64,000 nucleotides of DNA, taken from positions 2,274,696-2,338,695 of the forward strand of contig NZ_KI912155.1 in the NCBI RefSeq assembly GCF_000517125.1, given 5' to 3'. Shown one piece after another: positions 1 to 64,000 of the stretch (the stretch's first letter is position 1; each line of letters starts with the position of its first letter). This stretch comes from Arthrobacter sp. MA-N2. GTDB lineage: Bacteria; Actinomycetota; Actinomycetes; Actinomycetales; Micrococcaceae. Under the pieces are notes generated by a model. The model had not been told where the DNA came from. It worked only from the letters and a program-made list of their open reading frames with translations, and did not search any database. The translations under genes and the position numbers were made by a program.

Positions 1-1
1 G

Positions 2-1171
2 GGCAAGCCCTTGGCCGAAGCCCGCGGCGAAGTAGCCTACGGTGCCGAATTCCTCCGCTGGTTCTCCGAAGAAGCCGTCCGCGTCAGCGGCCGCTACTCT
101 GCAGCCCCGGACGGCAAGAACCGCATCCTGGTCCAGAAGAAGCCGGTTGGGCCCTGCCTCTTGATTACCCCGTGGAACTTCCCGCTGGCCATGGCCACCC
201 GCAAGATTGCTCCCGCGGTCGCCGCCGGCTGCACCATGGTGCTCAAGCCCGCCAACCTCACCCCCCTGACCAGCCTGCTTTTCGCCCAGGTCATGCAGGA
301 AGCCGGCCTTCCTGCCGGCGTCCTTAATGTCATCCAGACTTCCACAGCGGGCGCAGTTACCGGGCCCCTCATCAAGGACGACCGCCTGCGGAAGATTTCC
401 TTCACCGGTTCCACCGCCGTCGGGCAGTCCCTGATGCGCGAAGCCGCGGATAAGGTCCTGCGCAGCTCCATGGAGCTTGGCGGTAACGCGCCGTTCGTCG
501 TCTTCGAAGACGCCGACCTGGACAAGGCCGTCGAAGGCGCCGTCGCAGCCAAGATGCGCAACATGGGCGAGGCCTGCACAGCTGCGAACCGCTTCATTGT
601 GCATGATTCCATCGCCGATACCTTCGCCGAGAAGTTCGCCGCCAAGATCTCCGCGCTCAACCCCGCGCGGGGCACCGAGCCGGACTCCACCGTGGGCCCC
701 CTGATCGATGGCAAGGCACGCAACGGCGTGCATGCCCTCGTGGCCGACGCCGTTGCCAACGGCGCAGTTGCCGTCACCGGCGGTGCCCCGGTGGATGGTC
801 CGGGCTACTTCTACCAGCCCACGGTGCTCAAGAACGTGTCCGCGGACGCCAGGATCCTGAAGGAAGAAATCTTCGGCCCGGTGGCCCCGATCATCACCTT
901 CAAGAGCGAAGACGAGGCCATTAACCTCGCCAACAACACCGAATACGGCCTCGTTGCCTATGTCTACACGCGGGACCTGAACCGCGGACTGCGGGTCAGC
1001 GAAAGGATCGAAACGGGCATGTTGGGCCTCAACGCCGGCGTCATTTCCAACGCCGCGGCACCCTTCGGCGGCGTCAAGCAGTCCGGCCTGGGCCGTGAAG
1101 GCGGTTTCGAAGGCATCGAGGAATACCTCACCACCCAGTACGTCGGCATCGCCGATCCGTACGCAGACTAA
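2..1171 (+). CDS. gabD: Succinate-semialdehyde dehydrogenase (5'-truncated by window edge)
   Basis: This is an NAD(P)+-dependent aldehyde dehydrogenase that oxidises succinate semialdehyde to succinate, the last step of GABA degradation, in the cytoplasm. The reading frame is open to the window edge and begins with GKPLAEARGEV, which lies inside the usual NAD-binding domain, so roughly the first 90-100 residues are missing. The family signature MELGGNAPF carries the general-base Glu, and the nucleophilic Cys sits in GEACTAANRF. The C-terminal PFGGVKQSGLGREGG block and the YLTTQYVGI ending are typical of GabD-type enzymes. The gene converges on the transglutaminase operon, with a 66-bp palindromic repeat between the two stop codons. 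Family membership is secure. Substrate preference for succinate semialdehyde over a related aldehyde is inferred from the overall pattern. Confidence 0.9.
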   Translation, partial: GKPLAEARGEVAYGAEFLRWFSEEAVRVSGRYSAAPDGKNRILVQKKPVGPCLLITPWNFPLAMATRKIAPAVAAGCTMVLKPANLTPLTSLLFAQVMQEAGLPAGVLNVIQTSTAGAVTGPLIKDDRLRKISFTGSTAVGQSLMREAADKVLRSSMELGGNAPFVVFEDADLDKAVEGAVAAKMRNMGEACTAANRFIVHDSIADTFAEKFAAKISALNPARGTEPDSTVGPLIDGKARNGVHALVADAVANGAVAVTGGAPVDGPGYFYQPTVLKNVSADARILKEEIFGPVAPIITFKSEDEAINLANNTEYGLVAYVYTRDLNRGLRVSERIETGMLGLNAGVISNAAAPFGGVKQSGLGREGGFEGIEEYLTTQYVGIADPYAD

Positions 1172-1172
1172 T

Positions 1173-1238
1173 CCCAACTGACTGGCAGTAGTTGTCGTAA
1201 TAAGCGCTCAAAACGACATCAACTGCCAGTCAGTTGGG
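1173..1238. repeat. 66-bp palindromic intergenic repeat, copy 1
   Basis: The arms start with CCCAACTGACTGGCAGT and pair over 26 positions with only two mismatches, around a 14-nt loop. The element fills almost the whole gap between two convergent stop codons, 1 bp after gabD and 2 bp from the transglutaminase stop. It probably works as a bidirectional transcription terminator or REP-like element. Full-length relatives are at 45965-46030 and 61070-61135. Confidence 0.85.
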
Positions 1239-1240
1239 GG

Positions 1241-3661
1241 TCAACGCCGGCGGAAGAGCTGGGACCACCTGGACATCAGGGATGGCGGGAGCCACTCCGC
1301 GCGGAAAGCCGCGAACCAAGAAGCATTGCGACGCAACGTGGTGCGGACAGCAGCGATCCGGACAGCCGCGGTCCGGTTCCCTTGCTCTGCGCTATTCCTT
1401 TCTGCGCTGTTCCTTGCGGGACCGTCCGGGGGACCGTAACGCTGCCGTTCGAAATCGCCGGTGAGTGATGCAACCGCGTGTTGCCCGACGTCGTCGGAGG
1501 CTCCGAGCGCAACTGAGTTGCGCAATCGTTCGGCAAAACGCCTCGGAGTTTCGCTAGGGTCGGGCGGTACACCGTAATCGGTGGCGAGGTCCTGGAGCTC
1601 GGCCCATGCCAAGGCCGCACTGTCGCGGGACGGTGCCGGTCTGAGGCGCCGCCCCCGGATACCCGAGCGGAGCATCCTCGGTGAAGCCGCCAACACCGCG
1701 AGAAGCAACGCACCGGCGACGACGTACAGGACGGTCCAGGAGCCGGTGGCCGCACCCGATCCAACGCCCGGCCCGGCAAGCTGCGGTACGGCAGGAACGC
1801 TTGGCGCGGGAGTCGCGGCACCAGGGGTCAGGTTCTCCTCATGCAGCTTGGTGCTCGGGCCGCCCGCGGCAACAGGATCCGAAGCGTAGCTCGGGACCAC
1901 TCCGCGTGAAGGCGTCGGTTCAAAGGCAACCCAGCCGACACCTTCGAAATACAGCTCGGGCCAGGCGTGGGCGTCCCGAGCATCCACTGCGAACTCCGGA
2001 AGCGGTTCCTGGCCGGCCACGGCGACGGTCGCCCCGGTGGCGTGGCCCGGCGCATAGCCCACGGCGATGCGGCTCGGGATCCCCTCCAGCCTCGCCATAA
2101 CGGCCATGGCAGAGGCGAAGTGGACGCAATAGCCGCTCTTTTGCTGCAGGAAATCAGCCAGGACGGACATGCCATTGCCGTCATAACCGCCTTGGACCGG
2201 AGCCTGCAGCGAGTAGCTGAACTGGGACGAGCGCAAATAGTCCTGTATCGCCATCGCCTTGGCATAGTTGCCATTGGCGCCGGCCGTGACCGTGTTGGCG
2301 GTGTTCTTTACGATGTCCGGAACATTGCTTGGCAACTGGATGAAATCCTGCGAAATGGACGTGGGCCTGGCGTTGGCCTGGGCCAACGCCGCTGATGTCA
2401 GAGCCGGCAGAGCCGAATATACCGTGTATTGCTGGTTCCTCGTGGTGCTGTCTTCGCCGCGGATGCTCAGTGTTGCCGGATCCCAGGACCACCGTCCGCT
2501 CAGCCCGTTGACGGCTGTTGGAGCATAGGGGACCGGCAGGTACGGACTGATGACCTGTCCGGTGTCGACCACCGTCAATTGGCGCACCAGCTCGGAGGGG
2601 AGCGGGTAGTCCGGCGCCATGCGGCCCGGTCCGATCCGCCGGGAGGCTTCGCGATCGTCCGGTGCCCAGGTATCGCCGTCGAACTTGTCGATGGTGACTG
2701 AACGCAGGTACACAGGAGCGGTGGAGCTCGTGGCATAGGTGATGCGGCCGTCGCCGGTGGGATTCCGCAGGCTGTTGCCGAGCGTGATCATGGGGTTCAA
2801 ACCGTTGGACACCCCCCAAGGGTTCAGCCGCGAGCCCACTGGAAACGTTCCCCGCTCGAATCCCGGAATCGCCAACGGCAACAGCAACCCGAGAACAAGA
2901 GCCGCCGCACCGATCACCACGGATCGTTTAGGCTGCCCCGTGCCGCGGGCGTTGTCGGACTGCAAGCGGGCATCCGGCGCGAACCACTGGCTGCAACCAA
3001 GGATCACGATGAAACCGATCGCCGCGGCAAGGAATCCAAGCAGCCCCGCGCCCTGTGGCTTGATGGTCGCCGGGAAAGCGAGGATGGCCAGCAGGCCCAC
3101 ACCACTCGTCGCAGGCATGCCCAGCGGAACCGCCAAAGCATCCATAAGGACAACCACGAGGCCCAGGCTCGCGCAAGCGACAAACACGATTCCGGCGTTC
3201 GGCGCGACGGGGGCGGTTTCCGAAACGACGGTGTCACCGGCACGTCGGAGGAATTGTCCCAGCGTGTCAAAGGTTGCTCCGGACGGTACGAATCCCGCCA
3301 GGCTCTGCTGCCGGAAGAAGGTGAAATCGAGGATAAACACCAAAGCGACGAGGCCGCCCAAAGCCGTGAGCAGCGACGGCACCCGCAAGGTGCGCAGGAC
3401 GGCCAAGACCAACGCGACGATACACACCGTGGTGATCGCAGGAACCAACCACACCCAGCCCCTGAAGACCCCGTTGAGCGCAAGCGATGCTCCGAGCACG
3501 GCCATGGCAATGGCCGCCGCCATCGCCCACGGGTAAGCCCCTGGCTTTAGGCTCTGCGTTCCTGACGTCCGTCCTGGGCCACCGGACGAATGATCGCCAA
3601 GGTTTGCCGGCTCCGGGTGCGGGCTTCGTCCCGGAGGGCCGTGTCTGGAGGTAGTTGTCAT
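1241..3661 (-). CDS. Membrane-anchored transglutaminase-like cysteine protease
   Basis: The 806-residue product has an N-terminal membrane domain of several hydrophobic helices, then an extracytoplasmic transglutaminase-core domain, one further helix near LYVVAGALLLAVLAA, and a DUF4129-like cytoplasmic tail. The catalytic triad is recognisable: Cys in GYCVHFASAMAVMARL, His in DARDAHAWPELYF, and the Asp/Glu-containing GWVAFEPTPS strand. The frame is open well upstream, but I place the start at the ATG ending at 3661. That ATG overlaps the DUF58 stop as ATGA, and the sequence beyond it is unlike protein. The gene is the last of a MoxR-DUF58-transglutaminase operon, a common actinobacterial arrangement of unknown substrate. 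It is often linked to the cell envelope or to chaperone-like assembly. Confidence 0.9.
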   Translation of the reverse strand: MTTTSRHGPPGRSPHPEPANLGDHSSGGPGRTSGTQSLKPGAYPWAMAAAIAMAVLGASLALNGVFRGWVWLVPAITTVCIVALVLAVLRTLRVPSLLTALGGLVALVFILDFTFFRQQSLAGFVPSGATFDTLGQFLRRAGDTVVSETAPVAPNAGIVFVACASLGLVVVLMDALAVPLGMPATSGVGLLAILAFPATIKPQGAGLLGFLAAAIGFIVILGCSQWFAPDARLQSDNARGTGQPKRSVVIGAAALVLGLLLPLAIPGFERGTFPVGSRLNPWGVSNGLNPMITLGNSLRNPTGDGRITYATSSTAPVYLRSVTIDKFDGDTWAPDDREASRRIGPGRMAPDYPLPSELVRQLTVVDTGQVISPYLPVPYAPTAVNGLSGRWSWDPATLSIRGEDSTTRNQQYTVYSALPALTSAALAQANARPTSISQDFIQLPSNVPDIVKNTANTVTAGANGNYAKAMAIQDYLRSSQFSYSLQAPVQGGYDGNGMSVLADFLQQKSGYCVHFASAMAVMARLEGIPSRIAVGYAPGHATGATVAVAGQEPLPEFAVDARDAHAWPELYFEGVGWVAFEPTPSRGVVPSYASDPVAAGGPSTKLHEENLTPGAATPAPSVPAVPQLAGPGVGSGAATGSWTVLYVVAGALLLAVLAASPRMLRSGIRGRRLRPAPSRDSAALAWAELQDLATDYGVPPDPSETPRRFAERLRNSVALGASDDVGQHAVASLTGDFERQRYGPPDGPARNSAERNSAEQGNRTAAVRIAAVRTTLRRNASWFAAFRAEWLPPSLMSRWSQLFRRR

Positions 3662-5076
3662 CGCGGCACCGCCGCGCCACGCCGGACATCCATCGCGGCT
3701 GCAGCCGCTGCGAGGATCTCCCCTTGATCGAAACCGGACCACGCGGCGGGAAGGTCCGTTCTGGAACTTACGGCGACGGCGCGCCAACCGCCCAGCTTCA
3801 AGGCTTCGATGATCGGCTGGACATGGTGGGGGTGGTCGGTGACCACCAGGGCGAAAGCGTTCGCGCCGTAGCCGGCCGCAGGCGCCAGCGCACGGGCCTC
3901 GGAGGGCGTCATGTTGCCCAGCAGTGCGAGGACGGGCCCGCGGAGACGATGTGCCGCGAGCTTGTCCATCAGGTGGTCGTCGAAGGGCGCCTCGGCACCA
4001 TCGACGACGGCGGCTTCTTTGCGGCCACGCTCGCCATGGACATGCCGCGGGCCGCTGAGCTGAATGGCGGCGAGGCTTTCGGCAATGGATTGCATCCCGC
4101 CCAGACCACTGTATTCCTCCGCTTCCGGAGAGGGTGCGGAACGGGATCCGCGAAACGCGGGATACCCCGCAGCGTCGAGGAAACGCAGCGAATAATTGCG
4201 ATCGGCAAGGTGGGCGCTGATCGACATGGCCGCCGTCACGACCCACTCGAAGTTTTCGCTGCTGACCAGTTCAAAGGAGTCCTCGTGGGCCGGACCGAAT
4301 ACGGCTCCAGAGCCCGACACGAAAGCGGAATAGCGCTGGTCCATGATGATGGTCGCCTCCGGTGTGGTGACGGATTCCTCCTGCCGCACCATGAGCTCCC
4401 CGTGCCGCGCTGTCGCGGCCCAATGGACGCGCCGCATGGGATCGCCGTGCCGGTATTCGCGGGTCATCACGTCGTCGTCGCTGGGATTGGCGCGGATCCG
4501 GGTGGCAGTCACGCCGTCGTTTCCGCGTGCGCCGGCGAGGCCCGTGGCGGGGAGTTCGACGGCGGCGGGCGTCACGGTGAGGAGGTCGCCGTCGTCGATC
4601 GCGTGCCGGTGCAACGACAAGCCGAAGGGATCGCAGAACTCGGCCGTGACCGGACCGATCCTGAATTGGCCGCGCTTGCCTGAGCGCAAATGGTATTCAT
4701 ACCGGCTGGTGCCGCCCGAAGCGGCGAGTGCGGGAAAACGAAAGGCCGGAGGCTCGCCGAAACGCGGCGGCAATTGCTCCTCCATGATCACCGGGCCGGT
4801 GGATGCGCCGGTCCTCGCAACCGCAAGCCGCACCGTTGCGGTGGAAGCCGCCTCCACCGAAGCCGGGTGGAATTCCCTGAATACTTGAAAGCGCGGCTTG
4901 AGGATACGAATCCCGGCAAGGGATACCAGCGGCAGGACCAACAGCAGGATCCCAAGTGCCAGCAGATCACGTCTCCCCATGATCTGGGCGAGCAACAGGG
5001 CGCCGACTCCGCTGGCCAGCAAGCCCCAACCGCGGGTGGTGAACACGTGTTTCGGAAGTAGATCCATCAGTGCCAT
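3658..5076 (-). CDS. DUF58 domain protein
   Basis: The 472-residue protein starts with two adjacent hydrophobic helices (about residues 17-60), followed by a beta-rich region and a von Willebrand A-like DUF58 domain. The family hallmark is clear: REYRHGDPMRRVHWAATARHG, followed by LMVRQEE. It sits between moxR (22 bp upstream) and the transglutaminase gene (4-bp ATGA overlap), so the three are very likely co-transcribed and translationally coupled. DUF58 proteins are thought to act as partners of MoxR AAA+ ATPases, possibly through the vWA fold. The exact function is unknown. Confidence 0.9.
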   Translation of the reverse strand: MALMDLLPKHVFTTRGWGLLASGVGALLLAQIMGRRDLLALGILLLVLPLVSLAGIRILKPRFQVFREFHPASVEAASTATVRLAVARTGASTGPVIMEEQLPPRFGEPPAFRFPALAASGGTSRYEYHLRSGKRGQFRIGPVTAEFCDPFGLSLHRHAIDDGDLLTVTPAAVELPATGLAGARGNDGVTATRIRANPSDDDVMTREYRHGDPMRRVHWAATARHGELMVRQEESVTTPEATIIMDQRYSAFVSGSGAVFGPAHEDSFELVSSENFEWVVTAAMSISAHLADRNYSLRFLDAAGYPAFRGSRSAPSPEAEEYSGLGGMQSIAESLAAIQLSGPRHVHGERGRKEAAVVDGAEAPFDDHLMDKLAAHRLRGPVLALLGNMTPSEARALAPAAGYGANAFALVVTDHPHHVQPIIEALKLGGWRAVAVSSRTDLPAAWSGFDQGEILAAAAAAMDVRRGAAVPR

Positions 5077-5098
5077 GCGTGCCCCCGAATTCGTTCTG

Positions 5099-6193
5099 TT
5101 AGCTGCCGCGGCGTTCCGCGCCGGCGTCTTGGCTCACCGGGAGGGAGGCCAGGATGGCTCGGATGATGCTCTGTGGAGTGTCACCGGAACTGGCGGCCTT
5201 CCGGTCAAGGATGATGCGGTGCGCCAAGACCGATTCGGCGACGGAAATGACGTCGTCGGGAAGGACGAAATCCCTGCCGTCAAGAGCCGCCGTCGCTTTG
5301 GCCGCGCGCAGCAGCTGCAGCAGCGAGCGGGGGCTGGCTCCGAGTCGTAGGCGCGCGCTGTCCCGGGTGGCCCGGCCCAGGGCAACCGTGTATTCCTTCA
5401 CGGCTTGGGAGACGAAGACCTGCTGCACCGTGGCGATCATCGCGGCGACATCCGCGGACGTGACCACGGGGGCGGCTTTGGCGAGGGGTGAGACCGCCTG
5501 ATGCGTCTCGAGCATCTCGATCTCGGAAAGCTTGTCCGGGTAGCCCATGGAGATTCGGGCCATGAAACGGTCCCGCTGGGCCTCCGGCAGCGGATAGGTG
5601 CCTTCCATCTCGATGGGGTTCTGCGTCGCAACCACCATGAACGGCTCGGCCAGCTGGTACGAATGGCCATCCACCGTCACTTGGTGCTCTTCCATGCATT
5701 CGAGCAGGGCGGACTGGGTCTTCGCCGAGGCGCGGTTGATTTCGTCGCCGATCACGATGTTGGCGAAGACCGCGCCCCTCCGGAACTCGAATTGCCGAGA
5801 CGACTGGTTGTAGATGGAGACGCCCGTGACATCCGAAGGCAGGAGGTCCGGTGTGAACTGGATGCGGCTGACCTTGCAATCGATGGTGCGGGCGAGGGCT
5901 TTGGCGAGCAGCGTCTTACCGACCCCGGGGACGTCCTCGACGAGCAGGTGGCCTTGGGCGAGGAGCACTGTGAGGGCAAGCGTGGCGGCTTCGGCTTTGC
6001 CATCGATGACTTTGTTGATGGCCACCAGGATCTTCTCACTGGCGGTGTGGAATTGCCCGGTATCCATGACCGCCAGCTTGTGGCCGTTGAAGGATTCTCG
6101 TTCGGATGGCAAGGCAACAACGGCCTCGTCCCGCAACAATGGCTCATCAACGGCACCGTGTCGCTTTGAATCCATGGACAACCCCTCAGCCAT
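5099..6193 (-). CDS. MoxR-family AAA+ ATPase
   Basis: This 364-residue AAA+ ATPase has a Walker A (VPGVGKTLL), a Walker B (IVIGDEINRAS) followed by KTQSALLECMEE, and sensor 1 in ATQNPIE. MoxR ATPases act as chaperones that assemble or activate partner proteins. Here the partners are probably the DUF58 and transglutaminase proteins encoded directly downstream. Two starts are plausible: the ATG at 6193, with GGAG five bases away, and an internal ATG at 6175 (MDSKRHG), with GAGGGG six bases away. The first about 35 residues precede the conserved domain, so the choice does not affect function. The gene is divergent from tatD across an intergenic region that carries phased 11-bp repeats. Confidence 0.92.
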   Translation of the reverse strand: MAEGLSMDSKRHGAVDEPLLRDEAVVALPSERESFNGHKLAVMDTGQFHTASEKILVAINKVIDGKAEAATLALTVLLAQGHLLVEDVPGVGKTLLAKALARTIDCKVSRIQFTPDLLPSDVTGVSIYNQSSRQFEFRRGAVFANIVIGDEINRASAKTQSALLECMEEHQVTVDGHSYQLAEPFMVVATQNPIEMEGTYPLPEAQRDRFMARISMGYPDKLSEIEMLETHQAVSPLAKAAPVVTSADVAAMIATVQQVFVSQAVKEYTVALGRATRDSARLRLGASPRSLLQLLRAAKATAALDGRDFVLPDDVISVAESVLAHRIILDRKAASSGDTPQSIIRAILASLPVSQDAGAERRGS

Positions 6194-6297
6194 GACAGCT
6201 CCGCAGCCGGGGCCGCGGTGCCCTGGCCGGGATTTACCGCCTTTTGTACCAGACTACCCAGCCCGGGCCTGCTGCAGACAGAGGGACGTTCCGGAGG

Positions 6298-6341
6298 AAC
6301 GGATCAGTAACGGATCAGGAAGGGCTCAGGAACGGATCAGG
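6298..6341. repeat. Four tandem 11-bp direct repeats upstream of tatD
   Basis: The unit AACGGATCAGG is repeated at 6298, 6309, 6320 and 6331. Copies 1, 2 and 4 are identical except for the last base of copy 1, and copy 3 reads AAGGGCTCAGG. The period is one turn of the helix, and the array ends 32 bp before the tatD start. It may be a protein-binding array or a simple slippage product. Confidence 0.8.
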
Positions 6342-6373
6342 AAGCGCACGGGCGGAAAAGATAGGGTGGAAAC

Positions 6374-7276
6374 ATGTGCACTTCCCTCCCGCCGGCCTCA
6401 TACCGGGCGGCAGTTTCCCATGATGCGCCCGCGAACGGCGATTCACGCAAGGAATACCCGCCTGCTCCCGAGCCGCTACCGGTCCCGGTGATGGACAACC
6501 ACACCCATCTCGATTTCCGGCACGGCCTGCTGGAAGTCGCGGTCTCCGATGCTTTGGACGAGGCCGAAGCGGTGGGTGTCCAAGGTGCGGTGCAAGTGGG
6601 GTGCGACCTTGAGTCCTCGAGGTTCACGGTCCAGGCCCTCGAGGCGGACAGGCGGCTCCTCGGTGCGGTCGCGATCCACCCCAACGATGCTCCCGTCTAT
6701 GCAGGCCGCGGAGAGCTGGAATCGGCGCTCGCGGAGATCGAGGACCTCGCGGCCCATCCGAGGGTCCGCGCAATCGGGGAAACCGGGCTGGATTTCTTCC
6801 GCACCCACGGCGACGGCCTGGTGCACCAGCGGCATTCGTTCCGTCGCCACATCGATATCGCGAAGAGGCTCGACCTGACCCTCCAGATCCACGACCGTGA
6901 CGCGCATGACGACGTGGTCCAGGTTCTCCGCGAGGAAGGCGCTCCGGAGCGGGTGGTGTTCCACTGCTTCTCGGGCGATGAAGAACTGGCACGGATCTGC
7001 AACACGAACGGCTGGTACATGTCCTTTGCGGGCACCATGACCTTCAAGAACGCGGCAAATCTGAGGGATGCCCTGACCATCGCAGATCCCGAACTGGTGC
7101 TCGTCGAAACCGATTCGCCTTTCCTGACGCCGCACCCCTACCGGGGCCGTCCCAACGCGAGCTATATGGTGCCCTACACCGTTCGTTCCATGGCTGAAGT
7201 GACCGGAACCGAGCTCTCCACGCTGTGCTCGCAACTGGCCGCAAACACCGTGGCAACGTACGGTTCGTGGGATTGA
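6374..7276 (+). CDS. tatD: TatD-family metal-dependent deoxyribonuclease
   Basis: The 300-residue product belongs to the TatD amidohydrolase-fold nucleases, which are Mg2+-dependent DNases with 3'-5' exonuclease or AP activity. Diagnostic motifs are DNHTHLDF (metal-binding His-x-His), AIGETGLDFF (the Glu ligand), QIHDRDAHDD (His), VFHCFSGD (His) and LVETDSPFLTPHPYRG (the Asp ligand). About 38 residues precede the catalytic domain and look like a non-conserved extension, so a later start cannot be excluded. The ATG at 6374 has a GGTGG-type Shine-Dalgarno. The order tatD-rpf-ksgA-ispE is a well-known actinobacterial housekeeping cluster. Confidence 0.9.
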   Translation: MCTSLPPASYRAAVSHDAPANGDSRKEYPPAPEPLPVPVMDNHTHLDFRHGLLEVAVSDALDEAEAVGVQGAVQVGCDLESSRFTVQALEADRRLLGAVAIHPNDAPVYAGRGELESALAEIEDLAAHPRVRAIGETGLDFFRTHGDGLVHQRHSFRRHIDIAKRLDLTLQIHDRDAHDDVVQVLREEGAPERVVFHCFSGDEELARICNTNGWYMSFAGTMTFKNAANLRDALTIADPELVLVETDSPFLTPHPYRGRPNASYMVPYTVRSMAEVTGTELSTLCSQLAANTVATYGSWD

Positions 7277-7333
7277 ACGGACGTCCCGATACATACTCGG
7301 TATGTAAAAATCTTGGTCACTATATAACGCTTC

Positions 7334-7350
7334 GGTTACAGTGGGTAACC
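7334..7350. promoter_or_regulatory. GGTTAC-N5-GTAACC palindrome upstream of rpf
   Basis: The 243-bp gap between tatD and rpf holds a 6+6-bp inverted repeat, GGTTAC-AGTGG-GTAACC, about 170 bp upstream of the rpf start. An AT-rich patch (TATATAAC) lies directly before it. It looks like an operator in the rpf promoter region, but the regulator is unknown to me. Confidence 0.45.
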
Positions 7351-7519
7351 AGTAGCCGGGGTCGGGGAAGGCCTTCGGACAACTTACTCCGTTCGCAATT
7401 GGTGTTTCAGTTGAATTGAGTGTGGCGGCGCACAACTCCGCTGCAGTCCTTTTGCATGGCTTCGGCCGGCATCCCAGGACCGCGGCAGGAGAGCCCTGTG
7501 CGCTTTTCCCCGTGCCCGG

Positions 7520-8704
7520 ATGGTCCAAAAGTTACGGGCAAACATGGTTAAGTTCTTCACCACGGGCGGTAAGTTCAGTTTCGTCAAGGTAGGTGCGCAG
7601 TTGCTGGTGCTCTCGGCACTGGTACTGGGAGTGGTTGCTTTTACGGGCAACAACAAGTCAGTCACCCTCAACGTCGACGGCAAAGTGAGTTCCGTCCAGA
7701 CCTTCGGCAGTACCGTTGACCAAGTGGTCAAGGCAGCCAAGGTTGATCTGAAGGCTGAAGACCGGGTTTCCCCGGCCTTGGACGCCTCGGTGCAGAACGG
7801 TTCCATCATCAACGTCAACCTGGCCAAAGCCGTTACCGTCAGCCTTGACGGTGCCCAGCGGACGGTCAACACCACGGCGCCCAACGTCGAGGGACTCGTC
7901 TCCGAGCTCGGCGTCGCGAGCGCATCGGCTGTTTCCCAGCCCAAAGACACCCAGCTCGCCGTTTCCGGATCCTTCGTCTCGATCATGACCCCCAAGACGA
8001 TTAGCCTGATCGTGGACGGTCAGAGCTCCTCCAAGACTACGACGGCGGCCGACGTCGGCACCGTCCTCAGCGATGCCGGCGTCGCGCTCGGCCCGAACGA
8101 TCGCGTTTCCCAGCCGAACTCGGCTCCCGTGGTCCCGAACATGGTGATCAAGGTTTCCCGGGTGGACACGAGCAAGACCGCCACGGAAACGGAAAACGTT
8201 CCTTTCGACACCGTCACCACGGAAGACTCCACCCAGTTCAGTGACCAGAAGACCGTGACCCAGGAGGGTGTCCTCGGGCTGCTCAGCAAGACGTTCAAGC
8301 TCGTCCTGGTGGATGGTCGCGAAGCGACCCGGACTCTGGTCTCCTCCGATGTCACCGTCAAGCCGGTCCCCGCGAAAGTGACTGTCGGAACCAAGGAACG
8401 CCCCAAGCCGACCCCTGCCGCGGCTGTTGCATCCGGCGCTTCCGGTCCTACTGGCGCGCCGAACGAAGCAATGTGGGACAAGGTAGCCCAGTGTGAGTCC
8501 GGTGGGAACTGGGCCATCAACACCGGTAACGGTTACTACGGTGGCCTGCAGTTCGACGTCCAGACCTGGATCGGTTCCGGCGGTGGCGCCTACGCTCCGA
8601 ACGCCGCGGCCGCCAGCAAGGCCCAGCAGATCGACATCGCGAACCGCGTCTACGCGCAGCGCGGCCTCTCGCCGTGGGGCTGCGGCTGGGCAGCGTCCAG
8701 CTAA
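7520..8704 (+). CDS. rpf: Resuscitation-promoting factor (RpfB-type)
   Basis: The 394-residue secreted muralytic enzyme has an N-terminal hydrophobic helix ([15 protein letters not shown]) that acts as a signal or anchor. It is followed by DUF348-type repeats (for example SVTLNVDGK and [10 protein letters not shown]), a G5 domain around residues 225-300, and a C-terminal Rpf transglycosylase domain. That domain begins at [14 protein letters not shown], whose Glu is the catalytic residue, and ends at GLSPWGCGW. Rpf proteins cleave peptidoglycan and help dormant cells resume growth. The start used is the ATG at 7520; the ATG at 7544 (MVKFFTT) is an equally reasonable alternative because neither has a strong Shine-Dalgarno. 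A good intrinsic terminator follows the stop codon. Confidence 0.93.
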
Positions 8705-8719
8705 AGCATCGATGAAATT

Positions 8720-8752
8720 GGCCGGGTCCGGAATGTTCGGGCCCGGCCTTTT
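8720..8752 (+). terminator. Intrinsic terminator after rpf
   Basis: The stem GGCCGGGTCCG pairs with CGGGCCCGGCC across a short loop, with a single mismatch, and is followed by TTTT. It lies 15 bp after the rpf stop and separates rpf from ksgA. Confidence 0.85.
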
Positions 8753-8812
8753 CGCGTCACGCAGCTGACAGGCGGGCGCTCCCGCCGGTCGGGCAGACGA
8801 TACGATACCTAG

Positions 8813-9694
8813 GTGACTGAACCGAATTCCGAACACGCCGCCGTCGCGCCCCTCCTGGGAGCTGCCGACATCCGACGGCTCGCCGAGGAAATCGGTGTCC
8901 GCCCCACCAAGACCCTGGGCCAGAACTTCGTCATTGACGGCAACACGATCCGCAGGATCGTTGCGGCAGCCGGTATTGATCCCGGGGAAACCGTGCTGGA
9001 GGTCGGGCCAGGGCTGGGTTCGTTGACGCTCGGCCTCCTTGACGCCGCCAAGACAGTCGTCGCCGTCGAAATCGATCCTGTATTGGCCGGCAAATTGCCC
9101 GAAACAGTGCGCACGTGGCGCCCGGAGGCGGCGGATGATTTCCACCTCGTCGTTTCCGACGCCATGAAGGTCACCGAACTTCCCGTGCCGCCGACCGCCC
9201 TCGTGGCCAACCTGCCGTACAACGTGGCGGTTCCCGTGGTCCTGCACCTGCTCCAACATTTCCCGAGCCTGCAACACGGGCTCGTCATGGTCCAGGACGA
9301 GGTGGCCGACCGGCTGGCCGCAGGTCCCGGTTCCAAGATCTACGGCGTCCCTTCGGTCAAGGCCGCTTGGTATGGCCACATGCGCAAGGCCGGAGTCATC
9401 GGCATGAATGTCTTCTGGCCAGCGCCAAAGATCCATTCCGGGCTCGTCTCCTTCACCCGCGGCACACCGCCCGCGACGCACGCCAGCCGTGAACAAGTCT
9501 TCGCGGTCATTGATGCCGCGTTTGCACAGCGCCGCAAGACGCTTCGCGCGGCCCTGGCATCGTGGGCAGGGAGCGCGGCAGAGGCCGAACGATACATCGT
9601 GGCCGCAGGCGTTGACCCGACCGCGCGTGGAGAGGTTCTCGATATCAACGCGTTCGTGCGCATCGCCGAGGCACGCCACCCCCTGGACGCATGA
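8813..9694 (+). CDS. ksgA: 16S rRNA dimethyladenosine transferase
   Basis: KsgA (RsmA) dimethylates the two adjacent adenosines near the 3' end of 16S rRNA during small-subunit maturation, using S-adenosylmethionine. The 293-residue protein shows the family motifs in order: [13 protein letters not shown], the SAM-binding [14 protein letters not shown], the acidic [10 protein letters not shown], and the catalytic VANLPYNVA (an NLPY variant of NPPF/Y). The start is a GTG at 8813. The stop overlaps the ispE start by four bases (ATGA), so the two are translationally coupled. Confidence 0.96.
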
Positions 9695-10668
9695 ATCCGG
9701 CAATCAGCGGCGCGAATCGCGGCCGCTTCGTCGCCAGGACGGTGCGTGTCCGGGCTCCCGGCAAGGTGAACGTTTCCCTCAACGTCGGCCCCTTGCGGCC
9801 CGACGGCTACCACTCCGTCGCCAGCGTGTACCTTGCGGTGTCATTGTACGAGGAAGTAGCCGCCACGAGCACCGAGGAGCCCGGGATCACGGTCAGCATC
9901 GGTCCCGCAAGCACGTTGGACCTCGACGGGGTGGACATCCCCCTGGACGAGCGGAACCTGGCCTACAAGGCCGCCGCCATCATGCGGGATGTCTCGGAGG
10001 ACTCCACGGGCGTGCATTTGGAAATCACCAAGCGCGTCCCGGTCGCCGGGGGCATGGGCGGCGGGTCCGCCGACGCCGCGGCGACCCTCCTGGCCTGTGA
10101 TGCCCTCTGGAACAGCGGCTTGTCACGCGAAGAACTGGCCCACCTTGCAGCCGAGTTGGGCGCGGACGTACCGTTCTCGCTCCTCGGAGGGACCGCCGTC
10201 GGGCTTGGCATCGGCGACGAACTGTCCCCGGCTCTCGCGAAAGCGCAGATGGACTGGGTCCTGGTCTGCGCCGACTACGGACTCTCCACGCCCGAGGTCT
10301 TCCACACGCTGGACAGGCTCCGTGACGCCGAGGGACTCGTCATCCCCGAGCCGCTGGAGGTCGATGCCAAGATCCTTCAGTCGCTGCGCAAAGGCGATCC
10401 CGATGCCCTGAGTAAAGTCCTCATCAACGACCTCCAGCGAGCCTCGATCGAGCTGGCCCCGGAATTGCGTGACACTATCGGACGTGGGGAGTCCAGCGGT
10501 GCCCTTGCCGGGATCGTTTCCGGTTCCGGCCCCACCGTGGCTTTGCTCGCGCCCAACCCCCGCGCGGCGGAGGAGCTGGCCGAGGAGCTTCGCCATCTGG
10601 GGCACAACGCCCTTGCCGTACACGGCCCTGTTCCCGGTGCCCGGATCATCTCCGATACCCTCCTATGA
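9691..10668 (+). CDS. ispE: 4-diphosphocytidyl-2-C-methyl-D-erythritol kinase
   Basis: IspE phosphorylates CDP-methylerythritol in the MEP pathway of isoprenoid synthesis. It is a GHMP kinase: [12 protein letters not shown] at the N-terminus, the ATP-binding glycine-rich loop [18 protein letters not shown], and the C-terminal GSGPTVALL motif are all present. The length of 325 residues is normal once a short N-terminal extension is allowed for. The ATG overlaps the ksgA stop. The ABC-F gene follows after 66 bp. Confidence 0.96.
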
Positions 10669-10734
10669 CAGCTCGCAGTACCGATTCAACCAATAGCGAT
10701 CTTCCCAACGATTCACACCAGAAAGTAGTACCTA

Positions 10735-12570
10735 GTGGCCCACCTGCTCGGCGGTGAAAACCTCACCGTTTCGTTCGCAACCCGCACCATCCTCGACGGC
10801 GTCACCCTTGGTTTGGAGGACGGCGACAGGATCGGCATGGTCGGGCGCAACGGTGACGGCAAGTCCACGCTGATGCGCTTGCTGGCTTTGCGTTCGACGC
10901 CGGATTCCGGCCGTGTGACCAAACGCGGCGACGTGAACGTCGGCTACCTCGACCAGTCCGACGTGCTCGACGGCGACCTCACAGTGGGTGCCGCGATTGT
11001 CGGCGACCAGGCCGACCACGAATGGGCCGCCAACCCCAAGATCCGCGAAATCATGGGAGGGCTCGTTGCCGACGTCGACTGGCACGCCAACGTGCATGCG
11101 CTCTCGGGCGGGCAGAAGCGTCGGGTGGCCCTGGCCAAGCTGCTCATCGAAGACCATGACGTCATCATGCTTGACGAGCCCACCAACCACCTCGACGTGG
11201 AAGGCGTCGCCTGGCTCTCCCGGCACTTGAAGACACGCTGGCGGCCAAACCAGGGTGCGTTCCTTGTGGTGACCCACGATCGATGGTTCCTGGACGAAGT
11301 CTGCAACCGGACCTGGGAAGTACATGATGCGATGGTGGACCCGTTCGACGGCGGCTACGCGGCCTACGTGTTGGCCCGCGCCGAGCGTGACCGAAGCGCA
11401 TCCGTCGTCGAAAGCAAGCGGCAACAGCTCGTCAAGAAAGAGCTGGCGTGGCTCCGCCGGGGCGCCCCGGCGCGCACATCCAAGCCCAAGTTCCGCATCG
11501 AAGCCGCCAACGAACTGATCGCCGATGTTCCCGATCCGCGCGACTCGGTGGCCCTGAGTAAGATGGCCACGGCCCGGCTCGGCAAGGATGTGCTGGACCT
11601 TGAAGGCGTCTCCCTGGATTTCCTGGGCGACGGTGCAGGCAGGAAGCTCTTCGACGACATCACCCTGCGCCTGGCGCCGGGGCAGCGGCTCGGACTGGTG
11701 GGGGTCAACGGCGCCGGAAAGTCCACGCTGCTGCGGCTCCTTAACGGCGAGATCGCGCCGAGTTCCGGCAAGGTCAAGCGCGGCAAGACTGTTGTCACTG
11801 CCGTGCTCAGTCAGGACGTCAAGGAGCTCGACGACGTCTCGGACCTTCGCGTAATCGAGGTCATCGAGCGCGAGAAGCGTTCGTTCAGCGTGGGCGGCAA
11901 GGAATTCACGGCCGGTCAGCTTGTGGAGCAGCTCGGGTTCACGAAGGAAAAGCAGTGGACGCCGGTCACCGACCTTTCCGGTGGGGAGCGGCGCCGCTTG
12001 CAACTGCTGCGCCTGTTGGTGGGCGAACCCAACGTCCTGATGCTCGACGAACCTACCAACGACCTCGATACCGACACTCTTGCCGCCGTCGAAGACGTCC
12101 TGGACGGCTGGCCAGGCACCCTGATTGTGGTCAGCCACGACCGCTACCTCCTGGAACGCGTGACGGATTCCCAGATGGCGCTTCTGGGCGACGGCAAGCT
12201 GCGAGGGCTCCCGGGTGGCGTTGACCAGTACCTGGAATTGCGGGAAGCGGCGCTTGCGAGCGGTGCAGTGTTCGGCGGGACGTCGAGCGGGAGCAGCAGC
12301 CCGACGGCGGCAAGCGGCTCCGGCGCCGTCATTTCCGGGCCGAGTGAGGCAGAGAAACGCGAGGCCCGCAAGGACCTGAACAGGATCGACCGCCAGCTGG
12401 GCAAGATCGCGCAGCAAGAAGAGAAACTCCACGTCCAGATGGCCGCCAAGTCGCAATCGGGTGATTTCGATGCCCTCGGCGAACTGAACACCAAGCTGCA
12501 GGAACTCCTTGAGGAAAAAGAAGGCCTTGAACTCGAATGGCTCGAAGCGGCAGAGATTCTGGGGGAGTAG
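10735..12570 (+). CDS. ABC-F family ATPase
   Basis: The 611-residue soluble protein has two ABC ATPase domains and no membrane domain. Domain 1 carries Walker A GRNGDGKSTLMR, signature LSGGQKRRVALAK and Walker B VIMLDEPTNHLD. Domain 2 carries VGVNGAGKSTLLR, LSGGERRRLQLL and VLMLDEPTNDLD. A linker between them and a charged coiled-coil tail (about residues 540-600) match the ABC-F group, whose members act on ribosomes as translation factors or antibiotic-protection proteins. The start is a GTG at 10735. Which ABC-F subclass it belongs to cannot be decided by eye. Confidence 0.92.
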   Translation: MAHLLGGENLTVSFATRTILDGVTLGLEDGDRIGMVGRNGDGKSTLMRLLALRSTPDSGRVTKRGDVNVGYLDQSDVLDGDLTVGAAIVGDQADHEWAANPKIREIMGGLVADVDWHANVHALSGGQKRRVALAKLLIEDHDVIMLDEPTNHLDVEGVAWLSRHLKTRWRPNQGAFLVVTHDRWFLDEVCNRTWEVHDAMVDPFDGGYAAYVLARAERDRSASVVESKRQQLVKKELAWLRRGAPARTSKPKFRIEAANELIADVPDPRDSVALSKMATARLGKDVLDLEGVSLDFLGDGAGRKLFDDITLRLAPGQRLGLVGVNGAGKSTLLRLLNGEIAPSSGKVKRGKTVVTAVLSQDVKELDDVSDLRVIEVIEREKRSFSVGGKEFTAGQLVEQLGFTKEKQWTPVTDLSGGERRRLQLLRLLVGEPNVLMLDEPTNDLDTDTLAAVEDVLDGWPGTLIVVSHDRYLLERVTDSQMALLGDGKLRGLPGGVDQYLELREAALASGAVFGGTSSGSSSPTAASGSGAVISGPSEAEKREARKDLNRIDRQLGKIAQQEEKLHVQMAAKSQSGDFDALGELNTKLQELLEEKEGLELEWLEAAEILGE

Positions 12571-12656
12571 GCGGGCAAATGTTCCGGCGACACAGATCGA
12601 GGAAATCGATGCGCGGATTCCGGTGTCGACAGGGATTTTCCGTGTCGACGGGATGC

Positions 12657-13343
12657 TTAGCCCTCGCTCCGGAGCTCCGGATCCTTCTGCAGGCCCGTCA
12701 GGCCGTTCCACGCTAGGTTGACCAGGTGGGCGGCCACCACGCGTTTGTCGGGTTCACGGTGGTCCAGCCACCATTGGCCGGTCATGGCCACCATGCCTAC
12801 CAGCATTTGGGCGTACATGGCTCCGTCCGCAGCGCTGAAGCCGCGCCGGGAGAATTCGTCGGCAAGCAGCCCTTCCACCCGGTCCGCCACGTGGGAGAGC
12901 AAGGTGGAGAAGGCGCCTTCGGGTCGGGAAGGCGGGGCGTCCCGCATGAGGATACGGAAACCGTCGCTCCGCTCTTCGATGTAACCGAGCAACGCAAGGG
13001 CCGCCTGTTCAACGAGGACGCGAGGTTTGGCTTCAGCGGCCAGGGACGCGTTGATGGCCTCCAGCAGGATCCGGAATTCGAGCTCCACGACCTGGGTGTA
13101 GAGGCCTTCCTTCGATCCGAAGTGTTCGTAAATTACCGGCTTGGACACTCCGGCGGCGGCCGCGATTTCGTCAATAGTGGTGGCGTCCAGGCCTCGGGCG
13201 GCGAAGAGGCCCCGGCCTATTTCGATAAGTTGGGAGCGGCGCTGGGAGCCTGTCATCCGGGCACGGACAACCTGGCCCGCGGGTGGGTGGTTAATCACCC
13301 GGGAACCCATCGAACGCCGCGGAAGTCCTGTGCTGTTGCTCAC
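12657..13343 (-). CDS. TetR-family transcriptional regulator
   Basis: The 228-residue protein has a classic TetR helix-turn-helix at about residues 31-80: RRSQLIEIGRGLFAARG, then TTIDEIAAAAGVSKPVIYEHF and GSKEGLYTQVV. A variable ligand-binding C-terminal domain follows. The annotated start is a GTG at 13343; an internal ATG (MTGSQRR) about 30 codons later sits closer to the domain. The gene is convergent with the ABC-F gene, with an 86-bp gap. A tandem 12-bp repeat 55-80 bp upstream may be its own operator. The ligand and targets are unknown. Confidence 0.88.
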   Translation of the reverse strand: MSNSTGLPRRSMGSRVINHPPAGQVVRARMTGSQRRSQLIEIGRGLFAARGLDATTIDEIAAAAGVSKPVIYEHFGSKEGLYTQVVELEFRILLEAINASLAAEAKPRVLVEQAALALLGYIEERSDGFRILMRDAPPSRPEGAFSTLLSHVADRVEGLLADEFSRRGFSAADGAMYAQMLVGMVAMTGQWWLDHREPDKRVVAAHLVNLAWNGLTGLQKDPELRSEG

Positions 13344-13398
13344 GCATCTATCATGCCTTACCCCAAGCCTGAAACGGCTTCGGAGGACTTGTCAGTAC

Positions 13399-13422
13399 GG
13401 CAATAACTGCGGCAATAAGTGC
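13399..13422. repeat. Two tandem 12-bp repeats upstream of the TetR gene
   Basis: GGCAATAACTGC is followed directly by GGCAATAAGTGC, one mismatch in 12. The pair lies in the promoter region of the TetR-family gene, and autoregulation is a possible but unproven role. Confidence 0.5.
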
Positions 13423-13553
13423 GGCTGAAACGACTCGGCGGTCCGCCAAGTCGCGAACACCGCGGCGGTCATGGCAAACTAGTTTCTTGTGTGTGCGACC
13501 CGGTCACTCGGGAGCCCCGCGGGCCACGGTCCGCTTGGTCCTCGTCCACACGG

Positions 13554-13625
13554 TCCGCTCTGGTGTAATGGCAGCACCCCGGCCTTTGGAGCCGTGGAGT
13601 ATAGGTTCGAATCCTATGGGCGGAA
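13554..13625 (+). tRNA. tRNA-Gln (anticodon TTG)
   Basis: A complete 72-nt cloverleaf can be folded. The acceptor stem TCCGCTC pairs with GGGCGGA, the anticodon stem CGGC pairs with GCCG around the loop CTTTGGA (anticodon TTG), and the T arm ATAGG-TTCGAAT-CCTAT is perfect. The discriminator base is A. No CCA is encoded directly after it (ACTT follows). It precedes glmU, a common actinobacterial order. Confidence 0.96.
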
Positions 13626-13780
13626 CTTGTCGGTGATCTGCCGGCACTGCCTCTGACGGCACTGTCTCTCCCGAAGCTGTCCACCGGCTGCTGGGGAAGA
13701 CCATCAATCGGCCAGAGTAGGATAGAGCAGATGCCGCAGCCGGGTTCGCCCGGACGTTACCGAGCAAGGAGAGCGAGTTC

Positions 13781-15286
13781 GTGAGCCCCGATACTACTGG
13801 CCCCGCCGCAGTGATCGTCCTAGCCGCCGGAGCCGGTACGCGCATGAAGTCGCGGACTCCCAAAATTCTCCACGAAATCGGTGGACGCTCGATGGTGGCG
13901 CATGCCCTCCTCGCTGCGCGGTCCATCGATCCCCAGCAGCTTGCCTTGGTGGTTCGCCACGAGCGGGACCTCGTCGCCGCGCACATCGAACTGATCGATC
14001 CCGAGGCCGTCATCGTGGACCAGGACGATGTTCCCGGAACAGGGCGCGCCGTGGAGGTCGCCCTTGATGCCTTGGACGCCAAGGCCGAGCTCAGCGGCAC
14101 AGTGGTTGTCACGTACGGCGATGTGCCCTTGCTTACCGGCTCCCTGCTCTCCGAACTCGTCGCCGCGCACGAATCCGAAGGCAACGCCGTGACGGTCTTG
14201 ACCGCGATCCTCGATGATGCCAATGGCTACGGCCGCATCCTTCGTGCCGAAGACGGCACCGTGCTGGGCATCCGCGAACACAAAGACGCGAGCGACGCCG
14301 AGCGTTCCATCCGCGAGGTTAACTCAGGTATCTACGCTTTTGACGCGGGAGTACTCCGTTCCCAGCTGCGCAAAGTGACTACAGAGAACATCCAGCGCGA
14401 AAAGTACCTGACCGACGTGCTCGCCTTGGCGCGCGACGCCGGAGGCCGGGTTTCCGCCGTCATCACCGAGGACCGCTGGCAAGTGGAAGGCGCTAACGAC
14501 CGGATCCAGCTCGCCGCGCTCGGCGCCGAGCACAATCGCCGCATCGTTGAAGCCTGGATGCGTGCCGGCGTTACGGTCGTCGACCCGGCTACCACCTGGA
14601 TCGATTCCACAGTCACCCTGGACGAAGACGTCCGCCTCCTGCCCAACACGCAGCTTCACGGCGCCACTACCGTGGCCCGGGACGCCGTCGTCGGCCCTGA
14701 CACGACCCTCACCGATGTATCGGTGGGCGAAGGCGCGAAGGTGACCCGGACGCACGGCTCAGGGTCCATCATCGGGGCGGGGGCCAGCGTGGGTCCGTTC
14801 ACTTACCTGCGCCCGGGCACGGTCCTGGGGGATACCGGAAAGATCGGGGCCTTCTACGAAACCAAGAACGTGACGATCGGCCGTGGCTCCAAGTTGTCCC
14901 ACCTCGGCTACGCCGGCGACGCCGAGATCGGCGAGGACACCAACATCGGCTGCGGCAACATCACGGCCAACTACGACGGCGAGAAGAAGCACCGCACGGT
15001 GATCGGCTCCGGGGTGCGGACCGGCTCCAACACCGTCTTTGTTGCCCCCGTGACGGTGGGCGACGGCGCGTACAGCGGTGCCGGCGCCATCATCCGCAGG
15101 GACGTTCCCGCCGGAGCCCTGACCCTGAGTGTCGCCCCCCAGCGCAATTCCGAAGGCTGGGTCGTTGCCAACCGCCAGGGCAGCAACTCTGCCCAGCTGG
15201 CGCAGGCTGCGCAAGCCGCGCAACGCTCTGCCACCCCCGATTCCCCAAGTATTCCGGCAACCACAGAACAGGGCACACAGGCATGA
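13781..15286 (+). CDS. glmU: Bifunctional GlmU: N-acetylglucosamine-1-phosphate uridyltransferase / glucosamine-1-phosphate acetyltransferase
   Basis: GlmU makes UDP-GlcNAc, the precursor of peptidoglycan and of amino-sugar polysaccharides. The N-terminal nucleotidyltransferase domain begins with VLAAGAGTRMKSRTPKILHEIGG. The C-terminal left-handed beta-helix contains hexapeptide repeats and the acetyltransferase active region around YLRPGTVLGD, FYETKNV and NITANYDG. The tail of about 40 residues after ANRQGSNSAQ is low in complexity (Ala/Gln-rich). The start is a GTG at 13781 with AAGGAGAGC upstream. The stop overlaps the prs start (ATGA). Its product could feed the amino-sugar dehydrogenase and GT2 synthase in the accessory block; that link is inference. 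Confidence 0.96.
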   Translation: MSPDTTGPAAVIVLAAGAGTRMKSRTPKILHEIGGRSMVAHALLAARSIDPQQLALVVRHERDLVAAHIELIDPEAVIVDQDDVPGTGRAVEVALDALDAKAELSGTVVVTYGDVPLLTGSLLSELVAAHESEGNAVTVLTAILDDANGYGRILRAEDGTVLGIREHKDASDAERSIREVNSGIYAFDAGVLRSQLRKVTTENIQREKYLTDVLALARDAGGRVSAVITEDRWQVEGANDRIQLAALGAEHNRRIVEAWMRAGVTVVDPATTWIDSTVTLDEDVRLLPNTQLHGATTVARDAVVGPDTTLTDVSVGEGAKVTRTHGSGSIIGAGASVGPFTYLRPGTVLGDTGKIGAFYETKNVTIGRGSKLSHLGYAGDAEIGEDTNIGCGNITANYDGEKKHRTVIGSGVRTGSNTVFVAPVTVGDGAYSGAGAIIRRDVPAGALTLSVAPQRNSEGWVVANRQGSNSAQLAQAAQAAQRSATPDSPSIPATTEQGTQA

Positions 15287-16263
15287 GCGAAATCACCGCA
15301 CACGGCGAGAAGAAACTAGTTCTCGCCGCCGGACGGGCGCACCCCGAGCTGGCGCAGGAAATCGCCAAGGAACTGGAAACAGAACTCCTGCCTATTGACG
15401 CCTACGACTTCGCCAACGGGGAAATTTACGTTCGCTCGGCGGAGAGCGTCCGGGGCACCGACGCGTTCGTCATCCAGGCGCACCCGGCCCCGCTGAATAA
15501 CTGGCTCATGGAGCAGTTGATCATGATCGACTCCCTGAAGCGGGCCTCGGCAAAGCGGATCACGGTTGTTTCGCCGTTCTACCCCTATGCCCGGCAGGAC
15601 AAGAAGGGCCGCGGCCGCGAGCCGATCTCCGCCCGACTGGTGGCAGACCTCTACAAGACAGCCGGCGCGGACCGCATCATGTCCGTGGACCTGCACACTT
15701 CCCAGATCCAGGGGTTCTTTGACGGACCGGTGGACCACCTCATGGCCATTCCGCTGCTTGCTGACTACATTCGGACCCGGGTTGAAGCCGACAATATCAC
15801 CGTTGTTTCGCCGGATACCGGCCGCGTCCGCGTGGCGGAGCAATGGGCCGAGCGCCTGGGCGGCGCGCCTTTGGCCTTCGTTCACAAGAGCCGCGACCTC
15901 ACGGTGCCGAACCAAGCTGTCTCGAAGACCGTCGTCGGGCAGATCGAAGGCCGCACGTGCGTCCTGATCGATGACATGATCGACACCGGTGGAACGATCT
16001 CCGGCGCCGTCCAGGTCCTCAAGAATGCCGGTGCCAAGGACGTCATTATCGCGTGCACCCATGCGGTGTTCTCCGAACCGGCGGCGCAGCGCTTGGCCGA
16101 TTCGGGTGCCCGCGAGGTTGTTGTCACCAATACGCTGCCGATTCCGGCCGACAAGCGCTTCCCGCAGCTTACGGTGCTGTCGATCGCACCGTTGATTGCG
16201 CGCGCCATCCGCGAAGTGTTCGACGACGGTTCCGTCACGAGCCTCTTCGACGGCAACGCCTAG
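15283..16263 (+). CDS. prs: Ribose-phosphate pyrophosphokinase
   Basis: Prs converts ribose-5-phosphate and ATP into PRPP for nucleotide, His and Trp synthesis. The 326-residue protein has the ATP-binding region FYPYARQDKKGRGREPIS, the metal and active-site segment SVDLHTSQIQGFF, and the PRPP-binding loop VLIDDMIDTGGTIS. It is translationally coupled to glmU by a 4-bp overlap. A short hairpin that is a deleted form of the 66-bp repeat lies 25 bp after the stop. Confidence 0.97.
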   Translation: MSEITAHGEKKLVLAAGRAHPELAQEIAKELETELLPIDAYDFANGEIYVRSAESVRGTDAFVIQAHPAPLNNWLMEQLIMIDSLKRASAKRITVVSPFYPYARQDKKGRGREPISARLVADLYKTAGADRIMSVDLHTSQIQGFFDGPVDHLMAIPLLADYIRTRVEADNITVVSPDTGRVRVAEQWAERLGGAPLAFVHKSRDLTVPNQAVSKTVVGQIEGRTCVLIDDMIDTGGTISGAVQVLKNAGAKDVIIACTHAVFSEPAAQRLADSGAREVVVTNTLPIPADKRFPQLTVLSIAPLIARAIREVFDDGSVTSLFDGNA

Positions 16264-16572
16264 TCTCCACGCAAACCCCGGGTCCGCACCCAACTGCCAG
16301 TCAGTTGGGCCGGGGTGGGGCAGTTTTCCCTTTGACGGGACGTGGCTGCTAAACTCTTGGGGATACCTTGGCGAGGGAGAGCACATCCGGGCTAATACCG
16401 GATTGCGGGTCTCCGTTATCGACTGGGTCTGAATCTCCTTCAACGAAGGCGGACTGAACCGGCTGCTCCAGCGGTCGGCGCTCCGTCGGGCGTGGAAGGT
16501 CACCACAGACCTCCGCCCTTGCTGATCGACTTGCCTGCATCCTGCCGGCGCCACAGTAATCAAGGAGTACAC
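16264..16572 (+). promoter_or_regulatory. Gene-free leader region upstream of rplY
   Basis: This 309-bp stretch has no convincing gene. It contains the shortened palindromic repeat and then a run of nested hairpins. GGAGA (16376-16380) and TCTCC (16410-16414) enclose ATCCGG (16385-16390) paired with CCGGAT (16398-16403). A separate CCTTC-AAC-GAAGG hairpin lies at 16437-16449. A structured 5' leader of rplY, perhaps autoregulatory, is plausible. TTGACG at 16332 could be a -35, but no well-spaced -10 follows it. Confidence 0.4.
16289..16309. repeat. Shortened copy of the palindromic intergenic repeat
   Basis: CCCAACTG and CAGTTGGG form an 8-bp stem. Bases 16290-16309 match the 3' arm of the full copy at 1173-1238 with one difference, so this looks like an internally deleted copy. 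It sits 25 bp after prs and may serve as a terminator. Confidence 0.65.
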
Positions 16573-17142
16573 ATGTCTGAACAGAAGCTCGTAGCGGAAC
16601 TGCGCACCGAATTCGGCAAGGGTTTCGCCCGCCGGGCCCGTGCAGCCGGCCAGATCCCGGCCGTCATCTACGGTCACGGTGCAGAGCCGATCCACATCAA
16701 CCTCCCGGGCCGCGCCACCACCCTGGCGGTCCGTGTTTCCAACGCCCTGTTGGCCCTTGACGTCAACGGCGAAGAACACCTGGCCCTGGTGAAGGACATC
16801 CAGCGCGACCCGATCAAGCAGATCATCGAGCACATCGACCTCCTGACCGTCCGCACAGGCGAGAAGGTTACCGTTGACGTGGCCGTCCACGTGATCGGCG
16901 AAGCTGCCATTGGCGCAGTCGCCAACCAGGAAGCCACCACGGTTTCCCTCGAAGCCGAGGCCACGCACCTGCCGACCTTCGTCGAAATCAGCATCGAAGG
17001 CCGCAAGGCCGGCGAGCACGTCCACGCCTCGGACATCGTCCTGCCGAGCGGCTCCGAGCTGCTGAGCGATCCCGAGACGCTCATCATCCATATCTCGGAG
17101 GCCACCTCGGAAGCCGAGGCAGAGGCAGCTCCTGCTGAGTAG
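16573..17142 (+). CDS. rplY: 50S ribosomal protein L25/general stress protein Ctc
   Basis: The 189-residue protein is the long CTC form of L25, which binds 5S rRNA. It has an N-terminal L25 domain (VAELRTEFGKGFARRARAAG, PAVIYGHG) and a C-terminal beta domain (THLPTFVEISIEG, DIVLPSGSELLSDP). The frame is open further upstream, but the ATG at 16573 has a strong AAGGAG eight bases before it and gives the conserved MSEQKLVAELR start. Two hairpins follow the stop, the second a strong terminator. Confidence 0.95.
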   Translation: MSEQKLVAELRTEFGKGFARRARAAGQIPAVIYGHGAEPIHINLPGRATTLAVRVSNALLALDVNGEEHLALVKDIQRDPIKQIIEHIDLLTVRTGEKVTVDVAVHVIGEAAIGAVANQEATTVSLEAEATHLPTFVEISIEGRKAGEHVHASDIVLPSGSELLSDPETLIIHISEATSEAEAEAAPAE

Positions 17143-17187
17143 TCTTCTGTCTAGTAGTCATTCCGACTACTAGCGGCACCAGCCTGC

Positions 17188-17228
17188 AAGTGGCCGGGTC
17201 CCTGAGGGGTCCCGGCCACTTCTTTTTC
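17188..17228 (+). terminator. Intrinsic terminator after rplY
   Basis: The 11-bp stem AAGTGGCCGGG/CCCGGCCACTT is followed by CTTTTTCC. A second perfect hairpin, CTAGTAGTC/GACTACTAG (17151-17173), lies between the rplY stop and this terminator. Confidence 0.92.
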
Positions 17229-17260
17229 CTTCCACCCCCTTGATTCCCTAGGATGACTCC

Positions 17261-17845
17261 ATGACTGACACTTGGCTGATCGCAGGCCTTGGCAATCCCG
17301 GCGCTGAATACAGCCACAATCGCCACAACGTCGGCCAAATGGTGCTGGACGAACTTGCCTCGCGCGTGGGTGGAAGCTTCAAAGCCCACAAAGCCCGGGC
17401 CCAGGTTGTCGAGGGAAGGCTCGGGATCGGCGGCCCGCGTGTGGTTCTCGCGAAGCCGATAAGCTACATGAATGTTTCCGGAGGCCCCGTTTCCGGCTTG
17501 GCCAAGTTCTTTGATATCTCCCCGGATCACGTGATTGCAGTCCATGACGAAATTGACATCCCATTCAACACCATTAGATTGAAGATCGGCGGAGGGGAAG
17601 GCGGGCACAACGGCCTGCGGGATATCTCCAAGGCTTTGGCAACCAAGGACTACTTGCGCGTCCGCGTGGGCGTTGGCAGGCCACCGGGGAGAATGGATAC
17701 CGCGGATTACGTCCTCAGGGATTTTGGACCCGCCGAAAAGAAAGAGCTGCCCTTTCTCTTGGATGAAGCGGCGGATGCCGTTGAACTATTGGTGACTGAG
17801 GGTTTGCTTGCCGCCCAGCAGAAGTTCCACCCGGTCAAGGCCTAG
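17261..17845 (+). CDS. pth: Peptidyl-tRNA hydrolase
   Basis: Pth releases tRNA from prematurely dropped peptidyl-tRNA. The 194-residue protein shows [19 protein letters not shown] with the catalytic His, [13 protein letters not shown], and [28 protein letters not shown]. The ATG at 17261 places the product at the normal family length. It is the last housekeeping gene before the 24-kb accessory block. Confidence 0.97.
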
Positions 17846-17920
17846 CCTCGCGGATGAGAAAGATGCCGGTCCGGGCTGAGCTGCCGCGCCGGGATTCATG
17901 CTCTGAACCGGTGGTTCGAA

Positions 17921-17973
17921 CGTACTCATTCGAGTCATTAACAAGTAGCCTGATGGTGGGCTGGCTGACTAAT
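17921..17973 (+). promoter_or_regulatory. Candidate promoter of the LAL regulator array
   Basis: ACTC-ATTC-GAGT (17924-17935) is a gapped palindrome of the ACTC-N4-GAGT type, also found at 44516-44527. CGAGT at 17931 lies 39 bp before a TAAT (17970) that could be part of a -10. This spacing is close to that of the other CGAGT/CGGGT elements in the block. An AGTAG half-site at 17944 is also present. Confidence 0.35.
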
Positions 17974-17991
17974 TGATTCGGGGAGATCCCT

Positions 17992-18093
17992 ATGATACTT
18001 TGCAAATCACTGCCGGGGCTGAAGAGGAAATTACCCAACAAACGACCCGCTGAACGTCACGTCCGCCAGAGCTACGAAGGTAGCGTGATTTAA
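17992..18093 (+). CDS. Possible 33-residue leader ORF upstream of LAL regulator 1
   Basis: The ATG at 17992 follows GGGGAG with a 7-base gap and encodes a basic 33-residue peptide (MILCKSLPGLKRKLPNKRP and onward). Its TAA ends at 18093, two bases before the TTG start of the first large regulator. The regulator has no Shine-Dalgarno of its own at a good distance, so coupled translation from this ORF is plausible. I recognise no family. It may be only a translational leader. The same layout, a short ORF ending at a structural gene start, recurs at 29492-29704, 32166-32264 and 34662-34931. Confidence 0.45.
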   Translation: MILCKSLPGLKRKLPNKRPAERHVRQSYEGSVI

Positions 18094-18095
18094 TA

Positions 18096-20816
18096 TTGCG
18101 AGCAACGCCGGAATCTGAATTGGGACGACCCGCATCGGAGCGGCAAGCCCTCGGTGCAGCGGAGCGACGAAAATGGTCTTCGCTGGTGAGGCAGGATCTT
18201 CAGAATGCGGTTGTTAGCGCCCTCGGTGAGCCATCTTTGTACGGAGTGGTGGTGGTTGGCGCGCCGGGCGTCGGGAAGGCGACGTTTGCCCGTTCGGTAG
18301 AGGCCCGTCTCGCTCCCGCGACGCATGTGCTGCATCTCCACGGCTCCACGGACATCAACACTCCGTTCGGGGCGCTGGCACATCTGCTCGCCAGACTGCC
18401 CGTAGACGCCGCAGATTCCCCGGCCACGATCATCCACGGCATATCCCACTTGATAACTTCGGACGCCGCAGGACGCAACGTGCTGTTGGTGCTCTCGGAA
18501 CTTCCTGCTTTGGACAGCATGAGCACCGCACTTCTCGTGCATTTGTTAATTAGTGGCACAGCTAAAATTCTCGTGACTGTCCGCCAAGCGACGGACATGC
18601 CGGAAGACTTGGTCAGACTGCTGAAAGACGGTTTGTTGGACGAGGTCCTGCTTCAGGCCTTTTCCCGGGCCGAAGTGGCCAAATTGCTCACCGCGGTCCT
18701 CGGAAAGCGAGTGACCGCGACGGCTGCCAGCGCCTTGCATGCATCCAGTGGTGGAAATCCGTTGGTGCTCCAAGCCATCGTCACGGAGCAGCTTCGCTCA
18801 GGCAACTTGCATCTGGCCGGGCAGGTTTGGGCCATGAAAGGCGAGATCCGCCTGTCATCCGCGGACGTTCTGACCGACCTTGTCCGTTCACGCCTCGCGC
18901 GGGAGAGCCCTGCAGTCCAGGAAGCGCTGGAACTGCTTGCGCTGATTCGAACGGCCCCGCTCGCGGTGCTCCTGGACGTCCTCGATCCCGAAGTGGTCGC
19001 GGAGATGGAGTGGGCCGGTTACTTGCGCATCGAAGCGACGGACGCCCGGCGGGTGGCGCTCCGGGACGAATACATGGGCGAGGTCATACGGGGCTGGATG
19101 GACCTCCCGCGAAGGAACGAACTACGCCAGCTTGCGGCCGGCGTGATTGGCAGTATTTCCCGTGACCTCGACGCCGAGGCCCTCTTGGGTTTTGCCTCCT
19201 CGACGTTGAATGTCCGCGAAACGCTTGAACCCGGAGTCGCATTGGCCGCGGCGGCGGCCGCGAACCGCCAATTCGATCCGTGGTTCGCTTTGGAATGCGC
19301 TCGGCAGATCGGACGGACGGACAAGGAATGGGTCGCGGCTGCACAGCAGCGCTGCGTGTCCCACGTCATTCTTGCCGAGCACGAGGCTGCGGTCGCAGCT
19401 TTGGAGGATGTGACGCCCGAGCAACTTCGACGGCTGTCCGCGTATGAGTATGCGGACTATGTCCAGGAACTCTGCAGTGCGCTGTTGTGGGTCCCCGGCG
19501 GCCACGTTCGGATACCTGGCCTCGTCGCCCAGGGCCACGAGGAGCTTGACCGTCGGTCACAAGAAGCTGGTTCCGATGCTGCCGAACTTACCCGCGCCAG
19601 CGGAATGCTCAGGCTGGCCAGCTTCGAGCTTCACGTTCATCAGGGCGAGTATTCCGAGGTTGCAGAGGCCTTGGAGAAAGAGTACCGGGACGGCAGCGAC
19701 CTCCAACAAAAGCTGAGTTGCGGGAGCCTCTTGACCATGGCTTGGGCAGTACTTGGCAGGGAAATGGAGGCAATCGAGCTGGCGCGCGAGCTGAGGCACA
19801 AAATGCAGCGCGCAAAAGCTCAGCCGCGGTTGCACAATTGGTTGTCCGAAGGCCTGTTTGCGGCCCTGCTGTGCAGTGGACAGTGGGAAGAACTAGCCCG
19901 GATGCTTACGGCGACCCTCGATCAGCAGCCGAAGAATATCCACTACCTGGGCGGTGCTGCCGAGCTTGCGCTCGGCGTTGCCTACACATATGCGGGGCGG
20001 GCCTCCGTGGCGATTGACACGCTTTTGGGAGCCCAGGCGCAACTGGAGATCAGGCGGAATTACTACGGGCCTTCCCTGGCCTACTCCGCACTGGCGTTCG
20101 CTTATGCGCAGGCCGGGGACGTGAAGGAAGCGCGGACATTCCTGGATTTGGCCGAAAAAGCGCAGGGCGAGACAGCGTGGTTCCCTGCGTGGATGGCTGA
20201 GTTCTGCGTCAAAATGGCACGCCGCTGGTTGAAGGACCCCGGGGCGAAGCAGAGCCTCATCGAGTCGGCAAACCGGGACCTGGCCAAGGGCCGGACAACA
20301 ACGGCATCCATCAGCCTTTTCGGAGCCACCGTCCACGGTACCGAGGATGAATTATTGCTCTTGGAGGAGGTTTCCTCGCGTCGCCAAGGGAAGATGGCGG
20401 CCGTAAACCGGATGGTGGCGGAGGGCACTCGCAAGAAGGACCCGAAGACCCTGCTGCTTGCCGCCTCGGTGGCCCAGGAACTGAAATTGGATGCGGTGGA
20501 GTCGCGCTGTGCGGTCCTGGCCCTTGACACAGCACGGGAGGCCGGCGACTCGGCTTCCGCCAGGTTGGCCCAGCAACGGCTGGACCGCTTAGTCGGTACC
20601 GTACCTGTACTGCCCCTGACACCGCACACTTTTGGACCAGAATTGACCGAAAGGGAGCGGCAGGTTGCAAAGATGGCCAGTCAGGGGTTGAGTAACAAAG
20701 AGGTAGCTAACCAGTTGCAGGTTTCGGTCCGCACGGTTGAGGGCCACCTGTACCAGATCTTCACGAAAATGGGAATCTCATCGAGGAGCGAGCTTGAAGG
20801 AACCGCGCAGGCATGA
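18096..20816 (+). CDS. LuxR-family LAL/MalT-type regulator 1 (degenerate ATPase)
   Basis: The 906-residue protein has an N-terminal P-loop ATPase-like domain, a long helical TPR-like middle, and a C-terminal NarL/LuxR helix-turn-helix. The HTH runs over about residues 845-906 and includes LTERERQVAKMASQGLSNKEVA and VRTVEGHLYQIF. The Walker A reads GAPGVGKA (residues 55-62), lacking the usual Ser/Thr directly after Lys, and the Walker B region (NVLLVLSELP) lacks the acidic pair. ATP hydrolysis is therefore doubtful. LAL proteins normally use nucleotide-dependent oligomerisation, triggered by an inducer, to activate transcription. The TTG start at 18096 is the first possible in frame after an upstream stop. 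It is the first of four tandem paralogues, and its 3' end overlaps the likely start of the second. Confidence 0.88.
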   Translation: MRATPESELGRPASERQALGAAERRKWSSLVRQDLQNAVVSALGEPSLYGVVVVGAPGVGKATFARSVEARLAPATHVLHLHGSTDINTPFGALAHLLARLPVDAADSPATIIHGISHLITSDAAGRNVLLVLSELPALDSMSTALLVHLLISGTAKILVTVRQATDMPEDLVRLLKDGLLDEVLLQAFSRAEVAKLLTAVLGKRVTATAASALHASSGGNPLVLQAIVTEQLRSGNLHLAGQVWAMKGEIRLSSADVLTDLVRSRLARESPAVQEALELLALIRTAPLAVLLDVLDPEVVAEMEWAGYLRIEATDARRVALRDEYMGEVIRGWMDLPRRNELRQLAAGVIGSISRDLDAEALLGFASSTLNVRETLEPGVALAAAAAANRQFDPWFALECARQIGRTDKEWVAAAQQRCVSHVILAEHEAAVAALEDVTPEQLRRLSAYEYADYVQELCSALLWVPGGHVRIPGLVAQGHEELDRRSQEAGSDAAELTRASGMLRLASFELHVHQGEYSEVAEALEKEYRDGSDLQQKLSCGSLLTMAWAVLGREMEAIELARELRHKMQRAKAQPRLHNWLSEGLFAALLCSGQWEELARMLTATLDQQPKNIHYLGGAAELALGVAYTYAGRASVAIDTLLGAQAQLEIRRNYYGPSLAYSALAFAYAQAGDVKEARTFLDLAEKAQGETAWFPAWMAEFCVKMARRWLKDPGAKQSLIESANRDLAKGRTTTASISLFGATVHGTEDELLLLEEVSSRRQGKMAAVNRMVAEGTRKKDPKTLLLAASVAQELKLDAVESRCAVLALDTAREAGDSASARLAQQRLDRLVGTVPVLPLTPHTFGPELTERERQVAKMASQGLSNKEVANQLQVSVRTVEGHLYQIFTKMGISSRSELEGTAQA

Positions 20817-23553
20817 CAACGCTGCGGCGGTGCATGGTCCTGTCGGAGGAAACACTACAAGACCGCCTGAACCATGGCTGGACTATGGGCATTTGCTCCT
20901 TGGAATCACTGCCGCAATCCGCGCGGACGACTGTTCGGCCGTCTTCATCGTGGGGGATTCCGGACTTGGCGCGTCATCCCTACTAGCCCAGCTGGGCAGC
21001 GTCTTTCGCGAAGACCTTGCGATTGTTCCGATTCACGGAAGTCCATCCCTGACCTCGGTCCCCTATGGAGTTCTGGCCCCCTACCTTGCCCACCTTTCGG
21101 TTTCCGACATTTCCTCGCGCGTCGCCGTGCTGCGGGCTCTCTGGGATTATCTTGAAGGCGTCCGTATCGGTACCGGTCCAGCATTGCTGCTGGTCGACGA
21201 TGCGCATTACCTGGACGATGCCACCTGTGCGATGCTTACCGAGCTTGTCCAGGCAGAATGGGCGAAAATCGTCGCCGCATGCGTCCCGCGACCAGGAGTT
21301 CCCGAGCCCCTCTTGCGATTGTGGCACGAGGGAACTGCCGAGTGGTTTGATTTGGAGCCCCTGACAGCTGAGCAAGCCCACGAATTGTGCGAGGCATTGC
21401 TGGGCGGCATCGTCCTGAACGGCACGAGCCATGGATTCTGGATAGAGGCTGGCGGCAACACCCTGCTCCTGAAGACCCTGGTGCGCGAAGCCGAGAGTTC
21501 CGGGACCCTTGTCCAGAGACATGGCGTGTGGCTCAAGACAGCCGCGACGCCGGTCCACACCGTGAAGCTGGAAGCCGTGGTCAAACTCCAGCTGATGCGC
21601 ATTTCGGCCGCAGGCCGGGACGCCTTGAACTTGATTGCCTTGGCTGAGCCGGTCGATGAATCGTTGATCAACGCCGTCGTCGGAGAAACCGCCGTCCAGG
21701 AGTTGTTGGAACAGCATTTGATTCAGCCCGCTGGACAAGGAATGGCAACCCTCCGGCTCGTAAATCCGGTGTACGGAGAGGTGCTTCGAAGCATCGTCCC
21801 TGCCGCGCAGAGTCTCCAGCTGCACAGGCAACTGATTTCCCGGATGGATGTCTTGGAGGACAATCCCGATTCCCTTCTGCGGATGGTCACCTGGTCACTT
21901 GACTGCGGTTCGGACGTGCCGGACCGTCTCTTGATCCGGGCGGCGGTCCTCGCCGCCAAACTACAGCAGAGCGAGACGGCATTGCGTATGGCTGCCGCAG
22001 TGCAGGAGACGCAGTGGCAAGCGATTGCCCAAGCGGTCATGGCCCGGTCCTATTTCAATCTTGGCCGCCGCGACGAAGCAGCGGCGGTCCTGGCCCAGGC
22101 AACATTGGGCGGAGACACCGGACCTTCCCAGATCGTATCGGGCAGCCTGCTTCACGCGGTCACCCGTGCCGCCGTCGGACAATCCGCCGCCCTCATCCTT
22201 ACGGATGCCGGGGTCCTCCGCGAATGGGGCGAGCAGCTGCCGGGCCTCCACGGCCAGCAGACACCGGCGGCGAAAGCTGCGGTGCCCATCGCAGTGACCC
22301 TGATGGAGCTGGTTGCTGGTTCCTTGGAAGGAGACTATGAGCGGATGGGGGCCGGACTGGAGCGCGTCCTCCTGCAGATCGGCTCCGTGGAAGGACCTTC
22401 GTCGGTGCTCTTCAAAGCCTTGGCGCTGTCCCTGGAGTCAGAGAGGTTGTGCGCCCTGGGCGCCGCGATCCAGGGAAGGCTACTGGCCATTGAAGCTGCC
22501 GCTTTGGCCCAGCCTCCAGAGAACGACGTCTTCTTCCTCCCCGAATTCATCGCAGCACGCCATGTCATGTGCGCTCTTGCTGCCGGCGACTGGGGCGAAG
22601 CCCAAGAGTTCCTCGATCGCTACTACGAATCCTCGGGTGTAGCCATGGCCTCCTTCGGTGGGGCTGCTTACCTACTGCTCGGGTACGTTGCCATCAGGCA
22701 GGGAAAAACCGGAGACGCCTTGCCGCTGCTGACTGCGGGCCTCGAAGCCTTGAGAGACAGCGATCCGCAAAACCTCTTCGGGCTGTGTGCGGCCATGGCC
22801 TTCTATGCCGCAGCCGGTACCGGGTTACCGGAAGCTGATCGTTTCAGGGCGGACTTCAAGGCCCGGGGGCAGCATGGCATGCATCTCCTCGAGGCCCAGG
22901 CCAGCAACTTCTTCGAAGCCGCACTTGAACTCCTCAAAGGCGACGGCTCCGGCGTCGAAGCATTGCACCTCAACGCTGACGAAGCAGCCAAGGAAGATGC
23001 CACCTTCCTTGAACTTCATGCGCTGGAGCTTGCGCTTGGCCTGGGAGACACCAGCAGGCTGGACCGGTTTTGTGAGACTGCGGCTGCAACCGAGGGAAAC
23101 TGGGCGCAAGCCCTCGCGGAATATGGGCGCGCACTCAAATTCGGGGGTGCTGACCGCTACTTCTCCGCCGGGGAGAAGCTTCACGCTGCTTCTGTCTACC
23201 ATCTGGCCGCGAAGGCCTACGGATTGGCGCTGGGAGCCTCGGATCGCAGCCGCACCAAAGAGCTCACGGCGGCTGCGCGCGCGGGCCTGGCGCGCTGCAA
23301 CGAAGAGCTGGGCCACGGAGGCGAGGAATCGCAGCACGAATCTGTGCTCCCTAAGCTGACCAAGCGGGAATGGGACATTGTCAATCTGGCGGTCAGGGGC
23401 CTCAGCGACCGGCAGATTGCGGACACACTGCTCATCTCGGTCCGCACTGTGGAGGGGCATCTATACAGGTGCTACTCGAAACTGGGAATCACCGGCAGGG
23501 ACGCACTTGCCGGTGCCGCGGCCGCTGCGCGGGGCCCATCGGAGCCCGGGTAG
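20794..23553 (+). CDS. LuxR-family LAL/MalT-type regulator 2 (Walker A Lys lost)
   Basis: This 919-residue paralogue of its neighbours has the same ATPase, helical repeat and HTH layout. The Walker A reads GDSGLGAS (about residues 54-61), with Ala replacing the invariant Lys. The Walker B LLLVDDAHYLDD is intact. The C-terminal HTH includes LTKREWDIVNLAVRGLSDRQIA and VRTVEGHLYRCY. The frame is open back into regulator 1. I choose the TTG at 20794 because GAGGAG lies five bases before it; a GTG at 20830 is an alternative without a Shine-Dalgarno. Either start overlaps or abuts regulator 1. Without the Lys, normal ATP hydrolysis is unlikely, so it may bind nucleotide passively or act within a mixed oligomer. 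Confidence 0.87.
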   Translation: MKEPRRHDNAAAVHGPVGGNTTRPPEPWLDYGHLLLGITAAIRADDCSAVFIVGDSGLGASSLLAQLGSVFREDLAIVPIHGSPSLTSVPYGVLAPYLAHLSVSDISSRVAVLRALWDYLEGVRIGTGPALLLVDDAHYLDDATCAMLTELVQAEWAKIVAACVPRPGVPEPLLRLWHEGTAEWFDLEPLTAEQAHELCEALLGGIVLNGTSHGFWIEAGGNTLLLKTLVREAESSGTLVQRHGVWLKTAATPVHTVKLEAVVKLQLMRISAAGRDALNLIALAEPVDESLINAVVGETAVQELLEQHLIQPAGQGMATLRLVNPVYGEVLRSIVPAAQSLQLHRQLISRMDVLEDNPDSLLRMVTWSLDCGSDVPDRLLIRAAVLAAKLQQSETALRMAAAVQETQWQAIAQAVMARSYFNLGRRDEAAAVLAQATLGGDTGPSQIVSGSLLHAVTRAAVGQSAALILTDAGVLREWGEQLPGLHGQQTPAAKAAVPIAVTLMELVAGSLEGDYERMGAGLERVLLQIGSVEGPSSVLFKALALSLESERLCALGAAIQGRLLAIEAAALAQPPENDVFFLPEFIAARHVMCALAAGDWGEAQEFLDRYYESSGVAMASFGGAAYLLLGYVAIRQGKTGDALPLLTAGLEALRDSDPQNLFGLCAAMAFYAAAGTGLPEADRFRADFKARGQHGMHLLEAQASNFFEAALELLKGDGSGVEALHLNADEAAKEDATFLELHALELALGLGDTSRLDRFCETAAATEGNWAQALAEYGRALKFGGADRYFSAGEKLHAASVYHLAAKAYGLALGASDRSRTKELTAAARAGLARCNEELGHGGEESQHESVLPKLTKREWDIVNLAVRGLSDRQIADTLLISVRTVEGHLYRCYSKLGITGRDALAGAAAAARGPSEPG

Positions 23554-23607
23554 GCCACAAGATAACTAATAGTGAACTCTCGATTCGACGAGCGCTACTG
23601 TCGACGT

Positions 23608-23717
23608 CGAGTACCCGTCCCACGCAGCAGGGGTACTTACACCCGCATACGAGTATCGGGCAGGATGAAAGTCGAGTACTCACTACTGGTGTAGGGCTGA
23701 CGGCGAGCTGGTTAATT
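23608..23717 (+). promoter_or_regulatory. CGAGTA-rich promoter region of LAL regulator 3
   Basis: Three CGAGTA hexamers lie at 23608, 23650 and 23673. The first pair are 42 bp apart, the same spacing as CGRGTA pairs upstream of the two polysaccharide operons. The third overlaps GAGTACTC. TTAATT at 23712 could be the -10, 39 bp after the last motif. GCATACGAGTA (23645-23655) resembles GCGTACGAGTA at 34523-34533. Confidence 0.4.
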
Positions 23718-23754
23718 GGGGGGTGTCACCACTCGATCACTGGGGGTCTCGCTC

Positions 23755-26538
23755 ATGTTGACAACAGGCAGTGCATCTACGGTCCATGCCATTCGGTCCG
23801 GGGGAGCGCCCCGGTACCAGGCATTCCACGCGGCCCCGGCCTCTTCGCCTGACGGAGCCGAAGGAAAGTCGATAATTTCGACGGCGTGGCCGCCGATTGG
23901 GCACAGGGCCGCCGTTGAAGACATCCCGCTCGCGCTGGCAACCGCCAGGGGAGGCGTGCTGGTGACGGGACCGTCGGGGAGTGGCAAGAGCTACCTGACC
24001 ACGCGCGCGGTGAACGAACTACGCAGCCACTCGTTCGTCGTCGTGATCCGCGGCAGCGCAGCGCTGGCGAAATCACCGTATGGCGCCCTGAATATCCTTT
24101 TGAGCGATCTGGACGCCGGGTACTTGGCCCATCCGGTCCTGGTGTTGTCGGCGCTGACCAATCTGCTCCGTGAGCGCGCCGAGGGAAAGCCGGTGTACCT
24201 GGTCGTAGAAAATGCTACCGAGCTTGACGAACTGGCGGCCATGACGGTGGCACAACTCGCGAGGAACGGCACTGCCCAGCTTATCCTGACCTGCACGGAC
24301 CCGCAGCGGCTCTGTGGCGAGATCACACGGCTCTGTGGCGACGGATTCCTGCACCGCATAGACCTCAAGCAACTGACTTTTCAAGAGTCCCACGCTTGGC
24401 TCGAGTCCGGGTTGGGCGCAAAAGTCTCGCCATCCGGCGCCCATGCCCTGTGGACGGCCAGCGGGGGTAACCCGCACTACCTCAAGATGCTAGCGGCGGA
24501 ACTGGCTGAATCCGGGGCGCTCCTGAAGAGCGACGGGGTCTGGGTCCTGACGTCACGAAGCGACGTGCACGGCCGGGCAATCACCGATCTCATCACTACA
24601 CGGCTTGGCCGGTTGGGCAGCGGTGAACGCAAGGTGTTGGAGGTCCTCTCCCTTGCCAAGGCAGCCCCCTTGGAATCCCTGCTGGCGCTCGCATCAGCGG
24701 ATGATGTGGACTCCCTTGAGAAGAGGGGCATCCTCGTCGTCGATGATTCGCTGCCCAGGATGGCCCGGTTGCAAAGCCAGCTTGTGGGCGACGTGGTCCG
24801 GGCGAACGTTCCCCCTGGCCGAAGCAACGAACTTCGGGGCGAGCTCCTTGAGGCGATGGATCCGTCCCTTGGCCAACCCTCGGTGGTGCTGTCCATGGCC
24901 GCGTGGGCGTTGGACTGCGGAGCCAAGCTGGGCACGGACGAAGTGATTGAAGCTGCCGCGATGGCCAACCGGCAACTTGATGCGCGCCTGGCCCTGCGCC
25001 TTGTCCGGTCCATCCCCAGCCATTCCACGATGCCCGGGGCGGTAGCCGAGGAAGCCCGTGGTTTGATGACGCTGGGGGACTTGGCCGGAGCCCAGGAAGT
25101 CTTGACGTTTTCCGCGGATCAATCCGGTGATGAAGCCACCCTCTCGGAATGGGTCCGGCTCAAGTTGGCCGAGTGCTCAATCCTTTTGGCCCGAGCCGAA
25201 ACCACGGCTCAGGCTTGCGAGACGCTGGCACGAATCCGCGGGCGGCTGGAAGACGAAACCGCCTCGGCCGGTGAAGGACGGGACGTCTCCGAGCTATGGG
25301 AGGACCTCGTCCTGGCCGAATCGCAGGCGGCCAGCTATTCCGGTTCCTATGCCGAGATGGCAGCAAAACTGGAAGAGGTACTTCAGGATTTTGAGTCGCA
25401 CGGGGTGGAATTCCGGCTTCTTGCCGGAAGCTGGCTGTGCGAGGCATGGGCCCTGACCGGACGGGAATCCGAGGCAGCGGACATGGCGGAACAGCTGATT
25501 GCCGCTTGCCATGATCCAGCTGTTTCGGTCGCCGCGGCCCGACGCGCTTCATCGCGTCTGAGATTCGCCTTCGTGCTTGCCGGGCGGTGGGACCATGCCG
25601 CGGAAATGGTCCAGCCCGGCGAAGACCTCCTGGGTTCCCCGGTCGAGGCACTCCCGACGGCGATCGATCTTCCTAAAGCAATCTTCCGTTGCCTCCAAGG
25701 ACGGGGCCAAGATGGCATGGAAGCACTCCTTCCGGTGATAAGCCAGCTGCGGGTACAGGACAACGAAGGCATGCTGGATGTCGCCTGTACAGCAGCGGCC
25801 TACGCCTCGGCCCTGCAAGGAGAGCAAGATCAGGCCTTGAGCTACCTGGAGGAAGCGTCCACCCAGCTGCGTCGGCCAACATGGCGGAAAGAGCGGACGA
25901 AGAAGTACTTCGTCGCGCTGGCCCGGGAGCGACTCGAGGGTCCGGAGGCCGCCGTCGAGGCACTCCTCAGACTGGCCGACGTCGACAGGGACGAAGGTGC
26001 CCCCGGCCACGAGATATTCTGCCTCAGTTCGGCGGTCCGGCTCGGGGCGGTGGCGGCCGCTCCGCGGCTGCTGGACTCGGCACTCCATTGCCAGGGCCGA
26101 TTCGCCGAATTGTGTGCCGCGTACGCTCGGGCGACGATAGCGGGCAGCGCAGAGCGTCTTCTTGAAGCAGCACAATTGGCAGAAGACATGCAGAACGACA
26201 GGTTCGCCTTCGATATCGCCGAGACCGTGTTGCACGTGGATCAGTTCCAGTTGGACAAGACGGCACTCAGGAGGGCCCGGCACCTCGCAGAAACGTGCCG
26301 ACAGCGTTTGCGCACACCTCAAAGCGGCAACAACGAGGGGATCAAGCTGACCGCGCGTGAGCTGGAGATTGCCAGGTTGGCGGCGAAGCGGGAAAGCAAC
26401 AAGGGCATCGCCGAGAAGCTCCACGTCTCGGTACGCACGGTGGAAGGGCACCTCTACCAGATCTTCGGCAAACTGAAGATCGTGGAACGCTCCGAACTGA
26501 GCTTCGCGCTTGGCAGCGTAGAAGGCGGTGCGCAATGA
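23755..26538 (+). CDS. LuxR-family LAL/MalT-type regulator 3
   Basis: The 927-residue protein has a canonical Walker A (GPSGSGKS, residues 72-79). Its Walker B is unusual, VYLVVENATEL, with a single Glu in place of the acidic Asp pair. A helical repeat region and a C-terminal HTH follow, the latter including LTARELEIARLAAKRESNKGIA and VRTVEGHLYQIF. The frame is open from a TTG at 23716, but I take the ATG at 23755 because GGGGG precedes it and the residues before it look non-coding. It starts a new transcription unit after a 201-bp gap and overlaps regulator 4 by four bases (ATGA). Confidence 0.88.
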   Translation: MLTTGSASTVHAIRSGGAPRYQAFHAAPASSPDGAEGKSIISTAWPPIGHRAAVEDIPLALATARGGVLVTGPSGSGKSYLTTRAVNELRSHSFVVVIRGSAALAKSPYGALNILLSDLDAGYLAHPVLVLSALTNLLRERAEGKPVYLVVENATELDELAAMTVAQLARNGTAQLILTCTDPQRLCGEITRLCGDGFLHRIDLKQLTFQESHAWLESGLGAKVSPSGAHALWTASGGNPHYLKMLAAELAESGALLKSDGVWVLTSRSDVHGRAITDLITTRLGRLGSGERKVLEVLSLAKAAPLESLLALASADDVDSLEKRGILVVDDSLPRMARLQSQLVGDVVRANVPPGRSNELRGELLEAMDPSLGQPSVVLSMAAWALDCGAKLGTDEVIEAAAMANRQLDARLALRLVRSIPSHSTMPGAVAEEARGLMTLGDLAGAQEVLTFSADQSGDEATLSEWVRLKLAECSILLARAETTAQACETLARIRGRLEDETASAGEGRDVSELWEDLVLAESQAASYSGSYAEMAAKLEEVLQDFESHGVEFRLLAGSWLCEAWALTGRESEAADMAEQLIAACHDPAVSVAAARRASSRLRFAFVLAGRWDHAAEMVQPGEDLLGSPVEALPTAIDLPKAIFRCLQGRGQDGMEALLPVISQLRVQDNEGMLDVACTAAAYASALQGEQDQALSYLEEASTQLRRPTWRKERTKKYFVALARERLEGPEAAVEALLRLADVDRDEGAPGHEIFCLSSAVRLGAVAAAPRLLDSALHCQGRFAELCAAYARATIAGSAERLLEAAQLAEDMQNDRFAFDIAETVLHVDQFQLDKTALRRARHLAETCRQRLRTPQSGNNEGIKLTARELEIARLAAKRESNKGIAEKLHVSVRTVEGHLYQIFGKLKIVERSELSFALGSVEGGAQ

Positions 26539-29216
26539 CCGAGGTGGTTTCGACCGAGCCGCTGGTCGGACGGTTCGGCGTCATGGCCGCCGTCGTGGAC
26601 TGCCTCCTCGATGTCAACGGCCCCGGGGTCCTGCTTTTCGGCGACGCCGGAATCGGAAAGACGGCACTGATTAACGAAGTGGTCCGCGAACTCGGGCAAC
26701 GCGTGCGCCCTTTCAGGGTCTTTGCCGGACCCACCCTGTCCTCTGTTCCCTTTGCGGCTTTGGCACCGCTCCTGACCGGATTGACGCCGGGCCAGATCAG
26801 TGAACCATTGTCAGTCCTCAGGACGGTCGTAGCGGCCTTGAATCCGGCGGGCCAGCCGCATCCGGCGCCCGCAGTCCTGATCGTGGAAGACGCACACCAC
26901 CTCGATGACAGCAGTGTGGCTGTCCTGGCACAGTTGGCGGCTGCGGAAGCCGCCAAGGTCGTGTTCTTGTGCCGCCCGTACCCTGCGCCGCCAGCAGAAG
27001 TTTTCTCGATGTGGTCCGAAGGGCTCGTGGATCGATTCGACCTGCAGCCACTCAACGAACAGGAAGTCAACCAATTGTGCGCCCAGACCTTGGACGCACC
27101 TGTCGTACAAAGCTCCAGCGCTGTTCTCTGCAAGTATTCCGGGGGAAACCCCATGTTCCTCCTGGAACTCATCGGGCATGCCAAGTCGCTCGGCCAGTTG
27201 GTCTGCCGCAACGACTCATGGATGCTTTCGGGAGAACTTCGGGGAACCAGCGTCCGGCTAATGGACCTTGTGCGGAACCAGATCCTCTTGCTCGGAGCCG
27301 AACAGCGGGAGACCTTGGAGACCGTGGCCTTGGCCGAGCCCGTCCCGCTGAGCGTAGTGCAGCAGGCCGGCAGCTCCAACGCCGTCGACGAGCTGCAGGA
27401 GCTGCATTTCATTGACATCGCGTCCGACCCTGCCCGGCATGTCCGGCTCGCCCAGCCGCTGGTGGGGGAAGTGATCCGTCAATTGGTCCCCACTGCCCAC
27501 AGCATGACGATCCGACGGCGCATCGTGGAGCTCATGGAGGCCAAGCCACAGACCATGGACGGCCTCCTGAGGTTCGTCTCCTGGGGATTGGAATCGGGCA
27601 CTGAGGTCCCGGACTCCGACATCCTGGAAGCAGCCCAGCTGGCCAACCGGCTGTTCATCCCGAGCTACGTGGAGAGGGTGGTCGGCGCGATCAAGGATCC
27701 TGCCCTGAGACTTGCCGCCCAAGTGGAGGTAGCGCGGGCCAAGTGGTACCGCGGCGATATCCGGGGATCAGTGTCATCGCTTGCGGGAGTGGTGGATCGG
27801 ACGCGTGATCCCCGGACTATCCGGCAGGCTTCGATGTTGGCGGCCCAACTCGCCGGCCGCCAAGGCCTCGGGCCGAACGCCGTCAAACAAGCCGCCTACG
27901 AATGGGAAGCGGCCCTCGCCAGGCTTGCCGAGTCTTCCCCCGGGATCGACCCCGCCGAGCTGGAACGCGGAAAGCTGGGAAGCAGGCTCCTTTCGCTCCA
28001 AGGCCTGCAAACCGAAGGCCACTACGTCGAAACGGAACGTGAACTCCGCCAGATTTGGAAAGAAACGGACGACGACGAGTCCCGACTCGTGGCGGCCACC
28101 TTGCTTTCCGAGGCGATGGCGGTCACTGGTCGGCCGGTATCTGCCCTCCAGATTCTGATGGGGATCCAGGAGATGGTCGCTTCGAGCGGCGATTGGAGTC
28201 TCCAATACGCGGGCTTTGTGATGCGCACTTACATCCTTGCCCTGCAACAAGCAGGCGAGTTTGCCGTTCTTGAGACATTCCTGAGGAATCATGTCTCACA
28301 GGCGCCGAACTCTCTCATCTATTCGGGCGGGATGCTCCATCTGGCGGCAGGGATGGTGGACTTGCGCAGAGGCGATCTGGGCGTGGCGCTTCCACGGCTT
28401 CGCCAGGCGGTCAGCATGCTGCGTGTCTCGGATATGGGAAACGAGCTGCCCGACGCCGTAGCTGCCGCCGCGTACGCTGCGTCGATCCTGAAACGCCGGG
28501 ACACTGCCATGACGTACTCAAACGAGTACGACGCATTGATCCGGGAAGGTGTGCATCCGTCCCTTCTGGCCCAAGGCCATGCGGCAGTTGCCAGGGCAGA
28601 TCAGAGCGGATCGCAGACAGCGATCGCGAGACTCATGTCGCTTGCGGATTCGGCGGCGGCGAACGGTGCGATCAGTGCGGAGATCGACATCCTCATGTTG
28701 GTGCTGAGACTGGGAGATACGAGTGTGGCGCGCCGGCTGATAGCGGTAGCCGAAGGCAGCGAAGGCCGCACCGCCGAGTTTGCCCTGAGCGTCGGACTGG
28801 CCTTGGTGCACAAGGACGCGGATCGCCTGATCGAGCTCAGTGATTCGGCCGCGAGGGATGGCTTAGAGCTTGCTGCGGCTGATTGTGCCAGCCACGCCCT
28901 CCGGATCTTGGAAAGCAGGGGGGACAAGGCGCGCCAGCTTGAGGGACAGCGGCTTCTCAAACGGCGCACCGCCGCCCTCGACAAGGCGAGCCCGGTTGTT
29001 GACGGGACTTCCCCCGACCTTCATAAGCTGACCAGGCGGGAGCAGGAAATCGCAACGCTCGTGCAATCGGGATCCAGCAACAAGGACATTGCGCTTGGCT
29101 TGGGCCTATCCCTGCGCACCGTTGAAGGCCATCTCTATCGGATGTTTGCCAAGCTTGGCATCAGCCACCGTGAGGACCTCATAAACGGAGTCCAAGGCAC
29201 GCAGGGCCAGGGCTAA
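26535..29216 (+). CDS. LuxR-family LAL/MalT-type regulator 4 (intact ATPase motifs)
   Basis: This 893-residue regulator is the only one of the five with fully canonical nucleotide-binding motifs: Walker A GDAGIGKT (residues 36-43) and Walker B VLIVEDAHHLDD (114-125). The helical middle leads to a C-terminal HTH with LTRREQEIATLVQSGSSNKDIA and LRTVEGHLYRMF. The ATG overlaps the stop of regulator 3. It is the gene closest to the polysaccharide operon, whose promoter starts about 110 bp downstream. I infer that it is the active ATPase member and that the others modulate it. Confidence 0.9.
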   Translation: MTEVVSTEPLVGRFGVMAAVVDCLLDVNGPGVLLFGDAGIGKTALINEVVRELGQRVRPFRVFAGPTLSSVPFAALAPLLTGLTPGQISEPLSVLRTVVAALNPAGQPHPAPAVLIVEDAHHLDDSSVAVLAQLAAAEAAKVVFLCRPYPAPPAEVFSMWSEGLVDRFDLQPLNEQEVNQLCAQTLDAPVVQSSSAVLCKYSGGNPMFLLELIGHAKSLGQLVCRNDSWMLSGELRGTSVRLMDLVRNQILLLGAEQRETLETVALAEPVPLSVVQQAGSSNAVDELQELHFIDIASDPARHVRLAQPLVGEVIRQLVPTAHSMTIRRRIVELMEAKPQTMDGLLRFVSWGLESGTEVPDSDILEAAQLANRLFIPSYVERVVGAIKDPALRLAAQVEVARAKWYRGDIRGSVSSLAGVVDRTRDPRTIRQASMLAAQLAGRQGLGPNAVKQAAYEWEAALARLAESSPGIDPAELERGKLGSRLLSLQGLQTEGHYVETERELRQIWKETDDDESRLVAATLLSEAMAVTGRPVSALQILMGIQEMVASSGDWSLQYAGFVMRTYILALQQAGEFAVLETFLRNHVSQAPNSLIYSGGMLHLAAGMVDLRRGDLGVALPRLRQAVSMLRVSDMGNELPDAVAAAAYAASILKRRDTAMTYSNEYDALIREGVHPSLLAQGHAAVARADQSGSQTAIARLMSLADSAAANGAISAEIDILMLVLRLGDTSVARRLIAVAEGSEGRTAEFALSVGLALVHKDADRLIELSDSAARDGLELAAADCASHALRILESRGDKARQLEGQRLLKRRTAALDKASPVVDGTSPDLHKLTRREQEIATLVQSGSSNKDIALGLGLSLRTVEGHLYRMFAKLGISHREDLINGVQGTQGQG

Positions 29217-29323
29217 CCGCACGCACAACTGACTTCCCACTCCCAGGCGGTGACCGATTCCCGGAAGCCGGCTTCCGCCGTCGTGCGCTGCAAAAGGCAC
29301 GCAAAGGGCGCTAGAGCCAAAAA

Positions 29324-29441
29324 CGAGTACTGAATCGAGTGGTTAAAAGTGCTTGAACGGGTAGTCAACGGTGGCTTGCGGGACAACGCATCCAAAGACG
29401 GGTAGAGCCCACTCGCGCCCGCCGTAGGGGTTGGTTAATAC
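29324..29441 (+). promoter_or_regulatory. Promoter/operator of the UDP-sugar dehydrogenase operon
   Basis: The region contains CGAGTA (29324), CGGGTAG (29358) and the inverted repeat CGGGTAG-AGC-CCACTCG (29399-29415). The block 29394-29424 matches 34565-34595 at 28 of 31 positions. TAATAC at 29436-29441 is a good -10 candidate and puts the inverted repeat centre near -41, the usual position for an activator that contacts RNA polymerase. A LuxR-type HTH dimer is a plausible binder, with one of the adjacent LAL regulators as the obvious candidate. Confidence 0.55.
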
Positions 29442-29491
29442 GCTCTTCTTGATGGCAACCGCCACTCAATTGGGGATAAGTGGGTCTCGAG

Positions 29492-29704
29492 ATGAAACGC
29501 AGGAAGAATTCTTTGCTAAAGGAAAACCAACCGGTAATCCGGCGAGAAATCAGCTCCAATGCGACCGGTCTCCCGCATTCTGCGGGTACCCCCACAAGCG
29601 AGCCGGCGGCGCGCGGACACGCGCCCTCTGAGACCAGGGCACAACCCGTTTCGTCGCCGGCTTTTTTTCACACTGGAGACAACAGGCACCGGGAGGTCGA
29701 CTGA
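29492..29704 (+). CDS. Possible 70-residue leader ORF upstream of the UDP-sugar dehydrogenase
   Basis: The ATG at 29492 lies three bases after GGTCTC. The ORF encodes 70 residues beginning MKRRKNSLLKENQPV and ends two bases before the dehydrogenase ATG. It runs straight through a structured hairpin with a T tract (29602-29668). It has no known domain and no good Shine-Dalgarno. Translation through the hairpin could block terminator formation, so it may be a regulatory leader rather than a functional protein. Confidence 0.4.
   Translation: MKRRKNSLLKENQPVIRREISSNATGLPHSAGTPTSEPAARGHAPSETRAQPVSSPAFFHTGDNRHREVD
29602..29668 (+). terminator. Branched intrinsic terminator (candidate attenuator) before the UDP-sugar dehydrogenase
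   Basis: The outer stem GCCGGCGGCG (29602-29611) pairs with CGTCGCCGGC (29652-29661) with one G-U pair and is followed by seven T. Inside are a CGCG-GACA-CGCG hairpin (29612-29623) and a GCCCT/AGGGC hairpin (29623-29640) whose loop contains TGAGACC. It lies downstream of the candidate promoter and 38 bases before the structural gene, where a terminator would attenuate the operon. Confidence 0.7.
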
Positions 29705-29706
29705 CC

Positions 29707-31089
29707 ATGGCACCGAACACGAAGGTAAAGACCCTCAAGACAGAGCTCAACGGAAGCTCACAGTCCTTGCACGCGCCTGCACCGGCATGGCCGGAGGGCA
29801 CGGCAGCAAGGACCACCACGCAAGACCAGGCATTCAGCTTCGACGTGGCAATCGTGGGCATGGGCTATGTGGGCCTGCCAACCGCCCTGGCAATCAACGC
29901 CTCGGGCCGGCGGGTGCTGGGCCTGGATGTGTCCGACGGCCGGCTCGCGGTGATCCGCGAGCAGCGGGCAGACCTTCTGGACTCCGACAAAGAGCGCCTC
30001 AGCAACGCACTGCTGGACCCTACGTTCATGCTGAGCAGCGATTTGTCGTTGCTTGCCCGTGCGGCGGCAGTGGTTGTTTGCGTTCCCACCCCGGTCGACG
30101 AGTATTTGGTCCCGGACCTCGGTATTCTTCGAGCGGCCTGCGCCTCCGTGGTCGATTTTGCCACCGCCGGCCAACTTCTGATGCTTACCTCTACGACGTA
30201 TGTGGGATCCACCCGGGACCTTCTGGCCTTGCCCCTGGCTGCCAAAGGGCTCATCCCGGGCCGCGACGTTTTCGTCGCATTTTCGCCGGAGCGCATCAAC
30301 CCTGGCGTTGACTCGTTCTCGCACGAAGATGTGCCCCGGGTCGTCGGCGGCGTAACCCCGGCTTGCGGGGAAGCGGCCGAACGCCTTCTGAGCGCGAGCA
30401 CCAAGCTGGTACACGTCGTCCCGTCGGCCGACGTCGCTGAAATGACCAAGCTCGTGGAGAACACCTTCCGGGCCGTCAATATCGCCTTGGCGAACGAGTT
30501 CGCTGATATCTGCCACGAACTCAACATGGAGGTCATGGACGTCATCGATGCGGCTTCCACCAAACCCTACGGATTCATGCCGTTTACCCCTGGGCCCGGA
30601 GTCGGCGGACACTGCATCCCCTGCGACCCCCATTACTTGTTGTGGCAATTGCGGAAGGCCCGCCTCACTGCGCCGGTGATCGAGCAAGCGATGGCCGGGA
30701 TTGCCGGCAGGCCCCACCAAGTGGTGGAAAAGGCCCGGCGGATCCTGTCGGACCGCAACCACGGTGTTTCCGGCGCCCGGGTCATGGTTCTTGGGGTCGC
30801 ATACAAGCCCGACGTCGAAGACCTTCGGGAATCCCCGGCGTTGGAGATCATCGCAGCCTTGATCGCCGACGGGGCCGAAGTGGCATACTCCGATCCTTGG
30901 TGCCAGACGGCGCCCGACGGGCACGGAGGGGAACTCCGCTCGGAGTCGTCGCCGGCTGAGTGGGGTGCAGATCTGGTGATCCTGCACACGAGGCACAGCC
31001 AAATGGACCTTGACTGGCTGGCCGGAGCAGCAGCAGTCCTTGATACGACGTACCGCTTGCCCAAAGCCGACAACGTAACCCGGCTCTAG
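29707..31089 (+). CDS. UDP-glucose/UDP-N-acetyl-hexosamine 6-dehydrogenase
   Basis: This NAD+-dependent enzyme oxidises the C6 of a UDP-sugar to a uronic acid for polysaccharide synthesis. After an unusual N-terminal extension of about 45 residues, the Rossmann motif GMGYVGLPTA appears at residues 51-60. The catalytic Cys is C303 in GGHCIPCDPHY, the form typical of UDP-GlcNAc/UDP-ManNAc dehydrogenases (WbpA/WecC/TviB group). The C-terminal domain contains GVAYKPDVEDLRESPALEI. At 460 residues it is slightly longer than usual because of the extension. It begins the polysaccharide operon and is followed by the epimerase gene after 29 bp. Substrate choice between UDP-Glc and UDP-HexNAc is inferred from the Cys motif only. 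Confidence 0.9.
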   Translation: MAPNTKVKTLKTELNGSSQSLHAPAPAWPEGTAARTTTQDQAFSFDVAIVGMGYVGLPTALAINASGRRVLGLDVSDGRLAVIREQRADLLDSDKERLSNALLDPTFMLSSDLSLLARAAAVVVCVPTPVDEYLVPDLGILRAACASVVDFATAGQLLMLTSTTYVGSTRDLLALPLAAKGLIPGRDVFVAFSPERINPGVDSFSHEDVPRVVGGVTPACGEAAERLLSASTKLVHVVPSADVAEMTKLVENTFRAVNIALANEFADICHELNMEVMDVIDAASTKPYGFMPFTPGPGVGGHCIPCDPHYLLWQLRKARLTAPVIEQAMAGIAGRPHQVVEKARRILSDRNHGVSGARVMVLGVAYKPDVEDLRESPALEIIAALIADGAEVAYSDPWCQTAPDGHGGELRSESSPAEWGADLVILHTRHSQMDLDWLAGAAAVLDTTYRLPKADNVTRL

Positions 31090-31118
31090 ATCCATTAGGT
31101 TTCGAGGAAGCAGGAGTA

Positions 31119-32123
31119 ATGAAAACAGCAATTACCGGCGGTGCCGGATTCATAGGAAGCCACCTTGTTGAGCATCTGCTGGCGGCCGGAGACGAAGTCG
31201 CAGTCCTGGACAACTTGTCGACGGGACGCCTGGAGAATCTCAAAGGCGTCATCGGCCACCGGGAGTTCCACTTCGTCGAGGGCACCATCCTCGACCGGGA
31301 CGCCGTGGACAAGGTGGTGGCCGGTGCCGATAGGGTCTTCCATTTGGCTGCCGCCGTAGGCGTGAACCTGATTGTGGACCACCCGCTGGAGAGCCTACGC
31401 ACGAATATCCATGGCACCGAAGTGGTTCTGGACTCGGTGCTGGAGTCGGGAGCCTCGCTGTTGTTGGCATCCACCAGCGAGATCTATGGCAAAAACGCCT
31501 CGGACAGCCTCTCGGAGGAAGCCGACCGCATCTTGGGATCCGCGCTCAAGTCCAGGTGGACATATGCGGCGGCCAAGGGCATCGATGAAGCATTTGCTCA
31601 CGCGTACTGGCGCCAGTTCGGACTCCCGGTTGCCATTGTGCGGCTCTTCAACACGGTGGGGCCGCGGCAGACAGGCCGCTACGGAATGGTTGTTCCGCGA
31701 CTCGTGCGCCAAGCGCTCCTCGGTGAGCCCCTGACGGTGTACGGCGACGGCAAGCAGACCAGATGCTTCTCCTACGTCGGTGACATCGTTCCGGCCATCA
31801 CCCGCATTTCCGAGGAACCACTCGCCTACGGGAACGCGTACAACCTCGGTGGCAGCTACGAGATATCCATCCTGACGCTCGCCGAACGGATCGTTGAACT
31901 CCTCGGAAGTAACAGCCCCATTTCGCTGGTTCCCTATGAGCAGGCCTACTCGGAAGGGTACGAGGACATGCGGCGGCGCGTTCCGGACAACAGCAAGTCG
32001 TTCGGCCTTGTCGGCTTCGACCCGAAGACCACCCTGGATGAAATCATCCTCAACGTCGCAGCCGACTACAAACCGGTGAAAGTCCTGGATCCCGCGGGTT
32101 GGAAAATCACCATGGCTTCTTGA
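31119..32123 (+). CDS. NAD-dependent nucleotide-sugar epimerase/dehydratase
   Basis: The 334-residue extended short-chain dehydrogenase has GGAGFIGSH (residues 7-15) for NAD binding, the Asp of VLDNLSTG for the ribose, and the catalytic Ser (ASTSEIYG) and Tyr-Lys (TYAAAK, Y149/K153). It resembles UDP-glucose 4-epimerase or UDP-glucuronate decarboxylase relatives. Its position directly after the UDP-sugar dehydrogenase suggests that it acts on the uronic acid sugar made there. An AGGAG-type signal precedes the ATG. The exact reaction cannot be read from the sequence. Confidence 0.88.
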   Translation: MKTAITGGAGFIGSHLVEHLLAAGDEVAVLDNLSTGRLENLKGVIGHREFHFVEGTILDRDAVDKVVAGADRVFHLAAAVGVNLIVDHPLESLRTNIHGTEVVLDSVLESGASLLLASTSEIYGKNASDSLSEEADRILGSALKSRWTYAAAKGIDEAFAHAYWRQFGLPVAIVRLFNTVGPRQTGRYGMVVPRLVRQALLGEPLTVYGDGKQTRCFSYVGDIVPAITRISEEPLAYGNAYNLGGSYEISILTLAERIVELLGSNSPISLVPYEQAYSEGYEDMRRRVPDNSKSFGLVGFDPKTTLDEIILNVAADYKPVKVLDPAGWKITMAS

Positions 32124-32165
32124 TTCCCCCAGGGCTGACGGTGGTAGCTGGTCCAGGAGGAAACA

Positions 32166-32264
32166 GTGGGTGGCCGGTCTCCGGCGATGTGCGGGGATCG
32201 ACCGCCCACGGCCACGTACACTGCGAACAAGCACCTGGTTAAGTCTCAAGGGAGTGAATGGTGA
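32166..32264 (+). CDS. Possible 32-residue leader ORF overlapping the next gene
   Basis: A GTG at 32166 sits five bases after a perfect AGGAGG. The 32-residue ORF (MGGRSPAMCGDRPP and onward) ends with a TGA at 32262-32264 that overlaps the start of the secreted-protein gene. This strong ribosome site with no room for another gene argues that it is translated. It may drive translation of the next gene by coupling. No family is recognised. Confidence 0.45.
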   Translation: MGGRSPAMCGDRPPTATYTANKHLVKSQGSEW

Positions 32265-33049
32265 ATACAGCGACGTCCGCCGTCAAGCGTCGGAAACGCG
32301 TATCTGTTGGTGTCGCATTTTGTCTCGCCCTGCTCACGGCAGCCTGTACGGGGCCCGGGCCGGGGCCTGGACCCACTCCGAGTCAAGGAACCACGGCCGC
32401 AAGGCAATACCCCTGGCACACCGGGATCGTGTCCACGACCTTTTGGGTCGGTGAGATCTTTGATCCCAACGCAGCAGACGGCAGCCAGGTCATGTCCACT
32501 TACGATTCCCAATGGATGCAGAGCTATGGAGGCTGCGACGGCGTTAACACGAATGGCTGCCAAACCGAGGCGCGAACGCAAGCCAAGGGATATGCGCCGA
32601 CCGCCATGACCCCAAAGCAGAACCCGTTCTATCTGGATCTTCCCTTCGACGACGTCAACGATGCCACTGCGTTCGCCGAACGCGCCAGCGTCATCCCCTG
32701 GGCCAACGACCCCGGATTCGCGGGCAACGCCCAAAACCGTTCATTCAGCTACATGAAGAACCAGTGGGTCAGAATCCGCAAGGACGGCCGTGAATGCTAC
32801 GGACAGATCGAAGACGCCGGCCCCGGCCAGTACCACGACAAGGACTACGTCTTCGGCTCCAACGATGCCCGCCCGGTGAACAAGAATTTCAACGGCGCCG
32901 GCATGGATGTCTCGCCCGCGCTCAACGGCTGCCTCGGTTTTTCCGAGCTTGATGGAGAGTCGGACAAGGTCGACTGGCAGTTCGTGGCACGCGACCAGGT
33001 TCCTGCCGGGCCGTGGTTGAACATCGTCACGGTCAGCCAAGTGCAGTAG
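32258..33049 (+). CDS. Secreted lipoprotein-like protein of unknown function, paralogue of the 37837-38907 product
   Basis: The 263-residue product has a basic N-terminus, a hydrophobic helix and a lipobox-like LLTAAC (Cys 30), so it is probably exported and lipidated. A Gly/Pro-rich linker is followed by a domain of about 210 residues with the motifs STTFWVGEIFD, QNPFYLDLPFDDVND, CYGQIEDAGPG, RPVNKNFNGAGMDVSPALNGCLGF and VPAGPWL. The same motifs occur in the same order in the protein encoded at 37837-38907. The pattern CYGQ-EDAGP followed by GAGMDVSPA recalls double-psi beta-barrel proteins (expansin/RlpA type), but this is a weak resemblance. It may bind or remodel cell-wall or capsule glycans. 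Start options are the ATG at 32258 and a GTG at 32261. Confidence 0.75.
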   Translation: MVNTATSAVKRRKRVSVGVAFCLALLTAACTGPGPGPGPTPSQGTTAARQYPWHTGIVSTTFWVGEIFDPNAADGSQVMSTYDSQWMQSYGGCDGVNTNGCQTEARTQAKGYAPTAMTPKQNPFYLDLPFDDVNDATAFAERASVIPWANDPGFAGNAQNRSFSYMKNQWVRIRKDGRECYGQIEDAGPGQYHDKDYVFGSNDARPVNKNFNGAGMDVSPALNGCLGFSELDGESDKVDWQFVARDQVPAGPWLNIVTVSQVQ

Positions 33050-33110
33050 GCCCCCGGTGCCTGGCCAGCCGTATCCGGTGCAAGCAATCCCTCGAAAACT
33101 GGAGGTATCC

Positions 33111-33215
33111 ATGCTGTGGTTCAAGAAGCTGTTTAGGCGCGGCAGCGGCCGGCACCTTGCCCGTCCGGCCGAAGCCAAGAACCGGGATAGAACGGATCGT
33201 CCGGGCCTGGCATGA
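33111..33215 (+). CDS. Possible 34-residue basic peptide
   Basis: The ATG at 33111 has an ideal GGAGG six bases before it. The product begins MLWFKKLFRRGSGRHLARP and is strongly basic with an amphipathic, hydrophobic N-terminus. It lies 61 bp after the secreted-protein gene in the same direction and ends just before the convergent GH18 gene. No family is recognised. The ribosome site is the main support. Confidence 0.4.
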   Translation: MLWFKKLFRRGSGRHLARPAEAKNRDRTDRPGLA

Positions 33216-33234
33216 TCCCGTCCTGGGGGCGGAC

Positions 33235-34410
33235 TCAGGGCAGCTTGCCCTGGAATCCCGCACCCAACAGGTCCGAGAAGCGCTGCGTCCCTTGGTCGAT
33301 GCCGCTGCAAACGTGGCTGGCCGGACCTTCCGGAGCGTTCTGCGGGCACTGCATGTCCCGATTCAACGACCACATGGACACTCGTTCCACGCCGTTGCTG
33401 ACGGCGAACGCGTTCAGCCCGCGTGCTGCATCCAGATCGAACACTTCGCCGGGGAGGTCGTTCAAGCCGATCATGGGGGTCAAGCCCATCTTCCTCCAAA
33501 TCTGCTCGCTGCTGAGGTCCATGCCCGCTCGTTGATAGATGATGCTGAGTTGCTCGTGGGTGGCCTGCGCTGCTGAGGTTCCGGCATCGAGCATGGTCTG
33601 GGAGTCCCTCCGGCTCGAACCGTAGTTCATCGTCATGATGTTGACGCCGGACAACTGGACCCCAGCGGCGAGCATCTGGTCGACGGCGGAGGTTCCGGCG
33701 TCGGTCAATCCTTGAGGGGTGACAGGGAGAGTCAGCCACACGGAGAGGGCTTGTCCTTCCTTGCTGCGTTCCTTCTGGAGGGCCCCGACAGCTGCTGCAC
33801 GGCGCTGCCACGCGGCGCTGTCCAGGAGATTGTCGCCTTCAATATCAAAGTCGATGGTTCCGGGGTTGTAACGCCGCAGTACGGCCCCGTAGGCGGTTTC
33901 CAGATCCGCCGCACTCTGGCAGGAGTTGGCAAGCTCACTGTTCACCGAGCCCCCGAAGGACACTGCGAACGCCCCGCCGTTTGACCGAAGCTTGGCGATC
34001 CGTTCCTCGAGGTTGAGCGAAGTCTTCGCAGCATCAAGGCTGTAAGTACTGCCCCAACTGGGCGTGCAGGGCTGTCCAGCCAATGCCACGACAAACGCCA
34101 ACGTGACATTCCTCGTGCCGTCTCCGGTGGGCGCCTCAAAGGGGTATTGCGGCACCACGGTGACATCAACGTATCCGGAAAACCAAGCTGGCTGGAGCGA
34201 GCCGTTTGCGTCGGTCGTCACCCGCCACACGAGAAGACCTCCGATCCCCGCCACCACCAGGGCGACGGCGATCCACGCCCTGGCGCGGGTTGACAGCGGG
34301 CGGCGTCTGTCGGAGCGATGTCCATCGGCTTCGGCGAACGGGCCACGGACGCCCCGTGCGGTGCCTGCTTCAGCCGCAACCGGGGTGTCATTTCCCTGTT
34401 TCTTGGACAC
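33235..34410 (-). CDS. GH18-family chitinase-like glycoside hydrolase
   Basis: The 391-residue protein has a basic cytoplasmic N-terminus, one hydrophobic helix (AWIAVALVVAGIGGLLVWRV, about residues 46-65) and an extracellular catalytic domain. GH18 hallmarks are present: the SxGG-type FAVSFGGSVN and the catalytic D-x-D-x-E in GTIDFDIEGD. The tail MSLNRD-like SMWSLNRDMQCP fits the last barrel strand of ChiD-type enzymes. It probably cleaves beta-1,4-GlcNAc or a related glycan outside the cell. It is transcribed against the polysaccharide genes on either side, and divergently from the deacetylase-GT2 operon. The start is a GTG at 34410 with a GGAGGAG that is rather too close, so the true start could be slightly downstream. 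Confidence 0.85.
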   Translation of the reverse strand: MSKKQGNDTPVAAEAGTARGVRGPFAEADGHRSDRRRPLSTRARAWIAVALVVAGIGGLLVWRVTTDANGSLQPAWFSGYVDVTVVPQYPFEAPTGDGTRNVTLAFVVALAGQPCTPSWGSTYSLDAAKTSLNLEERIAKLRSNGGAFAVSFGGSVNSELANSCQSAADLETAYGAVLRRYNPGTIDFDIEGDNLLDSAAWQRRAAAVGALQKERSKEGQALSVWLTLPVTPQGLTDAGTSAVDQMLAAGVQLSGVNIMTMNYGSSRRDSQTMLDAGTSAAQATHEQLSIIYQRAGMDLSSEQIWRKMGLTPMIGLNDLPGEVFDLDAARGLNAFAVSNGVERVSMWSLNRDMQCPQNAPEGPASHVCSGIDQGTQRFSDLLGAGFQGKLP

Positions 34411-34527
34411 GCTCCTCCGCCATCCCTAGACTCCGAATGTCCTAATGCACCATTTCACCACGAACAGACTTGATTCGCGCTGACTGCGCCCCGGGGCCGT
34501 ATTCCGCTTGCGTTGGTGCGTAGCGTA

Positions 34528-34611
34528 CGAGTAGTGGCGCGGTCCTGGGGGCCAATGTTGCGCGAAAGACGGGTAGAGCCTACTCGTGTCCGCCGAGGCT
34601 TGACTTCATAC
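34528..34611 (+). promoter_or_regulatory. Promoter/operator of the deacetylase-GT2 operon
   Basis: CGAGTAG (34528) and CGGGTAG (34570) are 42 bp apart. The second forms the inverted repeat CGGGTAG-AGC-CTACTCG (34570-34586). TCATAC (34606-34611) is the -10 candidate, 36 bp from the start of the repeat. The block 34565-34595 is the partner of 29394-29424, so the two polysaccharide operons are probably co-regulated. Confidence 0.55.
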
Positions 34612-34661
34612 GCTGATGAGGTCAGTTGGTTGAGGGCAACGGGGGAAAGACAGGTCTCACA

Positions 34662-34931
34662 ATGGAAACGGACGCTCTGGTCCGAGCGGCATCTGGACGA
34701 AGCGGATTGATCCTGGGAGGCGCCTGGCTTGAGTTCGAGTCCGTTCTGGGGGGGCTCCGTGCTGTTCCTCGCCAAAATCCATCGCCAATTGACAGTGTTG
34801 CCTTATGGCAGCACGCCCTCGCAGGGAGGGCCCCTGAACGGGGGCCGGTGGTGAATAAGCCTTTGAGACCGAGGCTTCCCCCAGTCGCCACCGGCCCCTT
34901 CAGGAATCTGCCGAACGAGGGTCTGCGATGA
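34662..34931 (+). CDS. Possible 89-residue leader ORF overlapping the deacetylase-like gene
   Basis: The ATG at 34662 lies three bases after GGTCTC, exactly as in the leader ORF at 29492. The frame encodes METDALVRAASGRSG and onward with no known domain, and its TGA overlaps the deacetylase-like start by four bases (ATGA). The ORF spans a large hairpin (34841-34898). The shared layout with the other polysaccharide leader suggests a regulatory or coupling role. Protein function is unknown. Confidence 0.45.
   Translation: METDALVRAASGRSGLILGGAWLEFESVLGGLRAVPRQNPSPIDSVALWQHALAGRAPERGPVVNKPLRPRLPPVATGPFRNLPNEGLR
34841..34898 (+). promoter_or_regulatory. Nested leader hairpin with TGAGACC loop
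   Basis: A perfect 11-bp stem, GGGGCCGGTGG (34841-34851) with CCACCGGCCCC (34888-34898), encloses a second hairpin, AAGCCT/AGGCTT (34857-34862 and 34872-34877). The loop of the inner hairpin contains TGAGACC. This loop is fully complementary to GGTCTCA at 34653-34659. There is no T tract here, so it is more likely to act on translation than as a terminator. Confidence 0.6.
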
Positions 34932-36337
34932 GTTCCGAAGGGAAGGACCGCGCATCCGGCCCGGTCCGCACTTCCAGGAAACGGGCGGGCTTCTGGGCGG
35001 TCTCATGGGTGGCGGTGCTGCTCCTGTTAACGGGTACTGCCCCGCTGATCAATGGAAGCCGTGCTCCCGTAGATGGGGCCGGGAACGGTAGCCCCACGCC
35101 TTCCGCGCCGCTGTCCTCTGTCAGCCTCACGTTCGATGCCGGCAGGTCAAGCCAGATGGAAGCAGCCCGGATCTTGAAGGACCACGGCCTCCGCGGCACC
35201 TTTTTCATCGACTCGGGCTTTGTTGGTGCTCCTGGCTATATGACCATGGACAACCTACACAGCCTGGCGGCGGACCAGAATGAGATCGGTGGTCATACCG
35301 TCACGCTTGCCGATGTGACCTCGGTAGAGCCTGACGAAGCGTCACGGCAGATCTGCGACGATCGGGTGAACCTGACGGATTGGGGCTTTAAGGTCACGTC
35401 CTTCGCCTACCCGTTCGCGGCCTCATCGGCTCCGGCGGAAAGAATCGTCGCTGGATGCGGCTACAACAGCGCCCGGGGTCTCGGCGAAATCCACACGCCC
35501 CTTGACTGTGCGGGCTGCGTTGCCGCAGAAAGCGTCCGGCCCGCAGACCTTTTCCGAACACGGGCAGCATCAGAGGTCGGCAGCGCTTGGACCTTGGCAA
35601 ACCTTGAGGCGACGGTAGAGCAAGCGGAAAAAGCCGGAGGCTGGTTGCAGCTGGCCTTCTACGACATAGATGACAGCGGCAGTCCCCGCTCCGTCAGCCC
35701 GGCCTTGTTCGAACAATTCGCCACCTGGCTGGCAGCGACGACCGGAACAGGGACAATGGCCGTGCGCACGGTACATGAGGTGATCGGTGGCGTGGCGCAA
35801 GCGGTGGTGAACGGGCCGGTACCTGCACCGGCGGCACCGGGCAAAAACGCCATTCGGAATCCTGGACTGGAAACCATCGGTAAGTATGGCTTGCCCCAAT
35901 GCTGGCAGGTTTCGTCTTACGGCAAGAATGCCGCCGTGCTCAGCACCTTGACTCCGGGGCACAGCGGTGAGGTGGCCCGACGCCTGGACGTGACGGAATA
36001 TGCGTCCGGTGACGCGAAATTGCTTCCCGTCCTCGATCTTGGAGCATGCGCCCCGAGCGTGAGTGCCGGCCATAGCTATTCACTTCGTGCGTGGTATCAG
36101 TCCACCGCGAAGACCCAATTTGAAGTGTATTACCGGAACAAGCTCGGTACGTGGACCTACTGGACGGCCAGTCCGTGGTTTGCAGCAAACACCAGCTACG
36201 AACAAGCGATCTGGCAGACCCCGCCGGTTCCTGCCGGCGCTGAGGCAATCAGCTTTGGCTTGAACCTCTTCAGCGATGGCCAGCTTGCTACCGATGATTA
36301 CGAGATGTACGACACAATTGGAGCTCCGTCGCCGTGA
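34928..36337 (+). CDS. Polysaccharide deacetylase-like protein with degenerate active site
   Basis: The 469-residue protein has an N-terminal membrane helix (about residues 23-40), a NodB-type deacetylase domain (about 62-270) and a C-terminal beta-rich, carbohydrate-binding-like domain (about 310-465). The fold is clear from VSLTFDAG, GTFFIDSGFVG, EIGGHTVTLADV and SFAYPFA. In active enzymes the first motif is TFDDG and the second HTxxH. Here the metal-binding second Asp is Ala (A71) and the second His is Leu (L127), leaving only H123 of the metal triad. Catalysis is therefore doubtful, and a glycan-binding or scaffold role is possible. The stop overlaps the GT2 start as GTGA, giving a PgaB-PgaC-like pair. 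Confidence 0.85.
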   Translation: MSSEGKDRASGPVRTSRKRAGFWAVSWVAVLLLLTGTAPLINGSRAPVDGAGNGSPTPSAPLSSVSLTFDAGRSSQMEAARILKDHGLRGTFFIDSGFVGAPGYMTMDNLHSLAADQNEIGGHTVTLADVTSVEPDEASRQICDDRVNLTDWGFKVTSFAYPFAASSAPAERIVAGCGYNSARGLGEIHTPLDCAGCVAAESVRPADLFRTRAASEVGSAWTLANLEATVEQAEKAGGWLQLAFYDIDDSGSPRSVSPALFEQFATWLAATTGTGTMAVRTVHEVIGGVAQAVVNGPVPAPAAPGKNAIRNPGLETIGKYGLPQCWQVSSYGKNAAVLSTLTPGHSGEVARRLDVTEYASGDAKLLPVLDLGACAPSVSAGHSYSLRAWYQSTAKTQFEVYYRNKLGTWTYWTASPWFAANTSYEQAIWQTPPVPAGAEAISFGLNLFSDGQLATDDYEMYDTIGAPSP

Positions 36338-37707
36338 TACTTCTTTCAATCTTTTTGGTTCTGGGGATCAGCACGATTTTTTGGTCGGTGGCCGGGCTTG
36401 TCCGCTTGGTGGGGGAGCGGTGGTGGCGCGTCCGGGAATTGTCCAGGCGGGCCCGCGACCGGATCTATCTGCAGTTTGGCGGCAAGGCGCCGATCCCACG
36501 ACGGGCACGCCACCGTTCAAAAGGAGCACGGATCTATCCTTCGAACGTCGCGGTCCTCGTGGCTGCCCACAATGAGGCCCTCGTCATCAAGGAAACAATC
36601 CTTGCCGCGTCAGCTTTGGTTCCGCGACGCAACATCCACGTCATATCGGACATGTCCACTGACGACACCGCCGCCATCGCGCGGGCAGCCGGGGTAAAAG
36701 TCCTCGAGCTCGAACCGAATCGCGGTAAAGCGGGTGCGCTCGCGGCAGGCATCGCCCATTTTGATCTGTGCAAGCGGTTCAAGGTGGTCATGCTCTTGGA
36801 CGCCGACACCCGCCCGTCTCCGGACTACCTCGAAACCGGCCTGCCGCTGTTTTCCGATCCCACGGTGGTCGCCGTCGCGGGACGCGCCAAGTCGATCATG
36901 AGCCCCGCACCCCCAACGGCGATGGGCCGCTTCCTGGTGGCTTACCGGGAGCGTTTGTACATCGTGGTTCAATTGCTGCTCAAATACGGCCAAGCATCCC
37001 GCGGCGCGAATGTCGTCTCGATCGTTCCGGGATTCGCCAGCATGTACAGAACCAGCGCGCTCGCAAAGATCGAGGTCTTGGCGCCCGGCCTGGTGATCGA
37101 AGACTTCAACATGACGTTCGAAATCCACGCGAAGAAGCTGGGGCGAATTGCGTTCCATCCAGGGGCAGCTGTCGCCTATACGCAGGATCCGGACAATCTG
37201 AAGGACTACATCAAGCAGGTGCGTCGTTGGATCCTTGGCTTCTGGCAGACCGTCAGGCGGCACGGCCTGCAATTCAGCAAGTTCTGGTTTGTCCTGGGCC
37301 TTTACATCGTTGAGCTCGTTGCAAGCTGCATCTTCTTTGTGCTGTTGGTGCCCGCGTTCCTCCTGTCGTCCGTCGCCGCCGTCGAGGTGTGGATCTTTGG
37401 GAATCGATCGGACGTCTTTGTCTTCCTCTCCGGCGTCCTGCGGCCGCAGGACGTCCTGATCGGAGTCTTCCTGCCGGACCTTGTCTTGACAGTGCTTGCC
37501 GCTGTTTCGATGCGCAGCGCGCGCTTCTTGTTGCTGGCTCCCTTGTTTCCGTTCATGCGGATCCTGGACGCCGTCATCTGCCTCCAAGTACTGCCTAAGG
37601 CATATTCGTCGCGCTCGTCGGGGGTTTGGGTCAGCCCGGTTCGGAGGGTTCAACGCACCCCTCAGGGGATCAACGTACCCGAACGGTCCGTCGTGAGGAC
37701 CGGCTAG
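36334..37707 (+). CDS. Processive family 2 glycosyltransferase (polysaccharide synthase)
   Basis: The 457-residue integral membrane enzyme has one N-terminal helix, a cytoplasmic GT2 domain and several C-terminal helices (about residues 310-420). All processive GT2 motifs are present: VAAHNE (77-81), SDMSTDD (first Asp), LLDADTRP (DxD at 156-158), VIEDFNMT (catalytic ED at 256-257) and QVRRW (295-299). It resembles PgaC/IcaA and hyaluronan-type synthases that polymerise and export a sugar chain in one step. It starts with GTG overlapping the deacetylase-like stop by four bases. Probable donors are UDP-GlcNAc or the uronic sugar from the dehydrogenase-epimerase pair; this is inferred. Confidence 0.9.
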   Translation: MILLSIFLVLGISTIFWSVAGLVRLVGERWWRVRELSRRARDRIYLQFGGKAPIPRRARHRSKGARIYPSNVAVLVAAHNEALVIKETILAASALVPRRNIHVISDMSTDDTAAIARAAGVKVLELEPNRGKAGALAAGIAHFDLCKRFKVVMLLDADTRPSPDYLETGLPLFSDPTVVAVAGRAKSIMSPAPPTAMGRFLVAYRERLYIVVQLLLKYGQASRGANVVSIVPGFASMYRTSALAKIEVLAPGLVIEDFNMTFEIHAKKLGRIAFHPGAAVAYTQDPDNLKDYIKQVRRWILGFWQTVRRHGLQFSKFWFVLGLYIVELVASCIFFVLLVPAFLLSSVAAVEVWIFGNRSDVFVFLSGVLRPQDVLIGVFLPDLVLTVLAAVSMRSARFLLLAPLFPFMRILDAVICLQVLPKAYSSRSSGVWVSPVRRVQRTPQGINVPERSVVRTG

Positions 37708-37744
37708 GGGTTCAGGCTGTCCGGACAACCGGCCCGGGCACACG

Positions 37745-37787
37745 GACGCCCATGCCCGCAGCCTGTGATGGCCGGGACATGGGCGTC
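37745..37787. terminator. Bidirectional hairpin between convergent genes
   Basis: GACGCCCATG-CCCG pairs with CGGGA-CATGGGCGTC, a 14-bp stem with one bulge. It lies midway between the GT2 stop and the convergent secreted-protein gene. There is no strong T tract on either side. Confidence 0.6.
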
Positions 37788-37836
37788 GGTGTAGCTCCCG
37801 GGGAATGACCCTCAGGTCAAAGGAACGCGCGTGGTG

Positions 37837-38907
37837 TTAGTTGGTCACTCCCGAAGTGGTGACAACAGTGAGCCACGGACCGGCCGGCACGCTGGCACGG
37901 TCAACGAAACGCCACGACACGTGGTCGTTGTCGCCATTCAACTCGGCGAAACCGAGGCAGCCGTTCAGTGCCGGGGAGACATCCATGCCGGCGCCTTGGC
38001 TCGGGTCGCCGGAGAATTGCTTGTTGACGGGACGGGCGTTGTTCGCCCCGAAGACGTAGGCGGAGTCGTGGTAGAGGGAACCGCTGGAGGGGCCCGCATC
38101 TTCAACCTGTCCGTAGCAGACGCCGCCGTTGGGGCCCGTGATCTGGACCCAAGCGTTCTTCATGTAGCTGTAGTTCGAGTCCGCGCAATGGTTGACGCCT
38201 GTCTTGGCGTTGTCTGCGGCGGCCCACGGGATCACTTTGCAACGCTCTGCGAAAGCGACGCTGTCATTGACATCGTCGTAGGGCAGATCCAGGTAGAACG
38301 GGTTTTGCAACGGCTTGGGCTGGTGCAACGGGAAGTACCCGTTGCTGGCGACCCGCTGTTCGGTGGCGCACTTGAAACTCGTGCCGGTTCCGGAACTCAC
38401 GCCATCGCAACCACCGTAGGGGCTACCCGGGCAGCCACTCGCCCCGGCAGGGGTGGTTCCGAGGTTGACTCCGGTGTGCTGGAGGGCCCACTGGCCGTTG
38501 AAAGTGGAGCAGACTTGCGAACCATCCGAGAGGTTTGCATTGAAGATTTCGCCGACCCAGAAAGTGGTGCTCACGATGTTGGTGTGCAGCGGGTAGGTTC
38601 CCGTGGCCGGCGCGGGAGCGGGTGCCGCGACGGGCGTAGTGGGGGCTGCGGTGGCGGGTGCGGGTGCCGGCGCGGCTACGGCGGGCGGGCTTGAGGGCGT
38701 CGCAACCGGAACCTTGCTCGACGTGGACGTCGGCGTCGGCGTCGAAGTGCGCGTGGAGGAGGGGGAAGCCGAAGGACTGGGGCGCGCTGAAGTCCGGTCG
38801 CCTGCCTGGTAGGAGGACTTGTGTGACGACTGGACGGCGGAGATGGTAGCTAGCCCGCCGAAGGCCAGAAGCGCCACGGCTATGAGTGCGGTGAACAGGT
38901 GTTTCAT
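37837..38907 (-). CDS. Secreted protein of unknown function, paralogue of the 32258-33049 product
   Basis: The 356-residue protein has an N-terminal signal or anchor helix (LFTALIAVALLAFGGLATI) and a linker rich in Pro, Thr, Ser and Ala (about residues 40-100). A domain sharing STTFWVGEIFN, QNPFYLDLPYDDVND, CYGQVEDAGP, ARPVNKQF, GAGMDVSPALNGCLGF and VPAGPWL with the protein at 32258-33049 follows. It has more Cys residues than its paralogue, fitting disulfides outside the cell. The two paralogues flank the GH18, deacetylase and GT2 genes. Function is unknown. A double-psi beta-barrel or expansin-like glycan-binding role is a guess. Confidence 0.75.
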   Translation of the reverse strand: MKHLFTALIAVALLAFGGLATISAVQSSHKSSYQAGDRTSARPSPSASPSSTRTSTPTPTSTSSKVPVATPSSPPAVAAPAPAPATAAPTTPVAAPAPAPATGTYPLHTNIVSTTFWVGEIFNANLSDGSQVCSTFNGQWALQHTGVNLGTTPAGASGCPGSPYGGCDGVSSGTGTSFKCATEQRVASNGYFPLHQPKPLQNPFYLDLPYDDVNDSVAFAERCKVIPWAAADNAKTGVNHCADSNYSYMKNAWVQITGPNGGVCYGQVEDAGPSSGSLYHDSAYVFGANNARPVNKQFSGDPSQGAGMDVSPALNGCLGFAELNGDNDHVSWRFVDRASVPAGPWLTVVTTSGVTN

Positions 38908-39337
38908 ATTTTGGGTGACATATCTGTTGGGGACATAGACATACGAGACCTAGGCAATGAAAAGCGCTATCTGCAGGCAAAAATGCCGCAGCGTCATACA
39001 CGGCCAAATGGTGTGTGCACGACAGAGTCGTTACGGAAATCGGCTGCGCTTCAACTCCCCAGAAGTAGCCAGCCGGAACTTACTCTTGCGGGACCAGCAT
39101 ACACAGTCAGATCACAGGACGGTAACAGCGGCTATAAATCCGGGGTCGTGCCGTCGCCGCCGGACCCCTCCCAGGCGCTCCGTGGAGCGCGGATGCCTGG
39201 TGCAAGTAGCCCGGGAAAACCAAGTAGTTACCACTCAATCCAGGACAGAAACCCGCAGGTAACGTTTGGAAAAGACACCGGTCCATGCCGCGGCCGTCAG
39301 GAACACGTGTCCGGCGGCCCAAAGATGAGACAGGACC
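38908..39337. promoter_or_regulatory. 430-bp divergent intergenic region before LAL regulator 5
   Basis: No convincing gene is seen. It carries ATACGAG (38941-38947), a TATAAAT (39133-39139) that could be a -10 for the downstream regulator, and a nested palindrome (GCGCTCCGTGGAGCGC at 39175-39190, flanked by CCAGGC and GCCTGG). A frame that ends at 39351 overlaps the regulator start, but its composition does not look coding. Confidence 0.35.
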
Positions 39338-41998
39338 ATGGACGATACTGAAGGGACCCACACCTCGCCCCCGATCATTCGGGCAGCCGAGCTTCAAGAG
39401 ATTGTTATTGCTTTGTCAGGGCCGGAACCAGCCGGGATAGTCATTTCAGGTCCGGGCGGCTCGGGCATGACCACCCTCTTGGACGCCGCCGCTTCGGTTC
39501 TGCGCGGGTCCTTCAGCGTGATCGCCCACAACGTCTCCGAGTCTTTCGCGGAGATTCCGTGTGGAATCGCCATGGCCCTGGTTCCGGACCTCCCAGCCCG
39601 GTCCAAGGTGTGGCCGGGTTCCATCGTTGCGGCTTGCCGCAAGGCAGTGCGGGGCGCCGCGACTCCGGGGACCTCGGCGTTGCTGGTTCTGGACAACATC
39701 GACTTCCTGGACGACATGTCGTTGTGGCTTCTGAACCAGCTGCTTGTTGAACCGGACATCCGCATGATTGCCACCCACCGCTCAGACCGGCCCTTGCGAA
39801 TGGAGCTGATGGAGTCGGTGGTTTCGCGGCAGCTGTCGGTCGTGACATTGGACGATCTCACGCAAGAGCAGCTTCGTGAATTCCTTGAAGACCGACTCAG
39901 CGGACGCGTGGCGCACAGCATGGTCCGTGATATCCATGCCCTGACGGGAGGAAACCTGCAGACCGCGAAGTTGCTTCTGGATGAAGCCGCGGCGCGTGGA
40001 GAGATCGTGGAGCAGGCTGATTCCTGGATGCTGTCCGGACCGATCCGCTCGGACGGTTCCCAGGTGTTCGAGCTGACGCGGCACCGCCTTGAGGGATATT
40101 CCGTGCCGCAGCGGCAGGTTGTCGACCTGCTGGCCGTGGGGGAGCCGATACCACTGGCCGTCCTTGAACAGCTGGCCCAGAAGCGTTCCGTCGATGCGCT
40201 TCGGGGCGACGGAACGATCCGTGTTCAGCTCAACAACCAGGAGGCAGCATCGCTCAGCCACGCCATCGAGGGCAGGCTGGCCCGGCAGCAGCTGGGACCT
40301 GCCAGGATCCTTGAACTTCGGAGGGACATCCACCAGGCGTCCGAACCGGTTGCCGATGACTCCCTGTGGGCGTTGTTCCGCCGCGTGGACCTCGAACAGG
40401 CAAGCGGTTTGCCCGTCTCCGACGCGGACCTTCTGGCCGTGGCCATCGCCGCGAACGACATTCATGACAATCGGAGGGCGCGCCGGTCTGCGGAAGCGGT
40501 GCGGGCGCCGGGATTAGCACTGCTTGCAGGAGTGGAGCTGGCGCGGGCCCTTTATCAAACGAGAGATTATTCCGGGGCTGTGACAGTCCTGAAAGGTTTG
40601 GTGGCAAACACCCAGGACGTCCTGACGGTGGACTTCGCCCACGCCGTATGGATGCTGCTGCACGCACTTCTGCCAACATCTCCCGGATCGAATGTGCTGC
40701 AGGCTGCGCTTGAGGACGCACGACGGCGGGTGGAGACTGCCGCCGTCGGGATCCAGCCGGGCGATCCGGCGTTTCTTGAGCTATCGGCTGTCCGGGACGA
40801 GCTGGAGGTTCTCCAGCTGTATCTCGATGCCCAGAACGGTAGCTGGCCGTCATCCGGCGGCGAGCTTTTCCAAAGGCTTTGCCACAGCCAATTGATCGAC
40901 CCGGGACTGCGTTCGGAGCGCCATCCACCACCTCCCACCCAGGCCGGCGTGCTCCTGATGGCGCTCGTCTCCCAAGGGCTGGCTGTCAGCGGGCGGTTCG
41001 CCGACGCCGTCGCCCTTTCCACTCTGGCACTGGAAGCCCTGGGGCGGTTGCCCCGGTGCCCCGTGGACTTCCATTCCACTGTGTTGACCATCCACGGGTC
41101 GAATTTGATCTGGCGCGGTCAATGGGGCGGTTCCGAGATGTTCTGCGCCGGCAGTTCCAGCTACAGCAACCGGACGAGCTATTTCGGCGGGGCGGCCCAC
41201 CTCTACAGGGCGCTTGTGCTTGCCAGGCAGGGCAGCCTGGAACTGGCTTGTGAGCAATTCCGCCAAGCCAGGGCCCGGCTGGACGAAGCTGACCCGGAGG
41301 GGCTTCTGCCACCGGCCCTTGGGGGACTTGCCGCAGCCGCGTGGTTGCTGGGCGATGTCGGCCAGGTGCGTCGCGCCCTCGCGGCCTACGATTCGCGCCG
41401 CAGCGGCGGGAACTATCTGGCCTCGCAGCTGGGCGAAAGCTATTCATCCGCAGCGCGTTCAGTGCTGATCGGGGCAGAACATTCACACCGGAAGCTTCTT
41501 CAACTCGCGGGTTCCGCCGCCAAGAAAGGGCATCGGGCGCTCGAAATGCTGAACCTCGGCCTGGCCGCCCGTACCGGTAGCCGTGGCTACCGGCGCCCGG
41601 GAGCCGGGGTATCGGAGGTGGTGTGGAGCGTCGAGTCCGGCATGCCATCGGGACAGGAAACGGGGCAGGAAATGGGAACAGGACAGCCACGCACAGGTGA
41701 GCCTCAGCAAGAATGGGCGTTCGGGCAGGAAGAGGGGTTTGAACATGACGAAGCCCACCCGGAAAGTCCGGAGACCGGATCCTCCGTTCTTCCCGGGATT
41801 GTCAAGCTCTCCCAGCGCGAACGCGAAGTGACTGCCTTGGTCGCTTCCGGGCTGAGCAGCGCGGAAGTGGCCGCGAGGTTAGGCATCGCCGTCAACACGG
41901 TCAACGCCCACCTCCAGCGGGTTTACGGCAAGCTCGGAGTGTCGCGCAGGCAGAAGCTCTCCGAGCTGTGGGACGAGTTGGCGAAGCCGGAGGAGTAG
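39338..41998 (+). CDS. LuxR-family LAL/MalT-type regulator 5 (Walker A Lys replaced by Met)
   Basis: The 886-residue protein has the same architecture as the four tandem regulators but is more divergent. The Walker A reads GPGGSGMT (residues 38-45), with Met in place of Lys, and the Walker B is LLVLDNIDFLDD. The C-terminal HTH (LSQREREVTALVASGLSSAEVA, then VNTVNAHLQRVY) has a recognition helix unlike the VRTVEGHLY of the others, so it may bind a different site. Before the HTH is a linker of about 50 residues rich in Gly, Gln and Glu. It ends the accessory block; sufS follows after 154 bp. Confidence 0.88.
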   Translation: MDDTEGTHTSPPIIRAAELQEIVIALSGPEPAGIVISGPGGSGMTTLLDAAASVLRGSFSVIAHNVSESFAEIPCGIAMALVPDLPARSKVWPGSIVAACRKAVRGAATPGTSALLVLDNIDFLDDMSLWLLNQLLVEPDIRMIATHRSDRPLRMELMESVVSRQLSVVTLDDLTQEQLREFLEDRLSGRVAHSMVRDIHALTGGNLQTAKLLLDEAAARGEIVEQADSWMLSGPIRSDGSQVFELTRHRLEGYSVPQRQVVDLLAVGEPIPLAVLEQLAQKRSVDALRGDGTIRVQLNNQEAASLSHAIEGRLARQQLGPARILELRRDIHQASEPVADDSLWALFRRVDLEQASGLPVSDADLLAVAIAANDIHDNRRARRSAEAVRAPGLALLAGVELARALYQTRDYSGAVTVLKGLVANTQDVLTVDFAHAVWMLLHALLPTSPGSNVLQAALEDARRRVETAAVGIQPGDPAFLELSAVRDELEVLQLYLDAQNGSWPSSGGELFQRLCHSQLIDPGLRSERHPPPPTQAGVLLMALVSQGLAVSGRFADAVALSTLALEALGRLPRCPVDFHSTVLTIHGSNLIWRGQWGGSEMFCAGSSSYSNRTSYFGGAAHLYRALVLARQGSLELACEQFRQARARLDEADPEGLLPPALGGLAAAAWLLGDVGQVRRALAAYDSRRSGGNYLASQLGESYSSAARSVLIGAEHSHRKLLQLAGSAAKKGHRALEMLNLGLAARTGSRGYRRPGAGVSEVVWSVESGMPSGQETGQEMGTGQPRTGEPQQEWAFGQEEGFEHDEAHPESPETGSSVLPGIVKLSQREREVTALVASGLSSAEVAARLGIAVNTVNAHLQRVYGKLGVSRRQKLSELWDELAKPEE

Positions 41999-42092
41999 TG
42001 CCGTAGTACCGCGGATGGCGGCCGCGAAGCCAATTGGTGGGACAATTACTAGGTGACGCCGCCACATCTGGCGGTCAGCCGCTCGTGACTGC

Positions 42093-43981
<1,889 letters not shown>

Positions 43982-43999
43982 TTCGGCGGCCCCCTGAGA

Positions 44000-44015
44000 C
44001 GAGTAGCGTTTACTC
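44000..44015 (+). promoter_or_regulatory. CGAGTAG motif upstream of a tiny membrane-protein gene
   Basis: CGAGTAG at 44000-44006 is followed by CGTTTACTC, giving GAGTA-N5-TACTC. It lies 50 bp before the 45-codon gene and just before an AT-rich CTATTTAAA. It matches the CGAGTAG found at 34528 and, on the other strand, at 44514. Confidence 0.3.
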
Positions 44016-44049
44016 TATTTAAACCCCGCCGCCGGATTTAGCCTTAAGC

Positions 44050-44187
44050 ATGATTACCTTGGAGAGCAGGCGGGAATGGCGCCAGAGTCAGCATCGGGTG
44101 CGCCGGGCGGAATTTGTGATTGTGGGAATGCTGATTGCCCTTGTTGCAGTAACAATACTTGCCGCTGTTGCTGGACTGATGCGCTGA
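44050..44187 (+). CDS. Tiny single-helix membrane protein (45 residues)
   Basis: The peptide starts MITLESRREWRQSQHRV, has a basic N-terminus and one membrane helix (FVIVGMLIALVAVTILAAV), and ends GLMR. There is no strong Shine-Dalgarno, but the charge-helix layout is typical of real small membrane proteins, and a perfect terminator follows. It faces a second tiny membrane protein on the other strand. No family is recognised. Confidence 0.5.
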   Translation: MITLESRREWRQSQHRVRRAEFVIVGMLIALVAVTILAAVAGLMR

Positions 44188-44235
44188 AGGCGTGAAGCTG
44201 GAACCGAGCCATTGAAAAACGGCTGGGACAAAGAA

Positions 44236-44270
44236 AAGCTCGGACCCGGGAAAGCGGTCCGAGCTTCTTT
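44236..44270. terminator. Intrinsic terminator between two tiny genes
   Basis: The 11-bp stem AAGCTCGGACC/GGTCCGAGCTT has an A-rich stretch on one side and CTTT on the other, so it can work in both directions. Confidence 0.85.
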
Positions 44271-44285
44271 GTACCGTTGGCTTAG

Positions 44286-44474
44286 TCATCGCATAGGTAT
44301 TGCTGCGATGAGCACCGAAATCGACATGAGCCCGAGAATCGCCCAGACAAAGATTAGCGACCAATTCTTTGTCGGTGCTTTTCTGTGGCTCCCGTGCCAC
44401 ACCCGTTCCATACTATTCGCGTCCATATCAGCAAGGTATTCCTGCCGATACGGCCCAAACAGCGTGCCGACCAC
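44286..44474 (-). CDS. Small single-helix membrane protein (62 residues)
   Basis: The GTG at 44474 gives MVGTLFGPYRQEYLADMD, a basic stretch (HGSHRKAPTKN), and a C-terminal membrane helix (LIFVWAILGLMSISVLIAA) ending IPMR. Internal starts at MDANSMERV or MERVWHGSH are possible. CGAGTAG lies 40-46 bp upstream. It is convergent with the 45-residue gene. No family is recognised. Confidence 0.6.
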   Translation of the reverse strand: MVGTLFGPYRQEYLADMDANSMERVWHGSHRKAPTKNWSLIFVWAILGLMSISVLIAAIPMR

Positions 44475-44513
44475 CCCAATTGCGCGTGGCCATTACTCCA
44501 TGTGAATTGTCGG

Positions 44514-44527
44514 CTACTCGTATGAGT
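44514..44527 (-). promoter_or_regulatory. CGAGTAG/ACTC-N4-GAGT site upstream of the 62-residue gene
   Basis: On the minus strand it reads ACTCATACGAGTAG. It contains the gapped palindrome ACTC-N4-GAGT also seen at 17924-17935, and the CATACGAGTA core also seen at 23646-23655. Confidence 0.35.
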
Positions 44528-44537
44528 TACTAGTGCC

Positions 44538-45842
44538 TCAGGTGCGCGTAAAAACGTCAGGTACGCCATCGCCGTCGTCGTCCCTTTGCTCCTCCGTCGC
44601 AACGCGGCGGTAGTGCCGGTTGCGGGACTTGAGCACGACGGCGGCAAGGACCGCGGCGGTCAGGGAACCGGCGAGGATGGCCAGTTTCGCGTGGTCATCA
44701 TGCGGGGAAGCGGGGCCGAAGCCCAGCTCGGCGATCAGGAGGGAAACCGTGAAGCCGACGCCGGCAAGCATGGCCAACCCTGCGACGTCGATCCACGCGA
44801 GGCCGTCGTCCAGGCGGGCCCGGGTGGTCTTGGTGATGAGGAACGTGGTGCCGAACACTCCCATCGTTTTACCTGCCACCAGTGCAAACACGATGCCCAG
44901 GGCTACCGGATCGCCCAAGGCGGCGCCCAGCCCTTCCGTGCCGCCGATGGCCACCCCGGCGGAGAAGAAAGCGAAGACGGGCACGGCAAAGCCGGCAGAC
45001 AAGGGGCGCAGCCGGTGTTCGAAGCTTTCGGCGAGTCCCGCCGCGGGCTCGCCCTTCTTGCCTGACGCCGCGACGGGTACGGCGAAGCCGAGCAGGACGC
45101 CGGCCACGGTGGCGTGGATTCCCGAAGCATGGACTAAGGCCCAGGTGGCCGCGGCCAAGGGGAGCAACAAGTACCAGCTGCGGATGCGCTTCTGCACGAG
45201 GAAGGCAAAGAGGGCAAATGGCACGGCGGCGGCCAGCAGCAAGAAGGGTTCGAGGCCGCTTGAGTAGAAGAAGGCGATGATGCCGATGGCAATAAGGTCA
45301 TCGACCACGGCCAGTGTCAGCAGGAAGGTCCGCAACGCAGCAGGCAGATGCGTGTTGATGACAGCCAGGACGGCCAGGGCGAAGGCTATGTCCGTCGCCG
45401 TGGGGATGGCCCAACCCCTGAGCGTTTCCGCGCCTGATCCGAGGTTGAAGACGACGTAGATGAGCGCGGGAAGGGCCACGCCGCCCACTGCTGCCGCCAC
45501 CGGGACGATCGCTTTTGCGGGTTTTCGCAACTCGCCGGCCACGAATTCGCGCTTCAGCTCCAGCCCGGCGATGAAGAAGAACAAAGCAAGGAGTCCGTCG
45601 GAGGCCCAGTGGCCCAAGGACAGTTCCAGGTGCCACGGAGCGTAGCCGATCTTCACATCGCGCAGCGCGAAGTAGCCTTCCGCGAGGGGAGAGTTGGCCC
45701 AGACGAGGGCGGCCACCGTGGCGGCGAGCAAGAGCGCGCCGCCGACGGTTTCGGTGCGCAGGATCGCAAGAATCCGTTGGTACTCAGGGAAGCTGGAGCG
45801 GCTGAAAACCCTGGTGGCAGCGGGGTGCGGGCGATTCGCCAT
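44538..45842 (-). CDS. nhaA: Na+/H+ antiporter NhaA
   Basis: The 434-residue inner-membrane antiporter exchanges Na+ for protons. NhaA features are clear: [46 protein letters not shown], and the ion-binding paired Asp in [18 protein letters not shown]. About twelve hydrophobic segments are present. The start is an ATG at 45842 with a GAGGAA site. A 66-bp palindromic repeat lies 122 bp upstream of the start. Confidence 0.96.
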
Positions 45843-45964
45843 GGGATTCCTCGGGGAGTTTTCGGGTTCGACAATACCGTTGCCGACCAGTCTTCCCGGC
45901 GCACCTGTGTTTCATTTTAGCGGAAGTTCCGTTTTAGCCGAACGGCACCTACCCCGCCGAGGCC

Positions 45965-46030
45965 CCCAACTAGCTCGCATTTGTTGTCATTATGAGCCGC
46001 CAAAACGACAACTAATGCGAGCTAGTTGGG
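45965..46030. repeat. 66-bp palindromic intergenic repeat, copy 3
   Basis: The arms start with CCCAACTAGCTCGCATTTG and end CGAGCTAGTTGGG. Compared with the copy at 1173, bases at several paired positions have changed on both arms so that pairing is kept. It lies 10 bp downstream of the stop of the minus-strand gene at 46041. Confidence 0.85.
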
Positions 46031-46040
46031 CTGGGGGAGC

Positions 46041-46262
46041 TTAGGTGAGCAACCCCGCGATGCCGATGACCGCCGTCGCGAGTCCGAGCACCATGGAGAT
46101 GGTGACCAGCACAACGTGGACCGTGAGGAACTTCGTGGCCTTTCCGTTGGCGTCGCGGGCACGGGAGTCTGCCATCACGCGGCGCAGGAACTGCGGCCAC
46201 ACGATCAGGGACCACGCCCCCGCGACGATCAGCACAACGTATAGGCCCGCTGCCAGCTTCAC
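46041..46262 (-). CDS. Small membrane protein (SCO4848-like)
   Basis: The 73-residue protein has two hydrophobic helices (LYVVLIVAGAWSLIVWPQFL and VHVVLVTISMVLGLATAVIG) separated by a basic loop (RRVMADSRARD). This matches a small actinobacterial membrane family of unknown function. The GTG start is one base after the stop of the DUF2505 gene, so the two are co-transcribed. Confidence 0.8.
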   Translation of the reverse strand: MKLAAGLYVVLIVAGAWSLIVWPQFLRRVMADSRARDANGKATKFLTVHVVLVTISMVLGLATAVIGIAGLLT

Positions 46263-46263
46263 G

Positions 46264-46761
46264 CTAGTGGCTTTCGAGCCAGGCCTGGGCCTGCTGGGAC
46301 TGGATGTTCAAGGCCTTGCCCACCATCGGCTCGGCCGCCTCGGCGATCTTTCCGCCGAGGAACGGAACCGACGACGTGACGGCACCGTCGAGCTCCACGC
46401 GGGTGTTGCCGCCGTCGACCACGAGGCGCTGCACCGCGGTGACATCAAGCGGGGCACCGGAGATCTTCAGGGAGATGTTGCTGGTCCGGGAGCCATCGGC
46501 CGTCGGGGCATCCCACTTCTCGGTCTGGGTGACAGTCAGCTTCTCGCCCACGAACTTGCGGGCGATCTCCGGGAGGCGCGTAGTGGGCAGAGTGCGGACC
46601 GTGACGGTGGTGAAAGCGCCGGAGGTATCGCCGTCGATCTGGAACGATTCCAAAGTGCCGCCGACATACTCGCTCGTGTGGCGCAGGAAGTCTTCGTCAA
46701 TGAAAGTAGCCGCTACGCGCTCGACGTCGTAGGGCAGGGTGGTGGATGCGTTCAGGGCCAT
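46264..46761 (-). CDS. DUF2505 domain protein (START-like)
   Basis: The 165-residue protein begins MALNASTTLPYDVERVAATFIDEDFLR and contains SFQIDGDTSGAF and TVTQTEKWDAP, the pattern of DUF2505. That family is predicted to adopt a START-like lipid-binding fold. Upstream residues in the open frame are not conserved; the ATG at 46761 has GGAGGA six bases away. It is divergent from mfd. Confidence 0.85.
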   Translation of the reverse strand: MALNASTTLPYDVERVAATFIDEDFLRHTSEYVGGTLESFQIDGDTSGAFTTVTVRTLPTTRLPEIARKFVGEKLTVTQTEKWDAPTADGSRTSNISLKISGAPLDVTAVQRLVVDGGNTRVELDGAVTSSVPFLGGKIAEAAEPMVGKALNIQSQQAQAWLESH

Positions 46762-46918
46762 GGGTCCTCCGTGAATATCTCGGTTGAAAGCTCTTGCGGC
46801 TCCCAAACATCCTACGGTGTGGGCGGGGTAGGCTAGGAACGCCCCGGAATTCGAGAGAATTTCGGGTTTTCGTGTTGCCTTCCCCCATCCGACTTCCCTC
46901 TTCCGAGGAGTGCCATCC

Positions 46919-49900
46919 ATGAGCCCCAAAGGCCAGCCGTCCGCGGTTAACTCCGGAATCAGCCACGTCGACACTGCCGCGTCCCTTGACGGATTGCGGC
47001 GTGCCTTAGGCGAGGACCGGACCTTCGCCCGGGTCAGGCCCGAGGCAACACGCACGTTCGATGAACGCAGCAGCGACTACCAGATCAGCGCCCCTGCGGG
47101 CTTGAGGGCGGCGTTGCTGGCGGAAATGGCCGACGGGCTTGCCGCGCAAGCCGACACCGGTGCAGTGGTATTGGCCGTCACGGCCACGGGACGCGAGGCC
47201 GAGGACCTGACGGCGGCCCTGGCGGCATATCTATCTGCGGACTCGGTGGCGACCTTCCCCAGTTGGGAAACACTGCCGCACGAACGACTCTCGCCGCGCT
47301 CGGACACGGTGGGGCGCCGGCTCTCGGTCCTTCGCCGCTTGGCCCATCCGGAGAGCTCGACGGCGGGTGCCCTGCGGGTGGTCGTGGCGCCGGTTCGCGC
47401 TGTGGTCCAGCCCGTGGTGGCGGGCTTGGGGGAATTGGTCCCGGTGACGTTGACGGTAGGGCAGGAAATGCCCTTCAGCGACGTGGTGCGCCGCCTTGCC
47501 GACGCCGCCTACTCGCGCGTGGACATGGTTACCCACCGGGGTGAGTTCGCCGTCAGGGGCGGTATTCTGGACGTTTTCCCGCCCACCGAAGACCACCCGA
47601 TCAGGGTGGAATTCTTCGGGGACGAGGTGGACCAGATGCGTTGGTTTGCGGTGGCCGACCAGCGTTCGCTCTCCGGTCCGTCGGTGCACCATCCCACCGA
47701 GCTGCACGCCCCGCCATGCCGGGAAATCCTCATTACACCGTCGGTCATGTCCCGGGCGGCGAAGCTTAAAGCGGAGCTGCCCGCCGCTGCAGACATGCTG
47801 GAAAAGATCGCGGGAGGCATCGCCGTCGAAGGCATGGAGTCCCTGGCTCCTGTGCTGGTGGACGCCATGGTGCCTTTCGTGGATCAGTTGCCTGCCGGTT
47901 CGATTGGCGTCGTCATCGAACCGGAGAAGGTCCGCACCCGCGCGCACGACCTCGCGGCAACCAACGAGGAGTTCCTGGAGGCGGCCTGGTCCACCGCGTC
48001 CGACGGCGGGGCCGCACCATTGGATTTGGATACGGTTTTGGGCTCCCAAACCACAGCGGCCCTGCATGCCGCCAGCTTCCAATCCTTGACGGACACCCGA
48101 AGTGCCGCGTTGGCCCACGGGGTTTCCTGGTGGTCCATCACGTCATTGGCGACAGACGAAGAACTGGTCCTCGACATCGACGTCTTGAACCTGCATGCCC
48201 GCGAACCGCGCGGGTATCAGGGCGACGTCGCGGAGATGCTCGAATTCATCGGATCCCACGTACGGGACCAATGGCGCATTGTGGTGGCAACGGACGGGCC
48301 GGGGCCGGCCCAACGCCTCGCCGAGTTGTTCCATGATGCTGAGATTCCCTGTTCCCGCGTCGAATCGCTGGACCACCAGCCGCAGGCCGGGATCATCGAA
48401 GTGACCACGGCCGCCGTCGGACGCGGGTTTGTCCTGGACGGCCTCAAGCTGGGGCTGCTCACGGAAGCGGACCTCCTGGGCCGCACATCGGCCGGGTCCA
48501 CGAAGGACATGCGGCGGATGCCGTCCAAACGACGCAACGCCGTCGACCCCCTCCAACTGCACGCCGGTGACTTCGTGGTGCACGAACAACACGGGATCGG
48601 GAAGTTCGTGGAGCTGATCCAGCGCAAGGTGGCCGGCTCTTCTGCTGGTCCCTCCGGGGGCGACGCCGGTCTTCGCGAGTACCTCGTGCTCGAGTACGCG
48701 GCGTCCAAACGCGGCGCCCCCGGCGACCGGCTTTTCGTGCCGACGGACCAGCTGGACCAGGTGACCCGCTACGTCGGGGGCGACACGCCGTCGTTGAGCA
48801 AAATGGGCGGGGCGGACTGGGCGAGCACCAAATCCAAGGCCCGCAAGGCCGTCAAGGAAATCGCGGGCGAGCTCATTCGGCTGTATTCGGCACGCATGGC
48901 ATCGCGCGGACATGCCTTCGCGCCGGACACGCCGTGGCAGCGGGAGCTCGAGGAAGCTTTCCCGTATGTGGAAACGCCGGACCAGCTCACCACCATCAAC
49001 GAGGTCAAGGCCGACATGGAGCGCGAGATCCCCATGGACCGGCTGGTCTCCGGCGACGTCGGTTACGGGAAGACCGAAATCGCGGTCCGGGCTGCGTTCA
49101 AGGCGGTACAGGACGGCAAACAGGTTGCAGTGCTGGTTCCCACCACGCTGCTTGCCCAACAACACTATGAAACGTTCACTGAGCGCTTCTCCGGTTTTCC
49201 ATTGCGCGTCAAGCCTTTGTCCCGGTTCCAGGGCGCGAAGGAAGCCAAGGAGACCATGGAGGGAGTCAAGAACGGTTCCGTGGACGTGGTCATTGGCACG
49301 CACCGCCTGCTGTCCAAGGACTTCGAGTTCAAGGATCTTGGGCTGGTGATCGTCGATGAGGAGCAGCGCTTCGGTGTGGAGCACAAAGAAGCGCTCAAGA
49401 AGATGCGCACCAACGTGGACGTCCTCGCCATGAGCGCGACGCCCATCCCGCGCACCTTGGAAATGTCCCTCACCGGTATCCGCGAAACGTCCACGCTGGC
49501 TACACCGCCGGAAGAGCGGCACCCGGTGCTGACGTATGTCGGGCCGTTCACCAACAAGCAGACCTCGGCCGCGATCCGGCGTGAACTCATGCGCGAAGGC
49601 CAGGTGTTCTTCGTCCACAACCGCGTGTCCTCGATCGAGCGAATCGCCGCCCAAATCCGCGAACTTGTCCCCGAAGCCCGCGTTGAAGTGGCCCACGGGC
49701 AAATGTCCGAGAGCCGCTTGGAAAAAATCATCGTGGACTTCTGGGAAAAGCGTTTTGACGTCCTGGTCTGCACCACCATCATCGAAACAGGCCTGGATAT
49801 TTCAAACGCCAACACCCTGATTGTGGACGGCGCTGACAAATACGGACTCTCCCAACTCCACCAGCTGCGTGGACGCGTGGGCCGTGGCCGCGAACGCGCC

Positions 49901-50641
49901 TACGCCTACTTCCTGTATCCCTCCGAGAAACCCTTGGGCGAAGTGGCGCTCGAACGGCTCAAAGCCGTCGCGGCCCATAACGAGCTCGGAGCAGGCATGC
50001 AGTTGGCCCTGAAGGACCTTGAAATCCGCGGCGCCGGCAACCTGCTGGGCGGGGAACAGTCCGGGCACATCCAAGGCGTCGGCTTCGATCTGTACATCCG
50101 GCTGGTGGGTGAAGCTGTGGCCGAATACCGTGGCGAGGCCGAAGAGAAGGCCGCTGACATGAAAATCGAGCTGCCCGTCAATGCCCACTTGCCACACGAC
50201 TACGTGCCCGGTGAACGGCTGCGGCTTGAGGCCTACCGGAAGCTGGCTGCGGCCATCACCAACGAGGCCATCGACGAGGTGTTGGCCGAGCTTGTGGACC
50301 GCTACGGTGAGCCGCCGCTGCCCGCGAAGAACCTAATCGCCGTCGCCCGCTTCCGGGTGGGAGCGCGCGAAGCCGGGCTGTCCGACGTCGCGCTCCAGGG
50401 CAACTTCATCCGTTTCTCGCCCGCGCAGCTGCCTGAGTCCAAGGTCATGCGGCTGAACCGCATGTTCCCCGGCTCGCAGGTCAAGCCAGCCCTCGACGCC
50501 GTGCTGATCCCCAAGCCGAAAACGGCAAGGATCGGTGGCCGCGACCTGCAGGACGCCGAGATCCTGGAGTGGGCCAACACCGTGATCGAGGCTGTTTTTG
50601 CGGCTTCGCCGGTTTCGCCCGCTTCGCAGACCGCAGGCTGA
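46919..50641 (+). CDS. mfd: Transcription-repair coupling factor Mfd
   Basis: Mfd removes stalled RNA polymerase at DNA lesions and recruits UvrA. The 1240-residue protein has the UvrB-like N-terminal region (FPSWETLPHERLSPR, HRGEFAVRGGILDVFPP), the RNA polymerase interaction domain (DFVVHEQHGIGKFVE), and the RecG-like translocase. The translocase carries Walker A DVGYGKTEIA, DEEQ box VIVDEEQRFGV, SATPIPRTLEMS and QLRGRVGRG. A C-terminal UvrA-inhibitory domain follows. GAGGAG lies eight bases before the ATG at 46919, favouring this over a GTG nine bases earlier. Confidence 0.97.
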   Translation: MSPKGQPSAVNSGISHVDTAASLDGLRRALGEDRTFARVRPEATRTFDERSSDYQISAPAGLRAALLAEMADGLAAQADTGAVVLAVTATGREAEDLTAALAAYLSADSVATFPSWETLPHERLSPRSDTVGRRLSVLRRLAHPESSTAGALRVVVAPVRAVVQPVVAGLGELVPVTLTVGQEMPFSDVVRRLADAAYSRVDMVTHRGEFAVRGGILDVFPPTEDHPIRVEFFGDEVDQMRWFAVADQRSLSGPSVHHPTELHAPPCREILITPSVMSRAAKLKAELPAAADMLEKIAGGIAVEGMESLAPVLVDAMVPFVDQLPAGSIGVVIEPEKVRTRAHDLAATNEEFLEAAWSTASDGGAAPLDLDTVLGSQTTAALHAASFQSLTDTRSAALAHGVSWWSITSLATDEELVLDIDVLNLHAREPRGYQGDVAEMLEFIGSHVRDQWRIVVATDGPGPAQRLAELFHDAEIPCSRVESLDHQPQAGIIEVTTAAVGRGFVLDGLKLGLLTEADLLGRTSAGSTKDMRRMPSKRRNAVDPLQLHAGDFVVHEQHGIGKFVELIQRKVAGSSAGPSGGDAGLREYLVLEYAASKRGAPGDRLFVPTDQLDQVTRYVGGDTPSLSKMGGADWASTKSKARKAVKEIAGELIRLYSARMASRGHAFAPDTPWQRELEEAFPYVETPDQLTTINEVKADMEREIPMDRLVSGDVGYGKTEIAVRAAFKAVQDGKQVAVLVPTTLLAQQHYETFTERFSGFPLRVKPLSRFQGAKEAKETMEGVKNGSVDVVIGTHRLLSKDFEFKDLGLVIVDEEQRFGVEHKEALKKMRTNVDVLAMSATPIPRTLEMSLTGIRETSTLATPPEERHPVLTYVGPFTNKQTSAAIRRELMREGQVFFVHNRVSSIERIAAQIRELVPEARVEVAHGQMSESRLEKIIVDFWEKRFDVLVCTTIIETGLDISNANTLIVDGADKYGLSQLHQLRGRVGRGRERAYAYFLYPSEKPLGEVALERLKAVAAHNELGAGMQLALKDLEIRGAGNLLGGEQSGHIQGVGFDLYIRLVGEAVAEYRGEAEEKAADMKIELPVNAHLPHDYVPGERLRLEAYRKLAAAITNEAIDEVLAELVDRYGEPPLPAKNLIAVARFRVGAREAGLSDVALQGNFIRFSPAQLPESKVMRLNRMFPGSQVKPALDAVLIPKPKTARIGGRDLQDAEILEWANTVIEAVFAASPVSPASQTAG

Positions 50642-50645
50642 ACCG

Positions 50646-51458
50646 ATGATGGGAGGACACCACGCCGCGTCCGGGGCCGCGGCGTGGGTGGCTATTGCAT
50701 CAACCGGCCCGTACGCCTTGGGATGGTATCCCTTGGACGCCACCGGAATCCTCATCGGAGCGATGACGACGGCGGGAACTGCTTTGGTGTGCGATTGGGA
50801 CCACCGTTCGAGCACCATTGCCCACTCGCTGCCGCCGCTGTCCAACGTGATCGCAGTCGGGATCGAGAAGGCCAGCGGAGGGCACCGGCAGGGCACCCAC
50901 TCATTGTTGGGCGCCTCGGCCTTCGTGGTACTCGCGGCCATGGCTGCCCAATTCCAGCTGGATACTCCCGTGGGCCGTTTGTCAGTGGGCGCCGGGCTGT
51001 TGTGCATGTTCATGATCAACCTGGCCGCCAAGGCCCTCAAGCTGTTCCCGAATACCGGGTGGATCGTGAATTGGGTTTTTGCCCTTGCGATGGCAGGGCT
51101 GGTGACGTGGTTCGCCCCGCATCAGTGGAGCTGGCTGCCCTTGGCCATGCTGACCGGCGTCGCTGTCCACATTGTGGGTGACATGATCACCACCGGGGGA
51201 GTGCCGCTGCTGTGGCCCATCGTCATCAAGCCGCCGAAGTTCTGGCGCAAGCTGCCCCTGGTCAGCGGGATCTGGCGGGCCAATGGCGCATTCTCCATCC
51301 CCTTGCTCGGTAAGGCCGGCTCGCGGCGGGAATGGCTCGTCCTCATACCGGTGGGCGGCTATGCCATGGTTGGACTCGGGCTAGCGGCCTGGGCGCTGAT
51401 CAGGAACAACTGGCCGGCGGTCTTCTCCGCGGTGGGTAGCCTCATTCAGGGTCGTTAG
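50646..51458 (+). CDS. DUF457/YdjM-type membrane-bound metal-dependent hydrolase
   Basis: The 270-residue protein begins MMGGHHAASGAAAWVAI and contains DWDHRSSTIAHSLPP and HRQGTHSLLGAS. These are the His/Asp motifs of the YdjM (LexA-regulated, DUF457) family of predicted membrane hydrolases. Four to five hydrophobic helices are visible. Two ATGs (50646, 50649) are possible; the gene starts 4 bp after mfd. The substrate is unknown. Confidence 0.85.
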   Translation: MMGGHHAASGAAAWVAIASTGPYALGWYPLDATGILIGAMTTAGTALVCDWDHRSSTIAHSLPPLSNVIAVGIEKASGGHRQGTHSLLGASAFVVLAAMAAQFQLDTPVGRLSVGAGLLCMFMINLAAKALKLFPNTGWIVNWVFALAMAGLVTWFAPHQWSWLPLAMLTGVAVHIVGDMITTGGVPLLWPIVIKPPKFWRKLPLVSGIWRANGAFSIPLLGKAGSRREWLVLIPVGGYAMVGLGLAAWALIRNNWPAVFSAVGSLIQGR

Positions 51459-51472
51459 GGCAGCCGTCCTTA

Positions 51473-51514
51473 AACAGCTGTGGCCCCGGACCAGAGTCCG
51501 GGGCCACAGCTGTT
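51473..51514. terminator. Strong bidirectional terminator
   Basis: A perfect 19-bp stem begins AACAGCTGTGGCCCCGGAC and closes on a four-base CAGA loop. It lies between two convergent genes. Confidence 0.9.
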
Positions 51515-51524
51515 GAGCCAAGTC

Positions 51525-51752
51525 TTAGCTTTCGCCGATCGAGTTGGAGCGGCCGAGGATGGTCTGCGGGATCCAGAAGGCAAGGCCAACAAGCCCCAGG
51601 CAGATGGCCATCGGCCACGTGTTTTCGAGCGTCAGGAAGGACAGCGAATAGATGCCGCCGAGGAAGAGGACCATGATGATCACGAAGATCAAAATGCTTT
51701 GGCCCAAGGGATTTTCTCTTTCGACAGGCTTGCTGACATCGTTCTGGGACAT
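51525..51752 (-). CDS. Small two-helix membrane protein
   Basis: The 75-residue protein has a charged N-terminus (MSQNDVSKPVEREN) and two membrane helices (ILIFVIIMVLFLGGIYSL and WPMAICLGLVGLAFWIP). A perfect GGAGG four bases before the start supports expression. The family is not recognised beyond being a small actinobacterial membrane protein. Confidence 0.75.
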   Translation of the reverse strand: MSQNDVSKPVERENPLGQSILIFVIIMVLFLGGIYSLSFLTLENTWPMAICLGLVGLAFWIPQTILGRSNSIGES

Positions 51753-51821
51753 GTTTCCTCCTCGGCCCCGGGGGGGCTCAAAAACTATGGCGGCTGCCGG
51801 GCCGGTCAGTACTGGGTAAAT

Positions 51822-52526
51822 TCAGTACGCGGATGAACCTTGTTCACCCTTGACGATGGCAATTCCGGAGCTCGCACCGATACGTGTTGCACCAGCAGCA
51901 ATCATAGCCTGTGCGTCGGCCAAGGAACGCACTCCACCGGAGGCTTTGACTCCCAGGTCAGGGCCAACTGTCTTGCGCATGAGGGCTACGTCTTCAACCG
52001 TGGCGCCCCCACCATTGAACCCGGTTGACGTCTTGACGAAGTCTGCTCCCGCCTCTACGGATGCCGCGCAAGCCAAGATTTTCTGCTCGTCATTCAAAAG
52101 GGAGGTCTCGATGATGACCTTCAGGATCGCTCCGCCGGCGTGGACCGCTTCCGCGACCGTCGTGATGTCATCCACCAGCGCGCCTTTGTCTCCGGCGCGC
52201 GCTGCGGCGATGTTGATCACCATGTCTATTTCATCTGCACCGTCCAGTACGGCCCCCCGGGCTTCAAATGCCTTGACGTCGCTGGGTGTTGCACCCAGAG
52301 GGAAGCCAACCACCGAGCACGTGAGCACCCCGGAACCCTTGAGGGCCTTCGTGACGGTCTTGACCCACAGCGGATTGACGCACACCGACTTGAACTTGTA
52401 CTCGACCGCTTCCGCGCAGATCTGGCGCACTTCGGCCTCGCTGGCCTCTGGCTTGAGAAGAGTGTGGTCGATGTAGGAAGCGATGCTTGCGCTGTTGTCC
52501 AGTGCGGTGGAGGCTTCGTTGCTCAT
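51822..52526 (-). CDS. deoC: Deoxyribose-phosphate aldolase
   Basis: DeoC cleaves 2-deoxyribose-5-phosphate to acetaldehyde and glyceraldehyde-3-phosphate in deoxynucleoside breakdown. The 234-residue class I aldolase has [23 protein letters not shown], the FVKTSTGF active-site segment and the Schiff-base Lys in [11 protein letters not shown]. The ATG at 52526 has a GGAAGGA site. Confidence 0.96.
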
Positions 52527-52662
52527 GGAGGTCCTTCCGTGGCGGGCCCGGTGGCTTCGCGCCGCAAGGGTCGCGGCTCGTCAAATGACCATCTTGCCAC
52601 ACTGCCCCGCCGCCGTGGAGGCTCCCCCGAAGAGGGTGGGGCGGCCTCGCCGCAGGACCTGC

Positions 52663-53565
52663 TCAGGCGGCTGCGATGGTGGACTGCGCCGGTTGTGCCG
52701 GCCGAGCGATGCGGTGCCTCGCGTCTTCCTCAAGGCGGGCGGCGCAGTGTGCCGCTGCGGCGTCGGAGGACAAGACGAGGCCCGGTCGCAGGCCGTCCCG
52801 GGAGGCGGCGTCGCCGATCGCCCAGATGCCTGCCACGGAGGTGGCGAAGTCGCGTCCAACCCGGATGCCGCCGTCGGAAGCTGTTTGCAGGCCGGCGGTT
52901 TCTGCGAGCCCGTTGCGGGGGAGGCGTTCCTCGGCCAGCACCACCAGATCGCCGTTCATGCTGCTGCCATCCTCGAACACGATGCCGGTAGCTGGCAGTG
53001 CCGAACCTGCGGCCGAGGGTATGACAGCGGCGGGACGAACGGTGGTGCGGATGGGGCGCACACCTCGGGCACGGAGTACGGCTTCGGCCTGGCCGGCTGC
53101 CGGGCCTGTGCCTACCAAAATTCCCAGGGGTCGACGGCCCAGGACGCGGGCGATGTCCGTGACCGCGGTCCCGATCTGCTCGGCGTCGTCGATCGTGGAG
53201 TAACTCAGGCTGCGGGAAGCTCCCTGGACCGGCGGAGACACCGGCGCGGAACCAGTGGCAATCACCAGCTGGTCGTAGGGGAACTCCAAGCCTTCGCTGG
53301 TGGTGACCGTACGGGCCTGGGCATCGATGAAGCTTGCAGCCTGGCCGAAACGGACGGAGACCTCGGGGAGGGCAGCCAGCTCCAGGAGCGTTTCGGGGCA
53401 CTCGTCCCGGTTGCTCAGGACGGTGATGGTCCCGTTGAATGCTGCGGCTCCCGGCTGCCGTGACGTTTCGCCGGTCTCCGCCAGCCGTCGGACGAGGGCC
53501 TGGGCCGCGGGCCCGGCTCCAGCGATGACGAGGTGGATGGTGTCGGCGGACGGGGTGGTGGACAT
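52663..53565 (-). CDS. FAD-dependent pyridine nucleotide oxidoreductase (NirB-N-terminal-like)
   Basis: The 300-residue protein has the FAD-binding VIAGAGPAAQALVRRL, an LVIATGSAP motif, a weakened second nucleotide site (ILVGTGPAAGQ) and the C-terminal WAIGDAA FAD contact. It corresponds to the flavin half of NirB-type reductases without any iron-sulfur or siroheme domains. Its place next to the nitrite genes suggests electron delivery to nitrate or nitrite reductase. That role is inferred. The ATG has AAGGGA six bases upstream. Confidence 0.8.
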   Translation of the reverse strand: MSTTPSADTIHLVIAGAGPAAQALVRRLAETGETSRQPGAAAFNGTITVLSNRDECPETLLELAALPEVSVRFGQAASFIDAQARTVTTSEGLEFPYDQLVIATGSAPVSPPVQGASRSLSYSTIDDAEQIGTAVTDIARVLGRRPLGILVGTGPAAGQAEAVLRARGVRPIRTTVRPAAVIPSAAGSALPATGIVFEDGSSMNGDLVVLAEERLPRNGLAETAGLQTASDGGIRVGRDFATSVAGIWAIGDAASRDGLRPGLVLSSDAAAAHCAARLEEDARHRIARPAQPAQSTIAAA

Positions 53566-53743
53566 GGGGGGTCCCTTCGCTGAACTGAACTGAGCCGTGG
53601 TGGATGTGCCTGTGCCCAGCGTAGGCGCGGGGTTTTTCGGTGGTGTTTCGCCCTTGTTGCCGTTTCGCGGCCTCCCGTTCCCTGATGGTTACCGGCCGGT
53701 AATGAGGTGCATCACATCAGGGAGTGGCTGCGCGTCGAAGGAG

Positions 53744-54904
53744 CTAGACGTGGAGCCGGTAACCCCGTTTGACCACGGTTTCCACGAGCTTTCCGTCCGG
53801 CAGCGAGGACCGCAATCGGCTCACCGTCATGTCCAAGGCGTGGACGGATCCACGCAATTCCAGCAGCTCGGAAAGGGCCTCGCGCGAGAGCACTGCGCCG
53901 CCGGCTCCCAGAAGGGCGCGCAGCAGGAGCAACGGAGCCGGGGCCAGTTCCACCGCCGAGCCGTTGATCCTCAGGCAGCGGCCGCGCAGCTCGATGGTTC
54001 CCGAAGGAGTGTCGAGCCTTCGCACGTGGTTCAGCGCCAGGTGCTCCGTGACGAGCCGAATGAGCGCACCCATGCGGTAGCGGTCCGGGATGAGGGGGCT
54101 CAGTCCGGCGTCGATCAGCGGTTGTGCCGTGACGGGCCCGACGGCGGCAACGGTCACCTGGGTTTTGAGGGCCTCGATCAACGGGCGGTACAGGCCCATT
54201 TCGTGGGCCGTACTCCACATGGCATCCACCGCCGGCGCGCTCGTAAAGGTGAGCACATCCAAGTCTCCACTGCAGGCGGCTTCGATCAGGCGCGGCAGTT
54301 TATCTTCGCCGTCGGGCTTCACCCAGCGGTACGGGGTGACCGTGAGGACGGTGGCGCCGGACATCCGGAGCCGCTCAAGCTGTCGGACATCGGTGTAGCC
54401 GTGCAATTGCACGGCAACCGTCTTCCCCCGGACGCCTTCTTGGAGGAGCATGTCCACCAGTGTGGCGGTGGTTTCGTCGCTGCTGATCCCGACGTCGGCA
54501 AGGCCGGCCGCGCGGACGGCGCCGCGGGCTTTTGGCCCGCGCACGAACATTCGGCAAGCGGCCAGGACGTCGAGAAGTTGCTCGCCGATGCCGAAGGAGT
54601 CGGCGGCCTCGCACCAGCGCCGCATGCCGTAGGCGGTAGTGGCGATGCAGATATCCGGCTTGGCCGAGATGATCTTCTTCGTGTCCTCGATAAGGGTGAG
54701 GTCTTCCTGGACCGGCGCGATCTTCAACGCAGGAGCGTGCAACACGGAGGCGCCGCGCCGTTCCAGGGCTTCGATCAGGTCACGCGAACGCCTGTGTGAA
54801 GTCACTCCGATGCGGAAACCGTCCAATGGAGCATCGTCGTTGGGTCCAGGCGTGGCCAGCGGCGAGGCCGAATCGACGGAGTCAAGGGCATTCAGAGTAG
54901 TCAT
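53744..54904 (-). CDS. HemD-like protein with winged-helix DNA-binding domain (NnaR-like nitrogen regulator)
   Basis: The 386-residue protein has an N-terminal uroporphyrinogen-III synthase domain (about residues 28-275; RIGVTSHRRSRDLIEALERRG, DVLTFTSAPAV, VAAVGPVTAQP). A C-terminal OmpR-type winged helix (about 295-386) ends VETVVKRGYRLHV. Such HemD-HTH fusions in actinobacteria include NnaR, a co-activator of nitrate and nitrite assimilation genes in Streptomyces and mycobacteria. The position beside the SUMT and nirB genes fits that role. It could also retain synthase activity. The start is the ATG at 54904; the frame is open further upstream but overlaps the SUMT gene. Confidence 0.83.
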   Translation of the reverse strand: MTTLNALDSVDSASPLATPGPNDDAPLDGFRIGVTSHRRSRDLIEALERRGASVLHAPALKIAPVQEDLTLIEDTKKIISAKPDICIATTAYGMRRWCEAADSFGIGEQLLDVLAACRMFVRGPKARGAVRAAGLADVGISSDETTATLVDMLLQEGVRGKTVAVQLHGYTDVRQLERLRMSGATVLTVTPYRWVKPDGEDKLPRLIEAACSGDLDVLTFTSAPAVDAMWSTAHEMGLYRPLIEALKTQVTVAAVGPVTAQPLIDAGLSPLIPDRYRMGALIRLVTEHLALNHVRRLDTPSGTIELRGRCLRINGSAVELAPAPLLLLRALLGAGGAVLSREALSELLELRGSVHALDMTVSRLRSSLPDGKLVETVVKRGYRLHV

Positions 54905-54914
54905 GTGCGCACTT

Positions 54915-55949
54915 TCAGGCTTCAAGGAGGGAAGCTGCGAGGAGGTCCAGGTCTGCGGTGGCTTCGGCATGGTTACGGTTGGTTTCGGCGACCCGGACCA
55001 CTTCGCCAATAACAAGGACAGCCGGGTTGGCGCAGCCTGCGGCTGCCGTTTCGATGGTGCCGAGCTCGGCGATGGTGGTGCGTTGCCCGGGGCGGTAGCC
55101 GCGTTCGACAACGGCCATGGGCATGGCGGGGTCCATCCCGGCGCGGCGGAGTCCCGCGGCCAGCTGGGGGAGTGTGCCGATGCCCATGAGGACCACGATG
55201 GTGCCACCGAGCCCGGCCAGATGCGTATGTTCCTTTTCCGTCAGCGGTGCGTGGCCCGAGACCACCGTGAACAGGTGGCTGACCTCGCGGTGGGTGACCG
55301 GGATCCCTGCGGCGGCGGGGACGGAGATGGCGCTCGTGACTCCGGAGATGACCCGGACGGGCACGCCGGCTTGGACGCAAGCGGTGACTTCTTCGCCGCC
55401 ACGGCCGAACACATAGGGGTCACCGCCTTTGAGCCGGACCACATTCTTGCCGGTCAGGGCGGCGTCGACCATGAGTTTTTCGATGTCGCATTGGGCTACT
55501 TTGTGGTGCCCTGGGCGCTTGCCGACATCCACCAGTTCCGCGGACGTCAGTTGCGCCAGCTCCGCGTAGGGGGCGAGCCGGTCGTAGAAGACGACGTCGG
55601 CGTCCCGCAGCGCGTTGACCGCGCCTATGGTCAGCAGATCGAGGGTGCCGGGACCGCCGCCGACGAGGGTGACCTGGCCTGACTCGCCTGCAGGCGGTTC
55701 GCTCGCGACGGGGATCCCCGCTTCCCGGCAGCGTTCGAGCAGCGGTTCCCAGCCAGGCTGGCCGTCGTCAACGGCCGCAACCAGGAAAGGGCGTTCGGGC
55801 AGGGTGCCGTCAGTGTCGGTGCCGTTGGGGGTGCTCAGCCGATGCACGACGGCGCCGGCGGCTTGGTAGCGCCGGACGGCTTGCCGCGCGGCATGAGTAG
55901 AACCGGTGACCAGAATGTCGCGGCCCGTGAGGTCGATGGTGAGCTGCAT
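54915..55949 (-). CDS. cobA: Uroporphyrinogen-III C-methyltransferase with N-terminal extra domain
   Basis: SUMT methylates uroporphyrinogen III to precorrin-2, the first step to siroheme for NirB. The SAM methyltransferase domain (about residues 90-335) has VTLVGGGPGTLDLLT, DVVFYDRLA, VVRLKGGDPYVFGRGGEE and GIPVTHREVSHLFTVVSGH. The first about 90 residues (TIDLTGRDILVTGSTHAARQAVRRY) resemble the start of the CysG/Met8 NAD-binding domain but are much shorter than a full one. The classic GGG NAD motif is missing, so dehydrogenase and chelatase activity is doubtful. It sits 12 bp after nirB on the minus strand, and ten bases separate it from the HemD-like gene. Confidence 0.9.
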   Translation of the reverse strand: MQLTIDLTGRDILVTGSTHAARQAVRRYQAAGAVVHRLSTPNGTDTDGTLPERPFLVAAVDDGQPGWEPLLERCREAGIPVASEPPAGESGQVTLVGGGPGTLDLLTIGAVNALRDADVVFYDRLAPYAELAQLTSAELVDVGKRPGHHKVAQCDIEKLMVDAALTGKNVVRLKGGDPYVFGRGGEEVTACVQAGVPVRVISGVTSAISVPAAAGIPVTHREVSHLFTVVSGHAPLTEKEHTHLAGLGGTIVVLMGIGTLPQLAAGLRRAGMDPAMPMAVVERGYRPGQRTTIAELGTIETAAAGCANPAVLVIGEVVRVAETNRNHAEATADLDLLAASLLEA

Positions 55950-55961
55950 GGCTTTTGCTCC

Positions 55962-58577
55962 TTAGCCCTGGCTGCGGACGGGAATTGTGCTGGCGATGAG
56001 GACTCCGCCTTTTTCTTTGTTGGTGGCGGGTCGGATTTGGCCGCGTTCGGGGACGAAGGCGATGGCTTCGTCTTTTTGTTCGGGGGCGTTGACGAAGGAG
56101 CGGAAGCGGCGGAGGCGTTCGGGGTCTTTGAGGGTTTGGGCCCATTCGTCCTGGTACGTGTCGATGTGCCGGGCCATGGCGGTTTCGAGGTCGTTGGCGA
56201 TGCCGAGTGAGTCGTGGATGATGACTTGGCGTATGTGTTGGAGGCCGCCGTCGAGTTCTTCTTGCCAGTGGGCGGTGCGTTGGAGGCGGTCGGCGGTGCG
56301 GATGTAGTACATGAGGTAGCGGTCGATGTATTTGATGAGGGTTTCGTCGTTCAAGCCGCCGGCGAGGAGTTGCGCGTGGGCGGGGTTTGCTCCGCCGTTG
56401 CCGCCGACGTAGAGGTTCCAGCCTTCCGAAGTGGCGATGATGCCGACGTCTTTGCCGCGGGCTTCGGCGCATTCGCGGGCGCAGCCGGAGACGCCCATTT
56501 TGAATTTGTGGGGGCTGCGTAGTCCGCGGTATCGCAGTTCGAGGTTGATGGCCATGGCGACGGAGTCTTGGACGCCGTAGCGGCACCAGGTGGAGCCGAC
56601 GCAGGATTTCACGGTGCGCAGGCTTTTGCCGTAGGCCTGGCCGGATTCGAAGCCGGCGTCGACGAGTTCTTTCCAGATGTCGGGGAGTTGTTCGAGGCGG
56701 GCGCCGAACATGTCGATGCGTTGGCCGCCGGTGATTTTTGTGTAGAGGCGGTATTTCTGGGCGACGGCGGCGATGATGCCCAGGCCGTGGGGGGTGATTT
56801 CGCCGCCGGGGATGCGGGGGACTACGGAGTAGGTGCCGTCTTTTTGCATGTTGGCCAGGGCGCGGTCGTTGGTGTCTTGCAGGGTGCCGCGGCCGGCGTC
56901 GAGCACGTACGCGGAGTGTTGGGAGGCGAGGATGGAGGCGATGGTGGGTTTGCAGATGTCGCAGCCGGCGCCGGTGCCGTATTTGGCCAGGATGTCTTCG
57001 AAGGAGTCCAGTTCCAGGACGCGGATGGCGTCGAAGAGTTCTTGGCGGGAGAGGTTGAAGTGTTCGCAGAGGGCTTTGGAGATTTCGATGCCGGATTTGT
57101 TCAGTTCGGTTTCGAGGAGTTTTTTGAGCATGGGCACGCAGGAGCCGCATTGGGTGCCGGCGCGGGTGCAGGTTTTGAGTTCGCCCAGTTCCTGGACGGG
57201 GGTGTTGCCGTCGCAGGCGCCGCAGGCGTTGATGGCCTCGCGGATGGTCCCGGCGGGGATGTTGTTGCAGGAGCACAGGATCGCGTCGTCGGGCAGTTCG
57301 GTGTCGGGGGCGTCCGTGTTTCCTGCGGCGGTGAGGTAGGCGCCGGGTTCGGCGGGGAGTTCGCGGCCGAGCAGGGGGCGCAGGCTCATGTAGGGGGTGG
57401 CGTCGCCGACGAAGATCCCGCCGAGGAGGGTTTTGGCGTCGTCGGTGGTGACGATTTTCTGGTAGACGCCGCGGGCGGGGTCGGCGTAGACGATTTCCAG
57501 GGCGTGTTTGGTGGTGGCGAAGGCGTCGCCGAAGCTGGCGACGTCCACGCCGGAGAGTTTGAGTTTGGTGGCGGTGTCGAAACCGGGGAAGGTCGCGTGT
57601 CCGCCGTGCAGGCGGTCGGCGACGATCTCGGCCATCGTGTTCGCCGGCGCCACGAGCCCCAGGCACATCCCGCCGAAGTTCGCGACTTCACCAATGGCGA
57701 AGATACCGGGGACTTCGGTCTCGCAACTATCGGAAATGACAACACCGCCGCGCTGGCCGAGCGTGAAGACCTGCTCCTCGCCTTCCGCGGCACGGAAGAG
57801 TTCATCGCGCGGCCTCACTCCGATCGCGACGATCACGATGTCGGCGTCGATGATCCGGCCGTCGGCCATGAGGACACCGGTGACCTGGCCGTCGTCGTCG
57901 GACAAGACTTCGGAGGGGAACACGCCGCCGTGGATTTCGAAGCCCTTGTCTTTGATGAGGCGGCCCAGTGCTTGACCGGCGCCTTCGTCGAGCTGCGTGG
58001 CCATCAGCCATGATGCGCCGTCGATGACGATGGGGTTGGCGCCCAACCGTTCCGTGCCTGCGGCCGATTCGAGGCCGAGGAGACCGCCGCCGATGGTGAC
58101 GGTCTTGACCTTGCGGCCCAGTTTCTCCGTGAGCTGCGTGATGGCCTCATTAATGGCCCACACGTCGTCGAGCGTGCGGTAGACATGCGTGTGCTCGGCG
58201 CCCGGGATGGGCAGGCGGGCGGCAGTCGAACCCGTCGCGACCACGAGGGCGTCGTATTCGTAGCTGTTGCCGGCCGCGGTTTTCACGGACTTGGCTGCGG
58301 CGTTGATCTTCACCACCCGCTCGCCCGTGCGCAGGTCCAGGGCGTCGTGCTCCCACATGGACATGTCCCCCAGGGTGAGGTCGTAATCCACCTCGATGAG
58401 GGCCTTGCTCAGCGTGACCCGGTCATAGGGAAGATGCGCTTCTTCGGTGAGGACCGTGACGTGCCAGCCCTCAAGACCGCGCGTGTGCATGGCATCGGCA
58501 AAACGGTGGGCCGCAGGGCCTCCGCCTGCAACAACAACACGGCGCAGGTCATCTGAAGGGGAAGAATATCCGGTCAC
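55962..58577 (-). CDS. nirB: Assimilatory nitrite reductase large subunit
   Basis: NirB reduces nitrite to ammonium with NAD(P)H, using FAD, iron-sulfur centres and siroheme. The 871-residue protein has FAD and NAD Rossmann motifs (VVVAGGGPAAHRF, VTIGGGLLGLESA) and a BFD-like [2Fe-2S] domain (CSCNNIPAGTIREAI, CGACDGNTPV, CGSC). The siroheme/4Fe-4S Cys pairs are SCVGSTWC and SGCARECAE. A GTG start at 58577 has an AAAGG site. The small subunit gene is on the opposite strand, 281 bp away. A triple GAAAC direct repeat lies in the promoter region. Confidence 0.96.
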   Translation of the reverse strand: MTGYSSPSDDLRRVVVAGGGPAAHRFADAMHTRGLEGWHVTVLTEEAHLPYDRVTLSKALIEVDYDLTLGDMSMWEHDALDLRTGERVVKINAAAKSVKTAAGNSYEYDALVVATGSTAARLPIPGAEHTHVYRTLDDVWAINEAITQLTEKLGRKVKTVTIGGGLLGLESAAGTERLGANPIVIDGASWLMATQLDEGAGQALGRLIKDKGFEIHGGVFPSEVLSDDDGQVTGVLMADGRIIDADIVIVAIGVRPRDELFRAAEGEEQVFTLGQRGGVVISDSCETEVPGIFAIGEVANFGGMCLGLVAPANTMAEIVADRLHGGHATFPGFDTATKLKLSGVDVASFGDAFATTKHALEIVYADPARGVYQKIVTTDDAKTLLGGIFVGDATPYMSLRPLLGRELPAEPGAYLTAAGNTDAPDTELPDDAILCSCNNIPAGTIREAINACGACDGNTPVQELGELKTCTRAGTQCGSCVPMLKKLLETELNKSGIEISKALCEHFNLSRQELFDAIRVLELDSFEDILAKYGTGAGCDICKPTIASILASQHSAYVLDAGRGTLQDTNDRALANMQKDGTYSVVPRIPGGEITPHGLGIIAAVAQKYRLYTKITGGQRIDMFGARLEQLPDIWKELVDAGFESGQAYGKSLRTVKSCVGSTWCRYGVQDSVAMAINLELRYRGLRSPHKFKMGVSGCARECAEARGKDVGIIATSEGWNLYVGGNGGANPAHAQLLAGGLNDETLIKYIDRYLMYYIRTADRLQRTAHWQEELDGGLQHIRQVIIHDSLGIANDLETAMARHIDTYQDEWAQTLKDPERLRRFRSFVNAPEQKDEAIAFVPERGQIRPATNKEKGGVLIASTIPVRSQG

Positions 58578-58644
58578 GGGCGGCCTTTCGCATGTGCCGC
58601 GGAACCGTCATCCGCAACTTGTCACTTCAGACTAAAGACGGGCA

Positions 58645-58671
58645 GTTTCCCTTCAGTTTCCCTTTTGTTTC
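58645..58671 (-). promoter_or_regulatory. Triple GAAAC direct repeat, candidate GlnR box
   Basis: On the nirB strand three GAAAC half-sites occur at exact 11-bp intervals (plus-strand GTTTC at 58645, 58656 and 58667), each pair separated by six bases. This is the spacing known for GlnR a- and b-sites in actinobacteria. The array lies about 70-95 bp before the nirB start codon. Confidence 0.5.
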
Positions 58672-58858
58672 GTGGTCTTAACTTCTGGATCACGATTGGA
58701 TGTCGTTCCGTGTGAGGTCTCTTTTACGCACCGGACACATTGACTGCATTCCGGTGAAACACTCCCGGCATACCTTGAAGGTGTGGCTGCTTGGCGGCAG
58801 TCGCCTAAAAGGCAAGGACATCATTCGTGCGCCGAAGGCAAGAGCGAGAGGGGCTGAC

Positions 58859-59230
58859 ATGACCGTCATTCTGGAGCGTGAAGAACAACTGACGAACGCG
58901 CCGATGGCGTCCGGCTGGCATCGCGTGTGCCCGCTGGACGAACTTGAGCCGGCATGGGGCGAGGCAGCCTTGATAGATGGCGTCCAGGTGGCGATCTTCC
59001 GGGTCGACTCCGAGAAGGTTTACGCAGTTGCGCAGCAGGATCCTGCAACCTTGGCCAACGTCATGGCCCGCGGTATCACTGGTTCCCGGGGCAGCCGTCC
59101 CACCATCGCCTCGCCGCTTCACAAAGAGGTCTACGACCTCGAAACCGGTGAGTGCTATTCAAACCCCGCGCTTTGGCTGCGCGCTTTCAAGACCCGCACG
59201 GTTGATGGCTTCATCGAAGTCGAAGTCTAG
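58859..59230 (+). CDS. nirD: Nitrite reductase small subunit
   Basis: The 123-residue protein is a NirD-type Rieske-fold protein that partners NirB (WHRVCPLDELEPAWGEAALIDG, VAIFRVDSEKVYAVAQQDP, SPLHKEVYDLETGEC). As in other NirD proteins, the usual Rieske Cys/His ligands are absent. The frame is open for another 53 codons upstream, but those residues are not conserved; the ATG at 58859 has GAGGGG before it. It is divergent from nirB, and its stop codon overlaps the stop of the phosphohexomutase gene by three bases. Confidence 0.92.
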   Translation: MTVILEREEQLTNAPMASGWHRVCPLDELEPAWGEAALIDGVQVAIFRVDSEKVYAVAQQDPATLANVMARGITGSRGSRPTIASPLHKEVYDLETGECYSNPALWLRAFKTRTVDGFIEVEV

Positions 59231-60993
59231 AGTCCCAGTGCCTCGCGGACATCGGCCAGTATGTGGTCCAAAGTGCTCCGGGCAGCCTGCCGGGTTTCGG
59301 CGAGTTCCGCCGCTGAACCGACCGACTTGATGACCTCCAGGTAGCACTTGAGCTTCGGCTCGGTGCCGCTGGGACGGATGATGACGCGGCTCAGGTCCTT
59401 GGTCAGGTAGAGGAGGCCGTCCGTGGGCGGCAGGTGTTCACTTCCCTCGGCCAGATCCACGAAGGTCTCGATGGTTGAACCGCCGAAGGATTCCGGCGGA
59501 TCCGCACGGAGCCGGTTCATCATCGCATCCAACAGGCCAAGATCCGCCACCCGGATACTGAGCTGGTCACTTGCATGCAGCCCGTGCACCAGGTAGATCT
59601 CATCCAGGGTGTCGAAGATCGTCTTTCCGTCAGCTTTGGCCGTCGCCGCCAATTCGGCGACAAGCAGGGAGGCGGAAATGCCGTCCTTGTCCCTCACTAG
59701 CTCGGGTGCCACGCAGTACCCCAGGGCTTCCTCGTATCCATAGACGAGTCCCGGAACGCGCGAGATCCACTTGAATCCGGTCAGTGTTTCCTCGTGGGCG
59801 AACCCAGCTGCCGCCGCGATGCGGGAGAGCAATCGGGACGAGACGATCGAATTGGCAAAGACGCCCTTCTTTGCGACGAGGCCTGGAGTCCCGTCGCTTT
59901 GCCGGCCCCCGGCGGCGAGGCGGGCCACCACATGGGCGCCAAGCAAAGCGCCCACTTCGTCTCCCCGCAACATCCGCCAAGCACCCGTGTCCGGGTCCTT
60001 TGCCGCGACAGCCGCGCGATCGGCGTCGGGGTCGTTGGCCAAAACAATGTCTGCATCCAGACGTCCCGCCGCCGCCAAGGCCAGATCCAGGGCGCCAGGT
60101 TCTTCCGGGTTGGGGAAACTGACCGTGGGAAAGTCCGGATCCGGCTCCGCTTGCTCTTCCACCAGCGTGACGTCCCTGAAGCCTGCTGCGTTAAGAACAG
60201 CTACCGCAGTTTCACCGCCCACCCCGTGCATGGGGGTAAGAACGATCTTTAGCTCACGTGCGGGGAAGGCCGCGGAGTCGGCCAATCCGGCCATTGCAGC
60301 CTCGTACTCGTCCGTGATGGAGCCGGACAGCACGGTCCAGCCGGATTCAGCCAGAGCAATGGAGTCCAAGGAGCCAACAGCTTCGATGCTTGCGGCAATC
60401 TGCGTGTCGTAGGGCGCCACGATCTGGGACCCGCGGCCGCTTTCCGCGACGGCCCGTCCGCCTAGGTAGACCTTGTATCCGTTGTCCTGCGGCGGGTTGT
60501 GGCTCGCGGTGACCATGACTCCGCCGTCGCAATCAAGGGTGCGGACCGCGTAGGCCAGTAGGGGGGTAGGAAGTGCGGAAGGCATCAGGAACGTGTCGAT
60601 TCCTGCTGCGGTAAAGATCGCGGCAGACTCCGCCGCGAAGACATCCGAGTTGTGCCTCGCGTCATATCCGACGACGGCGCGCGGCCGCGTCCCGGGGGAA
60701 GTTGCCGCCACGGCGTCCTTGAGGAATGCGGCGAGACCTGCGGCCGCCCGCCGCACCACCACGCGGTTCATCCTGTTGGGGCCAGGGCCGAGGGCGGCAC
60801 GAAGTCCTGCGGTACCGAACTGAAGCGTCCCGTTGAAGCTGTCTTCGAGCTGTTGGCGGGCTGCGGCGACGCCAGTAGAGGCGAGTCCGGCCAGCTCGGA
60901 CAATGCTGCCGCAGTGACCGGGTCGGGGTCCTGGGCGGCCCACTTGCCGGCGTCGGATATCAGCTTTTCTAGTTCGGCATCGCTTGATGTCAT
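59227..60993 (-). CDS. Phosphoglucomutase/phosphomannomutase family protein
   Basis: The 588-residue alpha-D-phosphohexomutase interconverts sugar 1- and 6-phosphates. The four domain signatures are present: phosphoserine loop MVTASHNPPQDNGYK, metal-binding ANDPDADRAAVA, sugar-binding GYEEALGY and phosphate-binding IRPSGTEPKLKCY. Its length fits the PGM2-like or PmmB group of actinobacteria. Its product could supply sugar nucleotides to cell-wall and polysaccharide synthesis. Confidence 0.93.
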   Translation of the reverse strand: MTSSDAELEKLISDAGKWAAQDPDPVTAAALSELAGLASTGVAAARQQLEDSFNGTLQFGTAGLRAALGPGPNRMNRVVVRRAAAGLAAFLKDAVAATSPGTRPRAVVGYDARHNSDVFAAESAAIFTAAGIDTFLMPSALPTPLLAYAVRTLDCDGGVMVTASHNPPQDNGYKVYLGGRAVAESGRGSQIVAPYDTQIAASIEAVGSLDSIALAESGWTVLSGSITDEYEAAMAGLADSAAFPARELKIVLTPMHGVGGETAVAVLNAAGFRDVTLVEEQAEPDPDFPTVSFPNPEEPGALDLALAAAGRLDADIVLANDPDADRAAVAAKDPDTGAWRMLRGDEVGALLGAHVVARLAAGGRQSDGTPGLVAKKGVFANSIVSSRLLSRIAAAAGFAHEETLTGFKWISRVPGLVYGYEEALGYCVAPELVRDKDGISASLLVAELAATAKADGKTIFDTLDEIYLVHGLHASDQLSIRVADLGLLDAMMNRLRADPPESFGGSTIETFVDLAEGSEHLPPTDGLLYLTKDLSRVIIRPSGTEPKLKCYLEVIKSVGSAAELAETRQAARSTLDHILADVREALGL

Positions 60994-61069
60994 AGGGATA
61001 AAGCTATCGTCAAAGGAGGTGGATGCCGAGGCGTAACGCTGTGTCAGCTGTCACAGTCCGGCCACCCCA

Positions 61070-61135
61070 CCCAACTGACTCGCACTTGTTGTCGTTATGA
61101 GGCGTCAAAACGACAACAAGTGCGAGTTACTTGGG
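61070..61135. repeat. 66-bp palindromic intergenic repeat, copy 4
   Basis: The arms start with CCCAACTGACTCGCACTTG and end CGAGTTACTTGGG. The central stem GTCGTT/AACGAC is kept. It begins at the base directly after the stop codon of the minus-strand YcnI-like gene. Confidence 0.85.
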
Positions 61136-61870
61136 CTAGCTGGCCTGTGCGCGGCGGGTTCGCAGCAATGCGGTGACGCCCGCAGCCAGGCCTATGAGCC
61201 CCGCCGCAAGGCCAAACCAGCCAGCGGTGGATCCTGCATCGTTGGAAGAAGTCGACGCCGCCGTTGCCGGGACAGGTGTCACGGAAGGAGAGGACGTAGG
61301 CTCAGCCGATGCCGCCGAATCACTGGCCGTGGTCACGAACGAGGGAGCCGGGTGTTCCGGCTCGGGCTGACCATCGACGGTCTTCTGGTCCCACTTCACC
61401 ACGGAGCCGTCCGTATATGTTTGGGTGGCCGGCAGCGTAATGGTGGTGCCGGCGTCGGGCAGGACACCCACGGAGAGCGAGAACGCCTGGTACTCATTTT
61501 CCCCGAGCTGATGCGCCGCGTCTGCGGTCCACACCACCGACGTGACCGCCTTGGTCACCGTGGCTCCTGCGACTGTAACGGGCTTGGGAAGAGTGGTCGT
61601 CACAAGTTCGGCTTTCCAACCCTCGACCGGTTTCACTGATACCGAATTGAACGGGAAGTCCGTGGGAAGTGACACTTCGAGCTTGTTGGTTTTGGCCGTG
61701 GGTGACTCATTGGGGACGTTGAAGGTCAGGTGGGTGTAGCCTCCGGCTGCCGGGTCGTCCGGAGCCACATTGACATGTGCGGAGGCGGCGGAGACGCCGA
61801 AAGCGAGCATTCCGACGGCCAACATGGCGGCGGAGGCGGTTTTGAGCGTACGGCGGTGGGTGGTCTTCAT
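61136..61870 (-). CDS. YcnI-like (DUF1775) secreted, membrane-anchored protein
   Basis: The 244-residue protein has a signal peptide (about residues 1-32) ending ASAHV, a DUF1775/YcnI domain with the mature N-terminal His (HVNVAPDDPAAGGYTHLTF), a Ser/Thr/Pro/Ala-rich linker, and a C-terminal helix followed by RTRRAQAS. YcnI proteins bind copper through the exposed N-terminal His. The ATG at 61870 is chosen because it begins the signal peptide. The upstream gene encodes a membrane protein on the same strand, with a 111-bp gap that shows nothing notable. Confidence 0.9.
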   Translation of the reverse strand: MKTTHRRTLKTASAAMLAVGMLAFGVSAASAHVNVAPDDPAAGGYTHLTFNVPNESPTAKTNKLEVSLPTDFPFNSVSVKPVEGWKAELVTTTLPKPVTVAGATVTKAVTSVVWTADAAHQLGENEYQAFSLSVGVLPDAGTTITLPATQTYTDGSVVKWDQKTVDGQPEPEHPAPSFVTTASDSAASAEPTSSPSVTPVPATAASTSSNDAGSTAGWFGLAAGLIGLAAGVTALLRTRRAQAS

Positions 61871-61981
61871 GGCAATGGTGCCTTTCACAAAGGAAGAATC
61901 GGTGCGGACCCCTGGCGGACATGATCCGGCAGGCGAGAGTAGCAATCTGCCGCCGGGTCCTCATCCTTGTGAAGGTGGGTC

Positions 61982-62590
61982 TCAGGCGGCGCGCACCAGT
62001 GCTGGTGGGCCTCGCCGGGAGGGAAAGCGACTGGAGTCCCAGCCTGCGGGAGTAATCGCAGAGGCCATGTACGGTCCGGGGGTTCTCGTCGCTTCGATAG
62101 ATCCAGGAACCGGCAGCTGCACAAGGGGGCACAGCCATGCCGCCAGCGCCCACAGCGCCTGTTCGCCGCGGGCGAGCACCAATGCGGTACCCAACGTGGC
62201 CACCGCATGGGCGGCGAACATTTGCCAGTCGTCTCCGGCGGTGTGAGCCGAGGCGACGGCCCCCAGAGCTTCTGGTGCCTGCGTCCAAAGAACATGTCCA
62301 GCATGCCCGGACGCCAGGGTTGCCGCGCTGGAAGCTCCGGGCGAAAGCGCGCAAAAAGCCCAGTGCAGGCAGAGTTGCCCGGCCCCCAGCAGCCCAGCGA
62401 AGACGGGCAGCGAAAGGCGGGCACGCGTCAGCACGGCGACCGGGAGGATCGTCAGGGCACAGAGCGCCATCAGAATGACTGGTGCCGGAAGGCTTCCGCC
62501 TCCCGCCAAGTGTCCACCGGCAGCCAAGCCGAGGATGATTGAAGCGATCAGGCCAGTGCGCAAGAACCGGAAAGGCGCGGATGTCTTCAT
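61982..62590 (-). CDS. Multi-helix membrane protein of unknown function
   Basis: The 202-residue product begins MKTSAPFRFLRTGLIAS, has about five hydrophobic segments, and contains few charged residues before an Arg-rich C-terminus. AAAGGA lies seven bases before the ATG at 62590. It precedes the YcnI-like gene on the same strand, which suggests a shared metal or envelope role. No family is recognised with confidence. Confidence 0.7.
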   Translation of the reverse strand: MKTSAPFRFLRTGLIASIILGLAAGGHLAGGGSLPAPVILMALCALTILPVAVLTRARLSLPVFAGLLGAGQLCLHWAFCALSPGASSAATLASGHAGHVLWTQAPEALGAVASAHTAGDDWQMFAAHAVATLGTALVLARGEQALWALAAWLCPLVQLPVPGSIEATRTPGPYMASAITPAGWDSSRFPSRRGPPALVRAA

Positions 62591-62693
62591 CGGCAGTCCT
62601 TTCCGGTTGCTGAGCCAAGACGGAGAATCACTCAAATTGTACGGCCACGGGATGCAAGATTTCGCAGCGCTTTCCGCCTCCTGGCCTTTCGGA

Positions 62694-63512
62694 TCAGAGT
62701 TTGGCGATGATGTCCGCCAGAAGACGGGAAATTCGTGCACTCGCAGTTTGCCCCGCCTCGATGACTTCCTGGTGGCTCAGGGGAGCCGGGCTGATGCCGG
62801 CCGCGAGGTTGGTGACCAAGGAGATGCCGAAGACTTCCATTCCTGCGTGCCGTGCGGCTATGGCCTCCAGAGCGGTGGACATGCCCACCAGATCGGCGCC
62901 GATCCGCTTGGCGTACTGGACCTCGGCCGGAGTTTCGTAGTGCGGGCCGGTGAACTGGGCGTAGACGCCTTCGTCGAGCGTGGGATCCACCTCACGTGCC
63001 AGGCCGCGGATACGCGCCGAGTACAGGTCCGTGAGGTCGACGAACGTAGCGCCCTCAAGGGGCGAAGCTGCGGTCAAGTTGATGTGGTCCCTGATCAGCA
63101 CGGGAGTACCGGGGGTCCAGGATTCGTTCAGGCCCCCGCAGCCGTTGGTTACCACCAAGGTCTTACAGCCTGCTGCCGCCGCGGTGCGAACCCCATGAAC
63201 CACCGAGCGGACGCCTTTGCCTTCGTAGTAGTGGGTGCGCGCACCCAGGACGAGGGCCCGCTTTCCCTCCTTCGTCAGGACCGAGCGGATGGTGCCAACG
63301 TGCCCCTCGACGGCAGGAGCGTGGAAGCCGGGAACTTCCGACGCCGTCAGGGTCGCCGTCGTTTCGCCAATAAGATCCGCAGCCGCGCCCCAGCCTGAGC
63401 CGAGCACGAGCGCTACGTCGTGGGATTCGACGCCGGTCTCCGCCGCGATGTAGTCGGCCGCGGCTTTGGCGGCTTCGAAGGGCTCAGTTTTCATCAGCTC
63501 TGTGTTACTCAC
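62694..63512 (-). CDS. Purine nucleoside phosphorylase
   Basis: The 272-residue trimeric-type PNP cleaves purine (deoxy)ribonucleosides with phosphate. Motifs include VLGSGWG (phosphate loop), GARTHYYEG, the purine-site VTNGCGGLNESW, RDHINLTAASPLEG, FTGPHYETPAEV and GMSTALEAIAARH. A GTG at 63512 is the start. It could act with DeoC in nucleoside salvage. It is divergent from the Lpd-like gene. Confidence 0.94.
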   Translation of the reverse strand: MSNTELMKTEPFEAAKAAADYIAAETGVESHDVALVLGSGWGAAADLIGETTATLTASEVPGFHAPAVEGHVGTIRSVLTKEGKRALVLGARTHYYEGKGVRSVVHGVRTAAAAGCKTLVVTNGCGGLNESWTPGTPVLIRDHINLTAASPLEGATFVDLTDLYSARIRGLAREVDPTLDEGVYAQFTGPHYETPAEVQYAKRIGADLVGMSTALEAIAARHAGMEVFGISLVTNLAAGISPAPLSHQEVIEAGQTASARISRLLADIIAKL

Positions 63513-63644
63513 TGGTACAAACTACAGTGTTGCCCGCTCCGTTGAACAGGCGCTTGGGCGGTGCCAAGGTGCCGATTCGGTGGTTCTCAGGTGGGGCTTA
63601 GTGGCAGGTACGGCGCCAATAAGTAACAATGGAAAATTGTGACC

Positions 63645-64000
63645 ATGCATCCTGACTTCAGCTCACCACGAATCGCAATCCTGGGCGGAGGTCCAGGCGG
63701 ATATGAAGCGGCCATGGTCGCGGCGCATTTGGGAGCGCGGGTCACCCTCATCGAACGCGCCGGCCTCGGCGGCTCCGCCGTCCTCACCGACGTCGTACCT
63801 TCCAAAACCTTGATCGCGACGGCGGATCTCATGACCCGCGTTGGCGAGGCGGGGGAGCTGGGAGTCAAGTTCGCCGTCGACGGCAGCGATGTGGCGCCCG
63901 GCATGCGTGCCGATCTGGGTCACATCAACGACCGTGTCCTGCACCTCGCACGGGAGCAGTCCGACGACATCCGGGTAGGCCTGGAGCAGCTCGGAGTGGA
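63645..64000 (+). CDS. Lpd-like NAD(P)H dehydrogenase (quinone), N-terminal part
   Basis: The visible 118 residues begin the FAD domain of a dihydrolipoamide-dehydrogenase-like flavoprotein: RIAILGGGPGGYEAAMVAA, then LIERAGLGGSAVLTDVVPSKTLI. In true Lpd the second stretch is GGTCLNVGCIPSK, but here both redox-active Cys are absent. This matches the LpdA-type NAD(P)H quinone reductases of actinobacteria. The gene runs off the window. The ATG at 63645 is used; an in-frame GTG lies six bases earlier. Confidence 0.88.
   Translation, partial: MHPDFSSPRIAILGGGPGGYEAAMVAAHLGARVTLIERAGLGGSAVLTDVVPSKTLIATADLMTRVGEAGELGVKFAVDGSDVAPGMRADLGHINDRVLHLAREQSDDIRVGLEQLGV

Follow-up and report, generated by a model that had tools for sequence, protein, structure and literature searches.

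Two polysaccharide operons in the window, the 64,000-nucleotide stretch of Arthrobacter sp. MA-N2 DNA analyzed here, are headed by a paralogous cassette that comprises an operator, a GGTCTC-ATG box, a leader ORF predicted to be translated and a covarying RNA hairpin. Comparison with related genomes supports the operator, its spacing, the hairpin, the open leader frame and the overlap with the first gene. On balance we favor a reading in which two near-identical blocks are operators for an activator of the kind of LAL1–4, four regulators encoded nearby, each block heading a two-layer control cassette of its polysaccharide operon.

The block pair, first noticed in a sequence-only reading, consists of AAAGACGGGTAGAGCCCACTCGCGCCCGCCG (block A, 29394–29424) and AAAGACGGGTAGAGCCTACTCGTGTCCGCCG (block B, 34565–34595), which are identical at 28 of 31 positions, the three differences all being C/T. 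Base composition by itself, with positions treated as independent, predicts about 7 × 10⁻⁴ pairs matching at ≥28/31 positions in 64 kb. An 18-mer inside the blocks, ACGGGTAGAGCCYACTCG, occurs exactly at only two places in its own genome, blocks A and B; two further sites with three mismatches are at chance level, because up to three mismatches the total is 4 and the reversed control yields 8. The search of related genomes that had been proposed covered 150 genomes sampled from the genus. It recovered the full block with up to three mismatches in 14, counting the genome of the window and a second one of that species, and in none with the reversed control. It is present as a pair in 11 of the 14 genomes at this threshold, and both copies are found in all 14 at ≤6 mismatches. 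Alignment of the leaders rules out a duplicated operator with nothing else in common. The original observation stands, its operator and LAL interpretation holds in part, and the larger cassette downstream had been missed.

Operators A (CGGGTAGAGCCCACTCG, 29399–29415) and B (CGGGTAGAGCCTACTCG, 34570–34586) lie on the forward strand, as do all features described below, and the logo of 69 promoters defines the consensus CGRGTA-N5-YACTCGTG. Promoters were collected through the hairpin with a pattern requiring [CT]GAGACC and CCCCAG (101 found, two dropped for having <420 nt upstream, leaving 99); counts for promoters and leaders refer to dissimilar representatives with an operator score ≥10 (69 promoters, 68 leaders). 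An operator-like site scoring at least 10 of 12 precedes 91 of the 99 hairpins (6.8 expected from mononucleotide shuffles), and 43/99 reach a score of 12 (0 expected from such shuffles). Since the first 14 loci were picked via the operator and are biased for it, we also give the counts without them, 77/85 and 29/85, respectively. Further half-sites were seen by eye upstream of operator A (CGAGTACT, CGAGTGGT and ACGGGTAGT, 29324–29365; retained with small changes, again by eye, in 11 aligned A promoters) and of operator B (ACGAGTAGT, 34527–34535).

A conserved −10 hexamer follows the first C of the operator by 39–40 bp in 49 of the 69 dissimilar promoters and by 34 bp in 11, and the logo holds no conserved −35 signal. 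This comparison bears out the proposed inverted repeat at a mostly constant distance from a −10 element. The spacing idea survives, while the TAATAC and TCATAC hexamers first named as −10 elements give way to TACGCT 3 bp further downstream (29439–29444 in promoter A, 34609–34614 in promoter B; placed by the spacing logo). The predicted transcription starts are therefore ∼29451 and ∼34621, and the operator center falls near −43 rather than −41. With an operator overlapping the −35 region, fixed spacing and no conserved −35, the predicted geometry is still class II-like. In its own genome a looser operator pattern has 231 matches (reversed control 538); given this and the 4 versus 8 above, we claim no genome-wide regulon from loose matches. 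The tighter CGRGTAN5YACTCGTG has 12 matches with one mismatch (control 5). A pattern joining operator and GGTCTC-ATG gave 17 matches in 17 of 121 genomes of the genus and 17 with the reversed control (counted from the listing). This result was not used, because it is at chance level and its gap range of 22–52 is too narrow, B in the window needing 64.

The window encodes five regulators that we take to be of the LAL type; the labels class II and SufS are likewise our own reading. The recognition helices are SVRTVEGHLYQ in LAL1 (18096–20816; a LuxR-type HTH, no ATPase match listed) and LAL3 (23755–26538, start proposed at the ATG at 23755), SVRTVEGHLYR in LAL2 (20737–23553), SLRTVEGHLYR in LAL4 (26535–29216) and AVNTVNAHLQR in LAL5 (39338–41998). 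Matches to the ATPase domain are above the cut-off for LAL3 and LAL4, and below it for LAL2 and LAL5. LAL4 lies directly upstream of promoter A, and in the hairpin-found set 50 of 99 promoters directly follow the end of a LAL gene in the same orientation (from 48 loci; LAL HMM built from the five window proteins), with RTVEGH nearly invariant across the 50. The other 49, promoter B among them, have no such neighbor, which counts against the two-layer reading; 39 of these belong by our own assignment to the deacetylase or ANTAR classes. Counted by genus, LAL4-like genes and the hairpin occur together in 14, the hairpin only in 4, the LAL gene only in 1 and neither in 13 (p = 8 × 10⁻⁵; threshold-dependent, phylogeny ignored). 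Regulators of the LAL1–4 kind are thus likely binders of the operator, judging by the RTVEGH helix encoded beside it elsewhere. The sequence-only reading had named the neighboring LAL regulators as candidates without distinction; LAL5 is a weak one, because its helix differs.

Downstream of each promoter, a GGTCTC box (A, 29483–29488; B, 34653–34658) precedes the start of the leader ORF. Leader A (70 amino acids, 29492–29704) terminates 2 nt ahead of the start of a UDP-glucose/GDP-mannose dehydrogenase family gene (29707–31089), the first of operon A, which also contains an NAD-dependent epimerase/dehydratase (31119–32123). The stop of leader B (89 amino acids, 34662–34931) overlaps the start of a polysaccharide deacetylase (ATGA; 34928–36337), which is followed in operon B by a family 2 glycosyltransferase (36334–37707; all four assigned by Pfam). 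All 14 block-bearing genomes have an ORF starting from the A box. GGTCTC occurs in 37 of the 68 leaders (3.4 expected), in 32 with an ATG ≤12 nt away; the box is missing from 31 leaders, prominent among them those of the ANTAR class, most sufS-like ones and g32, and this speaks against the two-layer reading. Where GGTCTC-ATG is found, the ATG frame is open through the hairpin in 33/33 leaders, the other frames in 6 and 1 (5.1 expected). In 20 of 32 rows the next gene has a start codon at −4 relative to the leader stop, any other offset within 60 nt occurring at most three times (L173 has no in-frame stop in its locus and is left out; two rows come from one tandem pair). The leader ORF is predicted to be translated and often overlaps the first gene by 4 nt. 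Outside the hairpin core, pN/pS is 0.84 for leader A (13 sequences) and 0.90 for leader B (14 sequences), and by eye no run of a sensed amino acid is seen in the peptides. The leader peptide thus appears nearly unconstrained, yet its frame is kept open.

The hairpin sits inside the leader ORF, and its loop motif GAGACC is complementary to the GGTCTC box. Core A (29601–29668) has an outer stem 29601–29611/29652–29662, an inner hairpin with the loop GAGACC at 29630–29635 and a terminator-like T7 at 29662–29668; core B (34837–34902) has an outer stem 34841–34854/34885–34898, an inner stem 34857–34862/34872–34877 and GAGACC at 34865–34870. On an alignment fitted to the structure, 11 of 19 pairs have changes on both sides and 99.9% of cells are paired; an alignment not fitted to any model gives six covarying pairs. 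Unpaired GAGACC and CCCCAG, the conserved loop and internal-loop bases, are identical in 37/37 aligned copies. Since GAGACC hardly varies, there is almost no covariation support for the loop-box pairing, and the flanking pair can form in 30/33 cases, seven of them as G-U. Hairpin A matches our model R1 weakly (27.1 bits, E 0.0037), and leader A is weakly more stable than its shuffles (z −2.0, 7/200 equally stable). Minimum-energy folds of B contain the hairpin and not the loop-box pairing, again against the two-layer reading. Only 5/68 copies continue beyond the outer stem with at least 6 T in 8 nt, so that termination suits A more than the majority of copies, and a general intrinsic terminator is unlikely. 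No Rfam match reached the gathering score in the 14 loci, two matches in window positions 29200–35100 being far below it, and a word search of PMC2965389 gave no matches. With respect to Rfam and the open-licence literature, the RNA is apparently undescribed so far.

From these comparisons we infer LAL binding, loop-to-start pairing and a signal. In the first layer, the activator would bind CGRGTA-N5-YACTCGTG near −43 and compensate for the absent −35 element. In the second, the transcript would open with the leader ORF, whose peptide hardly matters and whose translation would bring ribosomes to the first operon gene, through the 4-nt overlap in B and many relatives and across the 2-nt gap in A. 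The loop GAGACC could pair with GGUCUC just before the leader start codon. With fast ribosome loading, the hairpin would be run through and the operon expressed; with slow loading, the loop-to-start pairing could keep the leader shut and silence the coupled gene. In A, a shut leader may also free the hairpin and T7 tract to terminate transcription.

Parts of this scheme resemble known systems. Like MalT, the window LALs are large, carry a LuxR HTH at the C-terminus and probably activate from a promoter-adjoining site; PMC9628970 gives the MalT boxes as GGA[TG]GA, whereas the operator here is an inverted repeat. The ilvB-II motif of Corynebacterium, also an actinobacterial conserved leader region holding a translated uORF (here predicted), is described in PMC10272879 as leader-ORF attenuation with a peptide enriched in branched-chain residues; by that account our case differs in its almost unconstrained peptide, its conserved hairpin and a uORF that often overlaps the first gene. 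An amino-acid attenuator shares the leader ORF before the operon, but not the run of sensed residues or a constrained peptide; as to an intrinsic terminator, A has the T7, and ≥6 T follow in only 5/68 copies.

The strongest competitor, itself rather unlikely, is that the hairpin is a protein or ligand site, riboswitch-like or acting in antitermination like epsC (EAR) or JUMPstart, with the GGTCTC complementarity secondary. PMC2864571 describes those as RNA or sequence elements in polysaccharide-operon leaders, where our hairpin likewise sits; across many genera ours precedes sugar-transferase and deacetylase genes, and its motifs are invariant in 37/37 copies, as binding sites are. Here, in contrast, there is no Rfam match, no candidate partner is known, and an open leader ORF follows a LAL-type operator, with the frame open at every GGTCTC-ATG start found. 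Less probable still, the operator layer alone would regulate, the leader would be ordinary coding sequence, and the hairpin would act as a terminator or affect mRNA stability. The operator could by itself explain co-regulation, and hairpin A is followed by T7; the conserved GAGACC and CCCCAG with strong covariation, the hairpin's place within the open ORF in all 33 GGTCTC-ATG leaders and the rarity of the U-tract argue against this. We give an equally small chance to a LuxR-type HTH regulator other than a LAL at the operator: the class before ANTAR genes has no adjoining LAL, against which stand the LAL adjacency at 50/99 promoters and the common recognition helix.

Genes behind the hairpin in relatives are of sugar-transferase, deacetylase, ANTAR and sufS-like classes. 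One class precedes (GAF-)ANTAR genes, and 18 of 92 downstream proteins scanned with Pfam carry ANTAR. The scan covered 92 of 99 frames; the second rows of tandem loci L135 and L155 were left out, as were L057, L072, L076, L111 and L160, whose longest frame looked misplaced by eye (some similar ones were kept). That the hairpin is a target of an ANTAR antiterminator is nevertheless improbable: according to PMC8164766, such targets consist of a pair of stem-loops whose six-base loops carry A as the first and G as the fourth base, whereas the present RNA forms a single inner hairpin, its loop spanning ∼7–10 bases around GAGACC, and lacks the A1/G4 hexaloop pair. A functional small protein, with nucleotide conservation a by-product of its C-terminal motif, is very improbable: 40/47 leader ORFs share one reading phase across the core (..SETKAxPQPSSAP.. 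or similar), but class B leaders read the same RNA in another (the GAGACC frame differs between A and B), pN/pS is 0.84–0.90 outside the core, many stem changes are compensated pairs, and 10 of 21 leaders without a recognized start keep the hairpin though the main-phase frame has no ATG or GTG.

Samples comprised 150 or 121 genomes of the genus, 395 or 158 of the family and 346 of the phylum. The hairpin is found in 224/395 family genomes and 18/32 genera; model R2 detects it in 2/346 phylum genomes, our own and one of the same genus, with strict filters that may lose weak copies and with the order not sampled separately. Upstream of LAL3, an operator-like site CGAGTACTCACTACTGGTG (23673–23691) is followed by TTAATT (23712–23717), GGTCTC (23745–23750) and the ATG at 23755, a GGTCTC-ATG without a hairpin. 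We advance, as a speculative and doubtful extension of the two-layer reading, a family-wide RNA class in which a hairpin in a sacrificial leader ORF recognizes its own GGUCUC-AUG start by its loop, and hairpins, including stand-alone ones without a leader ORF, act in trans on other regulon mRNAs such as that of LAL3.

If true, this family-wide cis/trans control would join LAL-driven transcription, translation and regulator level in one polysaccharide-control circuit. The LAL proteins, a poorly understood regulator family, gain a predicted operator that can readily be tested, together with the recognition helix that matches it and a target set. More than half of the sampled family genomes carry an apparently undescribed structured RNA, often beside polysaccharide genes, and its combination of an open frame, an almost free peptide and a frozen hairpin would make it possible to test cleanly whether translation coupling controls a biosynthetic operon.

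Direct reading of the window confirms that blocks A (29394-29424) and B (34565-34595) agree at 28 of 31 positions and that every difference is a C/T change, as the sequence-only reading had stated. Base composition alone predicts ∼7e-4 block pairs this similar in the window, and exact matches to ACGGGTAGAGCCYACTCG in the genome (GCF_000517125.1) are confined to the two blocks. A scan of named genomes with this 18-mer located 15 stretches, 14 in Arthrobacter and one on a planctomycete contig. The earlier reading had proposed a search of related genomes, and we find the full block (≤3 mismatches) kept in 14 of 150 sampled genus genomes, our own included, and paired in 11; a reversed-control pattern has 0 matches in the same 150 genomes. 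With ≤6 mismatches permitted, all 14 block-carrying genomes have both copies. The block finding is real and larger than first reported: in an alignment of 11 A and 13 B leaders, shared conservation extends far past the block.

Four large proteins carrying LuxR-type HTH domains (LAL1-LAL4) are encoded upstream of A; only LAL3 and LAL4 have ATPase-domain matches above the curated cut-off. The genes 3' of the operators encode a UDP-sugar dehydrogenase and an epimerase in operon A (operator 29399-29415), and a polysaccharide deacetylase and a family 2 glycosyltransferase in operon B (operator 34570-34586). A 263-codon ORF 3' of the epimerase gene (32258-33049) has no Pfam match, and a 391-codon minus-strand ORF (33235-34410) is a candidate gene whose glycosyl hydrolase 18 match stays below the cut-off (E 2.2e-4). 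A fifth LuxR-type-HTH regulator, LAL5 (39338-41998), is followed by an aminotransferase class V gene (42153-43487), and we found no hairpin between these two genes in the window.

Comparison of leaders A and B revealed in both a long outer stem around a hairpin with GAGACC in the loop. In A this motif falls into the codons GAG ACC and in B into (TT)G AGA CC(G), and the shared letters are thus conserved at the nucleotide level. The B core contains a 60-nt alignment block identical in 13/13 aligned sequences; genome G020, outside that alignment, differs in its B core. The B core pattern (≤3 mismatches) occurs in 21 of 395 family genomes and 3 of 32 genera, with none of the reversed control among the matches listed. 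A covariance model of the core (E ≤ 0.001) reaches 224 of these 395 genomes and 18 of 32 genera, with up to six copies per genome, and a search of 346 genomes across the phylum returned only our own genome and one further genome of its genus. A plain alignment of 14 cores shows both-side changes in six pairs, with pairing in 99.6% of cells; among 37 model-aligned copies, both-side changes affect 11 of 19 pairs (62 cells), and pairing holds in 99.9% of cells. In 500 shuffles neither the percentage of paired cells nor the covariation score is ever reached, one shuffle reaches the count of both-side-changed pairs and 26 reach the count of pair types; shifting the partner by 1-3 columns lowers pairing in the 37-copy alignment to 24-56%. 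GAGACC and CCCCAG are invariant in all 37 copies.

No Rfam family matched in 14 loci at gathering scores, and the window stretch gave only two matches, both far under gathering. The window A core matches the covariance model weakly (27.1 bits, E 0.0037), so that we assign it to the element by its position, loop and architecture. The palindromic nature of the stem accounts for opposite-strand matches at 16-30 bits. Folded to minimum energy, the B leader forms the hairpin (z -3.1; 0/100 shuffles equally stable), and the A leader fold is less striking (z -2.0; 7/200 shuffles equally stable). The outer stem of A leads into a terminator-like T7. Elsewhere in our own genome, a third, diverged copy (C1:3567144-3567219) with the loop variant GAGCCC lies downstream of the operator-like site CGAGTACACGCCACTCG, and a weaker hairpin-like match of 32 bits (C1:3285583-3285649, minus strand) keeps CTGAGACC and CCCCCAG. 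Locus L135 carries a tandem hairpin pair on the minus strand (2992-3059 and 3109-3176), 117 bp apart in a single leader.

Among the fetched loci we identified 101 distinct hairpin cores, 99 of them with sufficient upstream DNA. An operator-like best site of at least 10/12 is found 400-60 nt upstream of the core in 91/99 (6.8 in mononucleotide shuffles), and a score of 12 in 43/99 (0 in shuffles); omitting 14 loci picked by the operator itself leaves 77/85 and 29/85, respectively. The logo from 69 dissimilar promoters reads AAAnTCGRGTA-N5-YACTCGTG. The best -10 hexamer in these promoters starts at offset 39 in 39, at 40 in 10 and at 34 in 11 cases, and we detect no -35-like conservation between operator and -10. 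The sequence-only reading had placed an activator site ahead of the -10: the geometry fits, with the predicted hexamer (TACGCT, 29439-29444 and 34609-34614) three bases downstream of the one it chose. The operator would then be centred near -43, which fits an activator site as proposed.

In leaders A and B alike GGTCTC stands shortly ahead of an ATG (the A leader of G020 has GGTCTT), and the ORF from this ATG is open in 14/14 genomes, with 70-72 codons in A and 63-89 in B. The B leader ORF of L065 (genome G091) is 78 nt shorter in frame (63 versus 89 codons) and retains the hairpin. GGTCTC is present in 37 of 68 dissimilar leaders (3.4 expected), and an ATG lies ≤12 nt from the last box in 32. 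All 33 leaders with an ATG after any GGTCTC are open from it through the hairpin; the two remaining frames are open in 6 and 1, and shuffles predict 5.1. In a further 14 leaders (13 ANTAR-like and L163) the ATG follows a G-run, and all of these are open too (other frames 1 and 0). Start-to-loop lengths share one phase in 15 of 20 distinct values. Relative to the leader stop, 20 of 32 leaders, window B included, have an ATG or GTG in the downstream-gene frame at exactly -4, any other offset within 60 nt being used by ≤3; in window A, the next start lies 2 nt past the stop. For A (13 sequences), pN/pS is 0.84 both outside and inside the core; for B (14 sequences), it is 0.90 outside and 0.68 inside. 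The peptide is nearly free to change. Together with the open frame, this suggests that selection acts on the frame and its translation and not on the product. A recognised start is absent from 21 leaders; in 10 of these the main phase holds no ATG or GTG, and the hairpin is retained. Two sites in our own genome, L183 (C1:812907, minus strand) and L188 (C1:645644), have an operator-like site and then GGTCTC in the leader; no hairpin was noticed at either.

Of 99 downstream frames, 92 proteins were scanned, giving 30 bacterial sugar transferases, 18 ANTAR proteins, 17 polysaccharide deacetylases, 10 aminotransferases class V (presumably SufS-like), three AAA_16 and two BTAD proteins; clustering returned groups of 31, 18, 17 and 10. 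The hairpin is flanked by a LAL gene and the sufS-like gene in L120-L124, L175-L177, L180 and L085, where we found no recognised GGTCTC-ATG start. The ANTAR class (L067, L070, L071, L075, L077-L081, L084, L110, L112-L118) often has a G-run flanked by CTCAC/GTGAG at the GGTCTC position, and its leader ORF often runs in frame into the ANTAR gene.

The operator and its spacing, the RNA hairpin, the open leader frame and the first-gene overlap are well supported by these comparisons. A LAL-type regulator would bind the operator and activate transcription, which we consider quite probable. For 50/99 cores, the 1200 nt upstream contain the end of a LAL-type HTH gene of the same strand, and these 50 LAL rows (48 loci) have an SVRTVEGHLYR-like recognition helix, with R, T and H conserved in 50, V and E in 49 and G in 48. 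The neighbouring LALs had been named as candidate binders; LAL1-LAL4 share this helix, but LAL5 differs (AVNTVNAHLQR). Counted by genus, 14 have both a LAL4-like gene (E ≤ 1e-25) and the hairpin, 4 the hairpin alone, 1 LAL alone and 13 neither (Fisher p = 8e-5, a statistic that ignores phylogeny; 395 and 158 genomes sampled). A single-mismatch operator match lies 5' of LAL3 (23673-23691), and the region to 23757 contains a TTAATT resembling a -10 and, at 23755, an ATG start preceded by GGTCTC, with no hairpin noticed. Given these elements, LAL3 probably starts at ATG 23755 rather than at TTG 23716, and autoregulation is possible. The one-mismatch pattern has 12 sites in our whole genome versus 5 for the reversed control, and individual sites elsewhere in it are therefore uncertain.

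On the grounds of complementarity and position, we propose as the switch a pairing of the loop GAGACC with the leader-start box GGUCUC, a tentative reading at just under an even chance. The base 3' of the box could pair with that 5' of GAGACC in 30/33 leaders, seven via G-U, and in B a G-run 5' of the box is complementary to a C-run 3' of the hairpin (inverted pair I1); the six core bases are invariant, and covariation is thus unable to test their pairing. A serious rival, to which we give a low probability, is that some factor binds the hairpin. Against LAL activation combined with the loop switch, 49/99 hairpins have no adjacent LAL (39 of these are, by our own assignment, in the deacetylase or ANTAR classes), 31/68 dissimilar leaders lack GGTCTC, and termination is not general, since at least 6 T in the 8 nt after the core occur in just 5/68. 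The hairpin does not form the paired hexaloops described as ANTAR targets (PMC8164766).

Searches of the open-licence literature listed no prior description of the operator-leader-hairpin element. The operator differs from the MalT box GGA[TG]GA (PMC9628970), and epsC and JUMPstart (PMC2864571) are at best functional analogues of the hairpin. The Corynebacterium ilvB-II leader, an RNA motif later shown to be a uORF, encodes a peptide rich in the relevant amino acids (PMC10272879), unlike the near-unconstrained peptide here. Activator sites and leader-coupled control are already known kinds of regulation, and the unit is a variant of these: judged from the sequences compared, a LAL-linked operator with an RNA hairpin that covaries, occurs family-wide and lies within an open leader ORF, in many cases ahead of polysaccharide genes.
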